From Asterella californica (lineage: Eukaryota > Streptophyta > Marchantiopsida > Marchantiales > Aytoniaceae), in contig JAYKYS010000018.1 in assembly GCA_036924285.1 (NCBI GenBank), positions 3,782,001 through 3,846,000 on the forward strand: a DNA stretch of 64,000 bases, written 5' to 3'. A program made the translations under genes and the position numbers. Of this stretch, positions 1-64,000 are shown piece after piece (position 1 is the stretch's first letter; every line of letters starts with the position of its first letter). The notes below the pieces were generated by a model that did not search any database, was not told the DNA's origin, and was given only the letters and a program-made list of their open reading frames with translations.

Positions 1-2230
1 CTTAAACTTCCTCACTAACGTTACTTTCAACGTTTTGGGTTGACATCCAATGTCATTGCATGCCAAAAATCACTCGTCGAGCATTTATTTTCGATGAAGC
101 TTCCCTCTCATTGGTCTATTTTGGACCAATAAGCTTCTATCACGTCTAATTGATATTTTTGGAGTTTCAGAGATCTTCTTAGAGGTCATTTGAGGAGGAC
201 AAGGTCATGGTGGAAAGCTCTTGAGCTTTGATCATTTTGATTTCAAGTAGAGATGATATTTTTATCATTTGGGATTGTCAGTCGATCGACTGGAGGGTTT
301 GGATGTGATACTATAAGTAGTACGAACTTTGATCTTGATGGGAGGTTGATTTTATCTCGAGTTCTAGGTCAAACTTTTGAGTGAAACTTTCTAGGATTGT
401 GCGTTACCTTATAAGTAAGATGATATTTCATCTTAGATGGTTAAATAGGTTATTCTAAGTCTTCGATGAAACATACTTGGGCCTGTAAAGCCTTGAATTT
501 AATACAGATTGAGATTTGATCCGAGACTTTTATCTGGAAATTTATAAAGTAGGAGTGAAGGGCCTAATAGAGTTTCTTGTGAAGTTAGAGCACTACTGGT
601 CTGTTGGGTTGGGAGGTCTTATGTTTCAAAGTTCAAAGAAATTTCTATCATGAGCAGTTTAGAAATTTTGATCATACCTACTGTTCCAATTTTTTTCGAG
701 CAATCAAAGAAGGAATTATTGCTGAACTTTCAGTGACGTATAAGGACTACTATGTAAAGATATGGATCAAATTTGAGCTCAAGGTGATGAAAGAGCAAAG
801 AGTCACATCATGTTGAATGTCGATGATTAAATTTTAAAATTTCCAGGTACCACCAACTTTGGTGTTATGTTGTGAACTGAATCTTGCCATGAAGTGTGCA
901 TGATTTATTTTATTGGAATTTTTCGAAGATGATGGTGTACTGCAAGCTGCATTTGGAGATCAGTCGATCTGAAACTGTAGCCGTGGAGTTCAAAGATGTT
1001 CAAAGATGTAGAATGCTAAACGAGAACAAGTTGGTTTGTTGTGGATGGAAAGTGAGAGAAGGTAGAGAGAAAAAATTTAGATTCAGAGTTCAATTAGAGC
1101 CAACCGATTCAGAACCATAAATAAGAAACAAGTCATATAACAATGATCCTCACAAAAGACAAGAGTTCTAAAATATACTAAACAAAATAAATTAAAAATG
1201 CACTCGATACTTATTACCGGGCTTACATGGAAGGTCTAACAATGCATAGATAGACAGAAAACATCTTATAAACTCTTGATATGGTATACCTTTAGAGAGA
1301 CTCTAACTCGTACTTATTATACAAACAACTTAATAAATTAACATATTGAAAATACATACCTGTTACCATTTCAAAGTGTCTTGACTTACTGCTATCAACA
1401 AATATAACCGTCCTTTTCATGTCACTAGTCACCTCTTCTGTTTTTTGTATTTTATCTTTTAAACTTCCGCATGTTCCTTTTGTATATTTAACAGTAAAAA
1501 TGATAATATTATCTACCGTCACACATCATTTATTATTTTTATTATTTTCATTCATTTTGCTCTTTTTTCTTTCGATTTCTTTCGTCGCAAATGACTGGGA
1601 GTACGCTCAGGTCGGAAGGCCGGAAAAGAGGCATAAATGTTTGCAGTCAAGAGTGGTGCGGCTTGGGCCTAATCCGAACGGCAGTGGCTCAAACGGCGCT
1701 TACTTGAGATTTACCGAAGCACATTGATTGCCATCTAGAAGTGGATTTCTCGGATGCACAAAATAAATGCTGTAATTTTTGGTATATTTGTCCGCTCATA
1801 ATTAATTAAAATTCCATAAAATATCTGGAAGGCCTCTTTGCGGCTTTGTCACATAGAAGATATGAGGAACATCATGCTTCATCATTAACAAATATTACCT
1901 GTGATTTCAAACACTTCGAGAAATTCACAAAGATTGTTGAAAATCCACTTTGGTTTCCGAAATGACTTCTCAGGGTGTTCATCAAGTTTTCCATCACGAT
2001 AAAAGATTTATCTTTCTCTTTTAGGTCAGTAACGATTTCTACTTGGACAAAAAGAATGGACACACCATACTACAACTAAATGGCAGTTTTTCAAGGTATA
2101 TCAGAATAGTGGAAGTCTACAGAAAACTCTAATTTAGAGTTTGCAATCCAGTCTTACATTTTTGACGCAAAACAATGTATAGTTATTGTCTCCGGTGGGA
2201 CATCTCCGTGAGTTTTAACGCTATAAGATC
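1..2230. other. No recognised gene
   Basis: I see only short open frames (70-100 codons) with no recognisable domain and low-complexity translations. A small palindrome, CAGTCGATCGACTG, lies at 279-292. The stretch reads like old decayed repeat DNA, but I cannot assign it to a family. Confidence 0.4.
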
Positions 2231-2810
2231 ATATCTTGCCCCACGGCCTTGTACAGGGGACGCGGGGGCCAGGAAAAGACCATGAAAAATCCGCGACGGA
2301 CATTGGCTGTCACGGATTTAACGGTATCGTCGCGGTGTTTTCAAATTTTGGCCGTTGTCGTGCGAGTGTCATTAATATCACGAGTGAAGTTGTCGCCTCT
2401 GTCTTTGCGTCTTCGTCTTCACGTGGAGTTCTTTTTTCACGATGTGCGACGTGGCTTCTCATTTTCACGATTGGACGCTCGCTGTGACGATCGTTTGCTT
2501 TCGCTCGTGCTTCGTTGCTCGCTCTCCGCCATTGCTTCGTTCTTTCTTCTTGTATCTGTCTTTTCTTTCATTGTTTCGCTTCATTCTTGTCCGACGCGAT
2601 AGCAACCTATTGCATGTTTCCTTCGTTCCTGTGGACGGCCGGGATGGGACGACTGATATTGCCACTCCGCGACAAGGTTGTAGGTTACCTGGACTCACGC
2701 ATGGAACTCTGTCATGGAGCTGTGTGCTGTGCCGATCGTTTTCCACGGACAAATTGCGGCGATCACTCCAAGGAAGTTTCTTTCTTTCGCTTGCATTGCT
2801 CGTTTCGGTC

Positions 2811-4505
2811 ATGTCGCAACAAGGTTCTGCCAAATCCGAGGACGCTGACTCAGTTTCTTCTGCGGATGATGAAATTCTCGCCGATGATGATCTTCTTGTC
2901 TCTATTCCCGCTACCCCTCCACCTCAACTTGTTGCCGATATCGATTTGTCGTTTTGCTGCTTTGAGGCTGTTTTCTCTCACCGTTCTGATGTACTTTCAG
3001 CGTGTACTGTAGATCGCTTTCAAAGACCGGCTACTTTACCTCCTTCTCCTCTGTATTCTGGTACGCTGTTGTCATTCTTTGATCTTCATCTTTATAGGAA
3101 CAGATCCTACATATATCTAGATTTTCTTTTTGTGCGTGTTCCGCCTGAGTTCTTGCTCGATGGGTTCGATTATTGCCAAGTCATTTTGTGTATCGGCCAC
3201 TTGCCTCCAAGCCCTCGTTGGACCCTTCCACTATATCAACTCCGAAGGAGCTTGGATAACCTTACGCGACTGTAGATCCAGTTTCTTCTCTTATCCAAAG
3301 TTCTTTCAGTTTCTCATCGATCCGCATCTTCTGAAGCCCACAGTGGCTGCGGTCTTTCGCCTCAAGTGTGTTCATTGCATCTGTGAAGACGTAGATCCGA
3401 AACTGTTCAAGTTTGCTTGCAAGCACCATCCGTTTCTGAAGCATGCTGCTGAGAAGGGCAGCGAGGACCAACCGCGTCCCTGTCCCGCCTCTAGCGGCAG
3501 GGACGTGTCGAGTACCACTTCCCAAGCAGCTTGAAATCTCACTTACAGTTAACTGTACAGGTGCTGACCTTGACGTGGAGAAATGTTGGCTTGTTTTGTG
3601 TTCTTTTCTCCGCCATGAGTGCAGCTGTGGGCTCTTGTCCATTGAGAGAGGAGGTAGTCTTCTGCACTTGCATGTCCAGGGGGTGCTTTCGCTTCAGGCA
3701 ACTAGCACTCTCCAGGTGAAGCAACGCATTCTCACTGTTCTTGACTGGAGGGGAACCGATAGGCCGCCCGGAGGGGAAGTTTGTGTGAAACAATTAACAA
3801 ACAGAGGCCTCCATATCTTCGTGGATATGGTTGGCTACTGTATGAAAGACAAGGCTGAGGTGCACCATCAGTGCAGCATGAAGAACATCACTAACAGTAT
3901 GTTGGAAGACGGTGAAGAACTGCTTTTTCTCTTAGGTGCCGCAGATACGAAGAATAGAGTCGAACTCAATTACACCAACATCCTTCAGAGGGCCTTCCAG
4001 TTTAACAAATTCCGCAGCAGGCATCCACTGGGTACTACTCTAAGGACGTGCTTGAGGTCCATGATAAGGTCTGGTAAGTACACTCCTTCTTGTCGGTGGC
4101 TGATGGCGTATGATATTCAGAAGACACGTAGTGATTCCTTGTGGAAAGCAATTGTTCGGTCCGAAACCGTCACTATTGCAGATATTGATAATGTCTTCTT
4201 TGCACAAACTCGCGCCCGGTACTTTACTGTCGAACAATCTAAGTCTGACTTGCTGGATGAGGAGGAGTTCATTCTCGCAGCGTCATCTGCAACTCCCAGA
4301 TCCAGAACGGTGTCCAACTTTCAGGATGTGGACATGCTACCTGAATACATGCCAATCTGCAGCACGTTGGACCGCACCAGACTGCACGAAAGTAATCATT
4401 CGATTTTCTGACGGCTTTCTCTGTTAGTTTTAACGCTGTTTTCCTTGTTTTCATCATTCGTTGTCTTCTGCAGGCATGGCTGAAGTGCACCCGAGTCACA
4501 GTTGA
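2811..4505 (+). CDS. HUH endonuclease (Rep-like) gene of a probable rolling-circle transposon; spliced or broken
   Basis: The clearest part is the open frame 3443-4411. It has the three marks of a single-tyrosine HUH endonuclease in the right order: a hydrophobic strand with SLTVN (motif I-like), then H-L-H-V-Q-G (H75 and H77, codons 3665-3673) as metal-binding motif II, then G-Y-C-M-K-D (Y132 and K135, codons 3836-3847) as the nicking tyrosine motif III. HUH enzymes cut one DNA strand and stay bound to its 5' end through the tyrosine, starting rolling-circle replication or transposition. The HxQG/YxxK style resembles CRESS-type Rep proteins and the Reps of Replitron transposons. No helicase motif is visible. 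Upstream, plausible coding continues in two other frames: an acidic N terminus from ATG 2811 to about 3200, and about 3150-3534 with Cys/His pairs (CVHC ... CKHH) that could bind zinc. I cannot tell whether introns or frameshifts join these. The last intron (4392-4473) adds nine codons ending at TGA 4503-4505. Exact start and exon structure are uncertain. Confidence 0.62.
4392..4473 (+). other. Probable terminal intron of the HUH gene
   Basis: The donor is AA|GTAATC. The 3' end has a long T-rich tract ending TTCTGCAG, and a TTTTAAC-like branch site lies upstream. The length of 82 nt is normal for a plant intron. Without splicing the frame stops at 4411; with splicing it continues to TGA at 4503-4505. 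This is read from the sequence; no transcript is available. Confidence 0.5.
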
Positions 4506-4602
4506 TTACCGCGAGCGTGCCGTTCTCGAATATATCGTTACGACTAACTTCACAGCTCCACAGCTTACTTCACTGTACATGTGTGGAGCGATATGCTTAC
4601 AG

Positions 4603-4778
4603 CTTCTAGGTTCGGTTTTATGATAGCAGTACAGACTGGATTCAGATTCTAGCCAACACATGACAGGGACGGAGACTGTGTACATGTGTACAGCTTACAA
4701 CTTCTAGGTTCGGTTTTATGATAGCAGTAGAGATTGGATTGAGATTGTAGCGAACACGTTTATGAACGGAGAGTGTTA
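4603..4778 (+). repeat. Two diverged tandem copies, period 98 bp
   Basis: A block beginning CTTCTAGGTTCGGTTTTATG starts at 4603 and again at 4701. The copies continue with matching GATAGCAGTA, GATTGGATT-like and GAACAC-like stretches. The pair lies between the end of the HUH gene and the hairpin at 4786, so it may be subterminal sequence of that element. Confidence 0.65.
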
Positions 4779-4785
4779 ATGTTTC

Positions 4786-4846
4786 GCCTTATGACCTCAG
4801 GTATGCGCTCAGCAAACTTCTGAGCGCATACCTGAGGTGATAAGGC
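4786..4846. repeat. Long hairpin downstream of the HUH gene
   Basis: Perfect 18-bp arms lie at 4795-4812 and 4820-4837 (arm CCTCAGGTATGCGCTCAG) around a 7-nt loop, CAAACTT. The stem continues outward to 4786 and 4846 with one G/G mismatch, giving 27 pairs in all. Helitrons and other HUH elements often carry a hairpin near the 3' end, so this is a candidate terminus or nicking-site signal. It could instead be an inverted-repeat RNA precursor. Confidence 0.7.
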
Positions 4847-5450
4847 CACTTGTTCCTTGCCTTATGGCCTTGTACCTTCTGTTTTAGCAGTAGCAGTAGA
4901 CAGTGGAATGGGATTCTGACGAGCAGTATCTCATTGATGTCCATAGAGGACCATATGCAAAATGTGAGATTTACCCAAAAAAATAAAATTCTCCTGAGCT
5001 CCCCGAAGCCCTTTCCATTTTCCCAAACTGCTATCGTACGCAAAATTATTTAACAGAGGTGAATGCTTACGCCTTCGGAAAAAAATTATTTTTCCAAGTC
5101 GCGAACAGTGTTAAAAAACCGTTCAATTGTCAGCCGTTAGAGTAAGAGCGGAAAAGAAAACTCTTCATTTATTATAGCCCTCAGGAAGGCTACAATACAC
5201 ACAAAGCAGGAGGAAAATACAATATTTTCGATCCACGGGCCCTAACTTAGAACTCAAGTGTACATCTGGTTAATATACATAGCTATTATGGAAGCCATGG
5301 CTAAAACCTGAAGAGCGCTAGCTACTGTATATAGATAAACATTCAAATTTAATCTGGTTTTTATTCTTATCAAGTAAGAAGCCAGTTTTGACCGCAATGC
5401 TTTTATTTACACCTCTTTTCGCAGTGGGACGTTCTGCAACCGGACGCTGT

Positions 5451-5520
5451 TGCCCCGGGAGGGATTGAACCCTTCCCGACTGGAGGACTTCACGCCAGAC
5501 CCCTCGACTACGGGCGGAGG
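5451..5520 (-). mobile_element. tRNA-like SINE head or tRNA pseudogene
   Basis: On the minus strand an A-box-like block TAGTCGAGGGGTCTGGCG (5493-5510) is followed about 20 nt later by AGGGTTCAATCCC (5461-5473), close to the B-box consensus GGTTCRANNCC. The spacing is that of a tRNA gene. I cannot build a convincing full cloverleaf, so a tRNA-derived SINE fragment is more likely than a working tRNA. Polymerase III transcription would start in this head. Confidence 0.45.
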
Positions 5521-6293
5521 GGGATGCAAACAACCCCTGTATATCGTTAACCCGCAAATTCAGTCTAAAATTATATCACCTACTGTAATACCTTGTGGTC
5601 CAGTTTAGGACCACTAGCTAGAGGAGTTGTCTAGTTGACTACGTGGTCCGGAGTGGATCAACGTACATAGGGCTGTGGGCCAGGGCAGAGTCGTCTATAG
5701 ATCTACAGAAGTGCGTGCGTACGTAATGTAAGTTATACTCCGACGGTGGAAGAAGATTCTTGCTTTTACTGTATATCAGACTAACCTGTTTGACGGATTT
5801 CGGATCTCACGGATCCATCAACTATCCATACATCTCTTCTCTAGCGGCTGCTTGAGCGTTGAAATCATGATCCTGCCCATTACATCCATCATGCATGAGC
5901 GTGGAATTCTAATGAATTTGGATTTCAGTTCCTTCCCCGTTTGAGTTCCAAACCAATATACATCCCAAGCGCACTTCTGTGAAAAACAAGGAAAAGGACA
6001 ACCGGACGGCACGGAAGAAAAAATCAGGAAACCGGATTCGTCAATACATGATACAGGCTACTCAATCCTCGACTTTCTTTGCTTGGCAGTGCTTGTTCAT
6101 CGGATTTACCTGATCAGTTTTTTTTGTTTAGTGGTGCTTAATACAGAATACATACTATTTTCTCTTCCTAGACTTTCCCTCTTTTTCCGGGAAGTCGTGT
6201 TCCCTGCCTGGTTTTCTGGAGAAGCGGTGAAGTCTATAGGTAATATCAACTGTACGTAAGAACTGTTCCCAGGATGTGCATGGGTCATTGTAA

Positions 6294-6366
6294 ACAGGCT
6301 GTGCGTGGGGAGTTGGCAACCGGAGTTCGAATCCTCTCCAAATAACTCATGAAAACAAAAAAAAAC
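6294..6366 (+). mobile_element. Possible SINE remnant with B box and A-rich tail
   Basis: GGAGTTCGAATCCTCTCC (6322-6339) holds a good B box, and an A-rich run (6351-6365) follows. No clear A box is visible upstream. This fits the 3' part of a tRNA-derived retroposon, but chance is not excluded. Confidence 0.25.
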
Positions 6367-6370
6367 TCGT

Positions 6371-9300
6371 CTTCTCCTCTAGAGTTAGGTTTAAACAGAA
6401 AAAGTTAATTCCATATAACTGAATGGTTTATAGGGGTGTCATTGAAAATTGATTCTGTAATAAACCTCCCAAGATGTCTCTGGATTGGTTACTTCTATAA
6501 ATAATCTCAAAAATAAACCAACATTGAAATACACGTAGAGGAGTTCACCGGGGTGAATATATACATACATCTGGTTAATATACAGGTAACCTAACATCTC
6601 GACTCCAACACGGAAGAAAGCAGCCCCGGAAGATCCAGTTCCCAGTCTCTTCAAAACCAAAGACGTGAGAGAGAAAAAATATACCAATGTTTTGTCTTCA
6701 TTCATTTAGCGTGTACGTTTATTGTCGTTTATTGTCTTTTCCTCACACATTATGCCAAGAAGATCACTGGTTATCACTGGTTGTTTACTGTACGAGGGCA
6801 TTTACAGTGTTCCGGTGGAAATGCTCCAATAGTGTCAGAGTCACTCTGATAAAATACCCTAAAAATTTCTACTGGACTATCCGCTATGCACGCTAAAAGC
6901 TATTTTCGAATATTTTTCATATTAAAACTAATATATAATGAGAAAAATTATATTAAGTTATGTTGAATCTAAATCTAAAATTTGAGTCAAATATGACCTA
7001 TAAACCTCTTCCGGTGGAAATTGCCATATGTTATTAAAACATGCGAACACATCATATCGGGAAATAGCATGGCTACGCGACAAGTGGCGGTGCACTTATG
7101 TGATCAAACTGTAGACGTAAGGTTAAATGAAATCATCGTGAATAAATTCTTCCACTGCTACACAACTTATGATTAGAACGATGTTTTATGGTGCAGATCG
7201 CAGGGAGGAAGGAGCTTTCTACTGTTCGGCGAACGGTTCATCTTGGATGCAAATATAGTCCTCATAAAATGGGAAATAATTGGCTTTCCATTCTACAGCA
7301 GCAGGACAGAAATGGTGGGGAGGGGTTAGTCCATGCGTTAGGGGTGGAGGAATATTTCCAGCGGCTTACCGTATGTCGCATTTCCTTGACCTTTTACAGT
7401 TCCGTTTCCAGTGAATTGCATTTGTTTCCGTCCAGTCCATTTGTTTACGTCCGTCACTGTATGGAGTATTTTGCGTTATCAGAGATGGTTCTCTCTAGCT
7501 GCAAAACTCTATTTTCAAGGTTCTCCACGAAACACTACCGGTAGTGGCGGTAGTACCTAGTAAGACTCTTGAAGAAGGTGAGAATAAATAAAGAACATCG
7601 TATATGAAACTCCAAGATAGGGATTGGATTAGCACCAAACCTTTCGGTATACAGTAGCCACTGGAAGAATTACACTCGAAAATAACGCTGGAGTATGAGA
7701 TAAAGATGGGGTTCCGCTGGAGATGCTGTGTAATAGTTTTCTGCATGGAGAAGTTTGACAGTACGATCCTCTTGGGTAGTTCGAGGAAGAATCGTTCAAT
7801 GATTTCACGTAGAAACTAGCTTGCAAGACTGTATCATCATGAAAATATATCGGATCCTAGGTCCTTTCCGAATTCTGAAAGGAAGCGCTAACTCAATCAG
7901 TCTCGATTCGGAAGTTTTCTCTTGAGCTAGCTCTGTATGAATCTGGTGCAGGTTTGAAAGGTGGAAGGGAAAACGCAGTCAGCGTGCACACTCTGCAATG
8001 TGGATCCTGTCTATCTACTCTGCTGCTGGCTGGTAGTTCCAACCTCCAAAGAATCAGCAGCGGACGAATCAGTGATCAAGAAGTTGGCAGCCGCGATCGT
8101 ATAGACCTATAGATCTATATTACTACACTACCGCTTTCAACCGTACCACTAACCGGAAGCAAGGTACGTACAAGTCATCTGGCTCGGCTGTCGTTCCGGA
8201 GGGTCATACTTTTGTATACACTACTCGTATACTCGAGAGTCACCAGAAGGTCGAGGAGACCAAAAGCTGTTCACTCTCTTTCTCTCTGCACATGTAAGGA
8301 CGGGTTGCAGACGACAGTCCAGTGTGCAACGGGCTAGGTTTCTTGATCGATGGATGGATGAATGATGAATCTTCCTCGCAGTCATGAGGCAACCCTCGAG
8401 TCTCGACTCTCGACGGATGGTGGTCGAGCGCGGTCAGTGGGGAAATGCTGAGGAGGCCGTCGAGACTTGAGAGAACGAGAAGAATGAAGTGGATGTGAGC
8501 TATTCTGGAAAGTCAAGTCAAGGAAGAATGCACAATCGACGACGTGGCGCCTGGCTGAAAGCTGGGGAAAAGCATTTGTTGGATTTAGTTGTCAAAGATA
8601 CGAATACTCGAGAAAAGACTAATGAGCCAAGATAGTACCCGAGCAAATCATGACCAGGTGCCCGCCGTCTATACCTTCGATACGTACGACAATTTAGATT
8701 CCACCAAACCAAACAGTAAAACAACTTTCCGACCATAGGGTCGGTACATGTACAGTCCATAATACGGTACCGGATGGAATCAGTACAGGAGGGAAAGGCA
8801 TTACGGTAGCCTGGCACCGCAGCTTGACACATACGGAGGATTTGGTTCTGGATCTCCTGGAGAGATTAGCATGATTGGGGTCTTGTGACATATATCTGCC
8901 TGTCGCCTACGTAGGAGTATTGAATACCGGTATTGCCGCTGGCCCTCAAGCGCCAGCGCAGCGGAAGGGTTTGGCTGCTTTGGCAGCTTGGCTGGGCGAG
9001 GAGGAGGAGGAGCATGGCACGCGATAGATACATTGATCAATTCGCATCATTACCCCCGCGCATCATTGTGCAGATGCGGCCGGCAGAATGTCCATGCCAT
9101 CCGGCGTCCGCTTAGAACTGTATTCTTCCTCCAAAAAGTTGGACCACTTCCACGAGTCGGTAGCCATCGAGCGTTGTTTCAAGCTATAGAGCGTTCAACT
9201 CCAAGTTCCAAGTCACTGTTGAGAATGAATCATCGTTTGGAGACTGGAAGGCAAGAGCCCAGTGAAGATTTGCATCCTCTTTTGACTGGCACCTTTCTCT

Positions 9301-12300
9301 CTACATGTAGGTTCATGACATTCGATATGAAATTATGTCAAATGAAACGACTGAAGAGGAAATGAACTCCACGCACCATCGCAGGTACGGTACAGACCGG
9401 AGAACTGTAGCTACATGTCAGATTCAAATTTCTAGCTAATTTGATTTGATCGAATGTATGCATTCATGACTGATCCTTGCACTGCTCAAGCGCGACATGC
9501 TAGACAGCTGGGTACGGATGAGAGCATATGCCATTTCGCGAGAGAGCTGGGAGAAGCGTCAACAAACAGATACAGTAAAACTGCGCTTTGCTGCTGTCCT
9601 GAAACGAATTTGTAATCCAGAGTACCAACTGTTCCCCATGACCTGCGACGTAGAAAATGCAAACGAAATTGGTGTAAATTCAGGGCGAAACTCGTCTGGA
9701 AATTGTACGTCTTGAAGAATGAGAAGAGAATGCGTGGTTGACTTCTACTAAACATCGACATCATCATCATGCAAATGGCTAACGGATCCCAGAGAATCCT
9801 TGTAGCTCTAGCTTGTGCATCTTGCTTGAAACGGGCGAAACTATCAGACGGCCGCGCCTTGACTTGACTTGACTTGACTCGCTTAGCCTACAGCACAGTC
9901 ACCATAATCTGGAGATGAAAGTCCAGAAGGTCTCGTGACCGTCGAATGAGCTTCAGATGAGGCCGCGCGCTGGTCGACCTAATTACGACGCTGCTGCTGC
10001 TGCGTGGGGAATCGGGTGATTTCTTGAAAAAACGAAAGCGCTGTGCTGTTGGGATCACACTATACTACTGAAAACATCAACTACCGTAATATCTGGGAGG
10101 ATGAACTACATATGATTGTTCATCATACTGTAACACTTCTGTGTGAATTTTGAACCAGGCGGGTGTTTTCAAACTGACCCTTGACTGCATGCATGATGGC
10201 TGAGGAAGGAGGCTCCGCAGCGCCAGACCTAACCAGCCAGCCAGCCAGCCAGTCGCAAGACAGTACTATCTACCGGCAGAAACAGGTATGTAAAACAGCT
10301 TGTACGTACGATCCCTCGATCTAGTCAGTGCAGCAGTTTTTCTTTGTTGGGGTAGGCGCGCGAGCGTGAAACATTTGAACATCGTCAAACATGTGAAAGT
10401 CGACCTAGCCAATCCGAACTTCAAAGTTTAAGCACATTCAAAATGAGTAGCTGCGGTCTGAACTCACCGGAGATTACAAGATGAAGGTAACCTCCTGCGG
10501 ATGTTATTAGATTATGAAGGATGCCAGAAGAAGACCAGCATTTCTCACAGGCAAACCCGGTAGATCTTTACCTGGAGATGACAATATTGCCAGACGGTCC
10601 CTTCCAATGTCTTCGGGTGCTAAACACGTGACGTCATTATCGACTTATCAAAGTTAAACAGGAAGATTCCTTAACGGGGAAGAAAGACTAAAGCTGTAGT
10701 TTATCAAAGGATAACTTCGTAAGAACCGTGGATCGCTTACGGGAATTCTTGTGAGTTTACAGTATTCGTTCTTGTGAATTTGCTTCTTCCTCTTAAACTT
10801 GGAATCATTTCCTCGAATATTAAATTTCACGGCCGAAACGAGTGAAAAGCAAATAAGAAACATCCGGTGACTTCTCGCCGAATTCGTAACTCCACAGCAG
10901 GTTAGAAATATTTGAAAATGGTTCCCAACTTTGACACCCCTGGTTTATCAGGCAAATAGGTTGATCTGTGACGCCAGGTGCTGCTTCTTGAGAGCCGTGC
11001 GGCCAATTCCGTTAAATTTAGAAGCCTTCCATGATGACACTGTTGCCAAATGAACTGACATGATCCACAATGAACGACTGCTCTGACATCATACTCTCCT
11101 CAAGAAAAGCTGGGGAGAATCGCCCCAGTATCAGGATAGTAGGAGGTAAGGTAAGTACACTCAAGGCAGTAGGCAGTAGCCAGCCAGCAAAGCAAATCAG
11201 CTTTATGTACCGGAGAGTTCCTCTGTACGCTCGGCCGATTTCAACCTTTCCTGAATAAGGTAGAATTCAGACCGATTCTGATTCTTCCTCTAGAACACTA
11301 GAATTAGCTGCAGTTGGGATCCGTCCGGCCACAAATTTGATGAGAGGAGAGGGAACAGTAGAAGAACGCCAGGATGGACGTACAGGAACACAAGTCCGTC
11401 AGTACAGCGGACATAAATCTAACGAACAGTGATACGCCCATACGTAGTACCGATGATAAGATGATGCGGCTTACGCCCGCTGGTAACTGCACGTCCCTTG
11501 CTCACCACCCTTCACACGCACCATCACGTGCAGCCAATTATACTTTCTTCCCAATTGCCACGTTCGCGAGTTCGTTTGCTTTCTTTTTCTCCTCTTGGAC
11601 AAAAATTGGACCAGCTCTCTCTGCTTCTCCTCCGTCGCTTCGTCGTTTTCTCAAGTTCGAGTAGGCAGAAACGTAACTGGGCTAAGGGTACGGTACAGTC
11701 TCACTCATTCTTATGCCGTCCAAAGTCGAAAGCGAGTTTCCCTCGCTTTCTCTCTGTTGGAATGTACTGAAGTGTATCTCTCCGGTCGATACGCTACGCC
11801 AGCTGTACTGTAGGTACTTCGTAGTCACTGTACGTACTCTTCCCTCGCCTCGTCTGTGCTCTGAAAGACTGAAACTGTGCAAAGATGGCTGATCACCAAC
11901 TCCTCCTCTACCACCTTTCCGTCTCGCTGTATGTATGTCATCAGGGCCATCGGCAGCTAGAATCCATAAGATTCCATATACATGTACCTAGCAGCTCCTC
12001 CATGTAAATTTCAGACGTGTTTCTTCATTGACCACCCTAACGTAGGGTCTGCCCACGTGTTGGTGTGAATTTGGAATGAATTTCACCATCCGACCGTCGC
12101 GTGACCTGGACGTCTTACGTAAGCCTGGTTCACAGTGCCAAAACAAAATTCAAGAGGAGGCAGCAGGACCTACCCAAGCGTGCTTCGCGGTGTCATCTAC
12201 ATGTCGGAACGAAGTCTAGAAACGTCGTAGGCTGCGAGACGTCAGCAGCATAGTTCATGCATCTCGCAACAAATTCAAAATCTAGCACAAGTTTGCAAGT

Positions 12301-12360
12301 TTGCATGTGAAGGATGGCTGATGACTAATCTCGGGGCCTGTGAGAGTACTCGAATGGTAT
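6371..12360. other. Gene-poor stretch, nothing recognised
   Basis: The region has many stops and short frames in all directions, and is richer in GC and in GTAC/TACTGTA-type words than the flanks to the right. Simple repeats include TTGAC units near 9858-9880 and CCAG units near 10230-10255. I find no domain, tRNA or element end that I can support. Regulatory DNA or small non-coding genes cannot be excluded. Confidence 0.35.
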
Positions 12361-12387
12361 CACTCGTGACTACAGTAGTCACGAGTG
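12361..12387. repeat. 27-bp perfect palindrome
   Basis: The arms CACTCGTGACTAC and GTAGTCACGAGTG are separated by a single A. The pairing is perfect over 13 bp. Confidence 0.8.
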
Positions 12388-13147
12388 GAACTGCAGGCGG
12401 CCTCTCTCCCTCCCGTCCCCTCCCTGCTCTTGTCTGGCATGGCATGGCACGGCACCGATTGCCTTGCTAGCTACCTAAAGAGCACATGTTTGTAGATTGC
12501 GCTGAAAATGGAAACTTATGCGACTCCTTGACGCATTTCATCATTTCCAGGACGGACGGGACGAGTGCATGTGGCTGGGTCTCTCTGCTCTGGGTCTCTG
12601 GGACCCTGAGCCTGCTGGCTAGGTTCGCTCGCATCTGATCTGATATGAATTGCTTTGCGCAACAACACGGACGACATACAACCTCGGTAGTCGATACTAC
12701 TCGATAGAACACCGAAAATTTCTCTTATTGGTGAAACATGACGTCGGTCGGGCGCCTCCCTGCCTGCCTGCCAGAACTGGACTCTGGAGTCTAGACTTGA
12801 CCGTAGACAAAACACAACTACTTCTCAGGCCGAATGTCCTACACTCCTAGCGTCCATCCATCGCTCCGTTCACTACGTTAGATTCCCCTCCCTCCATCGC
12901 GATCGATTGCCTAAGGGAATAAATACTTAATTTTCCTCGAGAACAGTGAATCCTAGTGAAATGGGGATCCTTGGCCTGAATGAGTACTCCGTCCTCTGGA
13001 GCTGGTCTGACTACTCTGATTACTGTAGCTTCAGCGAGATCACGATTGCAATCAGTACTGTAGCAGCCTGCGGTAGCAAATATTCTGTAGTGAAAACTCA
13101 ATTCACTCTTACTTATTTTGTTCTTTGTATGTACAATCTCCATCTAA

Positions 13148-13195
13148 CGGAAAGTATGATTATGCTATATATATATAGCATAATCATATTTTCCG
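13148..13195. repeat. 48-bp near-perfect palindrome
   Basis: It pairs end to end (CGGAAA ... TTTCCG) with a single G/T mismatch at 13154/13189 and an alternating TA centre. It lies where the GC-richer left part of the window gives way to very AT-rich DNA. Confidence 0.85.
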
Positions 13196-16100
13196 AGTAT
13201 GTAAATTATAGCAAATGTTATCTGAATTCAGAATTACATCTTGACTTACTTAGAGTGTAGAAGTAAATATTACGTACTACAAAAATTAGTTATAGACAAT
13301 TTACTACAGTATTATTTTAAACACTAAAATTATAAATTCAAATAATAGAATTACATTATTAGAATCATTAGAACTACACTAGAATTACATTATACTCAAA
13401 TCTATAAGTCTTTTGTAAATTGTAGTCAAATCTACGTATTCAACTAATGTGTGGAATGAAGACTATGTAATTCTAGATGTTCTTCGTAAAAGAAAATCCA
13501 TTGGGAGATTGAGAGTATACAGTGACGTCAAGGATTTTGGAAATATGAAGTCTTTTCTTTTGTATTTTGGAGTGGTTTTATGTATGATACATCATTTTTC
13601 ATAGTAGATTATGAGATAAAATATATGTAAACCATGACCTTTATATATTAATTTGATAAATCATAATCTTTACATGGTATTTTTAGAAACACAATTGAGT
13701 CTATAGATTTCTTTGCAAACTAGTCTAGATTTTATATTTCTTTTCATTCTTTACGTTACAGAAGCTACTATAATAGTGACTTCTAATTCCTAAACATTCT
13801 ACTCTCCTCTGTTCCACCTCGAGGAGTGGTTTACAACAGAGAAACCACTCCCTCTCGTGGTTTATGCTATACATAAAGCTTTACATAAGCTACCCCTGAG
13901 TTCTTTAATCGACTGAATCCGAGCCCAGATGGAGTTATGAATTACCTTCTTGGAGTTTGTAGTTCGTTGTATGACAACTTAATCATATCGAACTTCTTAT
14001 GTGGTGACCTTCAGTGTGTAGCATAGACAGGAATAAACTTGATGTGACATTCCGGATAGAGATGGTGCAGTGAGCTCGAGACCGTATCGACTAGTCTATT
14101 CGCACACAGAAGTGCGCGATAGTTTAGAACACACGTCTGATAATATTAGCACGAATGAGTAATGATGTAACATATTTTCACGCAGCTCTTCGTGTTACTA
14201 AATAAATAATATTATTTGTATAATAATTTATGTGATAAAAATATATGTATATTTTAAAATCATTCACTTTGCTCTATTCGCGCTTTAAGAAACTTTTTGT
14301 AATTTCTCCCGCACCCGACTAGAGCGAATCTATTTTAGAGCGAATAGACTAACCACTACGGTATATCTCGTCTGAAAGGCATAACTTAGACAATTAACTG
14401 CAAACTCAGATCAGAGTTGCACGACAATAAAAGAAATTTGGAACCCTAACTTGAAATACTACCACGACGAAGAGTTTAGGATACGTTACGCGTAAACCTT
14501 TCATGGGGATATTAGCCAATCCGATTTCAGATCAATGGTTCTTATATTACTTTAGTTTCATTAATCTAGTGCGAACTCGGGTGGTAACTCTCCATATTTC
14601 ATAGGAAACATATGCATGTAGTGATCAAAGTTCAAATGTTGATTTGTTGGAAGAATAGTTTGAATTCTATTTTTCTAGAATTTACCCAATGAATATATGT
14701 TTATTAATAAATATAATAATCTGATACACGAATAAAAACCACGTTCTTTGAATTTATGTTTTATCTTTAGATTATTAACACAATCTCGTGTGATAAGAAC
14801 TTTCAATATGTAATTCTTGGAAGAATCTTGTTAATGTCTCATGTAATCTAAAGAGATGGCTCATTTATTATGCTTGGATGATTAAATCGACTCAATCTGA
14901 ACTCAAATGTTGATGAAGAAGTTACATGTCAGTTGTCAAAGTAATTAACAACGAATCTTCATTGGAACAGAAAGAATAATATTTTTATAAACTAATTCAC
15001 TGAATCTAATATAACTTTTAAGTTTTATGTTGAAAAGATGCACTTTGTCATTGCTCTGCCAAAACCTTGTATTTCATAGTTGATCTAAATATGATTTTGA
15101 GTAGGATTAGTTGACATATGTTGGCTTAAAAACAATTATAACATCGTGGACAAATCAACTTCACACATGAATATTTTTCTATAACATAAGATATATCATA
15201 ATTATAGAAATTCAAATTTTCCAAAATGAAGCAATATATATATATTATTTACTTAAAATAAGATAAATTAGAGTTAATTTTTATTTTAAAAAGTTATAGA
15301 AATCTCTTTTAATATAATTCCTTTGGTCCCTGACTTCTCATTTTTATCTTTCTTACATGCGAATATCATGAGATTTTAGATATTTATAATTATTTAATAA
15401 ATTTTAACCTTTAAAATCTTAAATATTCTAGTTATTATGTTAAAACACCATTTTGTCTATTAAAAGTATAAGAAAATTTTGATTTTATATATCTTTATAT
15501 ACTATAGAGTTTTTTAAATTTTAAATTTTAAATTTTTATTACAATATTTTGTCAAAGATCCATAACATCTATCCAAAATATAAGATTTATGGATATTGAT
15601 GCAAAGATTTATGTTTCTGAAATAAAAATTCCATCAACTTTAATAATTTAAAATTATATATATTTTTTATATTATTAAATTTCAACTAAAATTTACATTC
15701 AAATCTATTAAAATACCCTTCAGATGTTCTCAAGTAGTTCATAAATTAAATACACTCGAGACCCAAGGAATACATTTTCACTCGCACAAGTTCTCAACAA
15801 ATACAAACGGTGAAACCCTAAGCTTGTAAACGTCACAAAAATATATTTTATTATTAAAAATCTTATATTTATAAGATTACTTATCAATATCTTTTATACA
15901 TCGATATTTTATAATTAAAAAGTCTACAATTTTAGCACAAAGAAAAAATATTTACAACGATAAAAAGGTCATGTAAATATCATTACCAAATGTCGTGGAT
16001 GTACTTACACATAATTTAGATAAGAACACACCATGCTCCCGTATATTGTGTACTGATAGCTACTGAATTATATATGGGATGATTTATCTTGTCCATGATA

Positions 16101-16607
16101 TGTAACATGAGATATCTAAGTATGTCTTTCTCATGTGATCTTTTGATATAATTTTTATTGTTTAACCTTCTTTCGCTAGTACCAAAGAATGTTTTTACGA
16201 TGCACTTATATTCACTTCTACCCACATATTAGCAAAGCACCTTAGCTTAACACTCTATAAATATTAATTTGTATCTAGGTTCGAACTACTCAAAATTTCA
16301 CAAAATTTGACCGACTTATTTTCTGGTATTTTTTATTTAGTATTTATATAATTTTGGTATTTTTTTATAAATGCTAAAAACAAACGGAAGTGGGAGGTCT
16401 ATATATCTGTGCCATTTACGGTAATAACGAACCTGAAATTTTGTGGTCGTTCCACAAGGTCGCTCTATCATGGGGTAGGACGATTAGATGAGATGACTAT
16501 TACAGCCGTTATAAATATTTATATAATTTACCTTAGCATAAATATCATAAAATAACACCTTAAGACATGTGTATCAAGTACTATATGTATTATATATATA
16601 TATATAT
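13196..16607. other. AT-rich decayed DNA, no gene
   Basis: The sequence is strongly AT-rich with no frame above about 70 codons. A small hairpin (arms GGAGTGGTTT and AAACCACTCC) lies at 13823-13851. I see no domain or element boundary. Confidence 0.4.
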
Positions 16608-16656
16608 TTGAACTCAAGAACTCTCTAGCAACTGAGAGGTGTTGAGTTCAAATCCA
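16608..16656 (+). repeat. Small inverted repeat with a tRNA B-box-like block
   Basis: TTGAACTCAA (16608-16617) is inverted as TTGAGTTCAA (16642-16651), and the second arm runs into GAGTTCAAATCC, which resembles a B box. It may be a SINE head remnant. From here to about 17460 I see only decayed sequence, with a duplicated TCCTTGAGGTGAGAC block near 16751 and 16828. Confidence 0.3.
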
Positions 16657-17484
16657 GTGAGCTATTCAAATTTTAGATTTTGTTCATTCTAACTCAAGTT
16701 GATCGTTCTGAGTGATACGATTTCAGTGGTGCACTCTCTAGTAACTCTATCCTTGAGGTGAGACGACCATCTCTCGATCGCTCTGTGTGAGACGAGTTTA
16801 GTAATGCGATTGCTATTCAGTCCATCCTTGAGGTGAGACAACCATCGCTTCGTGATGGAATCACCTGCAGGATGAGAAGCCTCATTGTAGTTTTGATCAT
16901 CTCGTTCTCGAGCACCCTATTCAACTCCATCTCCTTAAGATAATGTGTCAAGTATTTTGAGACATCCCTTCTATGAAACTGATCCACCTTTCTCTCACAA
17001 CCGCATGTAGCGCCTTCTGGCCAATGCTTCTTTCCGCTGTCGTGATGTGAATTCTTTCACATGGTAAATAATTCACTTTTTTATCAGAAGTTAGACTCTC
17101 TAAGTCAAGTTAAGACCTCAGAGAAGTTGATTTTGGAAGAAGTGAGCATTTGAGAATCTAAAAACAGCATGGCATAAGTCTCATCACGGAGATCATTGTG
17201 GTATGCTAAAAAAGTTACAAAAGAGTTGCAGGCGGAAAGTTATTTAGAGTACTTTTACAAGATTTCTAAAACCGAGATATGTACCATAAATCTGAGTGAC
17301 TTCAAAATTTATGTTTTAGAATTTCATTATGTAGATTATTGTGTATAGTATATATTTGTATCTTAAAATGTAAAAATAGACCACATCTTGAGATAGTTAT
17401 GGTGGTTCGAGTTAGTGAAGGGAAGATGGAATATTGTGCTTCACTAGCATATAAGCTTAGAAACTGATCTCTAGAACTAGTTTT

Positions 17485-17690
17485 GAGATTGGCTTCTGTG
17501 GGTAGCTGAGTAAACATGTAGGGAGGAGGTCTCAGGATCAAATCTCCTCAGATTCACAACCGGCTTGGAGTAGGTTGGTCCATTCGGGAGAATATGTGCG
17601 ACGTCAAGTTGCAAAGAGGCGAGACACTAGTTGTCCCTTAAACGTATCGTGAATGTGAGATACCTCCGTCTATCTCTGCACTAGTGCAAT
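17485..17690 (+). mobile_element. SINE-like repeat, copy 1
   Basis: GAGATTGGCTTCTGTGGGTAG starts a tRNA-like head with an A-box-like TGGGTAGCTGAG and a B-box-like AGGATCAAATC (17534-17544). Related sequence recurs at 25160-25440 (same strand) and 26022-26183 (opposite strand), sharing the head in one case and the TCAAGTTGC and GGAGACACCT-like body blocks. The recurrence supports a dispersed retroposon family. I cannot see target-site duplications. Confidence 0.45.
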
Positions 17691-17925
17691 CACCTACTGT
17701 GGACGCTAGAGAGAGGTTATCGCCGGATTTTGAAATGGATCCTAGCATTATCACTGCACTAGTGCAGTCACATGGTGTGGATGCTAAAGGGAGGTTACGC
17801 CAGATTTCGAAATGGACTCTATGCTAGAGGACTCATTGCACCTGGTGTGGATACTAGAGAGAGGTTACCGCCGGATTTCGAAATGGACCTTATGCTAGAG
17901 GACTAACTCTCTTTCGGAGGAGTTG
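17690..17925 (+). repeat. Three tandem copies of a 71-77 bp unit
   Basis: A CGCC(G/A)GATTT(T/C)GAAATGGA core occurs at 17721, 17798 and 17869. Each is preceded by GTGGAYRCTARAGRGAGGTTA. The unit follows directly on the SINE-like copy and may be its expanded tail. Confidence 0.65.
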
Positions 17926-18531
17926 CTCTAAAACTCCGAAATCCATGATATAAAATCATTAGCATGACGACGTCTTAAAACCAAATGAACCCCCTTGAGT
18001 CCTTGAAGGCTCTACTTTTATACTCTCCCGAGTCACCTAGGTAGACGTGTCAACATCAGACCTCGTCAAATGTCCTTCATGTAGTCATGCCACAGTAGCA
18101 CGCATGCAACCTCCCAAATGATTACCACATGATAGACTCCAAGTGACAATCATGAAGATAGTCACATCAACCTAACTGTCTTGTCATCACGTGCCAAGTA
18201 AGCACGATGTCATTGTGCAAGCCTATTCAGCAATCCATCTAGTCAACAACACCACGTCAATTAAATGTAAGTCAACCGTGCCACATCAGCAAAAATGTAT
18301 AATTAGCATCGTCATTCCATCACCTCGTCGAAACTTGAACACCTCACATTTTTTTCATCTAAGCTTTGTTTGCGTCCGTTCAAAGACGAAAACTGATCTT
18401 ACAAAGAGCCCTACATAATGGTGTCTTCAAATTATCATTTTGAGAAATTGGGGAAATTCGTTTTCCAATCTCACTTTCAACTTTTACTCTTTGGAGCATG
18501 ATGTTTTGACCATTCGACTGACCATCTTGTT

Positions 18532-19516
18532 TTGTTATCTAGGGCCATAGCCAGCCAGATTGAAGCTTTAGAAAAAAAACTACAATCAGTAAGTATAGAA
18601 GAAGCAAGGAATAATGAGACACTCTACTTAGATGAGATTCGAGCTTCATTCACCAAATTTCATGGACTTGTTGAGACAAAATTTGATCGCTTCAACCAAT
18701 GTATTCTTATCTATGAGCAGACCATGTTGTGGAAATATTGAAAGACTACGGAGAACCAGTTAGTTGAGTTGCAGGTCCTTCTTGCCCAACAAACGGTAAA
18801 ACAAGAGTCAACCAAGCTCTAGTTTGAGGAAGCATAGGAAGTGACTCAACGGGAGAAAGCGGCATTAGTCCGAGAAGTTGAGTTCTCAATGGCACAAGCT
18901 TTGCAGTTACAAGTACAACTGACCGAAGCGCTTACAGAGTTGACTGAGATGAAGAAAATATAGTTGGAGTATCAAATGGATGGCGACAGCAGAGCAACCA
19001 AAGCTCAAGATCTGAGGCAGTAGCTAGGACAACACAATCTCGGATTGTGAAACTAGAATCCTTATTACGAGAAATAGAGGAAGCAACAACAAAAATGCAC
19101 CAGCTCGTAGACTAGCTTCTCCGGAGAAAGATCTCTATACTAAATGTCGAGATTGAGCACATAAAGGTCGATAACCGAAAGTTAGCAATGGAGAAAGCGA
19201 CGGTCGTCACCGATGTCATAACAAATCTCAGAGATGTCGAAGTCTTAGAAGCTTTGGAACAAGAATTGGATTCAGAGGTGTAGAAGCTACTCAAGCTAGA
19301 GTGACAACTGCGAGAATCCAAGGAAGGTATCCGGGCGCTTGAACTCAAAGTAAGTATGACGGAAGAATCTCATAAAGAAGCCGAAGATCAACTGGTGATC
19401 ACTCGGAGAGAACTTCGTAAAAGAAAAACGTGAGCTACTTCTACTGTTCAGCCACGATCTGATCATCTTGAGGTGGAACCCTCCTCTGAATCTAGACTTA
19501 GAAGTTAATTTCACCG
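18532..19516 (+). pseudogene. Broken coiled-coil protein gene
   Basis: Starting with the open stretch SQIEALEKKLQSVSIEEARN, the plus strand encodes a long heptad-like, Glu/Gln/Lys/Leu-rich protein. It is broken by several stops (for example after ILIYEQTMLWKY at 18739, and TAG codons at 18822 and 18834) and by frame changes further on. The composition and repeated hydrophobic spacing fit an extended coiled coil. No domain is recognised, and no promoter or start can be assigned. Similar coiled-coil coding remains occur on the minus strand at 34781-35590. Clearly non-functional as it stands. Confidence 0.5.
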
Positions 19517-20636
19517 AAACAAAGGAAACGCGTGTGGAATCGCTTTGCTTTCAGAGAAGATAGATGTTAGCTTAACATACCATTGATACCCCAGATGTGA
19601 TGTATTTGGTTATGTAACATACAATGTATAATAGCAAGGCTCACCTTTGTAATAACACATCAGAACATGCTTTATCTCTCCGGATTAGATTATCCTCATC
19701 ATGATCTGACACTCATGATGGGTTGTAACTATGTTCTATATATAACCGGATGAGTATACACAAGTGCATGCATATTTCGGCATGCATAGTACTGTTTTAG
19801 CTAAAGGAGTTGTCTAATTGATATGTAGTATGTAAATTGCAGGCATGTAACATGTAGTAGTATCGATGCAAATATTAGAATAGGCTGAACTCTCTACCAA
19901 CTCTCGATATTGAGAGTTAAATTTTCATAAAGGGCTCTCGATGTCAAGATCAGATAAGAAATATAACATATTCTAATATTTGCTTCGACATTATAATCAA
20001 TTTATTCTATTGAGAGACAAAAAATCTAACAATAATAATTAGTTTTAAAATCTTAGTCCGAAGGGTCCTTGATCTCTTGGTCATCGAGAGATCTATTCAA
20101 TATGATGTGTTATGATAAGATGCCTTAGTTATGATCGTATCACGCTTGGAAATGGTGATACTTGGATTATAAACCCATGTTGTTGATCTGTGAAAGCATA
20201 AGTTGGGAGGAAAGTACCAATAATCACCAAGTTGTGAAATAATAACGTAATAAAAAATATCGATAGATATAAGTGGAGGATAACTGGACGTTGCAACTAC
20301 ATCAGTCAAGTTCTATTTTTCTTTATCATTTTGTTTTGAACGATTTATTCTTTTAATATATTTTACTTCAACAATATTAATATTTTGTTTTGCATTACTG
20401 CATATAACAAGTTATGATGATGTTATGAAGTCTTGCACAATCTAGATTGCATCCAATGTTTGTTTTAGTTATGTTAGCTTTTTTCTCACTATAGAAACTC
20501 TAAAATTTATTTGAATTAATCCATTTATGACATTTAAAGTAAAGTGTTAAAACCTGAATGTTTCATGTTTTTTCTCAAAACACTCATCTCTCGGTGCAAA
20601 ATATGAATGTGATCTTTTCTGGGTTATAGAACTTAG
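19517..20636. other. No gene; AT-rich spacer
   Basis: It contains one isolated member of the palindrome family described next (ACTCTCGATATTGAGAGT, 19900-19917) and a TATATATAA-like run near 19738. Nothing else can be supported. Confidence 0.35.
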
Positions 20637-20642
20637 TAAACT

Positions 20643-21532
20643 CCACTCTCGATTATCGAGAGTGGATGTGCTTATAAAATATACTTTGGAACTTTAAATT
20701 ATATTCATCATTTTGCTTCTCGACGAGAAAATTAACATCAAAACTTTAAGTAACTTTTCTCACTTTTCAACTTGAACTCTACTCTCGATGATAGAGAGTG
20801 GAGATGATTACAAAATTTTGAAAGAAATGTAAAGTCTCCACTCCTAGATTAGGAAATTATTATGAAACTTTGACTAACGTTTTTACTTTTCTTCCTAAAC
20901 GTTAATCTGGACGATCGAGAGTGAAAGAGGTTAAAAAATTATGAATGAAAATTTATTTTATTTTCTCCATTCTTCTTGAACTCTACTCTCGAAGATGAGA
21001 GTAGAGGTAATTAGAAATTTCTATCTCAAAAATTTAATCTAATTTTCCCAATCTTCTTCATGAACTGTACTCTCGATGATCGAGAGTTGGGGTGATTAGT
21101 AAAGTTCAATATGAACTTTAACTTACTTTCTCCAATCAAGGACAAATTTAAAATAAAACAAGCTATATTGCATTTTGAGTGAAGACTATGCTTTTTTTCT
21201 TCTATTTTTGAATACTTTTAAGGATTTAATTCTTTTTCTTCTCTTTTTCTAAATATTTTTATTATTTACTCTTTTGAACATAACTCTCAATGATAGAGAA
21301 TTGGTTCTTTTTTTGTCACTCATTCTTCTGTAGCATAAGCCTCAATGATCAAGAATATAGTTTTAAATTGATTTTTTATTGAATAACTCTCGACGATTGA
21401 GAGTTTAGTTCTTGTTTATTGTTTTAACAAAAAATTATCTTCTCAAACCTAAATTTTTATTTTCTAACTTTTCTTATTTTCTTACTTCTTACGTTTTAGT
21501 CTTCTGTAACATAACTCTCGATGATCAAGAGT
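20643..21532. repeat. Cluster of ten palindromic motifs, ACTCTCGATGATCGAGAGT type
   Basis: Full or diverged copies begin near 20645, 20781, 20840, 20904, 20985, 21069, 21283, 21338, 21386 and 21514. Several are perfect or nearly perfect dyads; the first is CCACTCTCGAT joined to its inverse. At 20781, 20985 and 21069 the flanks are also alike (TGAACTSTACTCTCG... and GATTA or AATTA after it), giving a local period near 84 bp. The rest are irregularly spaced (48-214 bp). This looks like an old tandem array in which the palindromic core has been kept better than the spacer. Confidence 0.75.
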
Positions 21533-22303
21533 TCAGCGCATGACAAGTCAAATTTTCAGATTTATGTCAAAACATTACATTCATCCTTTTTTTGCTTATA
21601 AGGATTATGACAACTTCTTGTCTTATCCAACACAATCACATCAAGAAATAATATCTTGTTTAGCTTGATGCTAGTAAGAGTTTATGACTTCTTGTCAAAC
21701 TTCTCTATGTGGAAGGTTCGTGCGAGGTAGAACGAAAGTGAATAATTTGGACTTTCAATTAATTTTATCTTTTTCTTGAGGGATTTTATCTTATGTTTCC
21801 ATCCTTTCTATAACAAAAGTATGCGACCAAAGTAGGAGACATTGTCAAATTAAATGAGGAGTTCAAAAGTTAATAAGTGCCCTTAGATGAACTGGAAGAA
21901 AATAGAAAAATATATTCAGTAATACGAGTAAAAATTATGAAAGTATGATTTAGAGAAAAATTATGAAGTATGAATTGGACAAACAATTTGTCCACACCTC
22001 ATGATCAAGAGTTGGTCATAAGGTCACGAAAGAACAACTCTGTCTAGTCCTCCTATAGTGAAAAATGGAGAAAGAAAATGTATGCAAACTGTAGATGTAC
22101 AAAACAAGACAGAAATGTCGAAAGAACAAACTAAGAAAAGTGGAAACTTGACCAAATGAGATAAAAAATGTAAGCGCAATACTTGAAAATACTAATCAAA
22201 CTAGTATTAGTTTTGACTCAAGTCATAAAACTTTCATTTCGATCAAAAAAAATCTGTTTGAAAATCTGCCGCTGGAAAGCTTTAAATTGGCTAAAACTTG
22301 GTT

Positions 22304-22519
22304 CTATATGCAATTCGCACCTTCTAAAAAAGACAAGGATTGATTGACAGATTTCAGTGAGAAAAAATCATCTAGACCTCCAATATCACATTCAAAGTTT
22401 TTGGTGGTAAAAGAAACAATTTTGCCTCGTCCGAATGCATTAGCAAGATAGTTCTCAACATCATGAACCACTCCAGCTGCTCTCTCCGGTACTTCTTCAT
22501 GCTCATCAACATTGGACAC
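22304..22519 (-). CDS. Short unrecognised reading frame, possibly the start of a retroelement gene
   Basis: The 71-codon frame (GTG-initiated as listed; reads SNVDEHEEVPERAAGVV) has a protein-like composition unlike the surrounding random frames. A TATA-like CTATATATAC lies at 22644-22653 on the same strand, about 125 bp upstream. A TAGTATCATAGAAG stretch upstream of the frame vaguely resembles a tRNA-iMet primer site. This could be the leader and gag start of a decayed LTR element. I do not recognise the protein and the frame may be fortuitous. Confidence 0.2.
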   Translation of the reverse strand: MSNVDEHEEVPERAAGVVHDVENYLANAFGRGKIVSFTTKNFECDIGGLDDFFSLKSVNQSLSFLEGANCI

Positions 22520-22659
22520 ACACTCTCTACTTCTATGATACTAGATCGAAAGATCGATATTTGTAAGAAGACGCTCCAAGAAGAGAGCTAGAATAGACAA
22601 AGAAGTAAATAGGAATGAGATGAGATAGGTTTCGTCTCTCCATGTATATATAGCGGATG

Positions 22660-25159
22660 AGTACAAGGAAAATCTTAATGGTGGGTTAGCCTGCTAACTA
22701 ACTGTACTTAACAATCTTAACTACTCCGGATGGTATCTGCCGTCGATCAACTTGAGCTTGGGACTATATCAACAAAGATGAGATGGAGCATTAGAAGATG
22801 AGGAGGGGGAGAAAATCTACTACTCTATTATGATGTTAGATACTAGAGATACAACTTGAAGGGGGATTCCAATTCTGATCCAACCCTAATATCCAACTCC
22901 TTCTTTTTCCCCCTCTTGATCGTTCCATCCCAGAGCATCCCACTTTTCCATCCTTTCCTTCCTCCATCTCGATCACTCCACATCGGAGCATGCGACTCCT
23001 CCGTCTCTCATTCTCTTATTCCATCCTTGAGCACTCGGCTCCATTCTCCCTCTCGGAGCACTCCATTTGAGATGATCATCTCATATTGCTCTATCCTAGA
23101 GCGCTCGGCTCCTCCTTCTCTCCTTAGCGAATGAGTTTGTTGTATTCGTTTGCTCCATTATAAAAGTTGCTCCAAGATGAGACGATCAAGGTAGAGCAAC
23201 TTATCGCTCTACTTCACTTTGATTGTTGGTCCAAGGTGAGACAATTGCTTCAAGTGGAACGTCCGAGGTACTAGAACGAACTAGTGGAGTGGAACGGCTC
23301 GTTACTTGATGGATTTTGTATAGTTAAAATTAAAACGGTAGTCAATAAAATTCGATGCTAAATTCTTTATCTGTATAATATCTCTTATATGTATATTAGT
23401 TAGAAAAATAAGTAAATTCTACAAAATTTCACTCATTTGTGGAATAGCAAGTTGATTATCTGAATTCAAGATGGGATTTGACAAATCCCATCTCTAATAG
23501 ACTTTGACATCTGCTTGAATATGCATGTCCATCTTGAATTCAAAAACAAACAATGCATTATTCAAGAAAGTTAGTGTCGAATATGAACTTTAAGACTCTT
23601 TTATGCTAGTACAACAAAGACATCCTAGTCGTCCACACCAAGATGATTCTATTAACAAATATATGATATAAAAGGGAATTAAGTAATTCATTGATAGCAT
23701 CAAATATTTAATATTATGACTAAAAGTTAAAGTTCTATCTATTCACTTCACAAGTTGCATATTGTTTGCACTAGTTGCCCAATGGAGATAACATTATGCA
23801 AACTGATCGCTTGTCAACTGATATATATTTATTTGTTTGTCAAACCAAAATATCATTTCAGTACAGGGCTCAATTCTGAAGTACTAAAAAGAATTTACAA
23901 GGAGTAGAGAGCCAAAGGTTCAGATTAGGAAGTTGTGAAGGTTTTAAGTTAGTTGTGAGATTTCTTGTAACAAAAAGTACGTAACAGTTTAGGGGTGTTG
24001 ATGTGATGAGTCTATGATACCCTTTCGAATGTACCTGATGGAGCATAGATTTTAACTAGTGTAGTGATAGTACATTATGAGAAAAGATAAGCTCTAGAAT
24101 AGGTATTAGTCAAAATTTAGTATTAGAATAAGTTATTGGTGACTTGACATATGGGTTAACGAGATATTCCCAAAGAGAGATTTCAATACTGAGCTATGAT
24201 AATCTTCTGAAGGTCATGATTCAGTCGTCTGCGCTTCATTTGAGATGATATTTGTTTCAACTACAAGCTTAAGATGTGGTTTAGTCTACTTACTTGGGAC
24301 TTATAAACTCAACTCAAGAAACATCCATAAAAATAAATTTCATGTATTGTCTTCCTTAAAAGATTTGCTAGGATAATATCAAGCTTTTGGTTGTGGAGAA
24401 AGTCATACTTTAAGACATCATGATCATGAGAAGAAAAAGCTCACATCGAATCTTTGAAAGATCAAAAGTTAATCTTTCAAGAAAAATCAATAGTTATTGT
24501 ACAATAAATGTTATACCTCAACTTTTTGATTGTACACTAAATTAACAATGAATTTACAATTGAACTCTTGGAAGTTTCTAGTTCTATTACTGACTCTTGG
24601 AAACTCTTCTCGAAAATGCTTTGCGATAACATTTCTTGTTACTAAAACATATATTCTTTTAGGAAAGCATGTACATTACTGCGATGCAGACTGATTCATG
24701 TGATGAAAAGTTCATCAGCAAAGATATAGTGAGAAGCTCGACCCTTGCTAGACAAGCCAGACTTTAGCAACACCTTAGGTTAAGTTTAAGAAGTAAAAAT
24801 CTTAGCTTAAAAGGAGAGAAAATGAGCATTCCAGCAACTAAAATATCACTTCTCAGAACTGGTCGTGCTGATTATCTTAGTGAGTATCGAAACATGTGAA
24901 ACAGACTTATAGAGAAAAACTATTTGGTGCAATTTGATAAGAATTATGAAGGCGAGAAGTGTGCACAAAACTGCATCGAGCTCTGAGTGGAGAATGTCAG
25001 ATGTCAACATACATATTATTGTGTGTATTGTACTCTAAAGATTTAAATGGTGAAATATTATCATGTATGCAGAAAGTATGAAATGTATGTCACTAAAGGA
25101 TACAAAATAGCATAATCAGCAAGCTTATAATTCTTAACATTAACCTTACTAAACATTTC
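22660..25159. other. No recognised gene
   Basis: The stretch is AT-rich and broken in all frames. Near 22915-23250 GAGCA/GAGCRCTCGGCTCC words recur loosely. I see no domain, RNA gene or element end. Confidence 0.35.
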
Positions 25160-25440
25160 TGAGATTGGTTGTCGTGGGTAGTTGAACAAATACATAGAGA
25201 AGAGATCTAGATCTCTAATTTCTTGAGACTCATCATTGATTTTGACATAGTATTTTGATCTGTTTAAGGAATAACATCAAGAGTCAAGTTGCCGAGGGTT
25301 GAGATCTTGGATTTCATTTGAATGTACAATGAATAGAAACGCTTCCAGTGAATGGAGACACCTATGTCTAGCCCAAGCACAAATGTAGACCAAATGTCCA
25401 AATGCTAACAATGAGATTACCATCCATTCTGAAATTACAC
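25160..25440 (+). mobile_element. SINE-like repeat, copy 2
   Basis: It starts GAGATTGGTTGTCGTGGGTAG, matching copy 1 at 17485, and keeps the TCAAGTTGC block (25278). The tRNA-like promoter boxes are decayed. Its 3' body (about 25278-25430) is repeated in inverted orientation at 26022-26183. Confidence 0.45.
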
Positions 25441-26021
25441 ATGTTCAGATCAAATCCTTCTAGCTCGCACTAGAGATGCATGGAAATTAGTACGAATGAT
25501 GGATATTACATTTCTAAGTCTTGGATAACAAGATGACAAGATATTGTTCTATTTCTAAGTATTGGGTAGTAAGATGTAATCGTATTATATTATGTGAAAG
25601 ATGTATCTTGGAAATTCAGTACGTAAGATATTTGAATTTAGAAAGTGTTTAGGGTTCAAAAACACGAAAAATCTTGTGCTTACCTTTTTCTTTCTTCAGT
25701 TATCAATAAAATTTACAAATAGACTTAATAGTCTATGATCTTTACACAATGTACCTAAAATCCTAAATACTTTTTCTACATAACTGTTCAAAATTCCAAC
25801 GACATCCAGTATGTCTCGTGCGGAATTCCATAGAAGAAGTTACATCATTCACAAATTCCATGCCTTCAATCTCAAAAATTCTCACCTTATTTATCAAAAT
25901 CCAATTCTAAGGAGCTCGAAACTTGACACATATAGCACATGGCGCATCTCTGTGCATCAACTGTGAGGAGAATGTATGAGGAGAAAACTATACAGGTTTA
26001 AATTTGAAACTGAAGTACAAT

Positions 26022-26183
26022 GAATAGAATAGACGTCATTTCTGAATGGGTGTTAATCTCATTGTTAACATTTGATCTGCATTCGTGCTTGGGCTAGACG
26101 GAGGTGTCTCCATTCATTAGAAGCTTCTCTATTCATTATACATTTAAGTGAGATGTAGGATCTCACCCCTTGGCAACTTGATG
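26022..26183 (-). mobile_element. SINE-like repeat, copy 3 (inverted body fragment)
   Basis: Read on the minus strand this matches the body of copy 2: CAAGTTGCC, GGGTGAGATC, AATGAATAG, GGAGACACC, GTCTAGCCCAAGCAC and AACAATGAGATTA follow in the same order. The head is missing. Copies 2 and 3 form an inverted pair with about 600 bp between them. Confidence 0.55.
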
Positions 26184-26199
26184 AGATTACCACTCACCC

Positions 26200-28140
26200 T
26201 GAATAAGAAAAAACTACAAGGATTTAAAGTTGAAACTGAAGTTCAAGATTGAGGTGAGAAATCTATGAGAGGGCTTGTGCAAACTTGTGTTGGAGAAGGA
26301 TTTTCACCAGAAAGGTTTCAAGCTCCATAGAACAAGTTGGTGCAGATAGCAGATAGCACATGGCACTTGGCGCACAGAGCGCATGGTGCATCTTGAACTT
26401 CAGTTTCAACTTTAAACTCGTATAGTTTTCTCCTAATACATCTAAATCGGTTGATTTTGATGTCCCTAGAAAGCTCTCGATGTGTTTTTTTCAACAATAC
26501 CAAATCCTCTTTTAATTTACGACTCTAGCTCGAGTTACAGTATCGTGTTGTGGTGCAGCTCTTGTGTGAAATTCTCGTAGAACTTAGGTTGTGTTTTTTT
26601 ATCGTTTCATGAATCTTATCGTGTATCTTGTCGAATGGTGTGATGGGTGTCACGATTGTAACTATTTGTTTGAGTGATAGCACGATAGTGAAACGTGCAA
26701 ATCAGCAATTTATGTGCATCACTTCAATTGTCCTTGTCGTTGGATCCAGATAAAAGATGGTGGGTCGAGACATGTTCGTGAGACATTCTTTATTGCTTGA
26801 TATTTCACGTGTGTTCTCAATGTCTTACATGGAGGGTGAGGAACTGTGAGAGTTATACTCATGGACGGAGGATTGATCCGAGCTGGATCTTCTATCGATC
26901 ATTTCAAGATCAAATCAAACCAAATGTAGGATTAGTTTACATCGATGCAGCCAACTATCCAATCAACTATCCAATCCCTTGACAAATATCGAAAGATCAT
27001 CTCTCAAACTCTTGAGGCACTCAGAAACATGACTCAGGGTATCGATTCAACCCCGTTGACTTTGAGTGATCATAACTCCACATTCAAAACTCAAAACGGA
27101 TCAATCTTTTCCTCCATATTGTAGCTCAGCTTGAGTGCTTTCCAACAAGATATCACACTCCTCGAATGATCCCTGGAGTGACGCCAAAATTGTCTTTGGA
27201 ACTTGGATGAACTTGATTGATAAAAACTCAACCAATGAGACAAAAGATTGGATATCACTTTATCTCCTACTTGGCACTATAGATCGACTTGTAACTCCAA
27301 AACACTCACACCTTCAAAGCTTGTGAGCCAAAATAGTTCGGATCCCAAACTTAACATAAGATAATCACCCTCACCGAGCGATAGAGATAATAATGACATG
27401 AAAATACATTAGGTTCAATATAAAGTCAAGAAAATGACCTTAAATTGACATATGATGAAAAGTACAACAAAAAGAAATGAGAAAGTCATCACTTGATTAC
27501 ATTACTCCTCACCAAAGTTCCTCATGATCCACACATGGTGATTGATCTTATGCTGCTAATGACACTAGACGTCTTCGACTCAAAATACACGATTAACTTC
27601 AAACTTTGTGATATTCTAATCACAAGTTGATATTAAACATTTAGTGTAGTGTTGAGAATGTCTCAACTCTTTTTTTCTATTGATGCCAAACATGATCCAA
27701 ATGGAGTTATCTACAAAGAACTACATCGGTTTCAAAGTTGTTGATCACACTCTCTTGAGTAAATCTGCACGATGCCTCATGCAAATTGGATAGCCTCTCG
27801 GTGCTACCGAAGCGAGAGTCTCTTGGGAGGGATAGAACCCTCTAGTTGTGGTCGGTATGAAGAAACAGAACAAATGTCAAAGATCTTGCACAGATGGTCA
27901 GAGCAACTAACATTCATGGTGATGTTTTCATACTTATAATATACTCCTCTATCAGATTTATGGCTCGAATAGAGCTCACTAGATGGAGTTACGTGTAGAA
28001 ACGTGAAACATGATATTTTTCACCTCCCAAACCTCTCTTCCTAGTAGTCTCTTTGAACCCAAAAATTAACTCGTGCCAAGATTCACAACATTTCAAGACC
28101 TCGATACCACAATCACACCCATCAAACTGAGGACAAGTAT
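26200..28140. other. No recognised gene
   Basis: Short broken frames only. A minus-strand frame at 27989-28183 abuts the pseudogene on its right but reads through a junction and has no recognisable content. Confidence 0.35.
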
Positions 28141-28143
28141 CGG

Positions 28144-28945
28144 TTATGGATCTCTTAGTGTCCGGGAGGAAGTTGCAGCGCATAAACTAAGAGGTTTTTG
28201 CACTATCACTTTAACTCTTAGTAATTGTTGCTTCGCTTGTGTGTCTTCCCTTGCCTTCGCTCCTTCTTTTTCCCAGACTGGCGAAAGATCTTCTCTATCG
28301 CATTCTTCGTCTTCATCGAAGCCCAACTGCTTCGGATCCTTCCTTGTGAGCCACCTCATACCGAAGTAGAGCACACTAACATATCCTCCTAAGTAGACGT
28401 AGTCCTGCTTCGTCCATATGCGTTGTACCTCCTCGTGAAAGATCTTCGCCCAATGTGCACACTTATCGGCGAAGAGGTTCTTGAAGAAACAGACCTTCCA
28501 TGCTGCTAAGTATGTTGTCCGTCTCGGACTTAAGATCAACATCACCGCTTCGATGATCTTCCTCTTCACAAGATCTCGGTAATCTGTTAACTTGTAGTCA
28601 TTTGTCGGATGAACTGGGTGGACGAAGAGCTCCCCATAGTCTTGGCCTTCCTTCACCAGGCTCTTCATCGACGCATAGTCGAAGAGCAGATCTCCCTTCT
28701 CGTCCGCCTCATCGAGCAAAACCTTCTCTCAATTCTCGACCGTCCAGTTCCCGGGTCTTGCATATTTGTGTTGCTACTTCGCACATTCGTATCTGGCTGA
28801 TAAATTTTCCAGACACTCAGGTCCAACCTCCCCATGTCAAGAAGCTCAAGCCTAATTGCTTCAGCTTCGGCCGAAGATGCCTTAACTCCTCCTGATCTAA
28901 CTCAAAGGCTCGAATGCGTGGTAACTTCAAAGTGACAGACATCGC
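28144..28945 (-). pseudogene. Unrecognised conserved-looking protein gene, frameshifted
   Basis: On the minus strand a start near 28942 gives MSVTLKLPRIRAFELDQEE. A frame change follows near 28820. From 28719 a 190-codon frame has folded-protein character: LVHPVHPTNDYKLTDYRDL-like text, IIEAVMLILSPRRTTYLAAW, then YVYLGGYVSVLYFGMRWL and an acidic tail. The function is unknown to me. My impression is that such helical N-terminal regions precede long coiled coils in hypothetical proteins of non-seed plants. A TATA-like element lies about 175 bp upstream. The 3' end (about 28144-28200) runs into unrelated sequence, so the gene is also truncated. It lies just downstream of element E and may be part of its LTR. 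Confidence 0.45.
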
Positions 28946-29113
28946 TTCCTACGAAGATGGTTGTATGAGCTTTGGGATGAACTTCGCCTAAATGTGCTAG
29001 CCTTCGCCCAAATGTGAGCCTTCGTCCAAATTCTCTATCTCCGTCTGAACTCTCTCCGCAAATGTAAAATCTCTGTGTGCTAAAAGTAGATTTGGATAAT
29101 GAGTTGGGTTTCT

Positions 29114-29123
29114 GAGTATATAG
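29114..29123 (-). promoter_or_regulatory. TATA-like box upstream of the 28.1-28.9 kb gene
   Basis: CTATATACTC on the minus strand lies about 175 bp before the presumed ATG at 28942. A plus-strand TATAAATA also occurs near 29281, so the region may be transcribed in either direction. Confidence 0.3.
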
Positions 29124-29520
29124 TTAGGTCCGAACTCCTCACACGTGCCGAAGTTGCCACTCGTTCCTCGCTACAGGCCTGACAAGGGTATGCGCACTCT
29201 CTTCGTCTTCGCCACTATGCATTTCCTGCTCTCTTCGGCTAGATAGCTCGTTCTATCTTACTTCGACCGTCTTCTCTGCTATAAATACTACTGACTATTC
29301 GTGAAGAGATTATACTCAAGGAATGCATTGTTAAGAAGTCTTCTTTCTCTATCTTCTATTTCCAAATATTTTCTTGTGAAGGTCTTCTTCTGAAGACTCT
29401 TTACAATTGCTCTTCTTCACTAAAAATTACGCTATTCGTCTTCTATCTTCATTATTTCTTCTACGAACTTCTACATTTCAAGCTTCTTCTATCAAAATTT
29501 GAAAAAGTGGGCTCTACATA

Positions 29521-29533
29521 CTTCTCTCCCCAG
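29521..29533 (-). other. Polypurine tract of element E
   Basis: CTGGGGAGAGAAG on the minus strand lies 24 nt after the pol stop and is followed by TA and then TGTAGAGC, the expected start of the 3' LTR at 29518. Confidence 0.5.
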
Positions 29534-29556
29534 ATGTGAGCGACCCCGTGCACACA

Positions 29557-30814
29557 TTAGCAGTAATACTGCTTGATTCTTCCTCCATTCACTCGAGTAG
29601 CAAAAAGATTTTCTTCCAAGTCTTCAAGTTGGACTGATCCATTACCGTAACATTCTGAAACGTTGTATGGTCCCATCCATCATAGCTGTAACTTTCCTGG
29701 AAACTTAATATGTCTACTATCGTGTAGCAAGATTAAATCTCCGTTATTCACATCCACCTTCCTCAACTTCTTATCATATATCTCTTTTCGTTTCTCTTGT
29801 ATGTCCTTAGTTAATTCCAAAGACGCCTTGCTATTTTCTTCTAATGCCATCAAATTTTGCAGTCTGATGAGTTGACTATCTTTTGCAGACAATCTATCCT
29901 GCGACAGAATCCTGTAAGTAGAGGTTTCAAATTCAATAGGCATAATGGGGTGCATTTCTTAAGCTGAGAAGAACGGAGTCTGTCGCGTTGTTACCTTCTC
30001 TATATTTCTGAATGCCCACAGCGCTACATCCAAGTTGGTGTCCCAATCATAAGTATGATTGACAGTCACTTTGTTCAAAATCTTACACAACAACCCATTG
30101 CTTTTCTCAGTAAGTCCATTGATCTTAACGTTATACGGAGTAGTAGTCTTTCGATGCTTGATCTGAAAATACTCTGTCAATGTCTCTATGGTATTGTTCA
30201 AAAAATATGTATCTCTATCACCCAAGAAAAGGGATAAGAGATGCCCCCACAGAAAAATATCACCAGTTCCAATGGACATCCAAACTTGGTGATGATATTC
30301 TTATGTAGAAAAGCTGTCACTGTCATCTCATCATCTTTCTTTGTTGCTTCAAATTCCACCCACTTGGTTGCATAATCTGTAGCAACGAATATGTATCTTC
30401 TACGTGCTTTTCTTGTTGCTGGCTGAATAGGTCCCACAAAATCAATTCCTCAATTCTCGAATGGTACAAAAGATAAGATAGGATGGAGTGACAACTGAGT
30501 AGTTCGAGTAAGCTTACCTACTCGCTGACAACGTCACACCTCTTAATGATCGCTTGCACATCTTTGTACATGGTGGACCACTAGTATCTTGCATCCAAAA
30601 TCTTCTTCACTGTGTTGCGAAAGGCATAATGTCCTCCTGCTGATTCAGAATGCATGGCTTCGACTACTCTTGGTACTTCTTCCTCCTCCAGGAATCTTCG
30701 CAACTCATCCTTCTCGAACAGAATGTCACTCTTTAGCTCATACGGTCTGACTTTGTGTATGAACACTGTATGCTGCTCAACATCCATTCCTTCAGGACAC
30801 TGCAATGTAGACAA
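29557..30814 (-). pseudogene. Integrase region of element E
   Basis: Pieces in several frames make up an integrase. They are a zinc-binding HHCC start (SESAGGHYAFRNTVKKILDARY), a core with TDYATKW (first Asp), a GDRDTYFLNN stretch (second Asp) and NGLTEKSNGL (Glu), then the C-terminal part with MGPYNVSE and GGRIKQYYC before the stop at 29557. The core is interrupted by foreign-looking text between LELV and GDRD, and a stop follows FPGKLQL. Integrase would insert the cDNA into the host genome. This copy is dead. Confidence 0.75.
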
Positions 30815-30899
30815 TATCTGTATATCTCATGATACCTACTCGAAGGAGCGGCTGTCAGTTGAAAAAGTTCTTCATCTGGAAAATCATCTGCTACGTTGT

Positions 30900-32374
30900 C
30901 TATCTTTCTCCTGTTCGCAATCGGGACAGGTAGTCTGCATTCTCATGATGTTTATCTGCCCGAGTTTGAACTGTGAATTTGAACTCCTGCAGAAACAACA
31001 TCCATCGTGCTATTCTTCCCGACAAATCAGACTTTTGCACCAGATGTTTTAAAGCATGGTGATCTATGTAGAATACAAACTCGCAACCCAACAAGTAGTT
31101 TCAAAATTTTCTAACTGAATACACCATTCCTAGAGCTTCACGTTCTGTAGTAGAGTAATTCTTCTCTGCAGCAAACAGCTGTCTACTTGCATAATAAATC
31201 GGGTGGTCCTTCTTTTCACTATCTTTCTGACTCAGTACCACTCCGTTAGCGAATGCTGATGTATCTACATACACTTGAAAAGGTTGACTCCAATCCGATG
31301 CTCTCATGACTAGGACTTCAATCAACTTCGTCTTGTTTCAAAAGCCTTCTGTCTCTGTTCTTGCCAAACGTACTCTGTGGACTTCTTCAACAATTCTGTT
31401 AGTGGTGCTGCCAAGGTTGCATAGTCTTTGATAAACCTCCGATAGTAACCAACATGTCCTAAGAATCCTCACAACTCGCTAACATTAGAAGGAGGATCCA
31501 AAGCTACTATAACTTGAACTTTATGTACATCTACTTCAATGCCTCGCTGCGAGACTCTACGTCCTAATAGGATGCCTTCTGTCATGGCAAAGAAACATTT
31601 TTCTGGATGTAATGCCAACTGAGCATCTCTACAACGCTGAAAAACTACAGCCAAGGAATTTATATGATCTTCCCTTGGACCAAAAACACAAAAATCATCT
31701 ATAAAAATTTCTAGGAACTTCCTAAGATACTCCCGGAAAATGTTTGTCATCATTCTCTGAAATGTGGCAGGAGCATTACACAAACCAAAGGGCATCTTGT
31801 GATATGCAAAAGTACCCCAGTTAGTGGTAAAAGTAGTCTTGTCTTTGTCTTCTTCTCTAATGGATATCTGATTATATCTTGAAAATCCATCGAGAAAACT
31901 ATAGCACTCATGACCAGCTACCCTATCCAAAATAGAATCTGTAAAAGATAAGGGGTGATGGTCTTTCCTGGTTGCTGCATTCAGTTTTTGAAAATCTTGA
32001 CATACTCTAATTTTACGAGACTTCTTCTTGGGTACTATCACTATAGGTGATACTCATTCACTGCTAAGGACATGAAAGATAATACCAGCACTTAAGTACT
32101 TATCAATCTCATCCTTGACTAAGAGAGAGTACTTCAGGTTTTGCCGATATTGCCTTTGTCTCACAGGTACAGAGTTTTCCAACAGGTCAATTCGATGTTG
32201 ACCCCACTTCGCAGGAATACCCTTCATGTCTTCTATCTTCCAGGCGAAGACATCCTGGTAGTAGGTTAACATGTCATGGTACACCTCCAATTCCGCTCCA
32301 TGTAACTTTGATGTGATCTTCAAGATCTTCCCTTCTTCGAGGACCAAATCCACTGTTGCTGACTTCAATACCAT
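30900..32374 (-). pseudogene. Reverse transcriptase and RNase H region of element E
   Basis: RT is clear in 32374-31469: VPKKKSRKIRVCQDFQKLN, then MPFGLCNAPATFQRMM and the catalytic box as FIDD. It should copy the element's RNA into DNA. RNase H follows in 31325-30900 with VYVDTSAFANGVVLSQ, TTEREALG and YIDHHALKHL. The two are separated by a frame change and stops near 31330-31468, and there are further stops near 32045 and 31095, so no full-length polyprotein can be made. Confidence 0.85.
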
Positions 32375-32517
32375 TCCTTCGGTGTGGCTTATCTTTGAAC
32401 TTCTCTGTCCTAAAATTGATTGCTATTAGTGCAGTACATGCTTGTTATAATTCAGCTCCCTGAATCTCTTAAGGAATTCATTTTTCATTAAATCCCGGGT
32501 AGATATGATTGCGGGTG

Positions 32518-33775
32518 TTAGATTGGCATGACTGTATCATTTTCGGCTGCGTGTTTCAACAAACTGAGGAAAATCTTTGTCCGATCAGGATCATTGTCTT
32601 CTTTATTCGCGTGTGATACCGCTTCAAATTGCTTAAAGAAGGAATCGGCATTCTCTCCGTCTCCATCACTATCTGAATCTTCATCGTCAAATTTAGGATA
32701 GTTTTGACGAGTGAACGGTAGCGCTCTTGACAGTGGTGGTACCTCAGTCATCGAATGAGGTACTGTCGGGAGTGGGACTGATGAGTGCTGCTTCCGTCTG
32801 TATATTTGTTGTATTGGCAAAGATGAAAGCACCACTGATCTAGTACTGAACAAATTTCCTGACAGTTGAAGAGTCAGATTAGCAAAAGCATTTACAACAA
32901 CGTTACTTGCTCCTATATCAAGAAGATCCGCTTCGGATGAATGGACTTCGGTCGAATGATCTTCAGTTGATTTGCTCTCTTCTCCGCGAACTTCATTTTT
33001 TTTTTGGTGAAGACGATGTGGAGGTCTCTTGGCTCCGTAATTTGAAAAGTGATACTCTTGGAGTCCCGTGAGGTCTGAGATTCGGGATTTGAAGCGCAAG
33101 TGATCTCAACGGCAACAATTCTCAAATTAAATCCTCTCCCTTCTGTTTCTTCAGGAGTTCCACAAAACTTGTGATTGCTGGTCCATGTTTAACGATCAAT
33201 TCTAAGACAGCTTCTGCTCTCGGATTTGGATCGTCCGCAAGAGTAGTCAAAATATGGGGTTCAGACTTATCTGAACTTGAAGATGAAGATGAAGATTGAA
33301 ATGGCTCCACTCTTTGAAGAGAAGGAGTTTCTTCTATATCTGTCTCTTCGTCTTCAGCTTGAATACCTTTGTCTTTTTATGTTGGTTTGAACATAGATTC
33401 ATGCAAACTTGTGGTCTTTGAAGGGAATGGTAGCCATGAGATGTCTTTAGGCGAACTCTCTCTACTTCTCCCACTCGAGCTTGGAGATCTGATATCAATC
33501 TTCTTCTTTCAATATTTCCGCTCGTCCTTCTCGTAATGAGTTCGTGGTGAAATAGGTACTGAGCTTCTTTCAAGCGAAAATGAAGTCCCTTCAGATAAAC
33601 TTTTTATCTCCTGTCACTTCTGAGATGTTTGACGCCTTCGCTCCTTTGTAGCTTCCTTCTGACGTTGGACTTCTTCCAACAGTTGTTCACGGATCAATCT
33701 TCTTTTCAGCGCTCGCCTGGTCCTTCTCATCTTCTGATCTTCTTCAGAAGACGCTCGTACTCCCCCGACATACAT
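32518..33775 (-). pseudogene. Gag region of element E
   Basis: The probable start is ATG at 33775 (MYVGGVRASSEEDQK), 47 nt after the primer site. A basic, acidic and Ser-rich protein continues through several stops and frames (for example SSSSSSSDKSEPHILTTLA at 33290-33230) to 32518. A region with FDDEDSDSDGDGENADSFF then ADSFFKQFEAVSH and FLSLLKHAAEND reads like the start of a capsid domain but breaks off. No zinc knuckle or protease follows; the missing segment between 32518 and 32374 suggests an internal deletion. Confidence 0.55.
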
Positions 33776-33821
33776 GTCTACGATTAAAATGTACTGAATT
33801 CAAGTAAAAGTTATATTTGTA

Positions 33822-33839
33822 TCTCCGGCAGCGGCGCCA
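33822..33839 (-). promoter_or_regulatory. Primer-binding site of element E (tRNA-Asp type)
   Basis: On the minus strand TGGCGCCGCTGCCGGAGA matches the primer site TGGCGCCGTTGCCGGGGA known from plant Tat/Athila elements except for two bases. It lies 10 nt inside the proposed LTR end at 33850, where reverse transcription would begin. Confidence 0.75.
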
Positions 33840-33849
33840 AAAGTTTATA

Positions 33850-34634
33850 TGTTTCTTTATGTAACAACCCAGAGAAACACGAGGTATCGGAAATAGTAAA
33901 TTAAGGATCGTTCTTACGAAGATACAATTAACAATTACACAAAACATAGTACTACAACGTCACAATGATAATTCTGATAGTTTTCTGTTATTCTCACGGA
34001 ATGGAATAATATCCGGATGAGAGTTTAAGTCTGATAAGAAACCAAACCCAAGCATAACCTGATAAATTGAATACAAACAACAATGAAATAGTTCTTGACG
34101 GTCACAGACCCTTCTAACAATACAAACAAAAGATTCAAGAAAACAATGTGTGAATGAATGAAGAATGTAAAATACTGCTGAAATGTTACTAGTCTTCTTC
34201 TGAAAAGACAAAAGAATACAGACTTCACATCAAGGCTCAAAGAATAAGCCCCTACTCTTCATAAGAAGTGTTCTTCCAACTAAATCCTCACTCTTAAAGA
34301 CCCCACTTATTTGAAGAAGGCATTCTCAAGAAGAAGCCACCATCTTCCAAACTCTCCTTACAATTTAACTTATCTCTTCCACTTCACAGTAACTGGTTTG
34401 TTCTCAGATATTCGTTCGAACTCTCATTTGCGAGAACACAAGTTCGTCTTCCGTCGAAGACTCTTCCTTCAAGTCCTTTCGCCGAAGTCTACCTACGAAG
34501 ATCTTCATCAATCAGAATTACTCTTGCAACAACAAACTCCGAATATTCGGAAGAAAATATCTTCGTCCAAAACATTCACAACATTGCTCCGCACTTTTGG
34601 GAAATGAAAATTAAATAACACAGAACTTAAAACA
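33850..34634 (-). repeat. 3' part of the 5' LTR of element E; outer limit uncertain
   Basis: The inner end is fixed by the primer site: on the minus strand the LTR ends ...AAAGAAACA at 33850. One possible outer end is TGTTTTAAG at 34634, which would pair TGTTT with AAACA. However, the sequence after the polypurine tract begins TGTAGAGC instead, so the true LTR may be longer and include the coding remains at 34781-35590. No second copy of this stretch is in the window. Confidence 0.35.
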
Positions 34635-34780
34635 TGGGAAAAGACCCAACTTCAAAAGGTTGAATCACTTATATACTCATCGTCTTAACCTAACTGCTTC
34701 TTTCTTAAGCTAATTACTTTTCTTCTTAAGAAGGCGGAAGACGTTCACTATCCTACGATCTGTTTTCATCTTCACGGAAT

Positions 34781-35590
34781 CTACACTCCTAAGCCTAACT
34801 GTGCTCTAAACTCTTCTAACTGCACCTTTGCGTTCGCTCGTATCTCTCCTAGCTCCCTATCTACTTTCTGTCTAAGTCGAGAAAGACGCACTTTCACACC
34901 ATCGGGGTTCGTATCCGCTTGAACTACCTCCGCCTTCAATGTTCGAAGAAGATCAAGCTCTTCAGAATCTAACCCCGAAGTCACGTACGCAGATAACACT
35001 AACATCAACTTCTTCTGAAAGTCTTCGGAGTCTTCTACCTTCCCCCAAAGATCTTCCTTCTCTTTCGTGAGTTCAGCAACAGTGATCTAGTATTCTTCAC
35101 CACTTCGCTGCAAGTCCGCCTTCTGATCTGCTAAGTCCTTGGCCGGTCGGAAAAGCTCTTCATCGACATCTTAAGCTCCTCGTCCTTTGTCTTCACTGTG
35201 GTCTTGAGCTCCTCGCATTGGCGCCGAAGGTGTTCTAGCTCCTTCTCAGCCTCCTACCGAAGCTTCGTAGCATTCCTCGTCTCTTCGCAAAGATTATTCT
35301 TCTCCTGCCGTCAATTACCCTTGTTGAAGTATACCACGGTGAGCAATTCGGGCAAAGATAGCTTCTTCTCGACTTCGTCTTCATACTTTGTCCTATTCTC
35401 CTCCAGAAGTCTAAGGATGGGGACTACTACCTCTTCGCCGTAGAGCATCGCCTTCTGAAACTTGTCGTTCTCACCAAGTGCTGGTTCTTCTGAAGTCCCT
35501 TTGCTGAAGATTGTTGTATCCTCCATCTTTGCTTCCGATAATACTGCTGGGATAATACGAACGGAGAGAAGAAAAACACTAAACGACAAG
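34781..35590 (-). pseudogene. Broken coiled-coil protein gene next to element E
   Basis: On the minus strand a start near 35525 gives MEDTTIFSKGTSEEPALGEN and an acidic helical protein (LLEENRTKYEDEVEKKL), then a stop at 35311. In shifted frames coiled-coil text continues (EAEKELEHLRRQCEELK, later VKVRLSRLRQKVDRELGEIR) to a stop at 34781. No known domain is present. Together with the gene at 28144-28945 it may represent two parts of one protein type, seen on either side of element E. Confidence 0.4.
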
Positions 35591-35640
35591 CAAAAATTTT
35601 AACCACAATCTTGTAGTGTGTATTGAATAAGGAGATGAGA

Positions 35641-37681
35641 CGCAAGTCGTGCAGTGAGCTGGATTGAGTGAACTATCAGAATTTTATTATTCTGATAGTC
35701 CACTCTAGCTATGGTTATCCTTATCTGAGGTGGTACCGCTGCTCACTAATACAGTACTGCACGTCATCACAGTCCGCGAACAACTTCCTTGCTATTCTAA
35801 AAGAAGAGCGCGGGGCATGTCCGAACGAACAGCGAAATGCTGATAGGTAAACGTTAAGCTATTTAGTCTTTTTTCTTTTTCTCTTTTCTTTTTCTCTATC
35901 TCTTTGATTTTTTTCTGTTAGGAACGGCGACGGAGCCCCTAGCAAGGACTAACCGTCACCAACTCCACAGCTTTCCTCTTCCTTCGCAAAGGTCCCTGGC
36001 GGAATCTGCCGCTGAACGGCATGTTCCGCCTGATATAGGCAAGTAACAGAAACGAATCTCCATGTCATCAGGTACTGGTACGTGCAGGTACACTCGACAC
36101 CAGGCGCCAAGCAGCAGCGATATGAAATCTCCAAAAGGCTGCCAAAGAAAATGCACTAGGCGCTGGATCTGTAATCCTACAAACCGCGGTCACGGTGACT
36201 GCCTCCTTCCGTGCGGAACATGAGTAATCGCTCAGTTTGCGTGAGTCGGTCGTTCGGGTATCGCTACCGGCAGCCGCTGCGCATACTCTCGAGAATGAGC
36301 AGTGCTGACGTGGAAGGCAGATGAGTAAATGGACCAGCACAGATTTTCGTGGTGCAGCCTGAACATACCATCAACTGACGGACCTAAGATGCTTCATCGT
36401 GAGGTCGTCATTTCTCTTCTGTCCATCCATGTACAATATAGAATTTTCTATATATATCTGTATATGCAAAACGTTAGAAACGAGCACGCCTATGATGCAT
36501 ATTCTCTTCCTCAAGAATCTTCTGAAATACGTGGTACACGGTTTGCTGCCCGAGACTCGCTATACCTGAACTGCTGACAGGAGCCTGATGAGCGTCACAT
36601 GACACATGTAGATTTTCGGGGAGCACATGAATACGACAAAGTTGTCTTTATAGGAACTGGATGTTGCTAGACTGACGTAAGCGTGCGCCTTCACTTCCTC
36701 TGATTGTGTCTACTCGTCTCAGGGGGAAGCATGGACAGCCCAAGAAGGTTACCGGTGACGTGGGACGATTAAGAGGGGAGTTCTAATTAAACGGACCGGC
36801 TGCTGGCGATGGCGAAACCTCTTCAAGCACCACCACGAGGCCACTCGAGCTGAGGCCGTGCTTGGCTAATCTCCTTTCGTGCTTCTGAAAATGACGTGTA
36901 GGTTAAAGGTTTGGAAGCGGACCGCAGTATGCCAATAAAAGGCCTCTCGTGGGTTTCCGCCATTGATGACGGGCTCGGCCTGATGAGAACCTGATGACCA
37001 CGTTTCGGGTTATTATTGTCTTGTTGGTAATCCTGAAAGAGGGGATGGACATCCACTTCCATAACCAGCAAGCAAGAGCGTTTGATGACAACAATGGAGA
37101 CAAGGAGGGGAACGAACGAACGAGTTATGGTAACGAGTAATGAGCAGTGGGCAAAAATGCAAAACTAGGGTTTTCCAGCGAGCTGTTCGAGTTTCGGGTG
37201 TTTAAATGATAATATTTCCCAGAAGTACACGAGATCTAGATTGGCGTGCGTACATTGATACGTTCCTGGCGTCATCGTGGGTATGGGCCATCCTTCTTTC
37301 ACGTCAATAGCGTCACTGTACCGCGCAGGTGCGGAAACCCGTTTATCATTCACCATCACATTCAAGTCCCCCCTTGTCCTGCGGCCGCATCAGCTAGCTG
37401 CTAGCTGCTACCTACGTAGGTACTGTATCGAGCGGGCTGCTGTAGCTAAGCTAGATTCCCCAAGAGGGGGCAGGCAGAGCGACAAACCACTGTGGCTCGC
37501 TCGCTACACCGTTGTTCGTAATTATTATCGGAACATTACTCTGCATTACAATAATACAGTATGCTATTGACTTTGGGATTCTACACTAAAGCCTATCTAA
37601 AGGGCTCTTTGCATCAAGGTGTGCCAGAGTAGAGTCTCATCCAAAATGATAACCGTATCCTAACTTCTAACTTTGGGCGAA
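35641..37681. other. Gene-poor stretch
   Basis: Composition resembles 6.4-13.1 kb. It contains a small hairpin at 35672-35699 (arms ACTATCAGAAT and ATTCTGATAGT, 6-nt loop) and GCTAGCTGC repeats near 37392-37415. Frames are short and unrecognised. Confidence 0.35.
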
Positions 37682-37865
37682 ATATGCATGCTCGATGAAC
37701 TTTCGGGAACTTTTGTTCACATGCTGTTATCGGGGAAATTTAAAAGTGTTTAACGTGTTTAAAATTTAAAATTTAAACGAAAATTATTTACCAAGTAAAT
37801 ATAAATAATCAAATTATTCCATAAATATTAACTATTAACACATGCCTGGAAACACGAGAAGACCA
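37682..37865 (+). repeat. TATGCATGC repeat unit, copy 1
   Basis: It begins ATATGCATGCTCGATGAACTT, continues with a TGTTATCGGGGAAA block and an AT-rich middle, and ends CATGCCTGGAAACACGAGAAG. The same order of blocks is found in copies 2 and 3. Confidence 0.65.
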
Positions 37866-38350
37866 AGAGTAAAAGCATAAGACTTGATTATACTACTATG
37901 CTTCTAAACGTACAAGTCTAGAAACATGTTGCTATTAATAAATTAAATCAAAACACATTTTCCAGTGTTTAGATTTTGACTCGCTTCAAGATGGAACCAA
38001 ATAAATATGCATCCAACATGAACTTTTGCCCTTTCGGAAGAAAAAGACAAGCGTTGCGAGGAAAGCAAAATCTAGTAGCAAATTGGACCGGACAATGCAA
38101 TGGAGGATTATTGAATTTCTGGACCTATTATAAGTGTCAGATTATGATTATTTATTATTTATTAGTTTATGAGTATTAAAAATAAAAATAAATCTCTAAA
38201 TCAACATATATTTTAAATATAACTACTATATGTTATATACATAGTGCATACAAGAACTTTTAGAAAAAACCTATAAACCATGTAGGTTGAAGCGCGCCAC
38301 AGGAACATAATACCAAGTTCTTGTTTTGTAAAAAATTAGACTTTGTTATA

Positions 38351-38405
38351 GGTTTAGTTTATCACCTACCTTTCTCGCAAGAAAAGTTAGGTGATAAAGT
38401 AAACC
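38351..38405. repeat. Hairpin 1 of a covarying pair
   Basis: Arm 38351-38368 (GGTTTAGTTTATCACCTA) pairs with 38388-38405 with one mismatch and a 19-nt loop. It lies about 40 bp upstream of repeat copy 2. Confidence 0.8.
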
Positions 38406-38445
38406 GCTGTGCATTATTCCTCTTTTCCGAAGATCGAAAAGGTCA

Positions 38446-38607
38446 ATATGCATGCTCGATTAACTTCGCGGAATTTTTTTGTTTATTGTTATCAAGAAAA
38501 TATTTAAATATTAAATATTAAATATATACTAAGTAGAGGTAAAGAATTAAAAAATTCTATAAACATTATTTGTTAACTCGTGCCTGGAAACACGGGGAGA
38601 GCAGGAG
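38446..38607 (+). repeat. TATGCATGC repeat unit, copy 2
   Basis: It begins ATATGCATGCTCGATTAACTT, has the TGTTATCAAGAAAA block and ends CGTGCCTGGAAACACGGGGAG. A partial further start, TATGCATGCTTATCAG, follows hairpin 2 at 38791. Confidence 0.65.
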
Positions 38608-38694
38608 AAAAATCATAACTATTGAGTCCGCTCTGCGCTTCAGAAAGTACAAGACCGGGATGCTGTACTCATGAATACATTACTTTACTCTGGC

Positions 38695-38748
38695 GTTTAA
38701 TTTAATACCTAACCCTTCTTGCTGGAAGAGTTAGGTATTAAATTTAAC
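38695..38748. repeat. Hairpin 2 of a covarying pair
   Basis: Arm 38695-38713 (GTTTAATTTAATACCTAAC) pairs with 38730-38748 with one mismatch. Relative to hairpin 1 the core changes from TTTATCACCTA to TTTAATACCTA, and the other arm changes with it, so pairing is kept. Confidence 0.8.
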
Positions 38749-39874
38749 GAACATGCATTCCTTTCTCTTTCGAACTCGGAAGAGGGTGACTATGCATGCT
38801 TATCAGAGGTCAATATTCACGACTGAACTGAAACAAAATCGCTTTGAATTCGAACTATTTAGAACTGAAGGGTTCTGTGTGATTTCAACATATATGAAGA
38901 AGAACTATGTGATTTCACATTTACATTCATCTACATTTGGTTATTTCATAATTTACATTTATCTGTCATAGTTTTCTCTTGAAGTCTTCTACACTCTCCT
39001 ACTTGCAGTAAAGTTCAACAATATTAACTATAGAGTTACAACAAAACAGTGTGGTGTTTAAAATCCAAAATGAAGGTTCAGAATAAGTATAAAGTTTTAA
39101 GTACGGAGTTTTCCACCTTTATTAAGAGTGGTTCATGAGATGACACATGCACCATTTGTAGTATATATTATATTTAAAAGGGCTTCTTCGATCTTATTAG
39201 AATGAATACCATCGCTGCAGCTGTCCTATTTGTGCTCTTATCTGGGTTTTATTGCAACGAAGGGAAGTGAATGAATTTAATGAACTGATCCATCACATCA
39301 CAATCTTCTTCAGAGTGGCCGTGCGTTATAAAGAACTACCAGCTTGGTAAGTTTACATAGTAGCTCCGAGTCATCGCAGATGGGGCTGACGCAATGCTCG
39401 GGAAATTCCACTATTTAGTGACGGGAATGCCGGTTTTACTTTTCGGAATTTCCGGTATTCAACCAAAGCTCTGGCGAAATTTCCGAGACATATTTCTAAC
39501 TCAAAGGGTAAGTTCCTACTTTTCCCGATTCATTTTCTCCTCTAGCGACAACCGCTCGTACCGGAAAGTTCTCACCCAAAATCTTTCCCGAGCGCTGAGC
39601 CGCTGACGAAAGTGTGAGCTGAAAGGTGACGAGTGTGCTAGCTGAGCACTGGTTCATAGCCTTTTGGACCTAGAAACGTACTCCAAGTCCAGAATTTGAG
39701 CTTCAAAATTAACAACCTCTAAAGAAATGAGTTAGAGCGTTTCCCCACTAGCATCTGCGTTTCTTACCAAAATCGAAATCTCAGACATCAAATCCGAGCT
39801 CAATATGCACGATTTTTGTCCTGATAGTTATAATTTTTGTAGTTGTTTGGGTCGGACGATTTGTTATCTGGTAT

Positions 39875-39924
39875 AGTGCCATAGCTTCTCTCTTCAGACT
39901 CGTTCAGAGAGAAGCTATGGCACT
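39875..39924. repeat. Perfect 19-bp hairpin
   Basis: Arms 39875-39893 and 39906-39924 (core GTGCCATAGCTTCTCTC) pair without mismatch around a 12-nt loop. It lies inside a short minus-strand frame that has no recognisable content. It may be a foldback element or a small-RNA precursor. Confidence 0.8.
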
Positions 39925-40290
39925 TCGAAGGCATGTTTTGGAACATTTTGCGGAGCATAAAGATTTGAAAGTCATACGACTTACTCTCGACTGCTTCTTG
40001 AACTCTTTCTCCGAATAAGAGTTCAGCAGACGTGTGTCCTTGACCTTCATACGGCCAAAGTGCACGAAGAGCTCTCATCTATGGCTACAAATCTCGTATG
40101 CCTAAAGTGAGTCACTTGAAATTCTTGTATCTATCTCACCATAATCATTCTCAAAACCAGCAAGACTGATAACATGAGAAAAATCCGTTGTTTCTCTCGT
40201 AGATGGAGATACATGGAGATTGACTTTCATCGTGCACGTATATTCACCTCTTCCAAAGTTTTCAAAGTCTTAGAGAGAATATTCACATGC

Positions 40291-40340
40291 GGTTTAGTTT
40301 ATTACCTAACTCTTTCAACATCAAGGGATAGATAATAAAT
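40291..40340. repeat. Decayed third hairpin of the same family
   Basis: GGTTTAGTTTATTACCTAAC (40291-40310) matches the first arms of hairpins 1 and 2. The second arm (GGATAGATAATAAATTA) pairs imperfectly. Confidence 0.5.
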
Positions 40341-40627
40341 TAATATATTGATTATTTGAGCTTAGCATACTGTCGCATGTATATCCTCCAATGCGTGTCT
40401 GGACCCCTTGGTCCAACTAAGATATATCAGTTAAAAAATCGTTTAATTATTTTATCTACTTAAGATGTAATTATTATCTAACATATATTTCTTTTCCTAT
40501 ATCATTAAAGGAGCAAAAGTTCCCCAGAAGTTCATCTGGTATGCATATCAAGTGCTCGTCTGTTTTTAACGAGAGTGGTTTTTAATATCTTGTGTGGAGA
40601 AAAAGTCGAGGACTAGACAGGCTGTGA

Positions 40628-40795
40628 ATATGCATGCAAGATAAACTTCAAGGAAATTTTGCCCCCTTGTTGTTATCAGGAAAAAAAATAAGTTTTAAGC
40701 ACAAATCCTGTTCAAGCCAAGCTGATTTTAAGATCAAAAGATTTTATAGATATTAAATGTTAGCCAACTTGGTGACACATGAAGACCTAGACATA
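40628..40795 (+). repeat. TATGCATGC repeat unit, copy 3
   Basis: It begins ATATGCATGCAAGATAAACTT, has a TTGTTATCAGGAAAA block and ends near CACATGAAGACCTAGAC. It is more diverged than copies 1 and 2. Confidence 0.5.
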
Positions 40796-41600
40796 AACAG
40801 TAAGGGGAGCTCACAGACACGCTCCCCACAAGACATATGTGAGATGCTGATTACCACCAAGCATATTTTATCAACAGAGGTGAATATGCAAGAAAGTTAG
40901 ACTTTTAAACTTCTATAGTCCTCATAATGGAAGTCTTTGGAGAGTGAACACATCGTCTCTAGACACTTTACAATGTGGAAAAAATAAATATGTCATCCTT
41001 AGTTTTATTTTTAAATATAATTTAAAATAAACTTATATACGATCTTGCTTTCTGGATAGATGACGTTTGACTCGCTACAGTGTGTAAAGAGATCCTAAGT
41101 CAAAAAGCGCACTTAAGATGCTTTCCACAGATTATCAAGATAATTACTTGACCACACCCCTGCAAAACTTTATTTCCTTGATCACACTCGTGACTTGGTG
41201 ACACCGCATGGCAGTCTCTCAATCACAGATCTTATGTGGAGTTCCAACATGGAGTTAAAAGCCTATAGTGATCTTACGTGGAGTCCAAGTTGGACTCTGA
41301 TAGTTGAAAATGATACAAATGCTCGATAGTGACAATGTACAACAAGGTTGGGGCACGAGAATCACTGTGAAGGTTTGATAAGACAAGAAAACAATGAAAT
41401 CATATCCAAACAAGCACACACATCTCTCATGCGTAGAATTACAGTATGGTCACAAGATCTTTTGATGGACTGAGAAACTGTTCATGTGTTCTAGTGGTCT
41501 TCATCTGCTGCAGCATCAACATCTAATCTTGTTTTGCTCTTGAATGACTATCTAGTCGTCGTCCTCTGCAATAATATGAGAACTTATTATCGAGCGACGA
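40796..41600. other. No recognised gene; left flank of element C
   Basis: Broken frames and no domain. The last four bases (ACGA, 41597-41600) would be one copy of the target duplication of C if its duplication is 4 bp like that of B. The partner is outside the window. Confidence 0.35.
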
Positions 41601-42899
41601 TGTCGGAGTGTAATCCGTCTACCTAGGAAAGCGCCGGGCTTCTGGCTGTGGTTGTTCACTCAAGAGGTTGGCTTTCAGGTTACAACAGGGCTATAAACAC
41701 TCACACAGATGTGTAAGATCTAGTAATATACCCTGAAGGCGAAATTCAGGTCTAGCTGGCAGTAATAGGATCCGGCGGTGAACTTTGACACTCACGGAGA
41801 GGAAAACTATGAAGGTTTAGACCTCTAAACTTCCCCCTTTCTTGCTTTTCTGAGCAAGAAAACTACGGCAATTTCTGGTACCTAGATGGCTATTTCGACC
41901 TATAACAGGAGTTTGGCTCGATCAATTTCAAAGTTTCTTACAGGATTTGCAGTTCACAGCTTGCTGAACACTCCTGTGAAGTTGGGACTCCTGATTGTTT
42001 GTAGAACTCCAGATCTCCTTCCTTGAAGTCGCTGCTCTAGATTAAGAGCTTTTCAGACCCCCTCGGCTTCAGCGGCCGCCCTGAATTACTCAGTCACTCA
42101 ATCGATATGAAACTTTTTGTGAAATCGTAGCCCTGCTGGCGGAGAACACAACCTCGAAGTTTTGAAGCAATTTCCTCAAATCTGCTGCGAGTGACACTGA
42201 AAACCCTAAATCCAACCAAAATGATTCAATTCTAGCACAATCCGAACTTCAATTGCTCATAACTCCGTCTTTATTGACTCAAATCGATCGAAATTTTCAC
42301 TGGAAGTGCTTGGCATGACGAGCCCTCTCCCCCTATGTTCTCAGATTTCGAAGATCCCCCACCAAATGCTCGAACTCCACTCTAGAGCTCTGTTTCTAAA
42401 TTTAGAGTTTAACAAAAGACAAAAACAGACCAATGGGAGTTCATAGCTCCACTTGGTTGTCCTTTAGTACCCTAAACCACGTGGCAACTTAGTTTTACTC
42501 ATAGGCTACCACGTCAAGCTCCCTAGAGTGCCAACGTAAAACTTAAACTACCTAAAACGACACGCAGCCCCGAAAAATAACTTAAATCAGCTAGAAAGCG
42601 TGCATGGACGACAAGTAAGTATAACCCATGAGCTCAAACCCCTATCAGCATGGAAACCCTAAGTTATGTACATGGAACGTCATGGACAAGTAAGAAGTCA
42701 CTTGCACAAGCGCACAAATGCCTGAACAAGATAACTAACATACTATCAACCTACTATGACTCAAAATAGTGTTAACACCGTATGCAAAGGTGTCACACAT
42801 ATACATAAAGGACTAGAAGTAATATGAGCTAACTTCTAGAACTACTAAACCTAAGCGTCGGAGTAGAAGTCAAGCATGTAGCCGCCATGTAGCGCGACA
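41601..42899 (-). repeat. 3' LTR of element C
   Basis: On the minus strand it starts TGTCGCGCTACATGGCGG and ends ACTCCGACA, with the same ends and the same landmarks as the LTRs of B (1299 bp against 1373), but more diverged. The polypurine tract lies immediately before it. Confidence 0.85.
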
Positions 42900-42911
42900 T
42901 CCACCCCCTCT
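42900..42911 (-). other. Polypurine tract of element C
   Basis: AGAGGGGGTGGA on the minus strand directly precedes the 3' LTR and is identical to the tract of B at 51396-51407. It would prime plus-strand DNA synthesis. Confidence 0.75.
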
Positions 42912-42947
42912 GAACCTGCACATCCTCCGGTATGTGCCATATCCAGA

Positions 42948-44080
42948 TCAAGACTCTTCAGCTTCAGCTTCAAATTCATCTTCAACCTCCATTGAGTCTT
43001 CAGCTTCATCTTCAGTAAGCTCTGCAATGTTCTGGTCCTCCCCTCTCCTTCTAAAGAGCTTGATTCTCTTCCCTGCGACTGGTATCTTGAGCATTGCACC
43101 ATCTAACTCTCTCAAATAGTATGTGGCATTATCATAAACTTCTAACACCACATAAGGTCCGAACCATCTCTTGGAAAACTTTCTGATAGCGCTATGCTGA
43201 TTATCAAGACTACTATCATAGACTAACACCCAATCACCTTCTTTAACTGGTTTGGGTCGTAATCTATGCGTTCTATCAAATCTGCCTTTGTTTCTCTCTC
43301 TAGCAGCCTTTAACCTTTCCACAGCTTTGGCAACATCCTCAGGTCTTCGTTCTAACTGCTGGATCCTTAATGCAAGAAGATCCTCCGTACTTCTACCATC
43401 TTCCCATGGCAAAACATTCCAAGTAGGCACAACCTCCTCAATCGGCATCATAGGTTTTTGTCCTAGTATCAACTCTGCTGGCATGTAACCTGTAACGGTA
43501 CTATGAGTTGTACGATCTGCCCACAAAGCAAATGGTAGCAGTCTAGGCCATTCACGGATCTTACCCTTGCAAGCTTTTACCAAAGCTTTGATGATTGGCG
43601 GATGACCTCTTTCGCTCTTGCCATTCCCTTCAGGATTGTAAGCAGTGGTTAACGCCAACTTGATTCCCAATCGCTTGAAGAACTCAACTGCTTCTTGTGC
43701 ATCCAGCTCACCCCTATCTGCAGTGATCTTTCCCGCACACCCATATCTACAAATAACATCTTCAAGTAGAAAGCGGCAGACACTAACAGTGGTCTTCGTC
43801 CTCAGAGCACGGCCTTCGACTTGGTTAGATAGATCTTCTCTAGCCAAGACTAGATATCTCATTTGTCCAAGTCCAAATGGCATAGTTACCAGATCAACTA
43901 CCCATTTATAATGAATGGCTAAAGGATAAGTAGGATGCAATCCATCACGATGGCGTACGTTGGAATACATCTGCCAAGGTATACAGGATGAAACAAGCTG
44001 TACTACATCCTTATACATACCCTTCCACCAATACTTCTCCTTCATCTTGGCAAATGTAGCCCAAACTCCTCTATGACCGG
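42948..44080 (-). pseudogene. Integrase C-terminal two thirds of element C
   Basis: This continues C's pol after the B insertion. It reads without stops from the insertion point to the stop at 42948: the end of the HHCC region, the catalytic core (VVDLV, TADRGE, GKSERGH) and the C-terminal part with RWFGPYVV and GKRIKLF. In the zinc-binding motif the second Cys is replaced: SSCIPWQ where B has SSCISCQ. It is cut off from its 5' part and cannot be expressed as one protein. Confidence 0.9.
44077..44080. other. Left target duplication of element B (CCGG)
   Basis: CCGG before the 5' LTR corresponds to CCAG after the 3' LTR (52816-52819). Removing B and one copy restores the integrase reading of element C (WAG-HRG). 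One of the four bases has changed. Confidence 0.7.
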
Positions 44081-45453
44081 TGTCGCGTCATTTGACGGCT
44101 ACATGCTTGACTTCTACTCCGACGCTTAGGTTTAGTAGTTCTAGAAGTTAGCTCATATTACTTCTAGTCCTTTATGTATATGTTTGACACCTTTGCATAT
44201 GGTGTTAACACTATTTTGAGTCCTAGCAGGCTGATAGTATGTTAGTTGTCTTGTTCAAGCATTTGTGCGCTTGTGCAAGTGACTTCTTACTTGTCTATGA
44301 CGTTCAATGTACATAACTTAGGGTTTCCATGCTGATAGGGGTTTGAGCTCATGGGTTGTACCTACTTGTCGCCCATGCACGCTTTCTAGCTGATTTAAGT
44401 TATTTTTCGGGGCTACGTGTCGTTTTAGGTAGTTTAAGTATTACGCTGGCACTCTAGGGGGCTTGACGTGGTAGCCTATGAGTGTAGATAAGTTACCAGG
44501 TAGTTTAAGGCACAAAAGGACAGTCAAGTGGAGCTATGAACTCCCATTGGTCCATTTTTGTCTTTTGTAAAACTCTAAGTTTAGAAACAGAGCTCTAGAG
44601 GAGAGTTCGAGCAATTGGTGAGGTATCTTCGAAATCTGAGAACACAGGAAGAGAGAGCTCGTCGTGCCAAGCACTGTCAGTGAAATTTTTGCTCGATTTG
44701 GATCAATAAACAAGAAGTTATGCCCAATTGAAGTTCGGATTGTGCCAAAACTGCATCACTTTTGTTGATTTTGGGGTTTTCAGTGCCAATTGCAGCAGAA
44801 TTGAGGAAATCACTTCAAAACTTCGTGGTTGCGTTCACTGTCAGGAGGGCTACGACTGTCCAAAAAGTTTCAAATCATTTGATTAATTGAGTAATTCAGG
44901 GCGGCCGCTGAAGCAGAGGGGATCTGAAAAGCTCTTAATCTAGAGCAGCGACTTTAGAGAAGGAGATCTGGAGTTCTACAAACAATCAAGAGTCCCAACT
45001 TCACAGGGATGTTCAGCACCCTGTAGACTTCAAATACTGTGAGAAGATTTGAAATTCATCGAGCCAATTCTCTGTTCTATGTCTGAATAGCTATCTAGGT
45101 ACCAGAAATTGCCATAATTCTCTTATTCAGAACTTTTCTGTTCATATCTCCGTGTCAGAATTTGATCTCAGGTTGAAACTTCGTCTGTGAGTTCAGTAGT
45201 ACCTCATTTGCATGTAGGGGAAGTTTAGAAGTCTAAACCTTCATAGTTTTCCTCTCTTTGAGTGTGAAAGTTCACCGCTTAAACCTATTACTACTAGTTA
45301 AACCTAAATTTCGCTTTTTGAGCATATCAGAGGATCCTACACTCCTGTGTGAGTGTTTATAGCTCCTGCTGTGACCTGAAAGCCAACCTCTTGAGTAAAC
45401 AACCACAGCCAGAAGCCCGGCGCTTTCCTAGGTAGACGGATCACACTCCGACA
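44081..45453 (+). repeat. 5' LTR of element B
   Basis: It runs from TGTCGCGTCATTTGACGG to ACTCCGACA, 1373 bp, with TG...CA ends extended to a 5-bp inverted repeat TGTCG/CGACA. It should hold the promoter and polyadenylation signals. I could not place a convincing TATA box. Confidence 0.95.
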
Positions 45454-45463
45454 TACTCTCTTT

Positions 45464-45480
45464 TGGTGAACTCGACGTGA
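45464..45480 (+). promoter_or_regulatory. Candidate primer-binding site of element B
   Basis: TGGTGAACTCGACGTGA starts 10 nt after the LTR. A tRNA primer ends in CCA, so the site should begin TGG. I cannot name the tRNA. Confidence 0.4.
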
Positions 45481-45528
45481 AACACCTAGGGTGGGAGTTT
45501 TCTTGAGAGTGTTACAGGATCAGATATC

Positions 45529-47895
45529 ATGGCCAACCAAGGATCATCAAGTGGAGGTGCTGCTGCTGCTCAGCAACCTGCTCAGTTGGATGCTGCTACG
45601 ATGAAGATGTTCCAAGCTTTTTCCATGTTTATGCAGCAGCAGCAGAGCACAGAGAGGAAGGAGGTATTAGCAACCAAGGCGTTGCAATCTGTGGTGCATC
45701 AGATGGATCAGTTCAAGGGGACAGATATTTCCAAGTATGTGCGATACTATGCCAGGGAGATGGAGGTGAACAAGGTACCTGAGAAGGAGATGGTGGAGAA
45801 CTTTGAGCTTGCTGTTGTTCCTGAGATTCGTGGGCGTGTGAAGGAGCTCAAGCAGCAGCAAGGACAGAGTTGGGAGAGCTTTATGCGAGCTTTGAAGGAG
45901 GAGTACTACACTGAAGATTCAAAAAGGGTGACCAAGAGAACGTTCTTGGAGTGGGTGGTGAAGCTTAACAAAGGTTTGTCTGTAAATGAGTTGTTAAGGG
46001 AGTTTGATCGTCAATATGCTCAGCTTTCTAGGACAGAGAAGCTTACACTAGAGGTTGAGAAGACCGAGCTTTTCCTACAAGCAGCGGACGTGACTATTCA
46101 GGAGAAGCTTGAGCTGTTGCTGGAAGACAAGAGTGAGGAGAGAGGATTGAAGACTGACTGGAAGGAGGTTGAAGAGGCTGTTTCTTTGTTGACCAAGAGA
46201 CAGAGAAGAAGGGACAAGGTGGTGGTAAGTGCAGCAGCACCTCTGATAATTCCTGTCAAGCAGTTGCCTGCTAAGCCCGCTTTGGTAATTGCTAGAGAGG
46301 AAGACTCACCGCTTGATGAGTTGATTAAGGGTATGAAGGAGCTTAAGCTTAAGCTCACTAGGTTAGAAGAGAAGGAGCAGAATGTACAACCTGCTATGCA
46401 GAGACCTCAGATGAGAGAAAGCTTTGTTCATTGTTGTATATGGTGTGATAGCCTAGACCATGTAAGGAGAGACTGTGGAGAGTTTTTAGATGCATTGAGG
46501 AAGGATCTGATCTTCTTCAAAGATGGTAAGATCCATCTGAGAGAAACTGGGATGATGTTGGGAACCAACTTTGGCAAGGGTGGTATGAAGAGACTTGTGA
46601 ATGAAATATCAGCATCACATGCTGTTTCTCTTGTGAATGCTGCTACTTGTGGAGTGAAAGTGGAGATGGAGAGAGAGAAAGGGACTACTGGGTTGTGGTC
46701 TGATGTAGTGCGGTCCGTATCTAGAACAAAGCTAGATAAGGATGTGCTACGAAGGGTTGGCAACTCAATTAGAGAAACTACAGGATGGAATGACCCTGTG
46801 GATACTATGTCAGTGCATGCTTATGTTGCAAGAAGTCAGCATGAAGCTGTACTAGAAGAAAAACGCAGAAGGGAGGATGCAGGTGAAGCTTCTACAGCCA
46901 AACGACCTGCTACAAGGAGTGAAAGGGCTAGACCAGAGGCAAGGCAGGAGACAACACGGGAGGAGACTATGGAGGATCTACCACCTACAACACCAAAGGA
47001 GAAGGAGAGAAGCAAGGAGAAGGGTAAGATGCCTGCATACAAACTTCAGTCTGACATTGAGATTGCTACAGACTTGAAGCAGATGTTAGAGAATCGTATC
47101 TTGAATGGGAAGGTTGAGTTTACTCTGGGTGAGATTCTTGGGATTGCAAAGCGTGAGTTCCATGAGGTTATCATAGATATCATCAAGAGGAAACGTCAGA
47201 TTTTGGGTGAAGCAGCTACACTTAACGCTCTAGGGACCAAACTGTCGGAAGATGAGGAAGATGAGATTGCTGGTTATTGTTCTCAAGTATCAGAGGAAAG
47301 ATCAGATCAGCACGTGAGGTTTGAAGATGAGGTGGAAGCATCGCAGAAGAGCCATTACTCTCACAACCATTGGGCAAGAGCAACCACAGAGACCTTGGTG
47401 AAGTTGGGAGATCTGGAGGAACCTGTGGTGGCATTGATTGATCATGGCTCAGAGATTAATCTGATGTCTAAGGAGCTGTACAAGCGTGGGAGGTGGCCCA
47501 TAGACACCGACCATGGATGGCTTATCCGTGCTGCCAACAACCAGAGGGGAGAACTGTATGGTGCTTGTCCCAACATCAAGGTAACTGTGGGTGACATCAG
47601 TGATGTTCAGAATTTCTTTGTGCAAGACATGTCAACCTATCCTATCATTCTAGGGCAGCCTTACATTACTGCTGTTAGAATGGAGACACGAGTTATGGAT
47701 GATGGTTCAGCTTATGCTAGGATACGTAGTAGAGATGGCAAAAGAGCTGTTCAGTTTTTGACCGTTGCTGCAGAACATGAGAGGAATCGTGATAGCTTGA
47801 GAGACCGTCCACTACCTAAGATTACTCAAGAGTTTAGAGAGTCTAGGGGTTTTGGCAGAGTACCATTGAAGAGCGAGACTTCAACGGTACAGTAG
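45529..47895 (+). CDS. gag: Gag-protease of element B
   Basis: 788 codons from an ATG 75 nt after the LTR. After a Gln-rich start there is a capsid-like helical region (about residues 45-235; KYVRYYAREMEVNKVPE, FELAVVPEIRGRV). A CCHC knuckle CIWCDSLDHVRRDC (303-316) for RNA binding follows, then a charged linker rich in Glu, Arg and Lys, and finally a retropepsin-like aspartic protease. Its active site reads ALIDHGSEINLMS with D638-H639-G640 where D-T/S-G is usual; the later ILGQPYITA matches the second conserved retropepsin motif. Gag forms the particle and the protease cuts the polyprotein. The frame ends at TAG 47893-47895, and pol continues in the -1 frame from the slippery run at 47847. 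Confidence 0.95.
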   Translation: MANQGSSSGGAAAAQQPAQLDAATMKMFQAFSMFMQQQQSTERKEVLATKALQSVVHQMDQFKGTDISKYVRYYAREMEVNKVPEKEMVENFELAVVPEIRGRVKELKQQQGQSWESFMRALKEEYYTEDSKRVTKRTFLEWVVKLNKGLSVNELLREFDRQYAQLSRTEKLTLEVEKTELFLQAADVTIQEKLELLLEDKSEERGLKTDWKEVEEAVSLLTKRQRRRDKVVVSAAAPLIIPVKQLPAKPALVIAREEDSPLDELIKGMKELKLKLTRLEEKEQNVQPAMQRPQMRESFVHCCIWCDSLDHVRRDCGEFLDALRKDLIFFKDGKIHLRETGMMLGTNFGKGGMKRLVNEISASHAVSLVNAATCGVKVEMEREKGTTGLWSDVVRSVSRTKLDKDVLRRVGNSIRETTGWNDPVDTMSVHAYVARSQHEAVLEEKRRREDAGEASTAKRPATRSERARPEARQETTREETMEDLPPTTPKEKERSKEKGKMPAYKLQSDIEIATDLKQMLENRILNGKVEFTLGEILGIAKREFHEVIIDIIKRKRQILGEAATLNALGTKLSEDEEDEIAGYCSQVSEERSDQHVRFEDEVEASQKSHYSHNHWARATTETLVKLGDLEEPVVALIDHGSEINLMSKELYKRGRWPIDTDHGWLIRAANNQRGELYGACPNIKVTVGDISDVQNFFVQDMSTYPIILGQPYITAVRMETRVMDDGSAYARIRSRDGKRAVQFLTVAAEHERNRDSLRDRPLPKITQEFRESRGFGRVPLKSETSTVQ
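47847..47853 (+). promoter_or_regulatory. -1 ribosomal frameshift heptamer, GGGTTTT
   Basis: In the gag frame the codons read AGG GGT TTT, that is G GGT TTT, which fits the X XXY YYZ rule for -1 slippage. The pol frame has a TAG at 47844-47846, so it opens exactly at this heptamer, and gag stops 42 nt later. The same heptamer is kept in element C (55193-55199, minus). Confidence 0.7.
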
Positions 47896-50800
47896 AGCTA
47901 GGATTCTCGCCTGATCCAATAGAGCAGGAAGCTTTATCCACTGGCTTCTTGGGACAGACATCATGTGGATCAGTGTGTTATAGGAAGGTTGAGAATCTGA
48001 AGAGGTTTGAGAGGCAACATGTGAAGTATGTACATCAGTCTTTGAGAGATAGTGGAGAGTTAGCAGGAGATGAATACATATCTGGAGTGTTTGAAGAGCA
48101 GTATTTGGTAGATACTATAGGGGAGTTGAAATCTATAGTAGAAAGTTCTATAGATGATGTAGATAGAGTGGTGAGAGTGAGCTCCAAGGAGCTTTATGAT
48201 GTAATTGATAAGTTTATAGATCGGCAAGAGGTGTATGTGGAGACCAAGTACAAGTCAGTGGCAAAGAAAGTCAAACCAGTGGCTTTGCCTTTACCACTTG
48301 ATTACAATCAGAAGATGGAGCAAGCTGCACGAGAACCGACGCTCAGAGGACCGAGAAGAATTGGGCACCAGTTCACAGAAACAACACTGAAGGAGCTGAG
48401 GATTGGAGGTGATGGATTTCTTACCGAGCAAGAGAAGAAGAGCTTCAGGGAGATGCTATCTAGGCATGGTAAGGCGTTTGCATTTGAGTCACATGAAGTA
48501 GGATGTGTAGATCCAAGTGTAGTTGCACCTATGGTAATCTTTACTATACCGCATGTGCCTTGGAATCTACGTCCTATCCTTGTGCCTAGAGCTCATCTGC
48601 CAAAGCTGATAGACTTGCTCAATGAGAGGATTAGGATGGGTATCTTGGAACCATCTATAGCTCCCTATTCTAGCAGATGGTTTACTGTTCCGAAGAAGAG
48701 TGGAGCTTTGAGATTCATTCAAGATATGCAGCCAGTTAACAAGGTGACTATCAGGAATATGGGTATAGGACCTATTGTAGACGAGTTTGCAGAGGCTTTT
48801 GCTGGTCGTGCTATCTATTCAATGGGAGACTTATATTCAGGTTACGATCAATTTCAGTTATCCTCTGAGAGTAGAGACTTGACTACAATGAGGACACCTT
48901 TGGGGTTACTAAGGATGTGCACCTTGCCACAAGGTGCTACCAATTCTGTAGCACATATGATGAATGGCATGAATAAAGTTTTGAGGGATTTCATTCCTGA
49001 AAAAACTATGCCATTCCTTGATGATGTGCCGATCAAAGGGTGTGCTGAGGAGGAGAAGAATGAGGTAATGGATCAGAGGGGGTGCCGTAAGTTTGTTGCA
49101 GATCACATAGCTGACTGTGATAAGATATTGAGTCGACTGGAAGAGGTTCATTTGACTTTATCAGGAGCCAAGTCTGTGTTTGGAGTACAAGAGGTGTTAA
49201 TAGTGGGACATCTGTGTGGATCTTATGGTCGGAAACCTTGTCCAAACAAGGTTGATGTCATCCGAAGGATGAAGGAGACATGTGGATCGGTTACTGAGGT
49301 GAGAAGGTTTCTAGGAGCATGTGTGTTTTATCATATATGGATTCCACACTTTGCACATGTAGCAGATCCGTTGTACAAGTTGCTGAGGAAGGGACAAAGA
49401 TTTCAGTGGCAAGAGGAGCAAAGCGAGTCTATGAGGAAGTTGAAGGATCTTTTGGCTTCACCACCAACTCTACGAAAGGTAACATATGAGTTGGGGAGAT
49501 CTGTTATCCTTACTGTTGATACTAGTCCTATTGGCATTGGATGGGCTGTAGGGCAAGACGATGAGGATGGAAATAGATATGTGGTGCGTTTTGGAGCTAA
49601 GGTGTTAAGTTCACGGCAGAGAGACTACCCTCAAGTAAAAAGAGAGCTATGGGGAGTAGTTACTGCGATGAAGAGTGACAAGGAATACTTGATAGGAGCA
49701 CCTGTGGTTGTGGAGACAGATTGTTTACCTCTCTTGGGAATGATCACTAGCTGTACAACTCCAGATATTGCTATGTTGAGGTGGATAGCATATATCAAGT
49801 CCTTGAACCCAAAGTTTAGACATATTGCAGGAAAAGACAATCCTGTGGCAGATATGTTATCAAGGGCTAGGTATTATGATGAGAAGGAAATGATAGATGA
49901 CCAGGAGGATGTTGGAACAGAGTTCTATTCTAGTGCTCTTGCTAGAAGAGATAGAAGCTGTTTTGCAGCCTCGTTGGAGTTTTTTGAGGAAACTATGTAT
50001 GATGGCGAGTGGTTGGATCTTGGACGCTATTTGAGTTCACTGGAAAGGCAAGAAGACTGGTCTGATGCAGATTTCAAGAGGATCCGTAGAATAGCTTATG
50101 GTTACTTTTTACATGGAGGACATCTATGGAAACGCCCTAAGCTACAAGGAGGTATACCGCAGCGGGTGGTATGTGACTTGGAATTGCAGCAGAAGCTGAT
50201 CAAAGAGTTCCATGAGAGTTTATGGGCCGGTCATAGAGGAGTTTGGGCTACATTTGCCAAGATGAAGGAAAAGTATTGGTGGAAGGGTATGTATAAGGGG
50301 GTAGTACAGTTTGTTTCATCCTGTATATCCTGCCAGATGTATTCCAACGTACGTCATCGTGATGGATTGCATCCTACTTATCCTTTAGCTATCCATTACA
50401 AATGGGTAGTTGATCTGGTAACTATGCCATTTGGACTTGGACAAATGAGGTATCTAGTCTTGGCTAGAGAAGATCTATCTAACCAAGTCGAAGGCCGTGC
50501 TCTGAGGACGAAGACCACTGCTAGTGTCTGCCGCTTTCTACTTGAAGATGTTATTTGTAGGTATGGGTGTGTGGGAAAGATCACTGCAGATAGGGGTGAG
50601 TTGGATGCACAAGAAGCAGTTGAGTTCTTCAAGCGATTGGGAATCAAGTTGGCGTTAACCACTGCTTACAATCCTGAAGGGAATGGCAAGAGCGAAAGAG
50701 GTCATCCGCCAATCATCAAAGCTTTGGTAAAAGCTTGCAAGGGTAAGATCCGTGAATGGCCTAGACTGCTACCATTTGCTTTATGGGCAGATCGTACAAC

Positions 50801-51359
50801 TCATAGTACCGTTACAGGTTACATGCCAGCAGAGTTGATACTAGGACAAAAACCTGTGATGCCGATTGAGGAGGTTGTGCCTACTTGGAATGTTTTGCCA
50901 TGGGAAGATGGTAGAAGTACGGAGGATCTTCTTGCATTAAGGATCCAGCAGTTAGAACGAAGACCTGAGGATGTTGCCAAAGCTGTGGAAAGGTTAAAGA
51001 CTGCTAGAGAGAGAAACAAAGGCAGACTTGATAGAACGCATAGATTACGACCCAAACCAGTTAAGGAATGTGATTGGGTGTTAGTCTATGATAGTAGTCT
51101 TGATAATCAGCATAGCGCTATCAGAAAGTTTTCCAAGAGATGGTTCGGACCTTATGTCGTGTTAGAAGTTTATGATAATGCCACATACTCTTTGAGAGAG
51201 TTAGATGGTGTAGTGCTCAAGATACCAGTCGCAGGGAAGAGAATCAAGCTCTTTAGAAGAAGAGGAGAGGACCAGAACATTGCAGAACTTACTGAGGATG
51301 AAGCTGAAGACTCAATGGAGGTTGAAGATGAATTTGAAGCTGAAGCTGAAGGGTCTTGA
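47847..51359 (+). CDS. pol: Pol polyprotein of element B (RT, RNase H, integrase), reached by frameshift
   Basis: The frame is open from 47847 to the TGA ending at 51359 (1170 codons); no ATG is needed if it is made as a gag-pol fusion. Numbered from codon 47949, a linker (1-185) is followed by RT with YSSRWFTVPKKSGALRF, DLYSGYDQFQL, TLPQGATNS and the catalytic FLDD (356-359). RNase H follows with VDTSPIGIGWA (Asp524), KRELWG, ETDCLPLLG and ADMLSRA. Integrase then shows its HHCC zinc site (H-x6-H ... SSCISCQ), the core with VVDLV (about 820), TADRGE (about 880) and GKSERGH (about 916), and a C-terminal part with RWFGPY (GPY/F module) and GKRIKLF. No chromodomain is seen. The acidic tail is Glu-rich. 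Copying (RT, RNase H) and insertion (integrase) of the element depend on it. Intact. Confidence 0.95.
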   Translation, partial: GFWQSTIEERDFNGTVELGFSPDPIEQEALSTGFLGQTSCGSVCYRKVENLKRFERQHVKYVHQSLRDSGELAGDEYISGVFEEQYLVDTIGELKSIVESSIDDVDRVVRVSSKELYDVIDKFIDRQEVYVETKYKSVAKKVKPVALPLPLDYNQKMEQAAREPTLRGPRRIGHQFTETTLKELRIGGDGFLTEQEKKSFREMLSRHGKAFAFESHEVGCVDPSVVAPMVIFTIPHVPWNLRPILVPRAHLPKLIDLLNERIRMGILEPSIAPYSSRWFTVPKKSGALRFIQDMQPVNKVTIRNMGIGPIVDEFAEAFAGRAIYSMGDLYSGYDQFQLSSESRDLTTMRTPLGLLRMCTLPQGATNSVAHMMNGMNKVLRDFIPEKTMPFLDDVPIKGCAEEEKNEVMDQRGCRKFVADHIADCDKILSRLEEVHLTLSGAKSVFGVQEVLIVGHLCGSYGRKPCPNKVDVIRRMKETCGSVTEVRRFLGACVFYHIWIPHFAHVADPLYKLLRKGQRFQWQEEQSESMRKLKDLLASPPTLRKVTYELGRSVILTVDTSPIGIGWAVGQDDEDGNRYVVRFGAKVLSSRQRDYPQVKRELWGVVTAMKSDKEYLIGAPVVVETDCLPLLGMITSCTTPDIAMLRWIAYIKSLNPKFRHIAGKDNPVADMLSRARYYDEKEMIDDQEDVGTEFYSSALARRDRSCFAASLEFFEETMYDGEWLDLGRYLSSLERQEDWSDADFKRIRRIAYGYFLHGGHLWKRPKLQGGIPQRVVCDLELQQKLIKEFHESLWAGHRGVWATFAKMKEKYWWKGMYKGVVQFVSSCISCQMYSNVRHRDGLHPTYPLAIHYKWVVDLVTMPFGLGQMRYLVLAREDLSNQVEGRALRTKTTASVCRFLLEDVICRYGCVGKITADRGELDAQEAVEFFKRLGIKLALTTAYNPEGNGKSERGHPPIIKALVKACKGKIREWPRLLPFALWADRTTHSTVTGYMPAELILGQKPVMPIEEVVPTWNVLPWEDGRSTEDLLALRIQQLERRPEDVAKAVERLKTARERNKGRLDRTHRLRPKPVKECDWVLVYDSSLDNQHSAIRKFSKRWFGPYVVLEVYDNATYSLRELDGVVLKIPVAGKRIKLFRRRGEDQNIAELTEDEAEDSMEVEDEFEAEAEGS

Positions 51360-51395
51360 TCTGGATTTGGCACATACCGGAGGATGTGCAGGTTC

Positions 51396-51407
51396 AGAGG
51401 GGGTGGA
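51396..51407 (+). other. Polypurine tract of element B
   Basis: AGAGGGGGTGGA ends at the base before the 3' LTR. Confidence 0.8.
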
Positions 51408-52815
51408 TGTCGCGCCATTTGACGGCTACATGCTTGACTTCTACTCCGACGCTTAGGTTTAGTAGTTCTAGAAGTTAGCTCATATTACTTCTAGTCCTTT
51501 ATGTATATGTTTGACACCTTTGCATATGGTGTTAACACTATTTTGAGTCCTAGCAGGCTGATAGTATGTTAGTTGTCTTGTTCAAGCATTTGTGCGCTTG
51601 TGCAAGTGACTTCTTACTTGTCTATGACGTTCAATGTACATAACTTAGGGTTTCCATGCTGATAGGGGTTGGGTTTAGGGTTTAGGGTTTAGGGTTTAAA
51701 CCCTAATTGCTCATGGGTTGTACCTACTTGTCGCCCATGCACGCTTTCTAGCTGATTTAAGTTATTTTTCGGGGCTACGTGTCGTTTTAGGTAGTTTAAG
51801 TATTACGCTGGCACTCTAGGGGGCTTGACGTGGTAGCCTATGAGTGTAGATAAGTTACCAGGTAGTTTAAGGCACAAAAGGACGGTCAAGTGGAGCTATG
51901 AACTCCCATTGGTCCATTTTTGTCTTTTGTAAAACTCTAAGTTTAGAAACAGAGCTCTAGAGGAGAGTTCGAGCAATTGGTGAGGTATCTTCGAAATCTG
52001 AGAACACAGGAAGAGAGAGCTCGTCGTGCCAAGCACTGTCAGTGAAATTTTTGCTCGATTTGGATCAATAAACAAGAAGTTATGCCCAATTGAAGTTCGG
52101 ATTGTGCCAAAACTGCATCACTTTTGTTGATTTTGGGGTTTTCAGTGCCAATTGCAGCAGAATTGAGGAAATCACTTCAAAACTTCGTGGTTGCGTTCAC
52201 TGTCAGGAGGGCTACGACTGTCCAAAAAGTTTCAAATCATTTGATTAATTGAGTAATTCAGGGCGGCCGCTGAAGCAGAGGGGGTCTGAAAAGCTCTTAA
52301 TCTAGAGCAGCGACTTTAGAGAAGGAGATCTGGAGTTCTACAAACAATCAAGAGTCCCAACTTCACAGGGATGTTCAGCACCCTGTAGACTTCAAATACT
52401 GTGAGAAGATTTGAAATTCATCGAGCCAATTCTCTGTTCTATGTCTGAATAGCTATCTAGGTACCAGAAATTGCCATAATTCTCTTATTCAGAACTTTTC
52501 TGTTCATATCTCCGTGTCAGAATTTGATCTCAGGTTGAAACTTCGTCTGTGAGTTCAGTAGTACCTCATTTGCATGTAGGGGAAGTTTAGAAGTCTAAAC
52601 CTTCATAGTTTTCCTCTCTTTGAGTGTGAAAGTTCACCGCTTAAACCTATTACTACTAGTTAAACCTAAATTTCGCTTTTTGAGCATATCAGAGGATCCT
52701 ACACTCCTGTGTGAGTGTTTATAGCTCCTGCTGTGACCTGAAAGCCAACCTCTTGAGTAAACAACCACAGCCAGAAGCCCGGCGCTTTCCTAGGTAGACG
52801 GATCACACTCCGACA
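51408..52815 (+). repeat. 3' LTR of element B
   Basis: 1408 bp, TGTCGCGCC... to ...ACTCCGACA. By eye it differs from the 5' LTR by about three substitutions and by a telomere-repeat insert near 51671-51706. Confidence 0.95.
51671..51706 (+). repeat. Telomere-repeat insert with inverted junction in the 3' LTR
   Basis: About three and a half TTTAGGG units run forward and meet one inverted unit (CCCTAA) at a palindromic GGGTTTAAACCC (51692-51703). The 5' LTR has instead TTTGAG at this place (44345-44350), so the insert (net 35 bp) came after integration. TTTAGGG is the usual plant telomere unit. Confidence 0.9.
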
Positions 52816-52819
52816 CCAG
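52816..52819. other. Right target duplication of element B (CCAG)
   Basis: The partner of CCGG at 44077-44080; one mismatch. A duplication of 4 bp fits a Ty3/gypsy insertion. Confidence 0.7.
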
Positions 52820-55199
52820 CCCATAGACTCTCATGAAACTCCTTGATCAGCTTCTGCTGCAATTCCAGGTCACATATCACCCGCTGTGGTACACCTCCTT
52901 GTAGCTTAGGGCGCTTCCATAGATGTCCTCCATGTAAAAAGTACCCATAAGCTATTCTACGGATCCTCTTGAAATCTGCATCAGACCAGCCTTCTTGCCT
53001 TTCCAGTGAACTCAAATAGCGCCCAAGATCCAACCACTCGCCATCATACATAGTTTCCTCAAATAACTCCAATGGAGCTGCAAAACAGCTTCCATCCTTT
53101 CTAGCAAGAGCACTAGAATAGAACTCAGGTCCCACATCCTCCTGATCATCTATCATTTCCTTCTCATCGTAATACCTAGCCCTTGATAACATATCTGTCA
53201 CAGGATTGTCTTTTCCTGCAATATGTCTAAACTCTGGGTTCAAGGACTTGATATATGCTATCCACCTCAACATAGCAAGGTCTGGAGTTGTACAGCTAGT
53301 AATCATTCCCAAGAGAGGTAAACAATCTGTCTCCACAACCACAGGTGCTCCTATCAAGTATTCCTTGTCACTCTTCATCGTAGTAACTACTCCCCATAGC
53401 TCTCTCTTGACATGAGGGTAGTCTCTCTGCCGTGAACTTAATACCTTAGCACCAAAACGCACCACATATCTATTCCCATCCTCATCGTCTTGCCCTACAG
53501 CCCATCCAATGCCAATAGGACTAGTATCAACAGTAAGGATAACAGATCTCCCCAACTCATATGTTACCTTCCGTAGAGTTGGTGGTGAAGCCAAAAGATC
53601 TTTCAACTTCTTCATAGACTCGCTTTGCTCCTCTTGCCACTGAAATCTTTGCCCCTTCCTCAGCAACTTGTACAACGGATCTGCTACATGTGCAAAGTGT
53701 GGAATCCATATATGATAAAACACACATGCACCTAGAAATCTTCTCACCTCAGTAACCGATCCACACGTCTTCTTCATTCTTCGAATGGCATCAACCTTGT
53801 TTGGACAAGGTTTCCGACCATAAGATCCACAAAGGTGCCCCACTATTAACACCTCCTGTTCTCCAAATACAGACTTTGCTCCTGATAAAGTCAAATGAAC
53901 CTCCTCCAGTCGACTCAGTATCTTATCACAGTCAGCTATGTGATCTGCAACAAACTTACGGCACCCCCTCTGATCCATTACCTCATTCTTCTCCTCCTCA
54001 GCACATCCTTTGATCGGCACATCATCAAGGAATGGCATAGTTTTTTCAGGAATGAAGTCCCTCAAAACTTTGTTCATGCCATTCATCATATGTGCTACAG
54101 AATTGGTAGCACCTTGTGGCAAGGTGCACATCCTTAGTAACCCCAAAGGCGTCCTCATTGTAGTCAAGTCTCTACTTTCAGAGGATAACTGAAACTGATC
54201 ATACCCTGAATATAAGTCTCCCATTGAATAGATAGCACGACCAGCAAAAGCCTCTGCAAACTCGTCTACAATAGGTCCTATACCCATATTCCTGATAGTC
54301 ACCTTGTTAACTGGTTGCATATCTTGGATGAATCTCAAAGCTCCACTCTTCTTCGGAACAGTAAACCATCTGCTAGAGTAGGGAGCTATAGATGGTTCCA
54401 AGATACCCATCCTAATCCTCTCATTGAGCAAGTCTATCAGCTTTGGTAGATGAGCTCTAGGTACAGGGATAGGACGTAGATTCCAAGGCACATGCGGTAT
54501 AGTAAAGATTACCATAGGTGCAACTACACTTGGATCTACACATCCTACTTCATGTGACTCAAACGCAAACGCCTTACCATGCCTAGATAGCATCTCCCTG
54601 AAGCTCTTCTTCTCTTGCTCAGTAAGAAATCCATCACCTCCAATCCTCAGCTCCTTCAGTGTTGTTTCTGTGAACTGGTGCCCAATTCTTCTCGGTCCTT
54701 TGAGCGTCGGTTCTCGTGCAGCTTGCTCCATCTTCTGATTGTAGTCGGGTGGTAAAGACAAAGCCACTGGTTTGACTTTCTTTGCCACTGACTTGTACTT
54801 GGTCTCCACATACACCTCTTGTCGATCTATAAACTTATCAATTACATCATAAAGCTCCTTGGAGCTCACTCTCACCACTCTATCTACATCATCTATAGAA
54901 CTTTCTACTATAGACTTCAACTCCCCTATGGTATCTATCAAATACTGCTCTTCAAACACTCCAGATATGTATTCATCTTTGGCTAACTCTCCACTATCCC
55001 ACAAAGACTGCTGTACATACTTCACATGTTGTCTCTCAAACCTCTTCAGATTTTCAACCTTCCTATAACACACTGATCCACATGATGTCAGTCCTAAGAA
55101 GCCAGTGGATAAAGCTTCCTGCTCTATTGGATCAGGCGAGAATCCTAGCTCTACTGTACCGTTGAAGTCTCGCTCTTCAATGGTACTCTGCCAAAACCC
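52816..55199 (-). pseudogene. Pol 5' part of element C (linker, RT, RNase H, start of integrase)
   Basis: The reading frame is open from the frameshift heptamer (55199-55193) to the B insertion point. It carries the same motifs as B: YSSRWFTVPKKSGALRF, FLDD, VDTSPIGIGWA, ETDCLPLLG and the first His of the integrase zinc site. It ends ...HESLWAG, after which three codons of B's LTR (VGV) and a stop follow. Differences from B are scattered single residues. It is not decayed but cut, so C was probably still intact when B arrived. Confidence 0.92.
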
Positions 55200-55734
55200 C
55201 TAGACTCTCTAAACTCTTGAGTAATCTTAGGCAGTGGACGGTCTCTCAAGCTATCACGATTCCTCTCATGTTCTGCAGCAACGGTCAAAAACTGAACAGC
55301 TCTTTTGCCGTCTCTACTACGTATCCTAGCATAGGTTGAACCATCATCCATAACTCGTGTCTCCATTCTAACAGCAGTAATGTAAGGCTGCCCTAGAATG
55401 ATAGGATAGGTTGACATGTCTTGCACAAAGAAATTTTGAACATCACTGATGTCACCCACAGTTACCTTGATGTTGGGGCAAGCACCATAGAGTTCTCCTC
55501 GCTGATTGTTGGCAGCACGAATAAGCCATCCATGGTCAGTGTCTATGGACCATCTCCCACGCTTGTACAGCTCCTTAGACATCAGATTAATCTCTGAGCC
55601 ATGATCAATCAACGCCACCACAGGTTCCTCTAGATCTCCCAGCTTCACTAAGGTCTCTGTGGTTGCTCTTGCCCAATGGTTGTGAGAGTAATGGCTCTTT
55701 TGTGATGCTTCCACCTCATCTTCAAACCTCACGT
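55151..55734 (-). pseudogene. Protease part of gag of element C, cut by element D
   Basis: From the D junction at 55734/55735 the minus strand reads NVRFEDEVEASQKSHYSHNH and on through ALIDHGSEINLMS (the D-H-G protease site), ILGQPYITA and ESRGFGRVP to the stop at 55151. This is almost the same as the C-terminal 190 residues of B's gag. The codons before it belong to D's LTR. The rest of this gene is expected on the far side of D. Confidence 0.9.
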
Positions 55735-56227
55735 TGTCGTGTTGTACATGGGTCTGTACAATGAAAACTAGTTGCAAAGAGATCTTTTCTTTGTTGTGTA
55801 AAGGAAGCTGCCCTGCAGCTTAACAAGCTAGGCTGGAGCTAAGCTGGGGCCATGCTTGACAAGCTGCCCCCTAGCTTGGGTTGGAGTATCACCCCTAAGG
55901 GAGTCGAAAGACACCAGGATGTAAAGCACGACGAGGAGAGCGACCTCATGCTTCTAGTTTTGACAGAAAGTGTTTTAAGCAATAATTAGTACGAGTTTTA
56001 GGCTGTGAAATATGTGAAAGAGGGAATTCCGTCGATTCTGGCTCGAGACTCGAACTCAGAATCTGATAGCGTGGGTGTGTAGGTGTTCCTGAATACTATA
56101 GTTTTGACTCCTTGTTCATTAAAAACGGAGTTGTATAGAAGAGTTTGCACAGAAAAGGTTAGTAAAGACTTTGCAGGAAGATTTCTACAGTAAAAGCATA
56201 TGTACAAAGTTTAAATCCTTTTAGAAC

Positions 56228-56560
56228 GGAACTAGAGGCCATCCCAGTGATAGGGCGCCTGCCTAGGAGGGAAGTGGTCTCAGGATCAATCCCTCCTGGC
56301 CTCTGGTTCCTATTCTGGCGTGTTGGCCTCCCGGATGGGAGTCTATGTTGGGTATTCAGCCATGTCCTGATTACCTAGGGACGGGAGACCGGTATCTCCC
56401 TTAATCGTGGGCTTCCTGGCCTAAGCCTCCGCATGCCATCCTGAATATACTATGGGAGATACCTGGTGCGCATATGGGGGGGCTGTAAGCCCTGTGGGGC
56501 AGCCTCATAAGTGTTAGGGCTTCGGCCTACATTGGATGGCTTGTAGTATATTCAGGATGG
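56228..56560 (+). mobile_element. tRNA-like SINE piece inside the LTR of element D
   Basis: GGAACTAGAGGCC (56228-56240) pairs with GGCCTCTGGTTCC (56298-56310) with one mismatch, like a tRNA acceptor stem. Between them are an A-box-like CAGTGATAGGG and a B-box-like AGGATCAATCC (56282-56292). The GTCTCAGGATCAA block also occurs in the repeat at 17485. Downstream an 18-bp inverted repeat, GCCATCCTGAATATACTA near 56435 and its inverse near 56546, closes the segment. Limits and target duplications are not certain. Confidence 0.4.
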
Positions 56561-56740
56561 CATCAAGATGGCATCAAGAGCACAGGAAACTTTTGCTAAG
56601 TAGTTAAATAATCATCGAGTAGGCTTGCGATGAGGAATGAGGTTATGTGAACCTTTATCAGTGTAGAGATAGAGTTTGTAGAGACAACTGCCAAACTTAT
56701 ATTAAAAAAGGGTCAACTTTGTAAAAAATGCTTTGTACGC

Positions 56741-56834
56741 ATAAGGACAGCAAGGGGGCAGCTTAAGCTGGGGGCCTGCTTGTGATAAGCAACTGTGCTT
56801 ATAAGGACAGCAGGGGGGCAGCTTAAGCTGGGCC
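56741..56834 (+). repeat. Two copies of a 60-bp unit in the LTR of D
   Basis: ATAAGGACAGCARGGGGGCA followed by GCTTAAGCTGGG begins at 56741 and again at 56801. Related AAGCTGGGGCC/AAGCTGCCCCC words occur near 55837-55880. Confidence 0.75.
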
Positions 56835-56952
56835 CTTAGCTTTTAGGTTAAATACTTGCGACGGCTGAAGATCGGGGGACTTTTCAAACAGTTTGGCAGA
56901 GGAGTTTTCTGAGTGAGTGGAGGCGGAAGGAGGAGAAAGGAGCAGAATTAGG

Positions 56953-57162
56953 GATTGAGGGGAGGAGACGCTGAGAAGCTTGGAGGCTGAGTGGGGATCG
57001 AATTTTCTGACAGAATTGAGTGGATTGAGGGGAGGAGACGCTGAGAAGCTTGGAGGCTGAGTGGGGATCGAATTTTCTGACAGAATTGAGTGGATTGAGG
57101 GGAGGAGACGCTGAGAAGCTTGGAGGCTGAGTGAAGATCGATTTTTCAGACAAAATTGAGTA
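56953..57162 (+). repeat. Three tandem 70-bp copies in the LTR of D
   Basis: GATTGAGGGGAGGAGACGCT starts at 56953, 57023 and 57093; the first two copies are practically identical, the third diverges at its end. A more distant copy is visible near 57265-57345. The unit reads as a Pro/Ser-rich peptide on the minus strand, which is an effect of the repeat and not a gene. Confidence 0.85.
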
Positions 57163-57726
57163 GAATGAGCAGGGGAGATCGTGAGAGAGGCAAGAAAGTG
57201 TTTTGGAGACAAGAACCTCATTTGCAAACGATTTTTGGATTGAGAGCCGGGAGCTGAAGCAGAAGGAAGGGAATTAGGGATTTAGGATCAGGGAAGCGCA
57301 TGAGAAGCTGGGAGACAGGGAGAGAGGAAATTTTCTGGACAGAATTGAGAAGGTGGATGGTGACTTCGTGACAGAGGGATAGACAAACGTTTGGAGGTTG
57401 GAGCTTCATCTGATATACAGTTTGGGGTTTGGAAGCAGTAGAATTGAACGGACAGAGGTGGTTTATTTGAAGGAGATCGTTTTTGACAAGGCTTTGGTTG
57501 TCGTAAGATCAAATTCCTTGGAATTTTCAGCTGAGAAGGACTTAGGAGAGGAGGAGAGAGATATTTTCTTAACAGTGAAGCAGTTGACACTGTAATAAAG
57601 CTATTTCTACTCCGGAGAGACATATTTGTGTACCTGAGTGCGTGCTTGAGTGTTTGTTTTGCAATTGGTGGATACAAGAGACTGGGTTTTGAGATTTCAT
57701 CGTCTGCAGCGACATATTTTCCCTTC

Positions 57727-57744
57727 TGGTCATTTCTCTTTGAT
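57727..57744 (+). promoter_or_regulatory. Candidate primer-binding site of element D
   Basis: TGGTCATTTCTCTTTGAT begins 12 nt after the proposed LTR end. It differs from the site of B. The tRNA is not identified. Confidence 0.3.
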
Positions 57745-57860
57745 CTATCACAGTCAGGAGGTCCGCCCTCCCCAAGAAAGACTCTCGCCACGACATCTGG
57801 TGCTTCCACTGAGAGCAATTGGGGTGATTGATTGGAGAATTGACTAGATTGAGAGAGAAA

Positions 57861-60446
57861 ATGGATCACAGTGCTGCTGTACAGGGTGTGGCTGCTGCTC
57901 AAGGTGCTCCTGTTCAAGGGACTCCTGTTCAGGAAGGAATTGGTTCTCAAGGAGGACCTACGGCGGTTCCAGCAACAGCACAACCTGCTGTAGACACGTC
58001 TCAGATTCTTCAGGCGTTGGCTGCTTTGATTCAGCAGCAGCCTGCAATTGGGGGAGCTGAGCAGAAGTCCACAAGGGCATTACAAGCAATTGTAGGTCGG
58101 TGTGGGCGATTTGATGGAAGAGATGTTACAAGGTACCTGCGGGAGTATGTGGGCGAGATGGAGTTAGTCAGGGCACCTGAAGTTGAGGTAATTCTAAGCT
58201 TTGAGTTGACTGTTGTCCCTGAATTGAGAGAGAAGGTTAGAAATTTACAGAGAAGACATTTAGGTGGGTGGACTCTGTTTGAACGTGCACTGAGAGAAGA
58301 GTTTCTAGAAGAGGATTCTGAAAGAGTCACCAGAAGAACCCTCATGGACTGGATAGAGCGTCAACCTGGACGTTCAATGGGATTGAATGAGATAATTCGT
58401 GAGTTTGAGAAGAGGTACTCTCAGCTTTCTGGTCTAGAGAGGTTGACGTTGGATGCGAGGAAGACAGAGTTGTTCTTAGGGGCTCTGGATGAGTTCACAG
58501 CAGATAGGCTTTGTTTCATGTTGGCTGATCGAGGGGCTGAAGGGGGAGTTACATCTGATTGGAGGAGAGTAGAAGAGGCTGTATCCACCCTTGCTAGACA
58601 ACGTCGTGGTAGGATGGTACTGCAGCCAGAGACCTTGCCAGAGCAGAGAGTAGCTCCTCATGTTCCTGTAGCTCCTCCTGCAATACCTCAAGCACCTATT
58701 GTGATTCCTCAAGCACCTATAGTGGTTCCCCAAGTGGTTCCTCAAGCGCCTGCAGTACCTATCCCAGCACAGAGAGGACCTAGACAGCAGCAGCGACCTG
58801 TTGAGAACCGAAATCAACATAACTTGATAGAAGAACTTACTCAACAGTTGAGAGATTTGAGGGTTGAGATGGCAGACTTGAGGAGAGATCAACGACCTGT
58901 TGCACCAGGTGCCCGACCTGTAGGAGGAACCTTTACCAGGAGATGTATTTGGTGTGATAGTCCAGATCATCTCAGAGGAGACTGTCAAGACTTGGCGGTT
59001 GCCTTGCGAGAGGGCGTAGTCAACTATCAGAACAACAGGTTGTATCTAACCGCCACTGGGCAGCCTTTGAACACATACTTTGGAAGAGGAGGAATGAGGA
59101 GTTCTCTTCCAGCACTTACTGGTGCGAATACTACAGCGATGACTGCGGGTCCTGCGGAGGCTGATGTATATACTGGGAGAGTTGAGGTGCGCTCTAATCC
59201 AACTATGGTTGAGCAGGCTGTTGAGGTTCCGGTTGAAATGATGAAGAGAGGTGCTGAAAGCATTAGGAGAGCTACTGGATGGAGAGACCCAGTAGATGCA
59301 ACTTCTATTCGAGCGTTTTTAGAGACGAGTGGTGAACAAGATGTCATGATCGAAGACAAAAGAAGACGGGACGCTTCTGATTTAGATGCAGGAGTACCAG
59401 AGGACAGTGACCGTCGGAGGGTTACAAGGAGGAGAGCAGCGGAACCATTACCATCTGTACCAGCTGGAAGATTTCCTGCTGCAGAGGATATACCTTCTAC
59501 CTCTACAGCTCCACCACCTGCAGTAGATCCTATGGAAGGTGTGCAGGATTTGCCACAGGAGACTACTGCTACAGATAGAGTACGGGGAAAGAGGTTTACA
59601 GCACAGGAGAAGGGAAAAGCTCCAGCTTACAAGTTAGCGGCAGACATCGAAACAACAACAGACTTGCGTGCTGTTCTAGAGCAACGCATTTTGGATGCTA
59701 GAGTTGAATTTACTCTTCGTGAAGTGCTTGGTATCGCAAAGAGAGAGTTTCATGAGTTGATAATAGACATCATGAAGAGAAAGAGACAGGTATTGACTGA
59801 ACAAGTAAGTAGTCAGATGGTTGGAGCAGTAGATGCTATTGGTGTTGATCAGTTCGGAGATGATAAGTATGAGGCGTGGGTTGCTGGTCCTGCTGTTATT
59901 GAGAATGAAGATGAAGAGTTTGAAGAGGATGGGTCAGGCGCAGACAGCGATTTCAAGGAGAAGCACTGGGCAAGAGCGACAACAGAGACGCAAGTTCGGC
60001 TTGGAGGACTTTCTGAGCCAGTACCTGCACTTGTGGATCACGGATCGGAGATCAACATCATTTCCAAGGAGGTGTATGAAAAGGGACAGTGGCCAATCGA
60101 AAGAAATCATGGTTGGGTGCTTCGAGCAGCAAATAACCAAAAGGGTGAGTTATACGGAGCTTGTCCCAATATGCGTGTAAGGATTGGGGATGTAGAGGTT
60201 GATCAGCATTTCTTTGTACAGTCATCTGCCTCCTATCCTGTCATATTGGGCCAACCATACATCACCGCTGTTCGGATGGAGACAAAGGTGATGAACGATG
60301 GGTCTCATTATGCTAGAGTTCGGAGTCCTGATGACAAGTACTCAGTACAGTTTTTGACGGTTCGTTCAAGACATGAGCGGAACAGACAAACCCTTAGAGA
60401 TTCTCAGACGAAGAGATGTAAGGTTTTTCGCAATCCACTCCTGTAG
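57861..60446 (+). CDS. gag: Gag-protease of element D
   Basis: The first ATG (57861, MDHSAAVQGVAAAQG) gives 861 codons; an open TTG lies 33 nt upstream but the ATG fits better. The order is as in B. A Gln/Ala-rich start is followed by a capsid-like region with YLREYVGEMELV and FELTVVPELREKV. A linker with repeated PQAPIVIPQAP-type text comes next, then the CCHC knuckle CIWCDSPDHLRGDC (about residues 362-375), a charged linker and the protease with ALVDHGSEINIIS (D726-H-G) and ILGQPYITA. It ends at TAG 60444-60446, beyond the start of the pol frame. It makes the particle and processes the polyprotein. Confidence 0.93.
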   Translation: MDHSAAVQGVAAAQGAPVQGTPVQEGIGSQGGPTAVPATAQPAVDTSQILQALAALIQQQPAIGGAEQKSTRALQAIVGRCGRFDGRDVTRYLREYVGEMELVRAPEVEVILSFELTVVPELREKVRNLQRRHLGGWTLFERALREEFLEEDSERVTRRTLMDWIERQPGRSMGLNEIIREFEKRYSQLSGLERLTLDARKTELFLGALDEFTADRLCFMLADRGAEGGVTSDWRRVEEAVSTLARQRRGRMVLQPETLPEQRVAPHVPVAPPAIPQAPIVIPQAPIVVPQVVPQAPAVPIPAQRGPRQQQRPVENRNQHNLIEELTQQLRDLRVEMADLRRDQRPVAPGARPVGGTFTRRCIWCDSPDHLRGDCQDLAVALREGVVNYQNNRLYLTATGQPLNTYFGRGGMRSSLPALTGANTTAMTAGPAEADVYTGRVEVRSNPTMVEQAVEVPVEMMKRGAESIRRATGWRDPVDATSIRAFLETSGEQDVMIEDKRRRDASDLDAGVPEDSDRRRVTRRRAAEPLPSVPAGRFPAAEDIPSTSTAPPPAVDPMEGVQDLPQETTATDRVRGKRFTAQEKGKAPAYKLAADIETTTDLRAVLEQRILDARVEFTLREVLGIAKREFHELIIDIMKRKRQVLTEQVSSQMVGAVDAIGVDQFGDDKYEAWVAGPAVIENEDEEFEEDGSGADSDFKEKHWARATTETQVRLGGLSEPVPALVDHGSEINIISKEVYEKGQWPIERNHGWVLRAANNQKGELYGACPNMRVRIGDVEVDQHFFVQSSASYPVILGQPYITAVRMETKVMNDGSHYARVRSPDDKYSVQFLTVRSRHERNRQTLRDSQTKRCKVFRNPLL
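60421..60428 (+). promoter_or_regulatory. Likely -1 frameshift site of element D, AGGTTTTT
   Basis: Gag codons here read AAG GTT TTT CGC. The pol frame has a TAA at 60419-60421 and opens right after it. The run does not obey X XXY YYZ strictly, but RG_GUU_UUU is a known natural slippery sequence (arterivirus nsp2). The position is equivalent to that of the heptamer in B. Confidence 0.5.
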
Positions 60447-63400
60447 AGCGGGAAGACAGGGGTGTAGAACCTACTGTTGAGGTCCCGTCAGAGTTGGAAG
60501 CGAGACATGTACAAAGGTCTGGATACATGTGTGGTGTACAGAGTTGGCAGTCTGGATTGCTGATGTTTGAGACAGATGGGTGGAGCCGATTTACAAGAGT
60601 TGAAGATATGGAGGAAAATACAAAAAGATGGATGGTAAAACAGGTATCAGGGTTGTGGCGTGTAGGAGTTCTATCTGAAGACGAAGTGGTTTCTGGTTTG
60701 TTTGAAGAGTTTATGTCTGTACAGTCAGCTGTTGGTTGGTTAGACAATGTGAGTAGATTGATGGAGGGGAAAAATAGTGTGGTGGTGATCCCTATCCACT
60801 CTCGATGCATATATAAGGAGATTGCTACATACCTGCGGTTCTTTCCTCATCCGATGCAGAATAATGAAGGGAGAGAAGCAAGTTGTTGGTGTGCACTCCC
60901 TCAGGAAGCAGACGTCCATGCGAAATACAAATCTGTACTGAGAAAGGTAAGACCGGTAGCAGCTCAACTACCTGCTAACTCCCAGGAGCAAGTACAGTTA
61001 GTGGGGACTGAACCTATATTGCGTGATCATAGACGAGTAGGGCACCAATTTACTGAGGAGACATTGAAGGAGCTCCAGATAGGAGGGGGTGAATTCTTGA
61101 CTGAGGTCGAGAAGACAGTGTTTGAACAGATGGTAGTAAAGCATGGTAAAGCATTCTCTTTTTCAGCAGAGGAGATAGGTTGTGTGGACCCGCAGGTTAT
61201 AGCGCCTATGGTTATATTCACAATCCCTCATGTGCCTTGGGACCTGAAACCGATCCCAGTTCCTCGTGCTTTGTTGCCTAAACTCATCGAGTTGTTGAAG
61301 GAAAAGGTACAGATGGGGATACTTGAGCCGTCTATGGGGCCATATTCTAGCAGGTGGTTCACTGTACCCAAGAAGTCAGGAGCTTTGCGTTTTATTCAAG
61401 ACCTACAGCCTGCGAATAACGTAACCATTCGTAACGTTGGGACGGGTCCTGTGATTGAAGAGGTAGCAGAGGCATTTGCAGGGAGAGCTATCTATTCAAT
61501 AGGAGATCTATATTCTGGTTATGATCAGTTCCAGCTGGCTGTGGAGAGTAGGGATTTAACTACTATGCGTACGCCCTTGGGATTGATGCGGATGTGTACT
61601 CTTCCACAAGGAGCGACGAACTCGGTGGCTCATATGCAGAATGCGATGCATAAGGTACTAAGGGAGTTTGTGCCTGATGTTACCATTCCATTTCTAGATG
61701 ATATTCCTATAAAGGGTTGTGCGGTTGAAGACAAGGACGAAGCAATACTTGCGAATGGATGTAGAAGGTTTGTTGCGGATCATATCAGGGATGTAGAACG
61801 TATCTTGACTCGCTTGGAGGAGGTACATCTCACCCTATCCGGAGCTAAGTCCAAGTTTGGTGTGTCTGAGATTTTAGTGGTTGGACATCTGTGTGGAGCT
61901 TTTGGAAGGCGACCAAACCCGGAGAAGGTTGAAGCCATAGCTAGGATGGCAGACTGTAGGAATATCACAGAGGTTCGGCGCTTTCTAGGTGCTTGTGTAT
62001 TTTATCGTTTATCCATTCCTCATTATGCTCATGTTGCTGAGCCTTTGTATGCATTATTGAGGAAGGGTAAGAGGTTTATATGGACTTCAGTCCATCGAGA
62101 AGCTATGAATAGGTTGAAGGAGGCTTTACAGTCTCCGCCTGTTTTGAGAAGAGTAGACTATGGATGTGGGAGACCTGTCATTGTCACAGTAGATACTAGC
62201 CCAAAGGCAATTGGCTGGGCGATAGGTCAAGATGATGCGGATGGATTGCGGCTTACCTCTAGGTTTGGAGCTAGGATCTTGACAGACAGGCAACGGGATT
62301 ATCCTCAGGTGAAGCGTGAGTTGTGGGGAGCGGTGACAGCAATGAAGACAGATCGTGAGTTTCTGATTGGTGCTCATGTAGTCCTGGAAACGGATTGTCT
62401 ACCTCTATTAGGCATGATATCCAACTGTACCACACCAGACATAGCAATGTTACGTTGGATTGCTTATATTAGAAGCTTGAATCCAGAGCTGAAGCATATA
62501 AAAGGAAAGGAGAATATGGTTGCAGATATGTTGTCAAGGGCTCGATTTGTGGATGAGGATGTCATGATTTCAGAAGCTGAGGAAGAAGAGAGAAAGGATG
62601 CTCAGTGTCAGGTTAATCGACGGGCTACAAACTTGGAGCCGTTGATGTTTAGAGAAGAGCTTTACACGGGTAGACTTCGTGACATAGGATATTATCTGAG
62701 CTTGTTGGAGAGGCAGGAGAGATGGAGCAAAGTAGAGTTCAGGGAGATAAGAAAACAAGCTTACAACTATCTTCTGCATGATGGGTATCTTTGGAGACGA
62801 CCACAGAGGAGAGATGGGATGTTCATACGGGTAGTGGACGATCAAGAGACTAAGCAGCAACTAATGAAGGAGTTCCATGATACCTTATGGGCCGGACATC
62901 GAGGGATTTGGGCTACCTACACCAAGTTGAAGGAGAGGTACTGGTGGAAAGGTCTGTATCAGGATGTGGTAAACTACGTCAGCTCCTGCTTGCATTGTCA
63001 GTTCTACTCAAAGATCCGGTATAGGGACGGTCTTGTGCCAACTTATCCGCCTTGCATTCATTTCCAGTGGGTTCTCGACTTGGTGGTAATGCCTCTGGGG
63101 TTATGGGGCATGCGATATTTGGTTTTGGCTCGTGAGGATCTCTCCAACTTTGTAGAAGGGCGAGCTTTGAGGACGAAGACCACAGAGGGGATATGTAAGT
63201 TTGTTCTTGAAGATATTATCTGCAGGTATGGGTCTGTAGGAAGGCTACGGGCAGATAGGGGAGAACTACGGGGTACGGAAGCGAAAGAGTTTTTTGCTCG
63301 ATATGGTGTGAAGCTTAAGCTTACTACTGCAATGAATCCAGAGGGGATTGGCAAGAGCGAACGAGGACATCCATCGATAGTTCAGGCTTTGGTGAAGGCG

Positions 63401-64000
63401 TGTGATGGTAAGCGTAGAGAGTGGCCTAGGTTACTCCCTTTTGCTTTATGGGCAGATAGAACAACTCACTGTTCGACTACAGGGTACATGCCTGTAGAGT
63501 TGATGTTAGGGCAAAAACCGATGATGCCAGCAGAAGAAGACTTTCCTACCTGGGCTACCTTGCCATGGGAGGACAATGTGGACCGTGTGCAACTTCTCTC
63601 ACTACGAATCAGACAGCTAGAATGTAGAGAGGAGGATCTCGCTGAAGCGCAGCTCCGGCTGAAGGCGGCTCGACTTGGGAACAAGGAGAGGTTTGATAGG
63701 ACTCATAGACTTCGGCCAAAACCGATACAAGTTGGGGACTGGGTGTTGGTATACGACAGCACATTGGAGAACCAACACTCTACAATCCGAAAGTTTTCGA
63801 GAAGGTGGTTTGGCCCGTACCTTGTCTCTGATGTACATCAGAATGCTACTTATTCCTTGCAAGAGTTAGATGGCACGCCTTTAAGACTTCCAGTTGCTGG
63901 GAAACGAGTGAAGTTATTCAAGAAAAGAGGGGAGGCTGTAGAGTTAGCTGAGTTCTTAGGTTCAGAGCAGACAGGAGCAAATGAAGACCTTTCTGAGGCG
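60422..64000 (+). CDS. pol: Pol polyprotein of element D, partial at the 3' end
   Basis: The frame is open from 60422 to the window edge (1193 codons, no stop). After a linker of about 240 residues it shows RT with YSSRWFTVPKKSGALRF, DLYSGYDQFQL, TLPQGATNS and FLDD (61691-61702). RNase H has VDTSPKAIGWA, KRELWG, ETDCLPLLG and ADMLSRA. Integrase has the HHCC zinc site ending SSCLHCQ, the core with VLDLV, RADRGE and GKSERGH, then RWFGPY and GKRVKLF. The text near the edge (ELAEFLGSEQTGANEDLSEA) resembles the acidic tail of B, so only a few codons are missing. It presumably acts as a gag-pol fusion product. Confidence 0.93.

Follow-up and report, generated by a model that had tools for sequence, protein, structure and literature searches.

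A decayed member of a Replitron family in Asterella californica, with overlapping ORF1 and ORF2 frames and shared ATAT ends

Replitrons are HUH-endonuclease transposons whose founding description is reportedly that of Craig, in PNAS in 2023. We report a Replitron from Asterella californica, lying in a window that comprises 64,000 nucleotides of genomic DNA (contig JAYKYS010000018.1, positions 3,782,001 to 3,846,000 of the forward strand), together with a comparison of its copies, ends and coding frames across the same genome. The features of the locus, numbered by position in the window, are as follows:

2231..5276, + strand: Replitron element, from its 5' ATAT to its 3' ATAT (copy comparison, motif, conservation drop)
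2231..2255, + strand: 5' terminal motif ATATCTTGCCCCACGGCCTTGTACA, with 2 mismatches in the window to the pattern ATATCCTTCCCCACGGCCTTGTACA
2811..3534, + strand: ORF1, a putative accessory protein (third-position excess in 34 copies; open in L028 and L023)
3367..3429, + strand: Cys/His cluster of ORF1 (CVHCIC ... CKHH), a possible zinc site (conservation in genomic rows)
3443..3534, + strand: overlap of 92 nt between ORF1 and ORF2, which use different frames (reading frames of copies)
3443..4411, + strand: ORF2, Replitron HUH transposase (Pfam match, third-position excess, conserved ATG)
3671..3679, + strand: metal motif H77-x-Q79 (22/22 proteins; 32/33 and 32/34 genomic rows)
3836..3838, + strand: catalytic tyrosine Y132, in GYCMKD (34/34 genomic rows; 19 Y and 3 gaps in 22 proteins)
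4595..4757, + strand: pair of direct repeats in the 3' noncoding part, each unit 65 nt long and the two 91% alike
4786..4846, + strand: conserved internal hairpin (conservation, pairing counts)
4982..5027, + strand: conserved island starting with AATAAA, a possible polyadenylation signal (conservation)
5258..5276, + strand: 3' terminal motif GTGTACATCTGGTTA-ATAT (aligned with the 3' ends of other copies)

The limits of the element were drawn by comparing 40 copies, namely 39 loci fetched with their flanks (L009-L047) and the window itself. Five distinct copies (L009, L010, L012, L017 and L033) become similar to the window from 2231 onward, and the 3' end at 5276 comes from copy-to-copy comparison together with the motif; among 18 copies, conservation stands at 0.87 over 5253-5267, declines past about 5282 and is below 0.3 from 5313 on. 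The unit is about 3.05 kb long. An initial annotation of this DNA had proposed a transposon, and the shared ends agree with it, but the unit reaches beyond the 2811..4846 assigned there, both of its ends having been located by the genome-wide comparison of copies. Both ends could be placed in 20 of the 40 copies, which are 2.8-3.5 kb long; ATAT stands at both ends in 17 of these 20 (L026 and L029 deviate on the 3' side, L038 on the 5' side), and since the end patterns demanded ATAT-like letters this figure is partly by construction, whereas the sharp loss of similarity at that point is not.

At least 45 pieces of the 517-Mb assembly, the window's own included, match the DNA of ORF2 when 40 of 612 candidates are scored, and the other pieces are 78-92% identical to the window gene. 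Because even the closest relative of the window copy is only about 91-92% identical, no recent activity of this copy is visible from the comparison; it is a decayed, damaged member of a large family and ordinary in itself. The coding alignment used below holds 34 of the 40 copies: L011, L036, L042, L043 and L044 fall outside it because their continuous match is too short, and L046 was set aside because it probably duplicates L045. The 6-kb stretches of these two (C207:16290658-16296663 and 16094249-16100254) match end to end with equal gene score and are probably one duplicated segment. Some of the 34 rows are close relatives (e.g. L028, L030 and L032), so the rows are not independent.

Elsewhere in the window, positions 41848-55819 hold long retroelement-like frames (e.g. 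47847-51359 on the + strand and 52803-55199 on the - strand) in inverted and direct copies, 47312-50231 being 96% like 55734-52815 and 44347-45453 being 99.8% like 51709-52815; judged by these frames they look like nested or inverted LTR elements. An 872-aa open frame at 57828-60446 resembles, by eye, a Gag-type polyprotein of the same kind of retroelement.

ORF2 is an open frame of 322 aa that carries LHLHVQG and, later, GYCMKD, as had been read at the outset. Its residues 45-157 match the Pfam family Replitron_HUH (PF21859) with 45 bits, above the curated cut-off of 28.5 (E 1.7e-11), and residues 203-253 give a weak match to Replitron_C (PF21860) of 20.6 bits, below the cut-off of 27 (E 5.9e-4). 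A search of 5.8 billion proteins returned five relatives, all from the liverwort Riccia sorocarpa and at most 49% identical (E 1.9e-66 to 1.8e-36), while a profile search over the 7,995 candidates sharing most words returned 25: 18 from R. sorocarpa, 2 from R. fluitans, 1 from the fern Adiantum capillus-veneris and 4 without an organism name. The nearest named relatives are Riccia proteins labelled Replitron HUH endonuclease. The predicted fold of ORF2 aligns best with the nuclease domains of single-tyrosine CRESS Reps, circovirus being the closest and nanovirus also appearing, with the likeness confined to about residues 26-163; Foldseek alone gave no match to the predicted fold at E <= 0.001, and solved structures searched by the ORF2 sequence gave none at E up to 1. 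The helicase families of Pfam were matched at E up to 1 neither by ORF2 nor by two pieces of ORF1, which agrees with the absence of a helicase remarked on initially. The Pfam threshold, the Riccia relatives, the CRESS Rep-like fold and the common ends of the copies thus all bear out the first call of a Replitron-like HUH element, and support the identification of ORF2 as a Replitron transposase.

Conservation sharpens the account of the active site. The motif counts were made on the window protein and 21 of the 25 relatives found (P0020, P0021, P0022 and P0024 were left out), and H77 and Q79 are invariant among these 22 aligned proteins, with position 75 occupied by H in 5, N in 4 and Q in 13. 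Among the genome's own copies, every one of the 33 rows with a residue at position 75 has H there, K135 is K in 33 of 34 and D136 is D in all 34. The metal motif of the family, judged by the alignment, is H-x-Q and not H75-L-H77. The initial reading of H75 as a metal ligand was a natural one, because H75 is conserved in the copies of this genome, but it does not hold outside it; H77, Q79 and Y132 stand as proposed.

A second frame, ORF1, precedes and overlaps the transposase gene. The window copy carries a frameshift near 3172, its ORF1 following the frame of 2811 up to this point and that of 3130 beyond it. The frame is open in several copies, and L028 and L023 keep it open from end to end. 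Counted over the 34 rows, departures from the most frequent base at the first, second and third codon positions are 0.077, 0.067 and 0.216 for ORF2, 0.088, 0.070 and 0.224 for the C part of ORF1 and 0.176, 0.132 and 0.228 for its N part, as against 0.302, 0.253 and 0.273 in the stretch just upstream. It follows from this third-position excess that both frames evolved under protein-level selection, the N part of ORF1 less strictly. Inside the overlap, the ORF1 frame has no such excess (0.184, 0.168 and 0.080 in the same rows), which leaves roughly the last 29 residues of ORF1 with no visible sign of selection.

The Cys/His cluster of ORF1 is strongly kept: C3367 in 32/33 rows, H3373 in 32/33, C3376 in 32/34, C3382 in 33/34, C3418 in 33/33, H3424 in 32/32 and H3427 in 29/33. 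A zinc-binding stretch upstream of the HUH domain had been suspected from the window alone; the Cys/His stretch is there and is putatively zinc-binding, and it belongs to a second ORF in another frame. The N-terminal domain of Riccia protein P0013 weakly resembles ORF1, with a best tblastn E of 8.1e-5 (L024) and 0.032 for the window locus among 40 loci, and the model of P0013 has a pLDDT below 70 over that domain. The ORF1 of L028 found no relative at E 0.001 among 306 candidates, a search confined to proteins 0.55-1.75 times its length, in which long fusion proteins could not appear.

As for the signals of the two frames, the ORF1 ATG is present in 29 of 34 rows, and the ORF1 stop TGA and the ORF2 ATG are kept in all 34. 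The last two invariances support the use of both signals but fall short of proof, because some 13% of third positions (36/285 and 11/85) are invariant anyway. Leaky scanning to ORF2 from the start of the element was considered and appears unlikely, as the window copy has 6 ATGs between 2231 and the ORF1 ATG and 6 more before that of ORF2. A stop falls at ORF2 codon 234 in 9 of the 34 rows. A possible intron would run from a GT at 4392 to a CAG ending at 4473. In L015 (89%) and L022 (92%), a second copy of the block 4457-4494, which includes a possible 3' splice site, lies farther downstream.

The ends of the family and its choice of target were tallied from only the 20 long copies, found by their gene, and set against the base composition of the window (A 0.289, C 0.201, G 0.215, T 0.295). 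Host DNA before the 5' end has A at -1 in 18/20 and T at -3 in 15/20, and the three bases after the 3' ATAT are C in 15/20, C in 16/20 and T in 14/20. The element itself mostly begins with ATAT-C-(C/T)-T, and before its final ATAT it has T or C, any base, then A or C. As the flank tallies and the end letters agree, the host target resembles TNA-ATAT-CCT, the form that the joined 3' and 5' ends of the element would take. The flanks of the window copy (ATC before, ACA after) are a poor fit to this form, and its ends share only the 4 bp ATAT; ATATC or longer is found at both ends in 13 of the 20 copies.

The start of L030 coincides exactly with the 3' end of another element, the last 518 or so nucleotides of which align with the 3' part of L031; L028 starts at what is, by eye, the 3' end of a short element; and the 3' end of L049 passes through one ATAT into sequence like the first 18 nt of the 5' end. 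Such arrangements are as expected if a nickase cut the two ends and the target at sites of a single kind. A search for empty sites gave no match across the junction for 18 joined flank pairs (40 of 927 and 40 of 1,942 candidates scored), a null that says little because repeats filled much of the candidate lists; with no empty site found, we infer the cutting of one kind of site at ends and target. In the 5' flank of L032, about 80 nt adjoining the insertion belong to a repeat present at many places.

The ends are far more widespread than the genes. The 5' pattern ATATCCTTCCCCACGGCCTTGTACA, with up to 3 mismatches, occurs at 2,063 places (1013+1050; control 0+0), and because this compares with some 45 gene pieces, short gene-less derivatives probably dominate the carriers of the ends. 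The pattern CTGTACATNNGGTGAATATCC, related to the 3' motif of the window copy, occurs at 683 places (control 11); it includes CC after ATAT, so that stretches chosen by it are uninformative on 3' flank preference or on the frequency of short elements. Around such 3' ends, 19 stretches were read, the second set of them also picked by a nearby 5' end, and the 17 elements in which both ends were measured (5 + 12) are 197-511 bp long, too short for either gene. By eye, a second arm forms a palindrome of the type CATGTACACTT...AAGTGTACATG directly before TGA-ATAT at 7/8 and 7/12 of the 3' ends in two sets; the long copies inspected are without its left arm before TGA-ATAT. At L052 (1321-1700) and L066 (85-783), two short elements lie in the same order with 16 nt from the 3' ATAT of one to the 5' ATAT of the next and the same flank before each, and the two loci look like copies of one pair.

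The 3' noncoding part of the long element contains two further features that had been singled out early on, a duplicated unit and a hairpin, and both are indeed present 3' of the gene. The repeat units lie at 4595-4659 and 4693-4757, 98 nt apart. The hairpin is an inverted repeat of 27 nt (4786-4812 / 4820-4846, 96% complementary, 7-nt loop), which lies about 430 nt short of the 3' end of the element and is therefore internal. That it might nonetheless be a recognition site or replication origin, on which cleavage depends, draws on the analogy with stem-loops of CRESS viruses, IS200/IS605 and the 3' ends of Helitrons, and on its preservation: conservation is 0.86-0.95 over 4788-4847 in 18 copies, and in 19 rows (without L035 and without L030, whose letters there are those of L028) 81.5% of hairpin cells are paired, against 21-42% with slid arms, with a covariation score of 0.117 that none of 500 shuffles reached. 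On the other side, there are 5 pairs in which both partners have changed, a count that 205 of 500 shuffles also attain; only 21 of the 40 copies matched the hairpin, L035 by a single arm; and one arm with the loop occurs at 54 places in the genome (control 0), as against 683 3' ends and 2,063 5' ends, so that most carriers of the ends seem to be without it. Mismatches of both kinds occur, as regards a preference for the RNA or the DNA strand. The island that begins with AATAAA, conserved at 0.85-0.91 over 4983-5027 (18 copies), is a putative polyadenylation signal, and because the hairpin lies between the ORF2 stop and this island and is far rarer than the ends, a function in the mRNA is no less likely. 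We consider an origin function improbable and read the hairpin, tentatively, as a transcript-level signal of autonomous copies rather than an origin of transposition.

Two other readings concern the element as a whole. The H-x-Q and YxxK motifs, and a fold closest to the Rep domains of circovirus and nanovirus, are what an endogenised Rep gene of a CRESS-DNA virus or plasmid would also display; yet the best family match is Replitron_HUH, the superfamily 3 helicase expected of a Rep has no Pfam match, and the common ends and target preference of many copies already contradict such an origin, which we regard as very improbable. A different question is whether ORF1 and ORF2 make one protein, joined across an intron or through a frameshift. 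In the Riccia gene models, an N-terminal domain resembling ORF1 is fused to the HUH domain, which makes joining by splicing or frameshift a live rival here, and the lack of third-position excess in the ORF1 frame within the overlap points the same way; the unchanged ORF2 ATG and ORF1 TGA speak against it, with the reservation on invariant third positions given above. We put its chances not far below even. The two-gene arrangement, in which an accessory zinc-type protein would be encoded in a frame that shares 92 nt with the transposase gene and one composite site, TNA-ATAT-CCT, would be cut at both ends of the element and in the target, making the junction of its own ends identical to its target, is put forward tentatively, with odds somewhat under even. 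Were it true, it would account both for elements that have inserted precisely at the termini of resident copies and for how the very short derivatives have spread.

Taking family membership, ends, copies, target preference, the two coding frames and some short derivatives as observed, we think it likely that the locus is a decayed autonomous Replitron whose HUH nickase would act on TNA-ATAT-CCT, with ORF1 as an accessory and derivatives mobilised in trans. The product of ORF2, by whatever mode it may be expressed, would be a single-tyrosine HUH nuclease that most likely recognises TGTACA-containing stretches beside both ends. At the 5' junction, Y132 would nick a site of the TNA-ATAT-CCT type, and the host replication machinery would displace a strand, the element having no helicase. 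A second cut would fall at the 3' ATAT, and the strand, perhaps by way of a single-stranded or circular intermediate, would be joined to an ATAT-CCT target, such that each insertion adds one ATAT and the body of the element. Movement may be of the copy-and-paste, rolling-circle kind. ORF1 would supply an accessory, probably zinc-binding protein from the overlapping frame, and the short derivatives that have these ends but no genes would be mobilised in trans.

Helitrons share with this element an HUH nuclease in a plant transposon without terminal inverted repeats, and a hairpin before the 3' end, present here in some short derivatives. The window element differs in its single tyrosine, its lack of a helicase, its ATAT ends and its target TNA-ATAT-CCT. 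The Rep-helicase protein of a Helitron was not seen: ORF2 and two pieces of ORF1 have no helicase match, and the longest ORFs of the element are ORF1, ORF2 and chance frames. The Helitron features compared here are partly general background and partly those given in a review (PMC10741241). The nuclease fold of ORF2, its H-x-Q and its tyrosine with K three residues on are shared with the Reps of CRESS-DNA viruses (circovirus, nanovirus), from which the window element is set apart by the unmatched helicase domain, the transposon ends and the many genomic copies.

According to that review, Replitrons are 0.9-4 kb long, lack terminal inverted repeats, carry short direct terminal repeats of 5-11 bp, make target duplications of 2-8 bp, and have already been reported in land plants, from liverworts and mosses to lycophytes and ferns (PMC10741241). 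The window element agrees in its HUH family with one tyrosine, in having no helicase match and no terminal inverted repeat seen, and in its length of about 3 kb, within the range, and its presence in a non-seed plant (PMC10741241). The ATAT at both ends could be a target duplication. The Replitron proteins of Riccia sorocarpa and R. fluitans (P0002-P0016 and others) have the same motifs and 29-50% identity over the matched parts; in their gene models a related N-terminal domain is continuous with the HUH domain, whereas the window family has that domain in another frame. What is set apart here, in a comparison that did not extend to the founding paper, is the second ORF overlapping the transposase, the conserved internal hairpin and the very short derivatives.

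Little on the mechanism of Replitrons was found in the literature searched. The present family offers clear ends, a target preference, a conserved partner ORF and insertion at the end of a resident element, and its short derivatives hint at the smallest sequence needed in cis. What deserves specialist attention here is the pairing of the ORFs, the target rule and the short derivatives, and the family provides concrete substrates for asking by what means a single-tyrosine nickase without a helicase moves DNA in a eukaryotic host.
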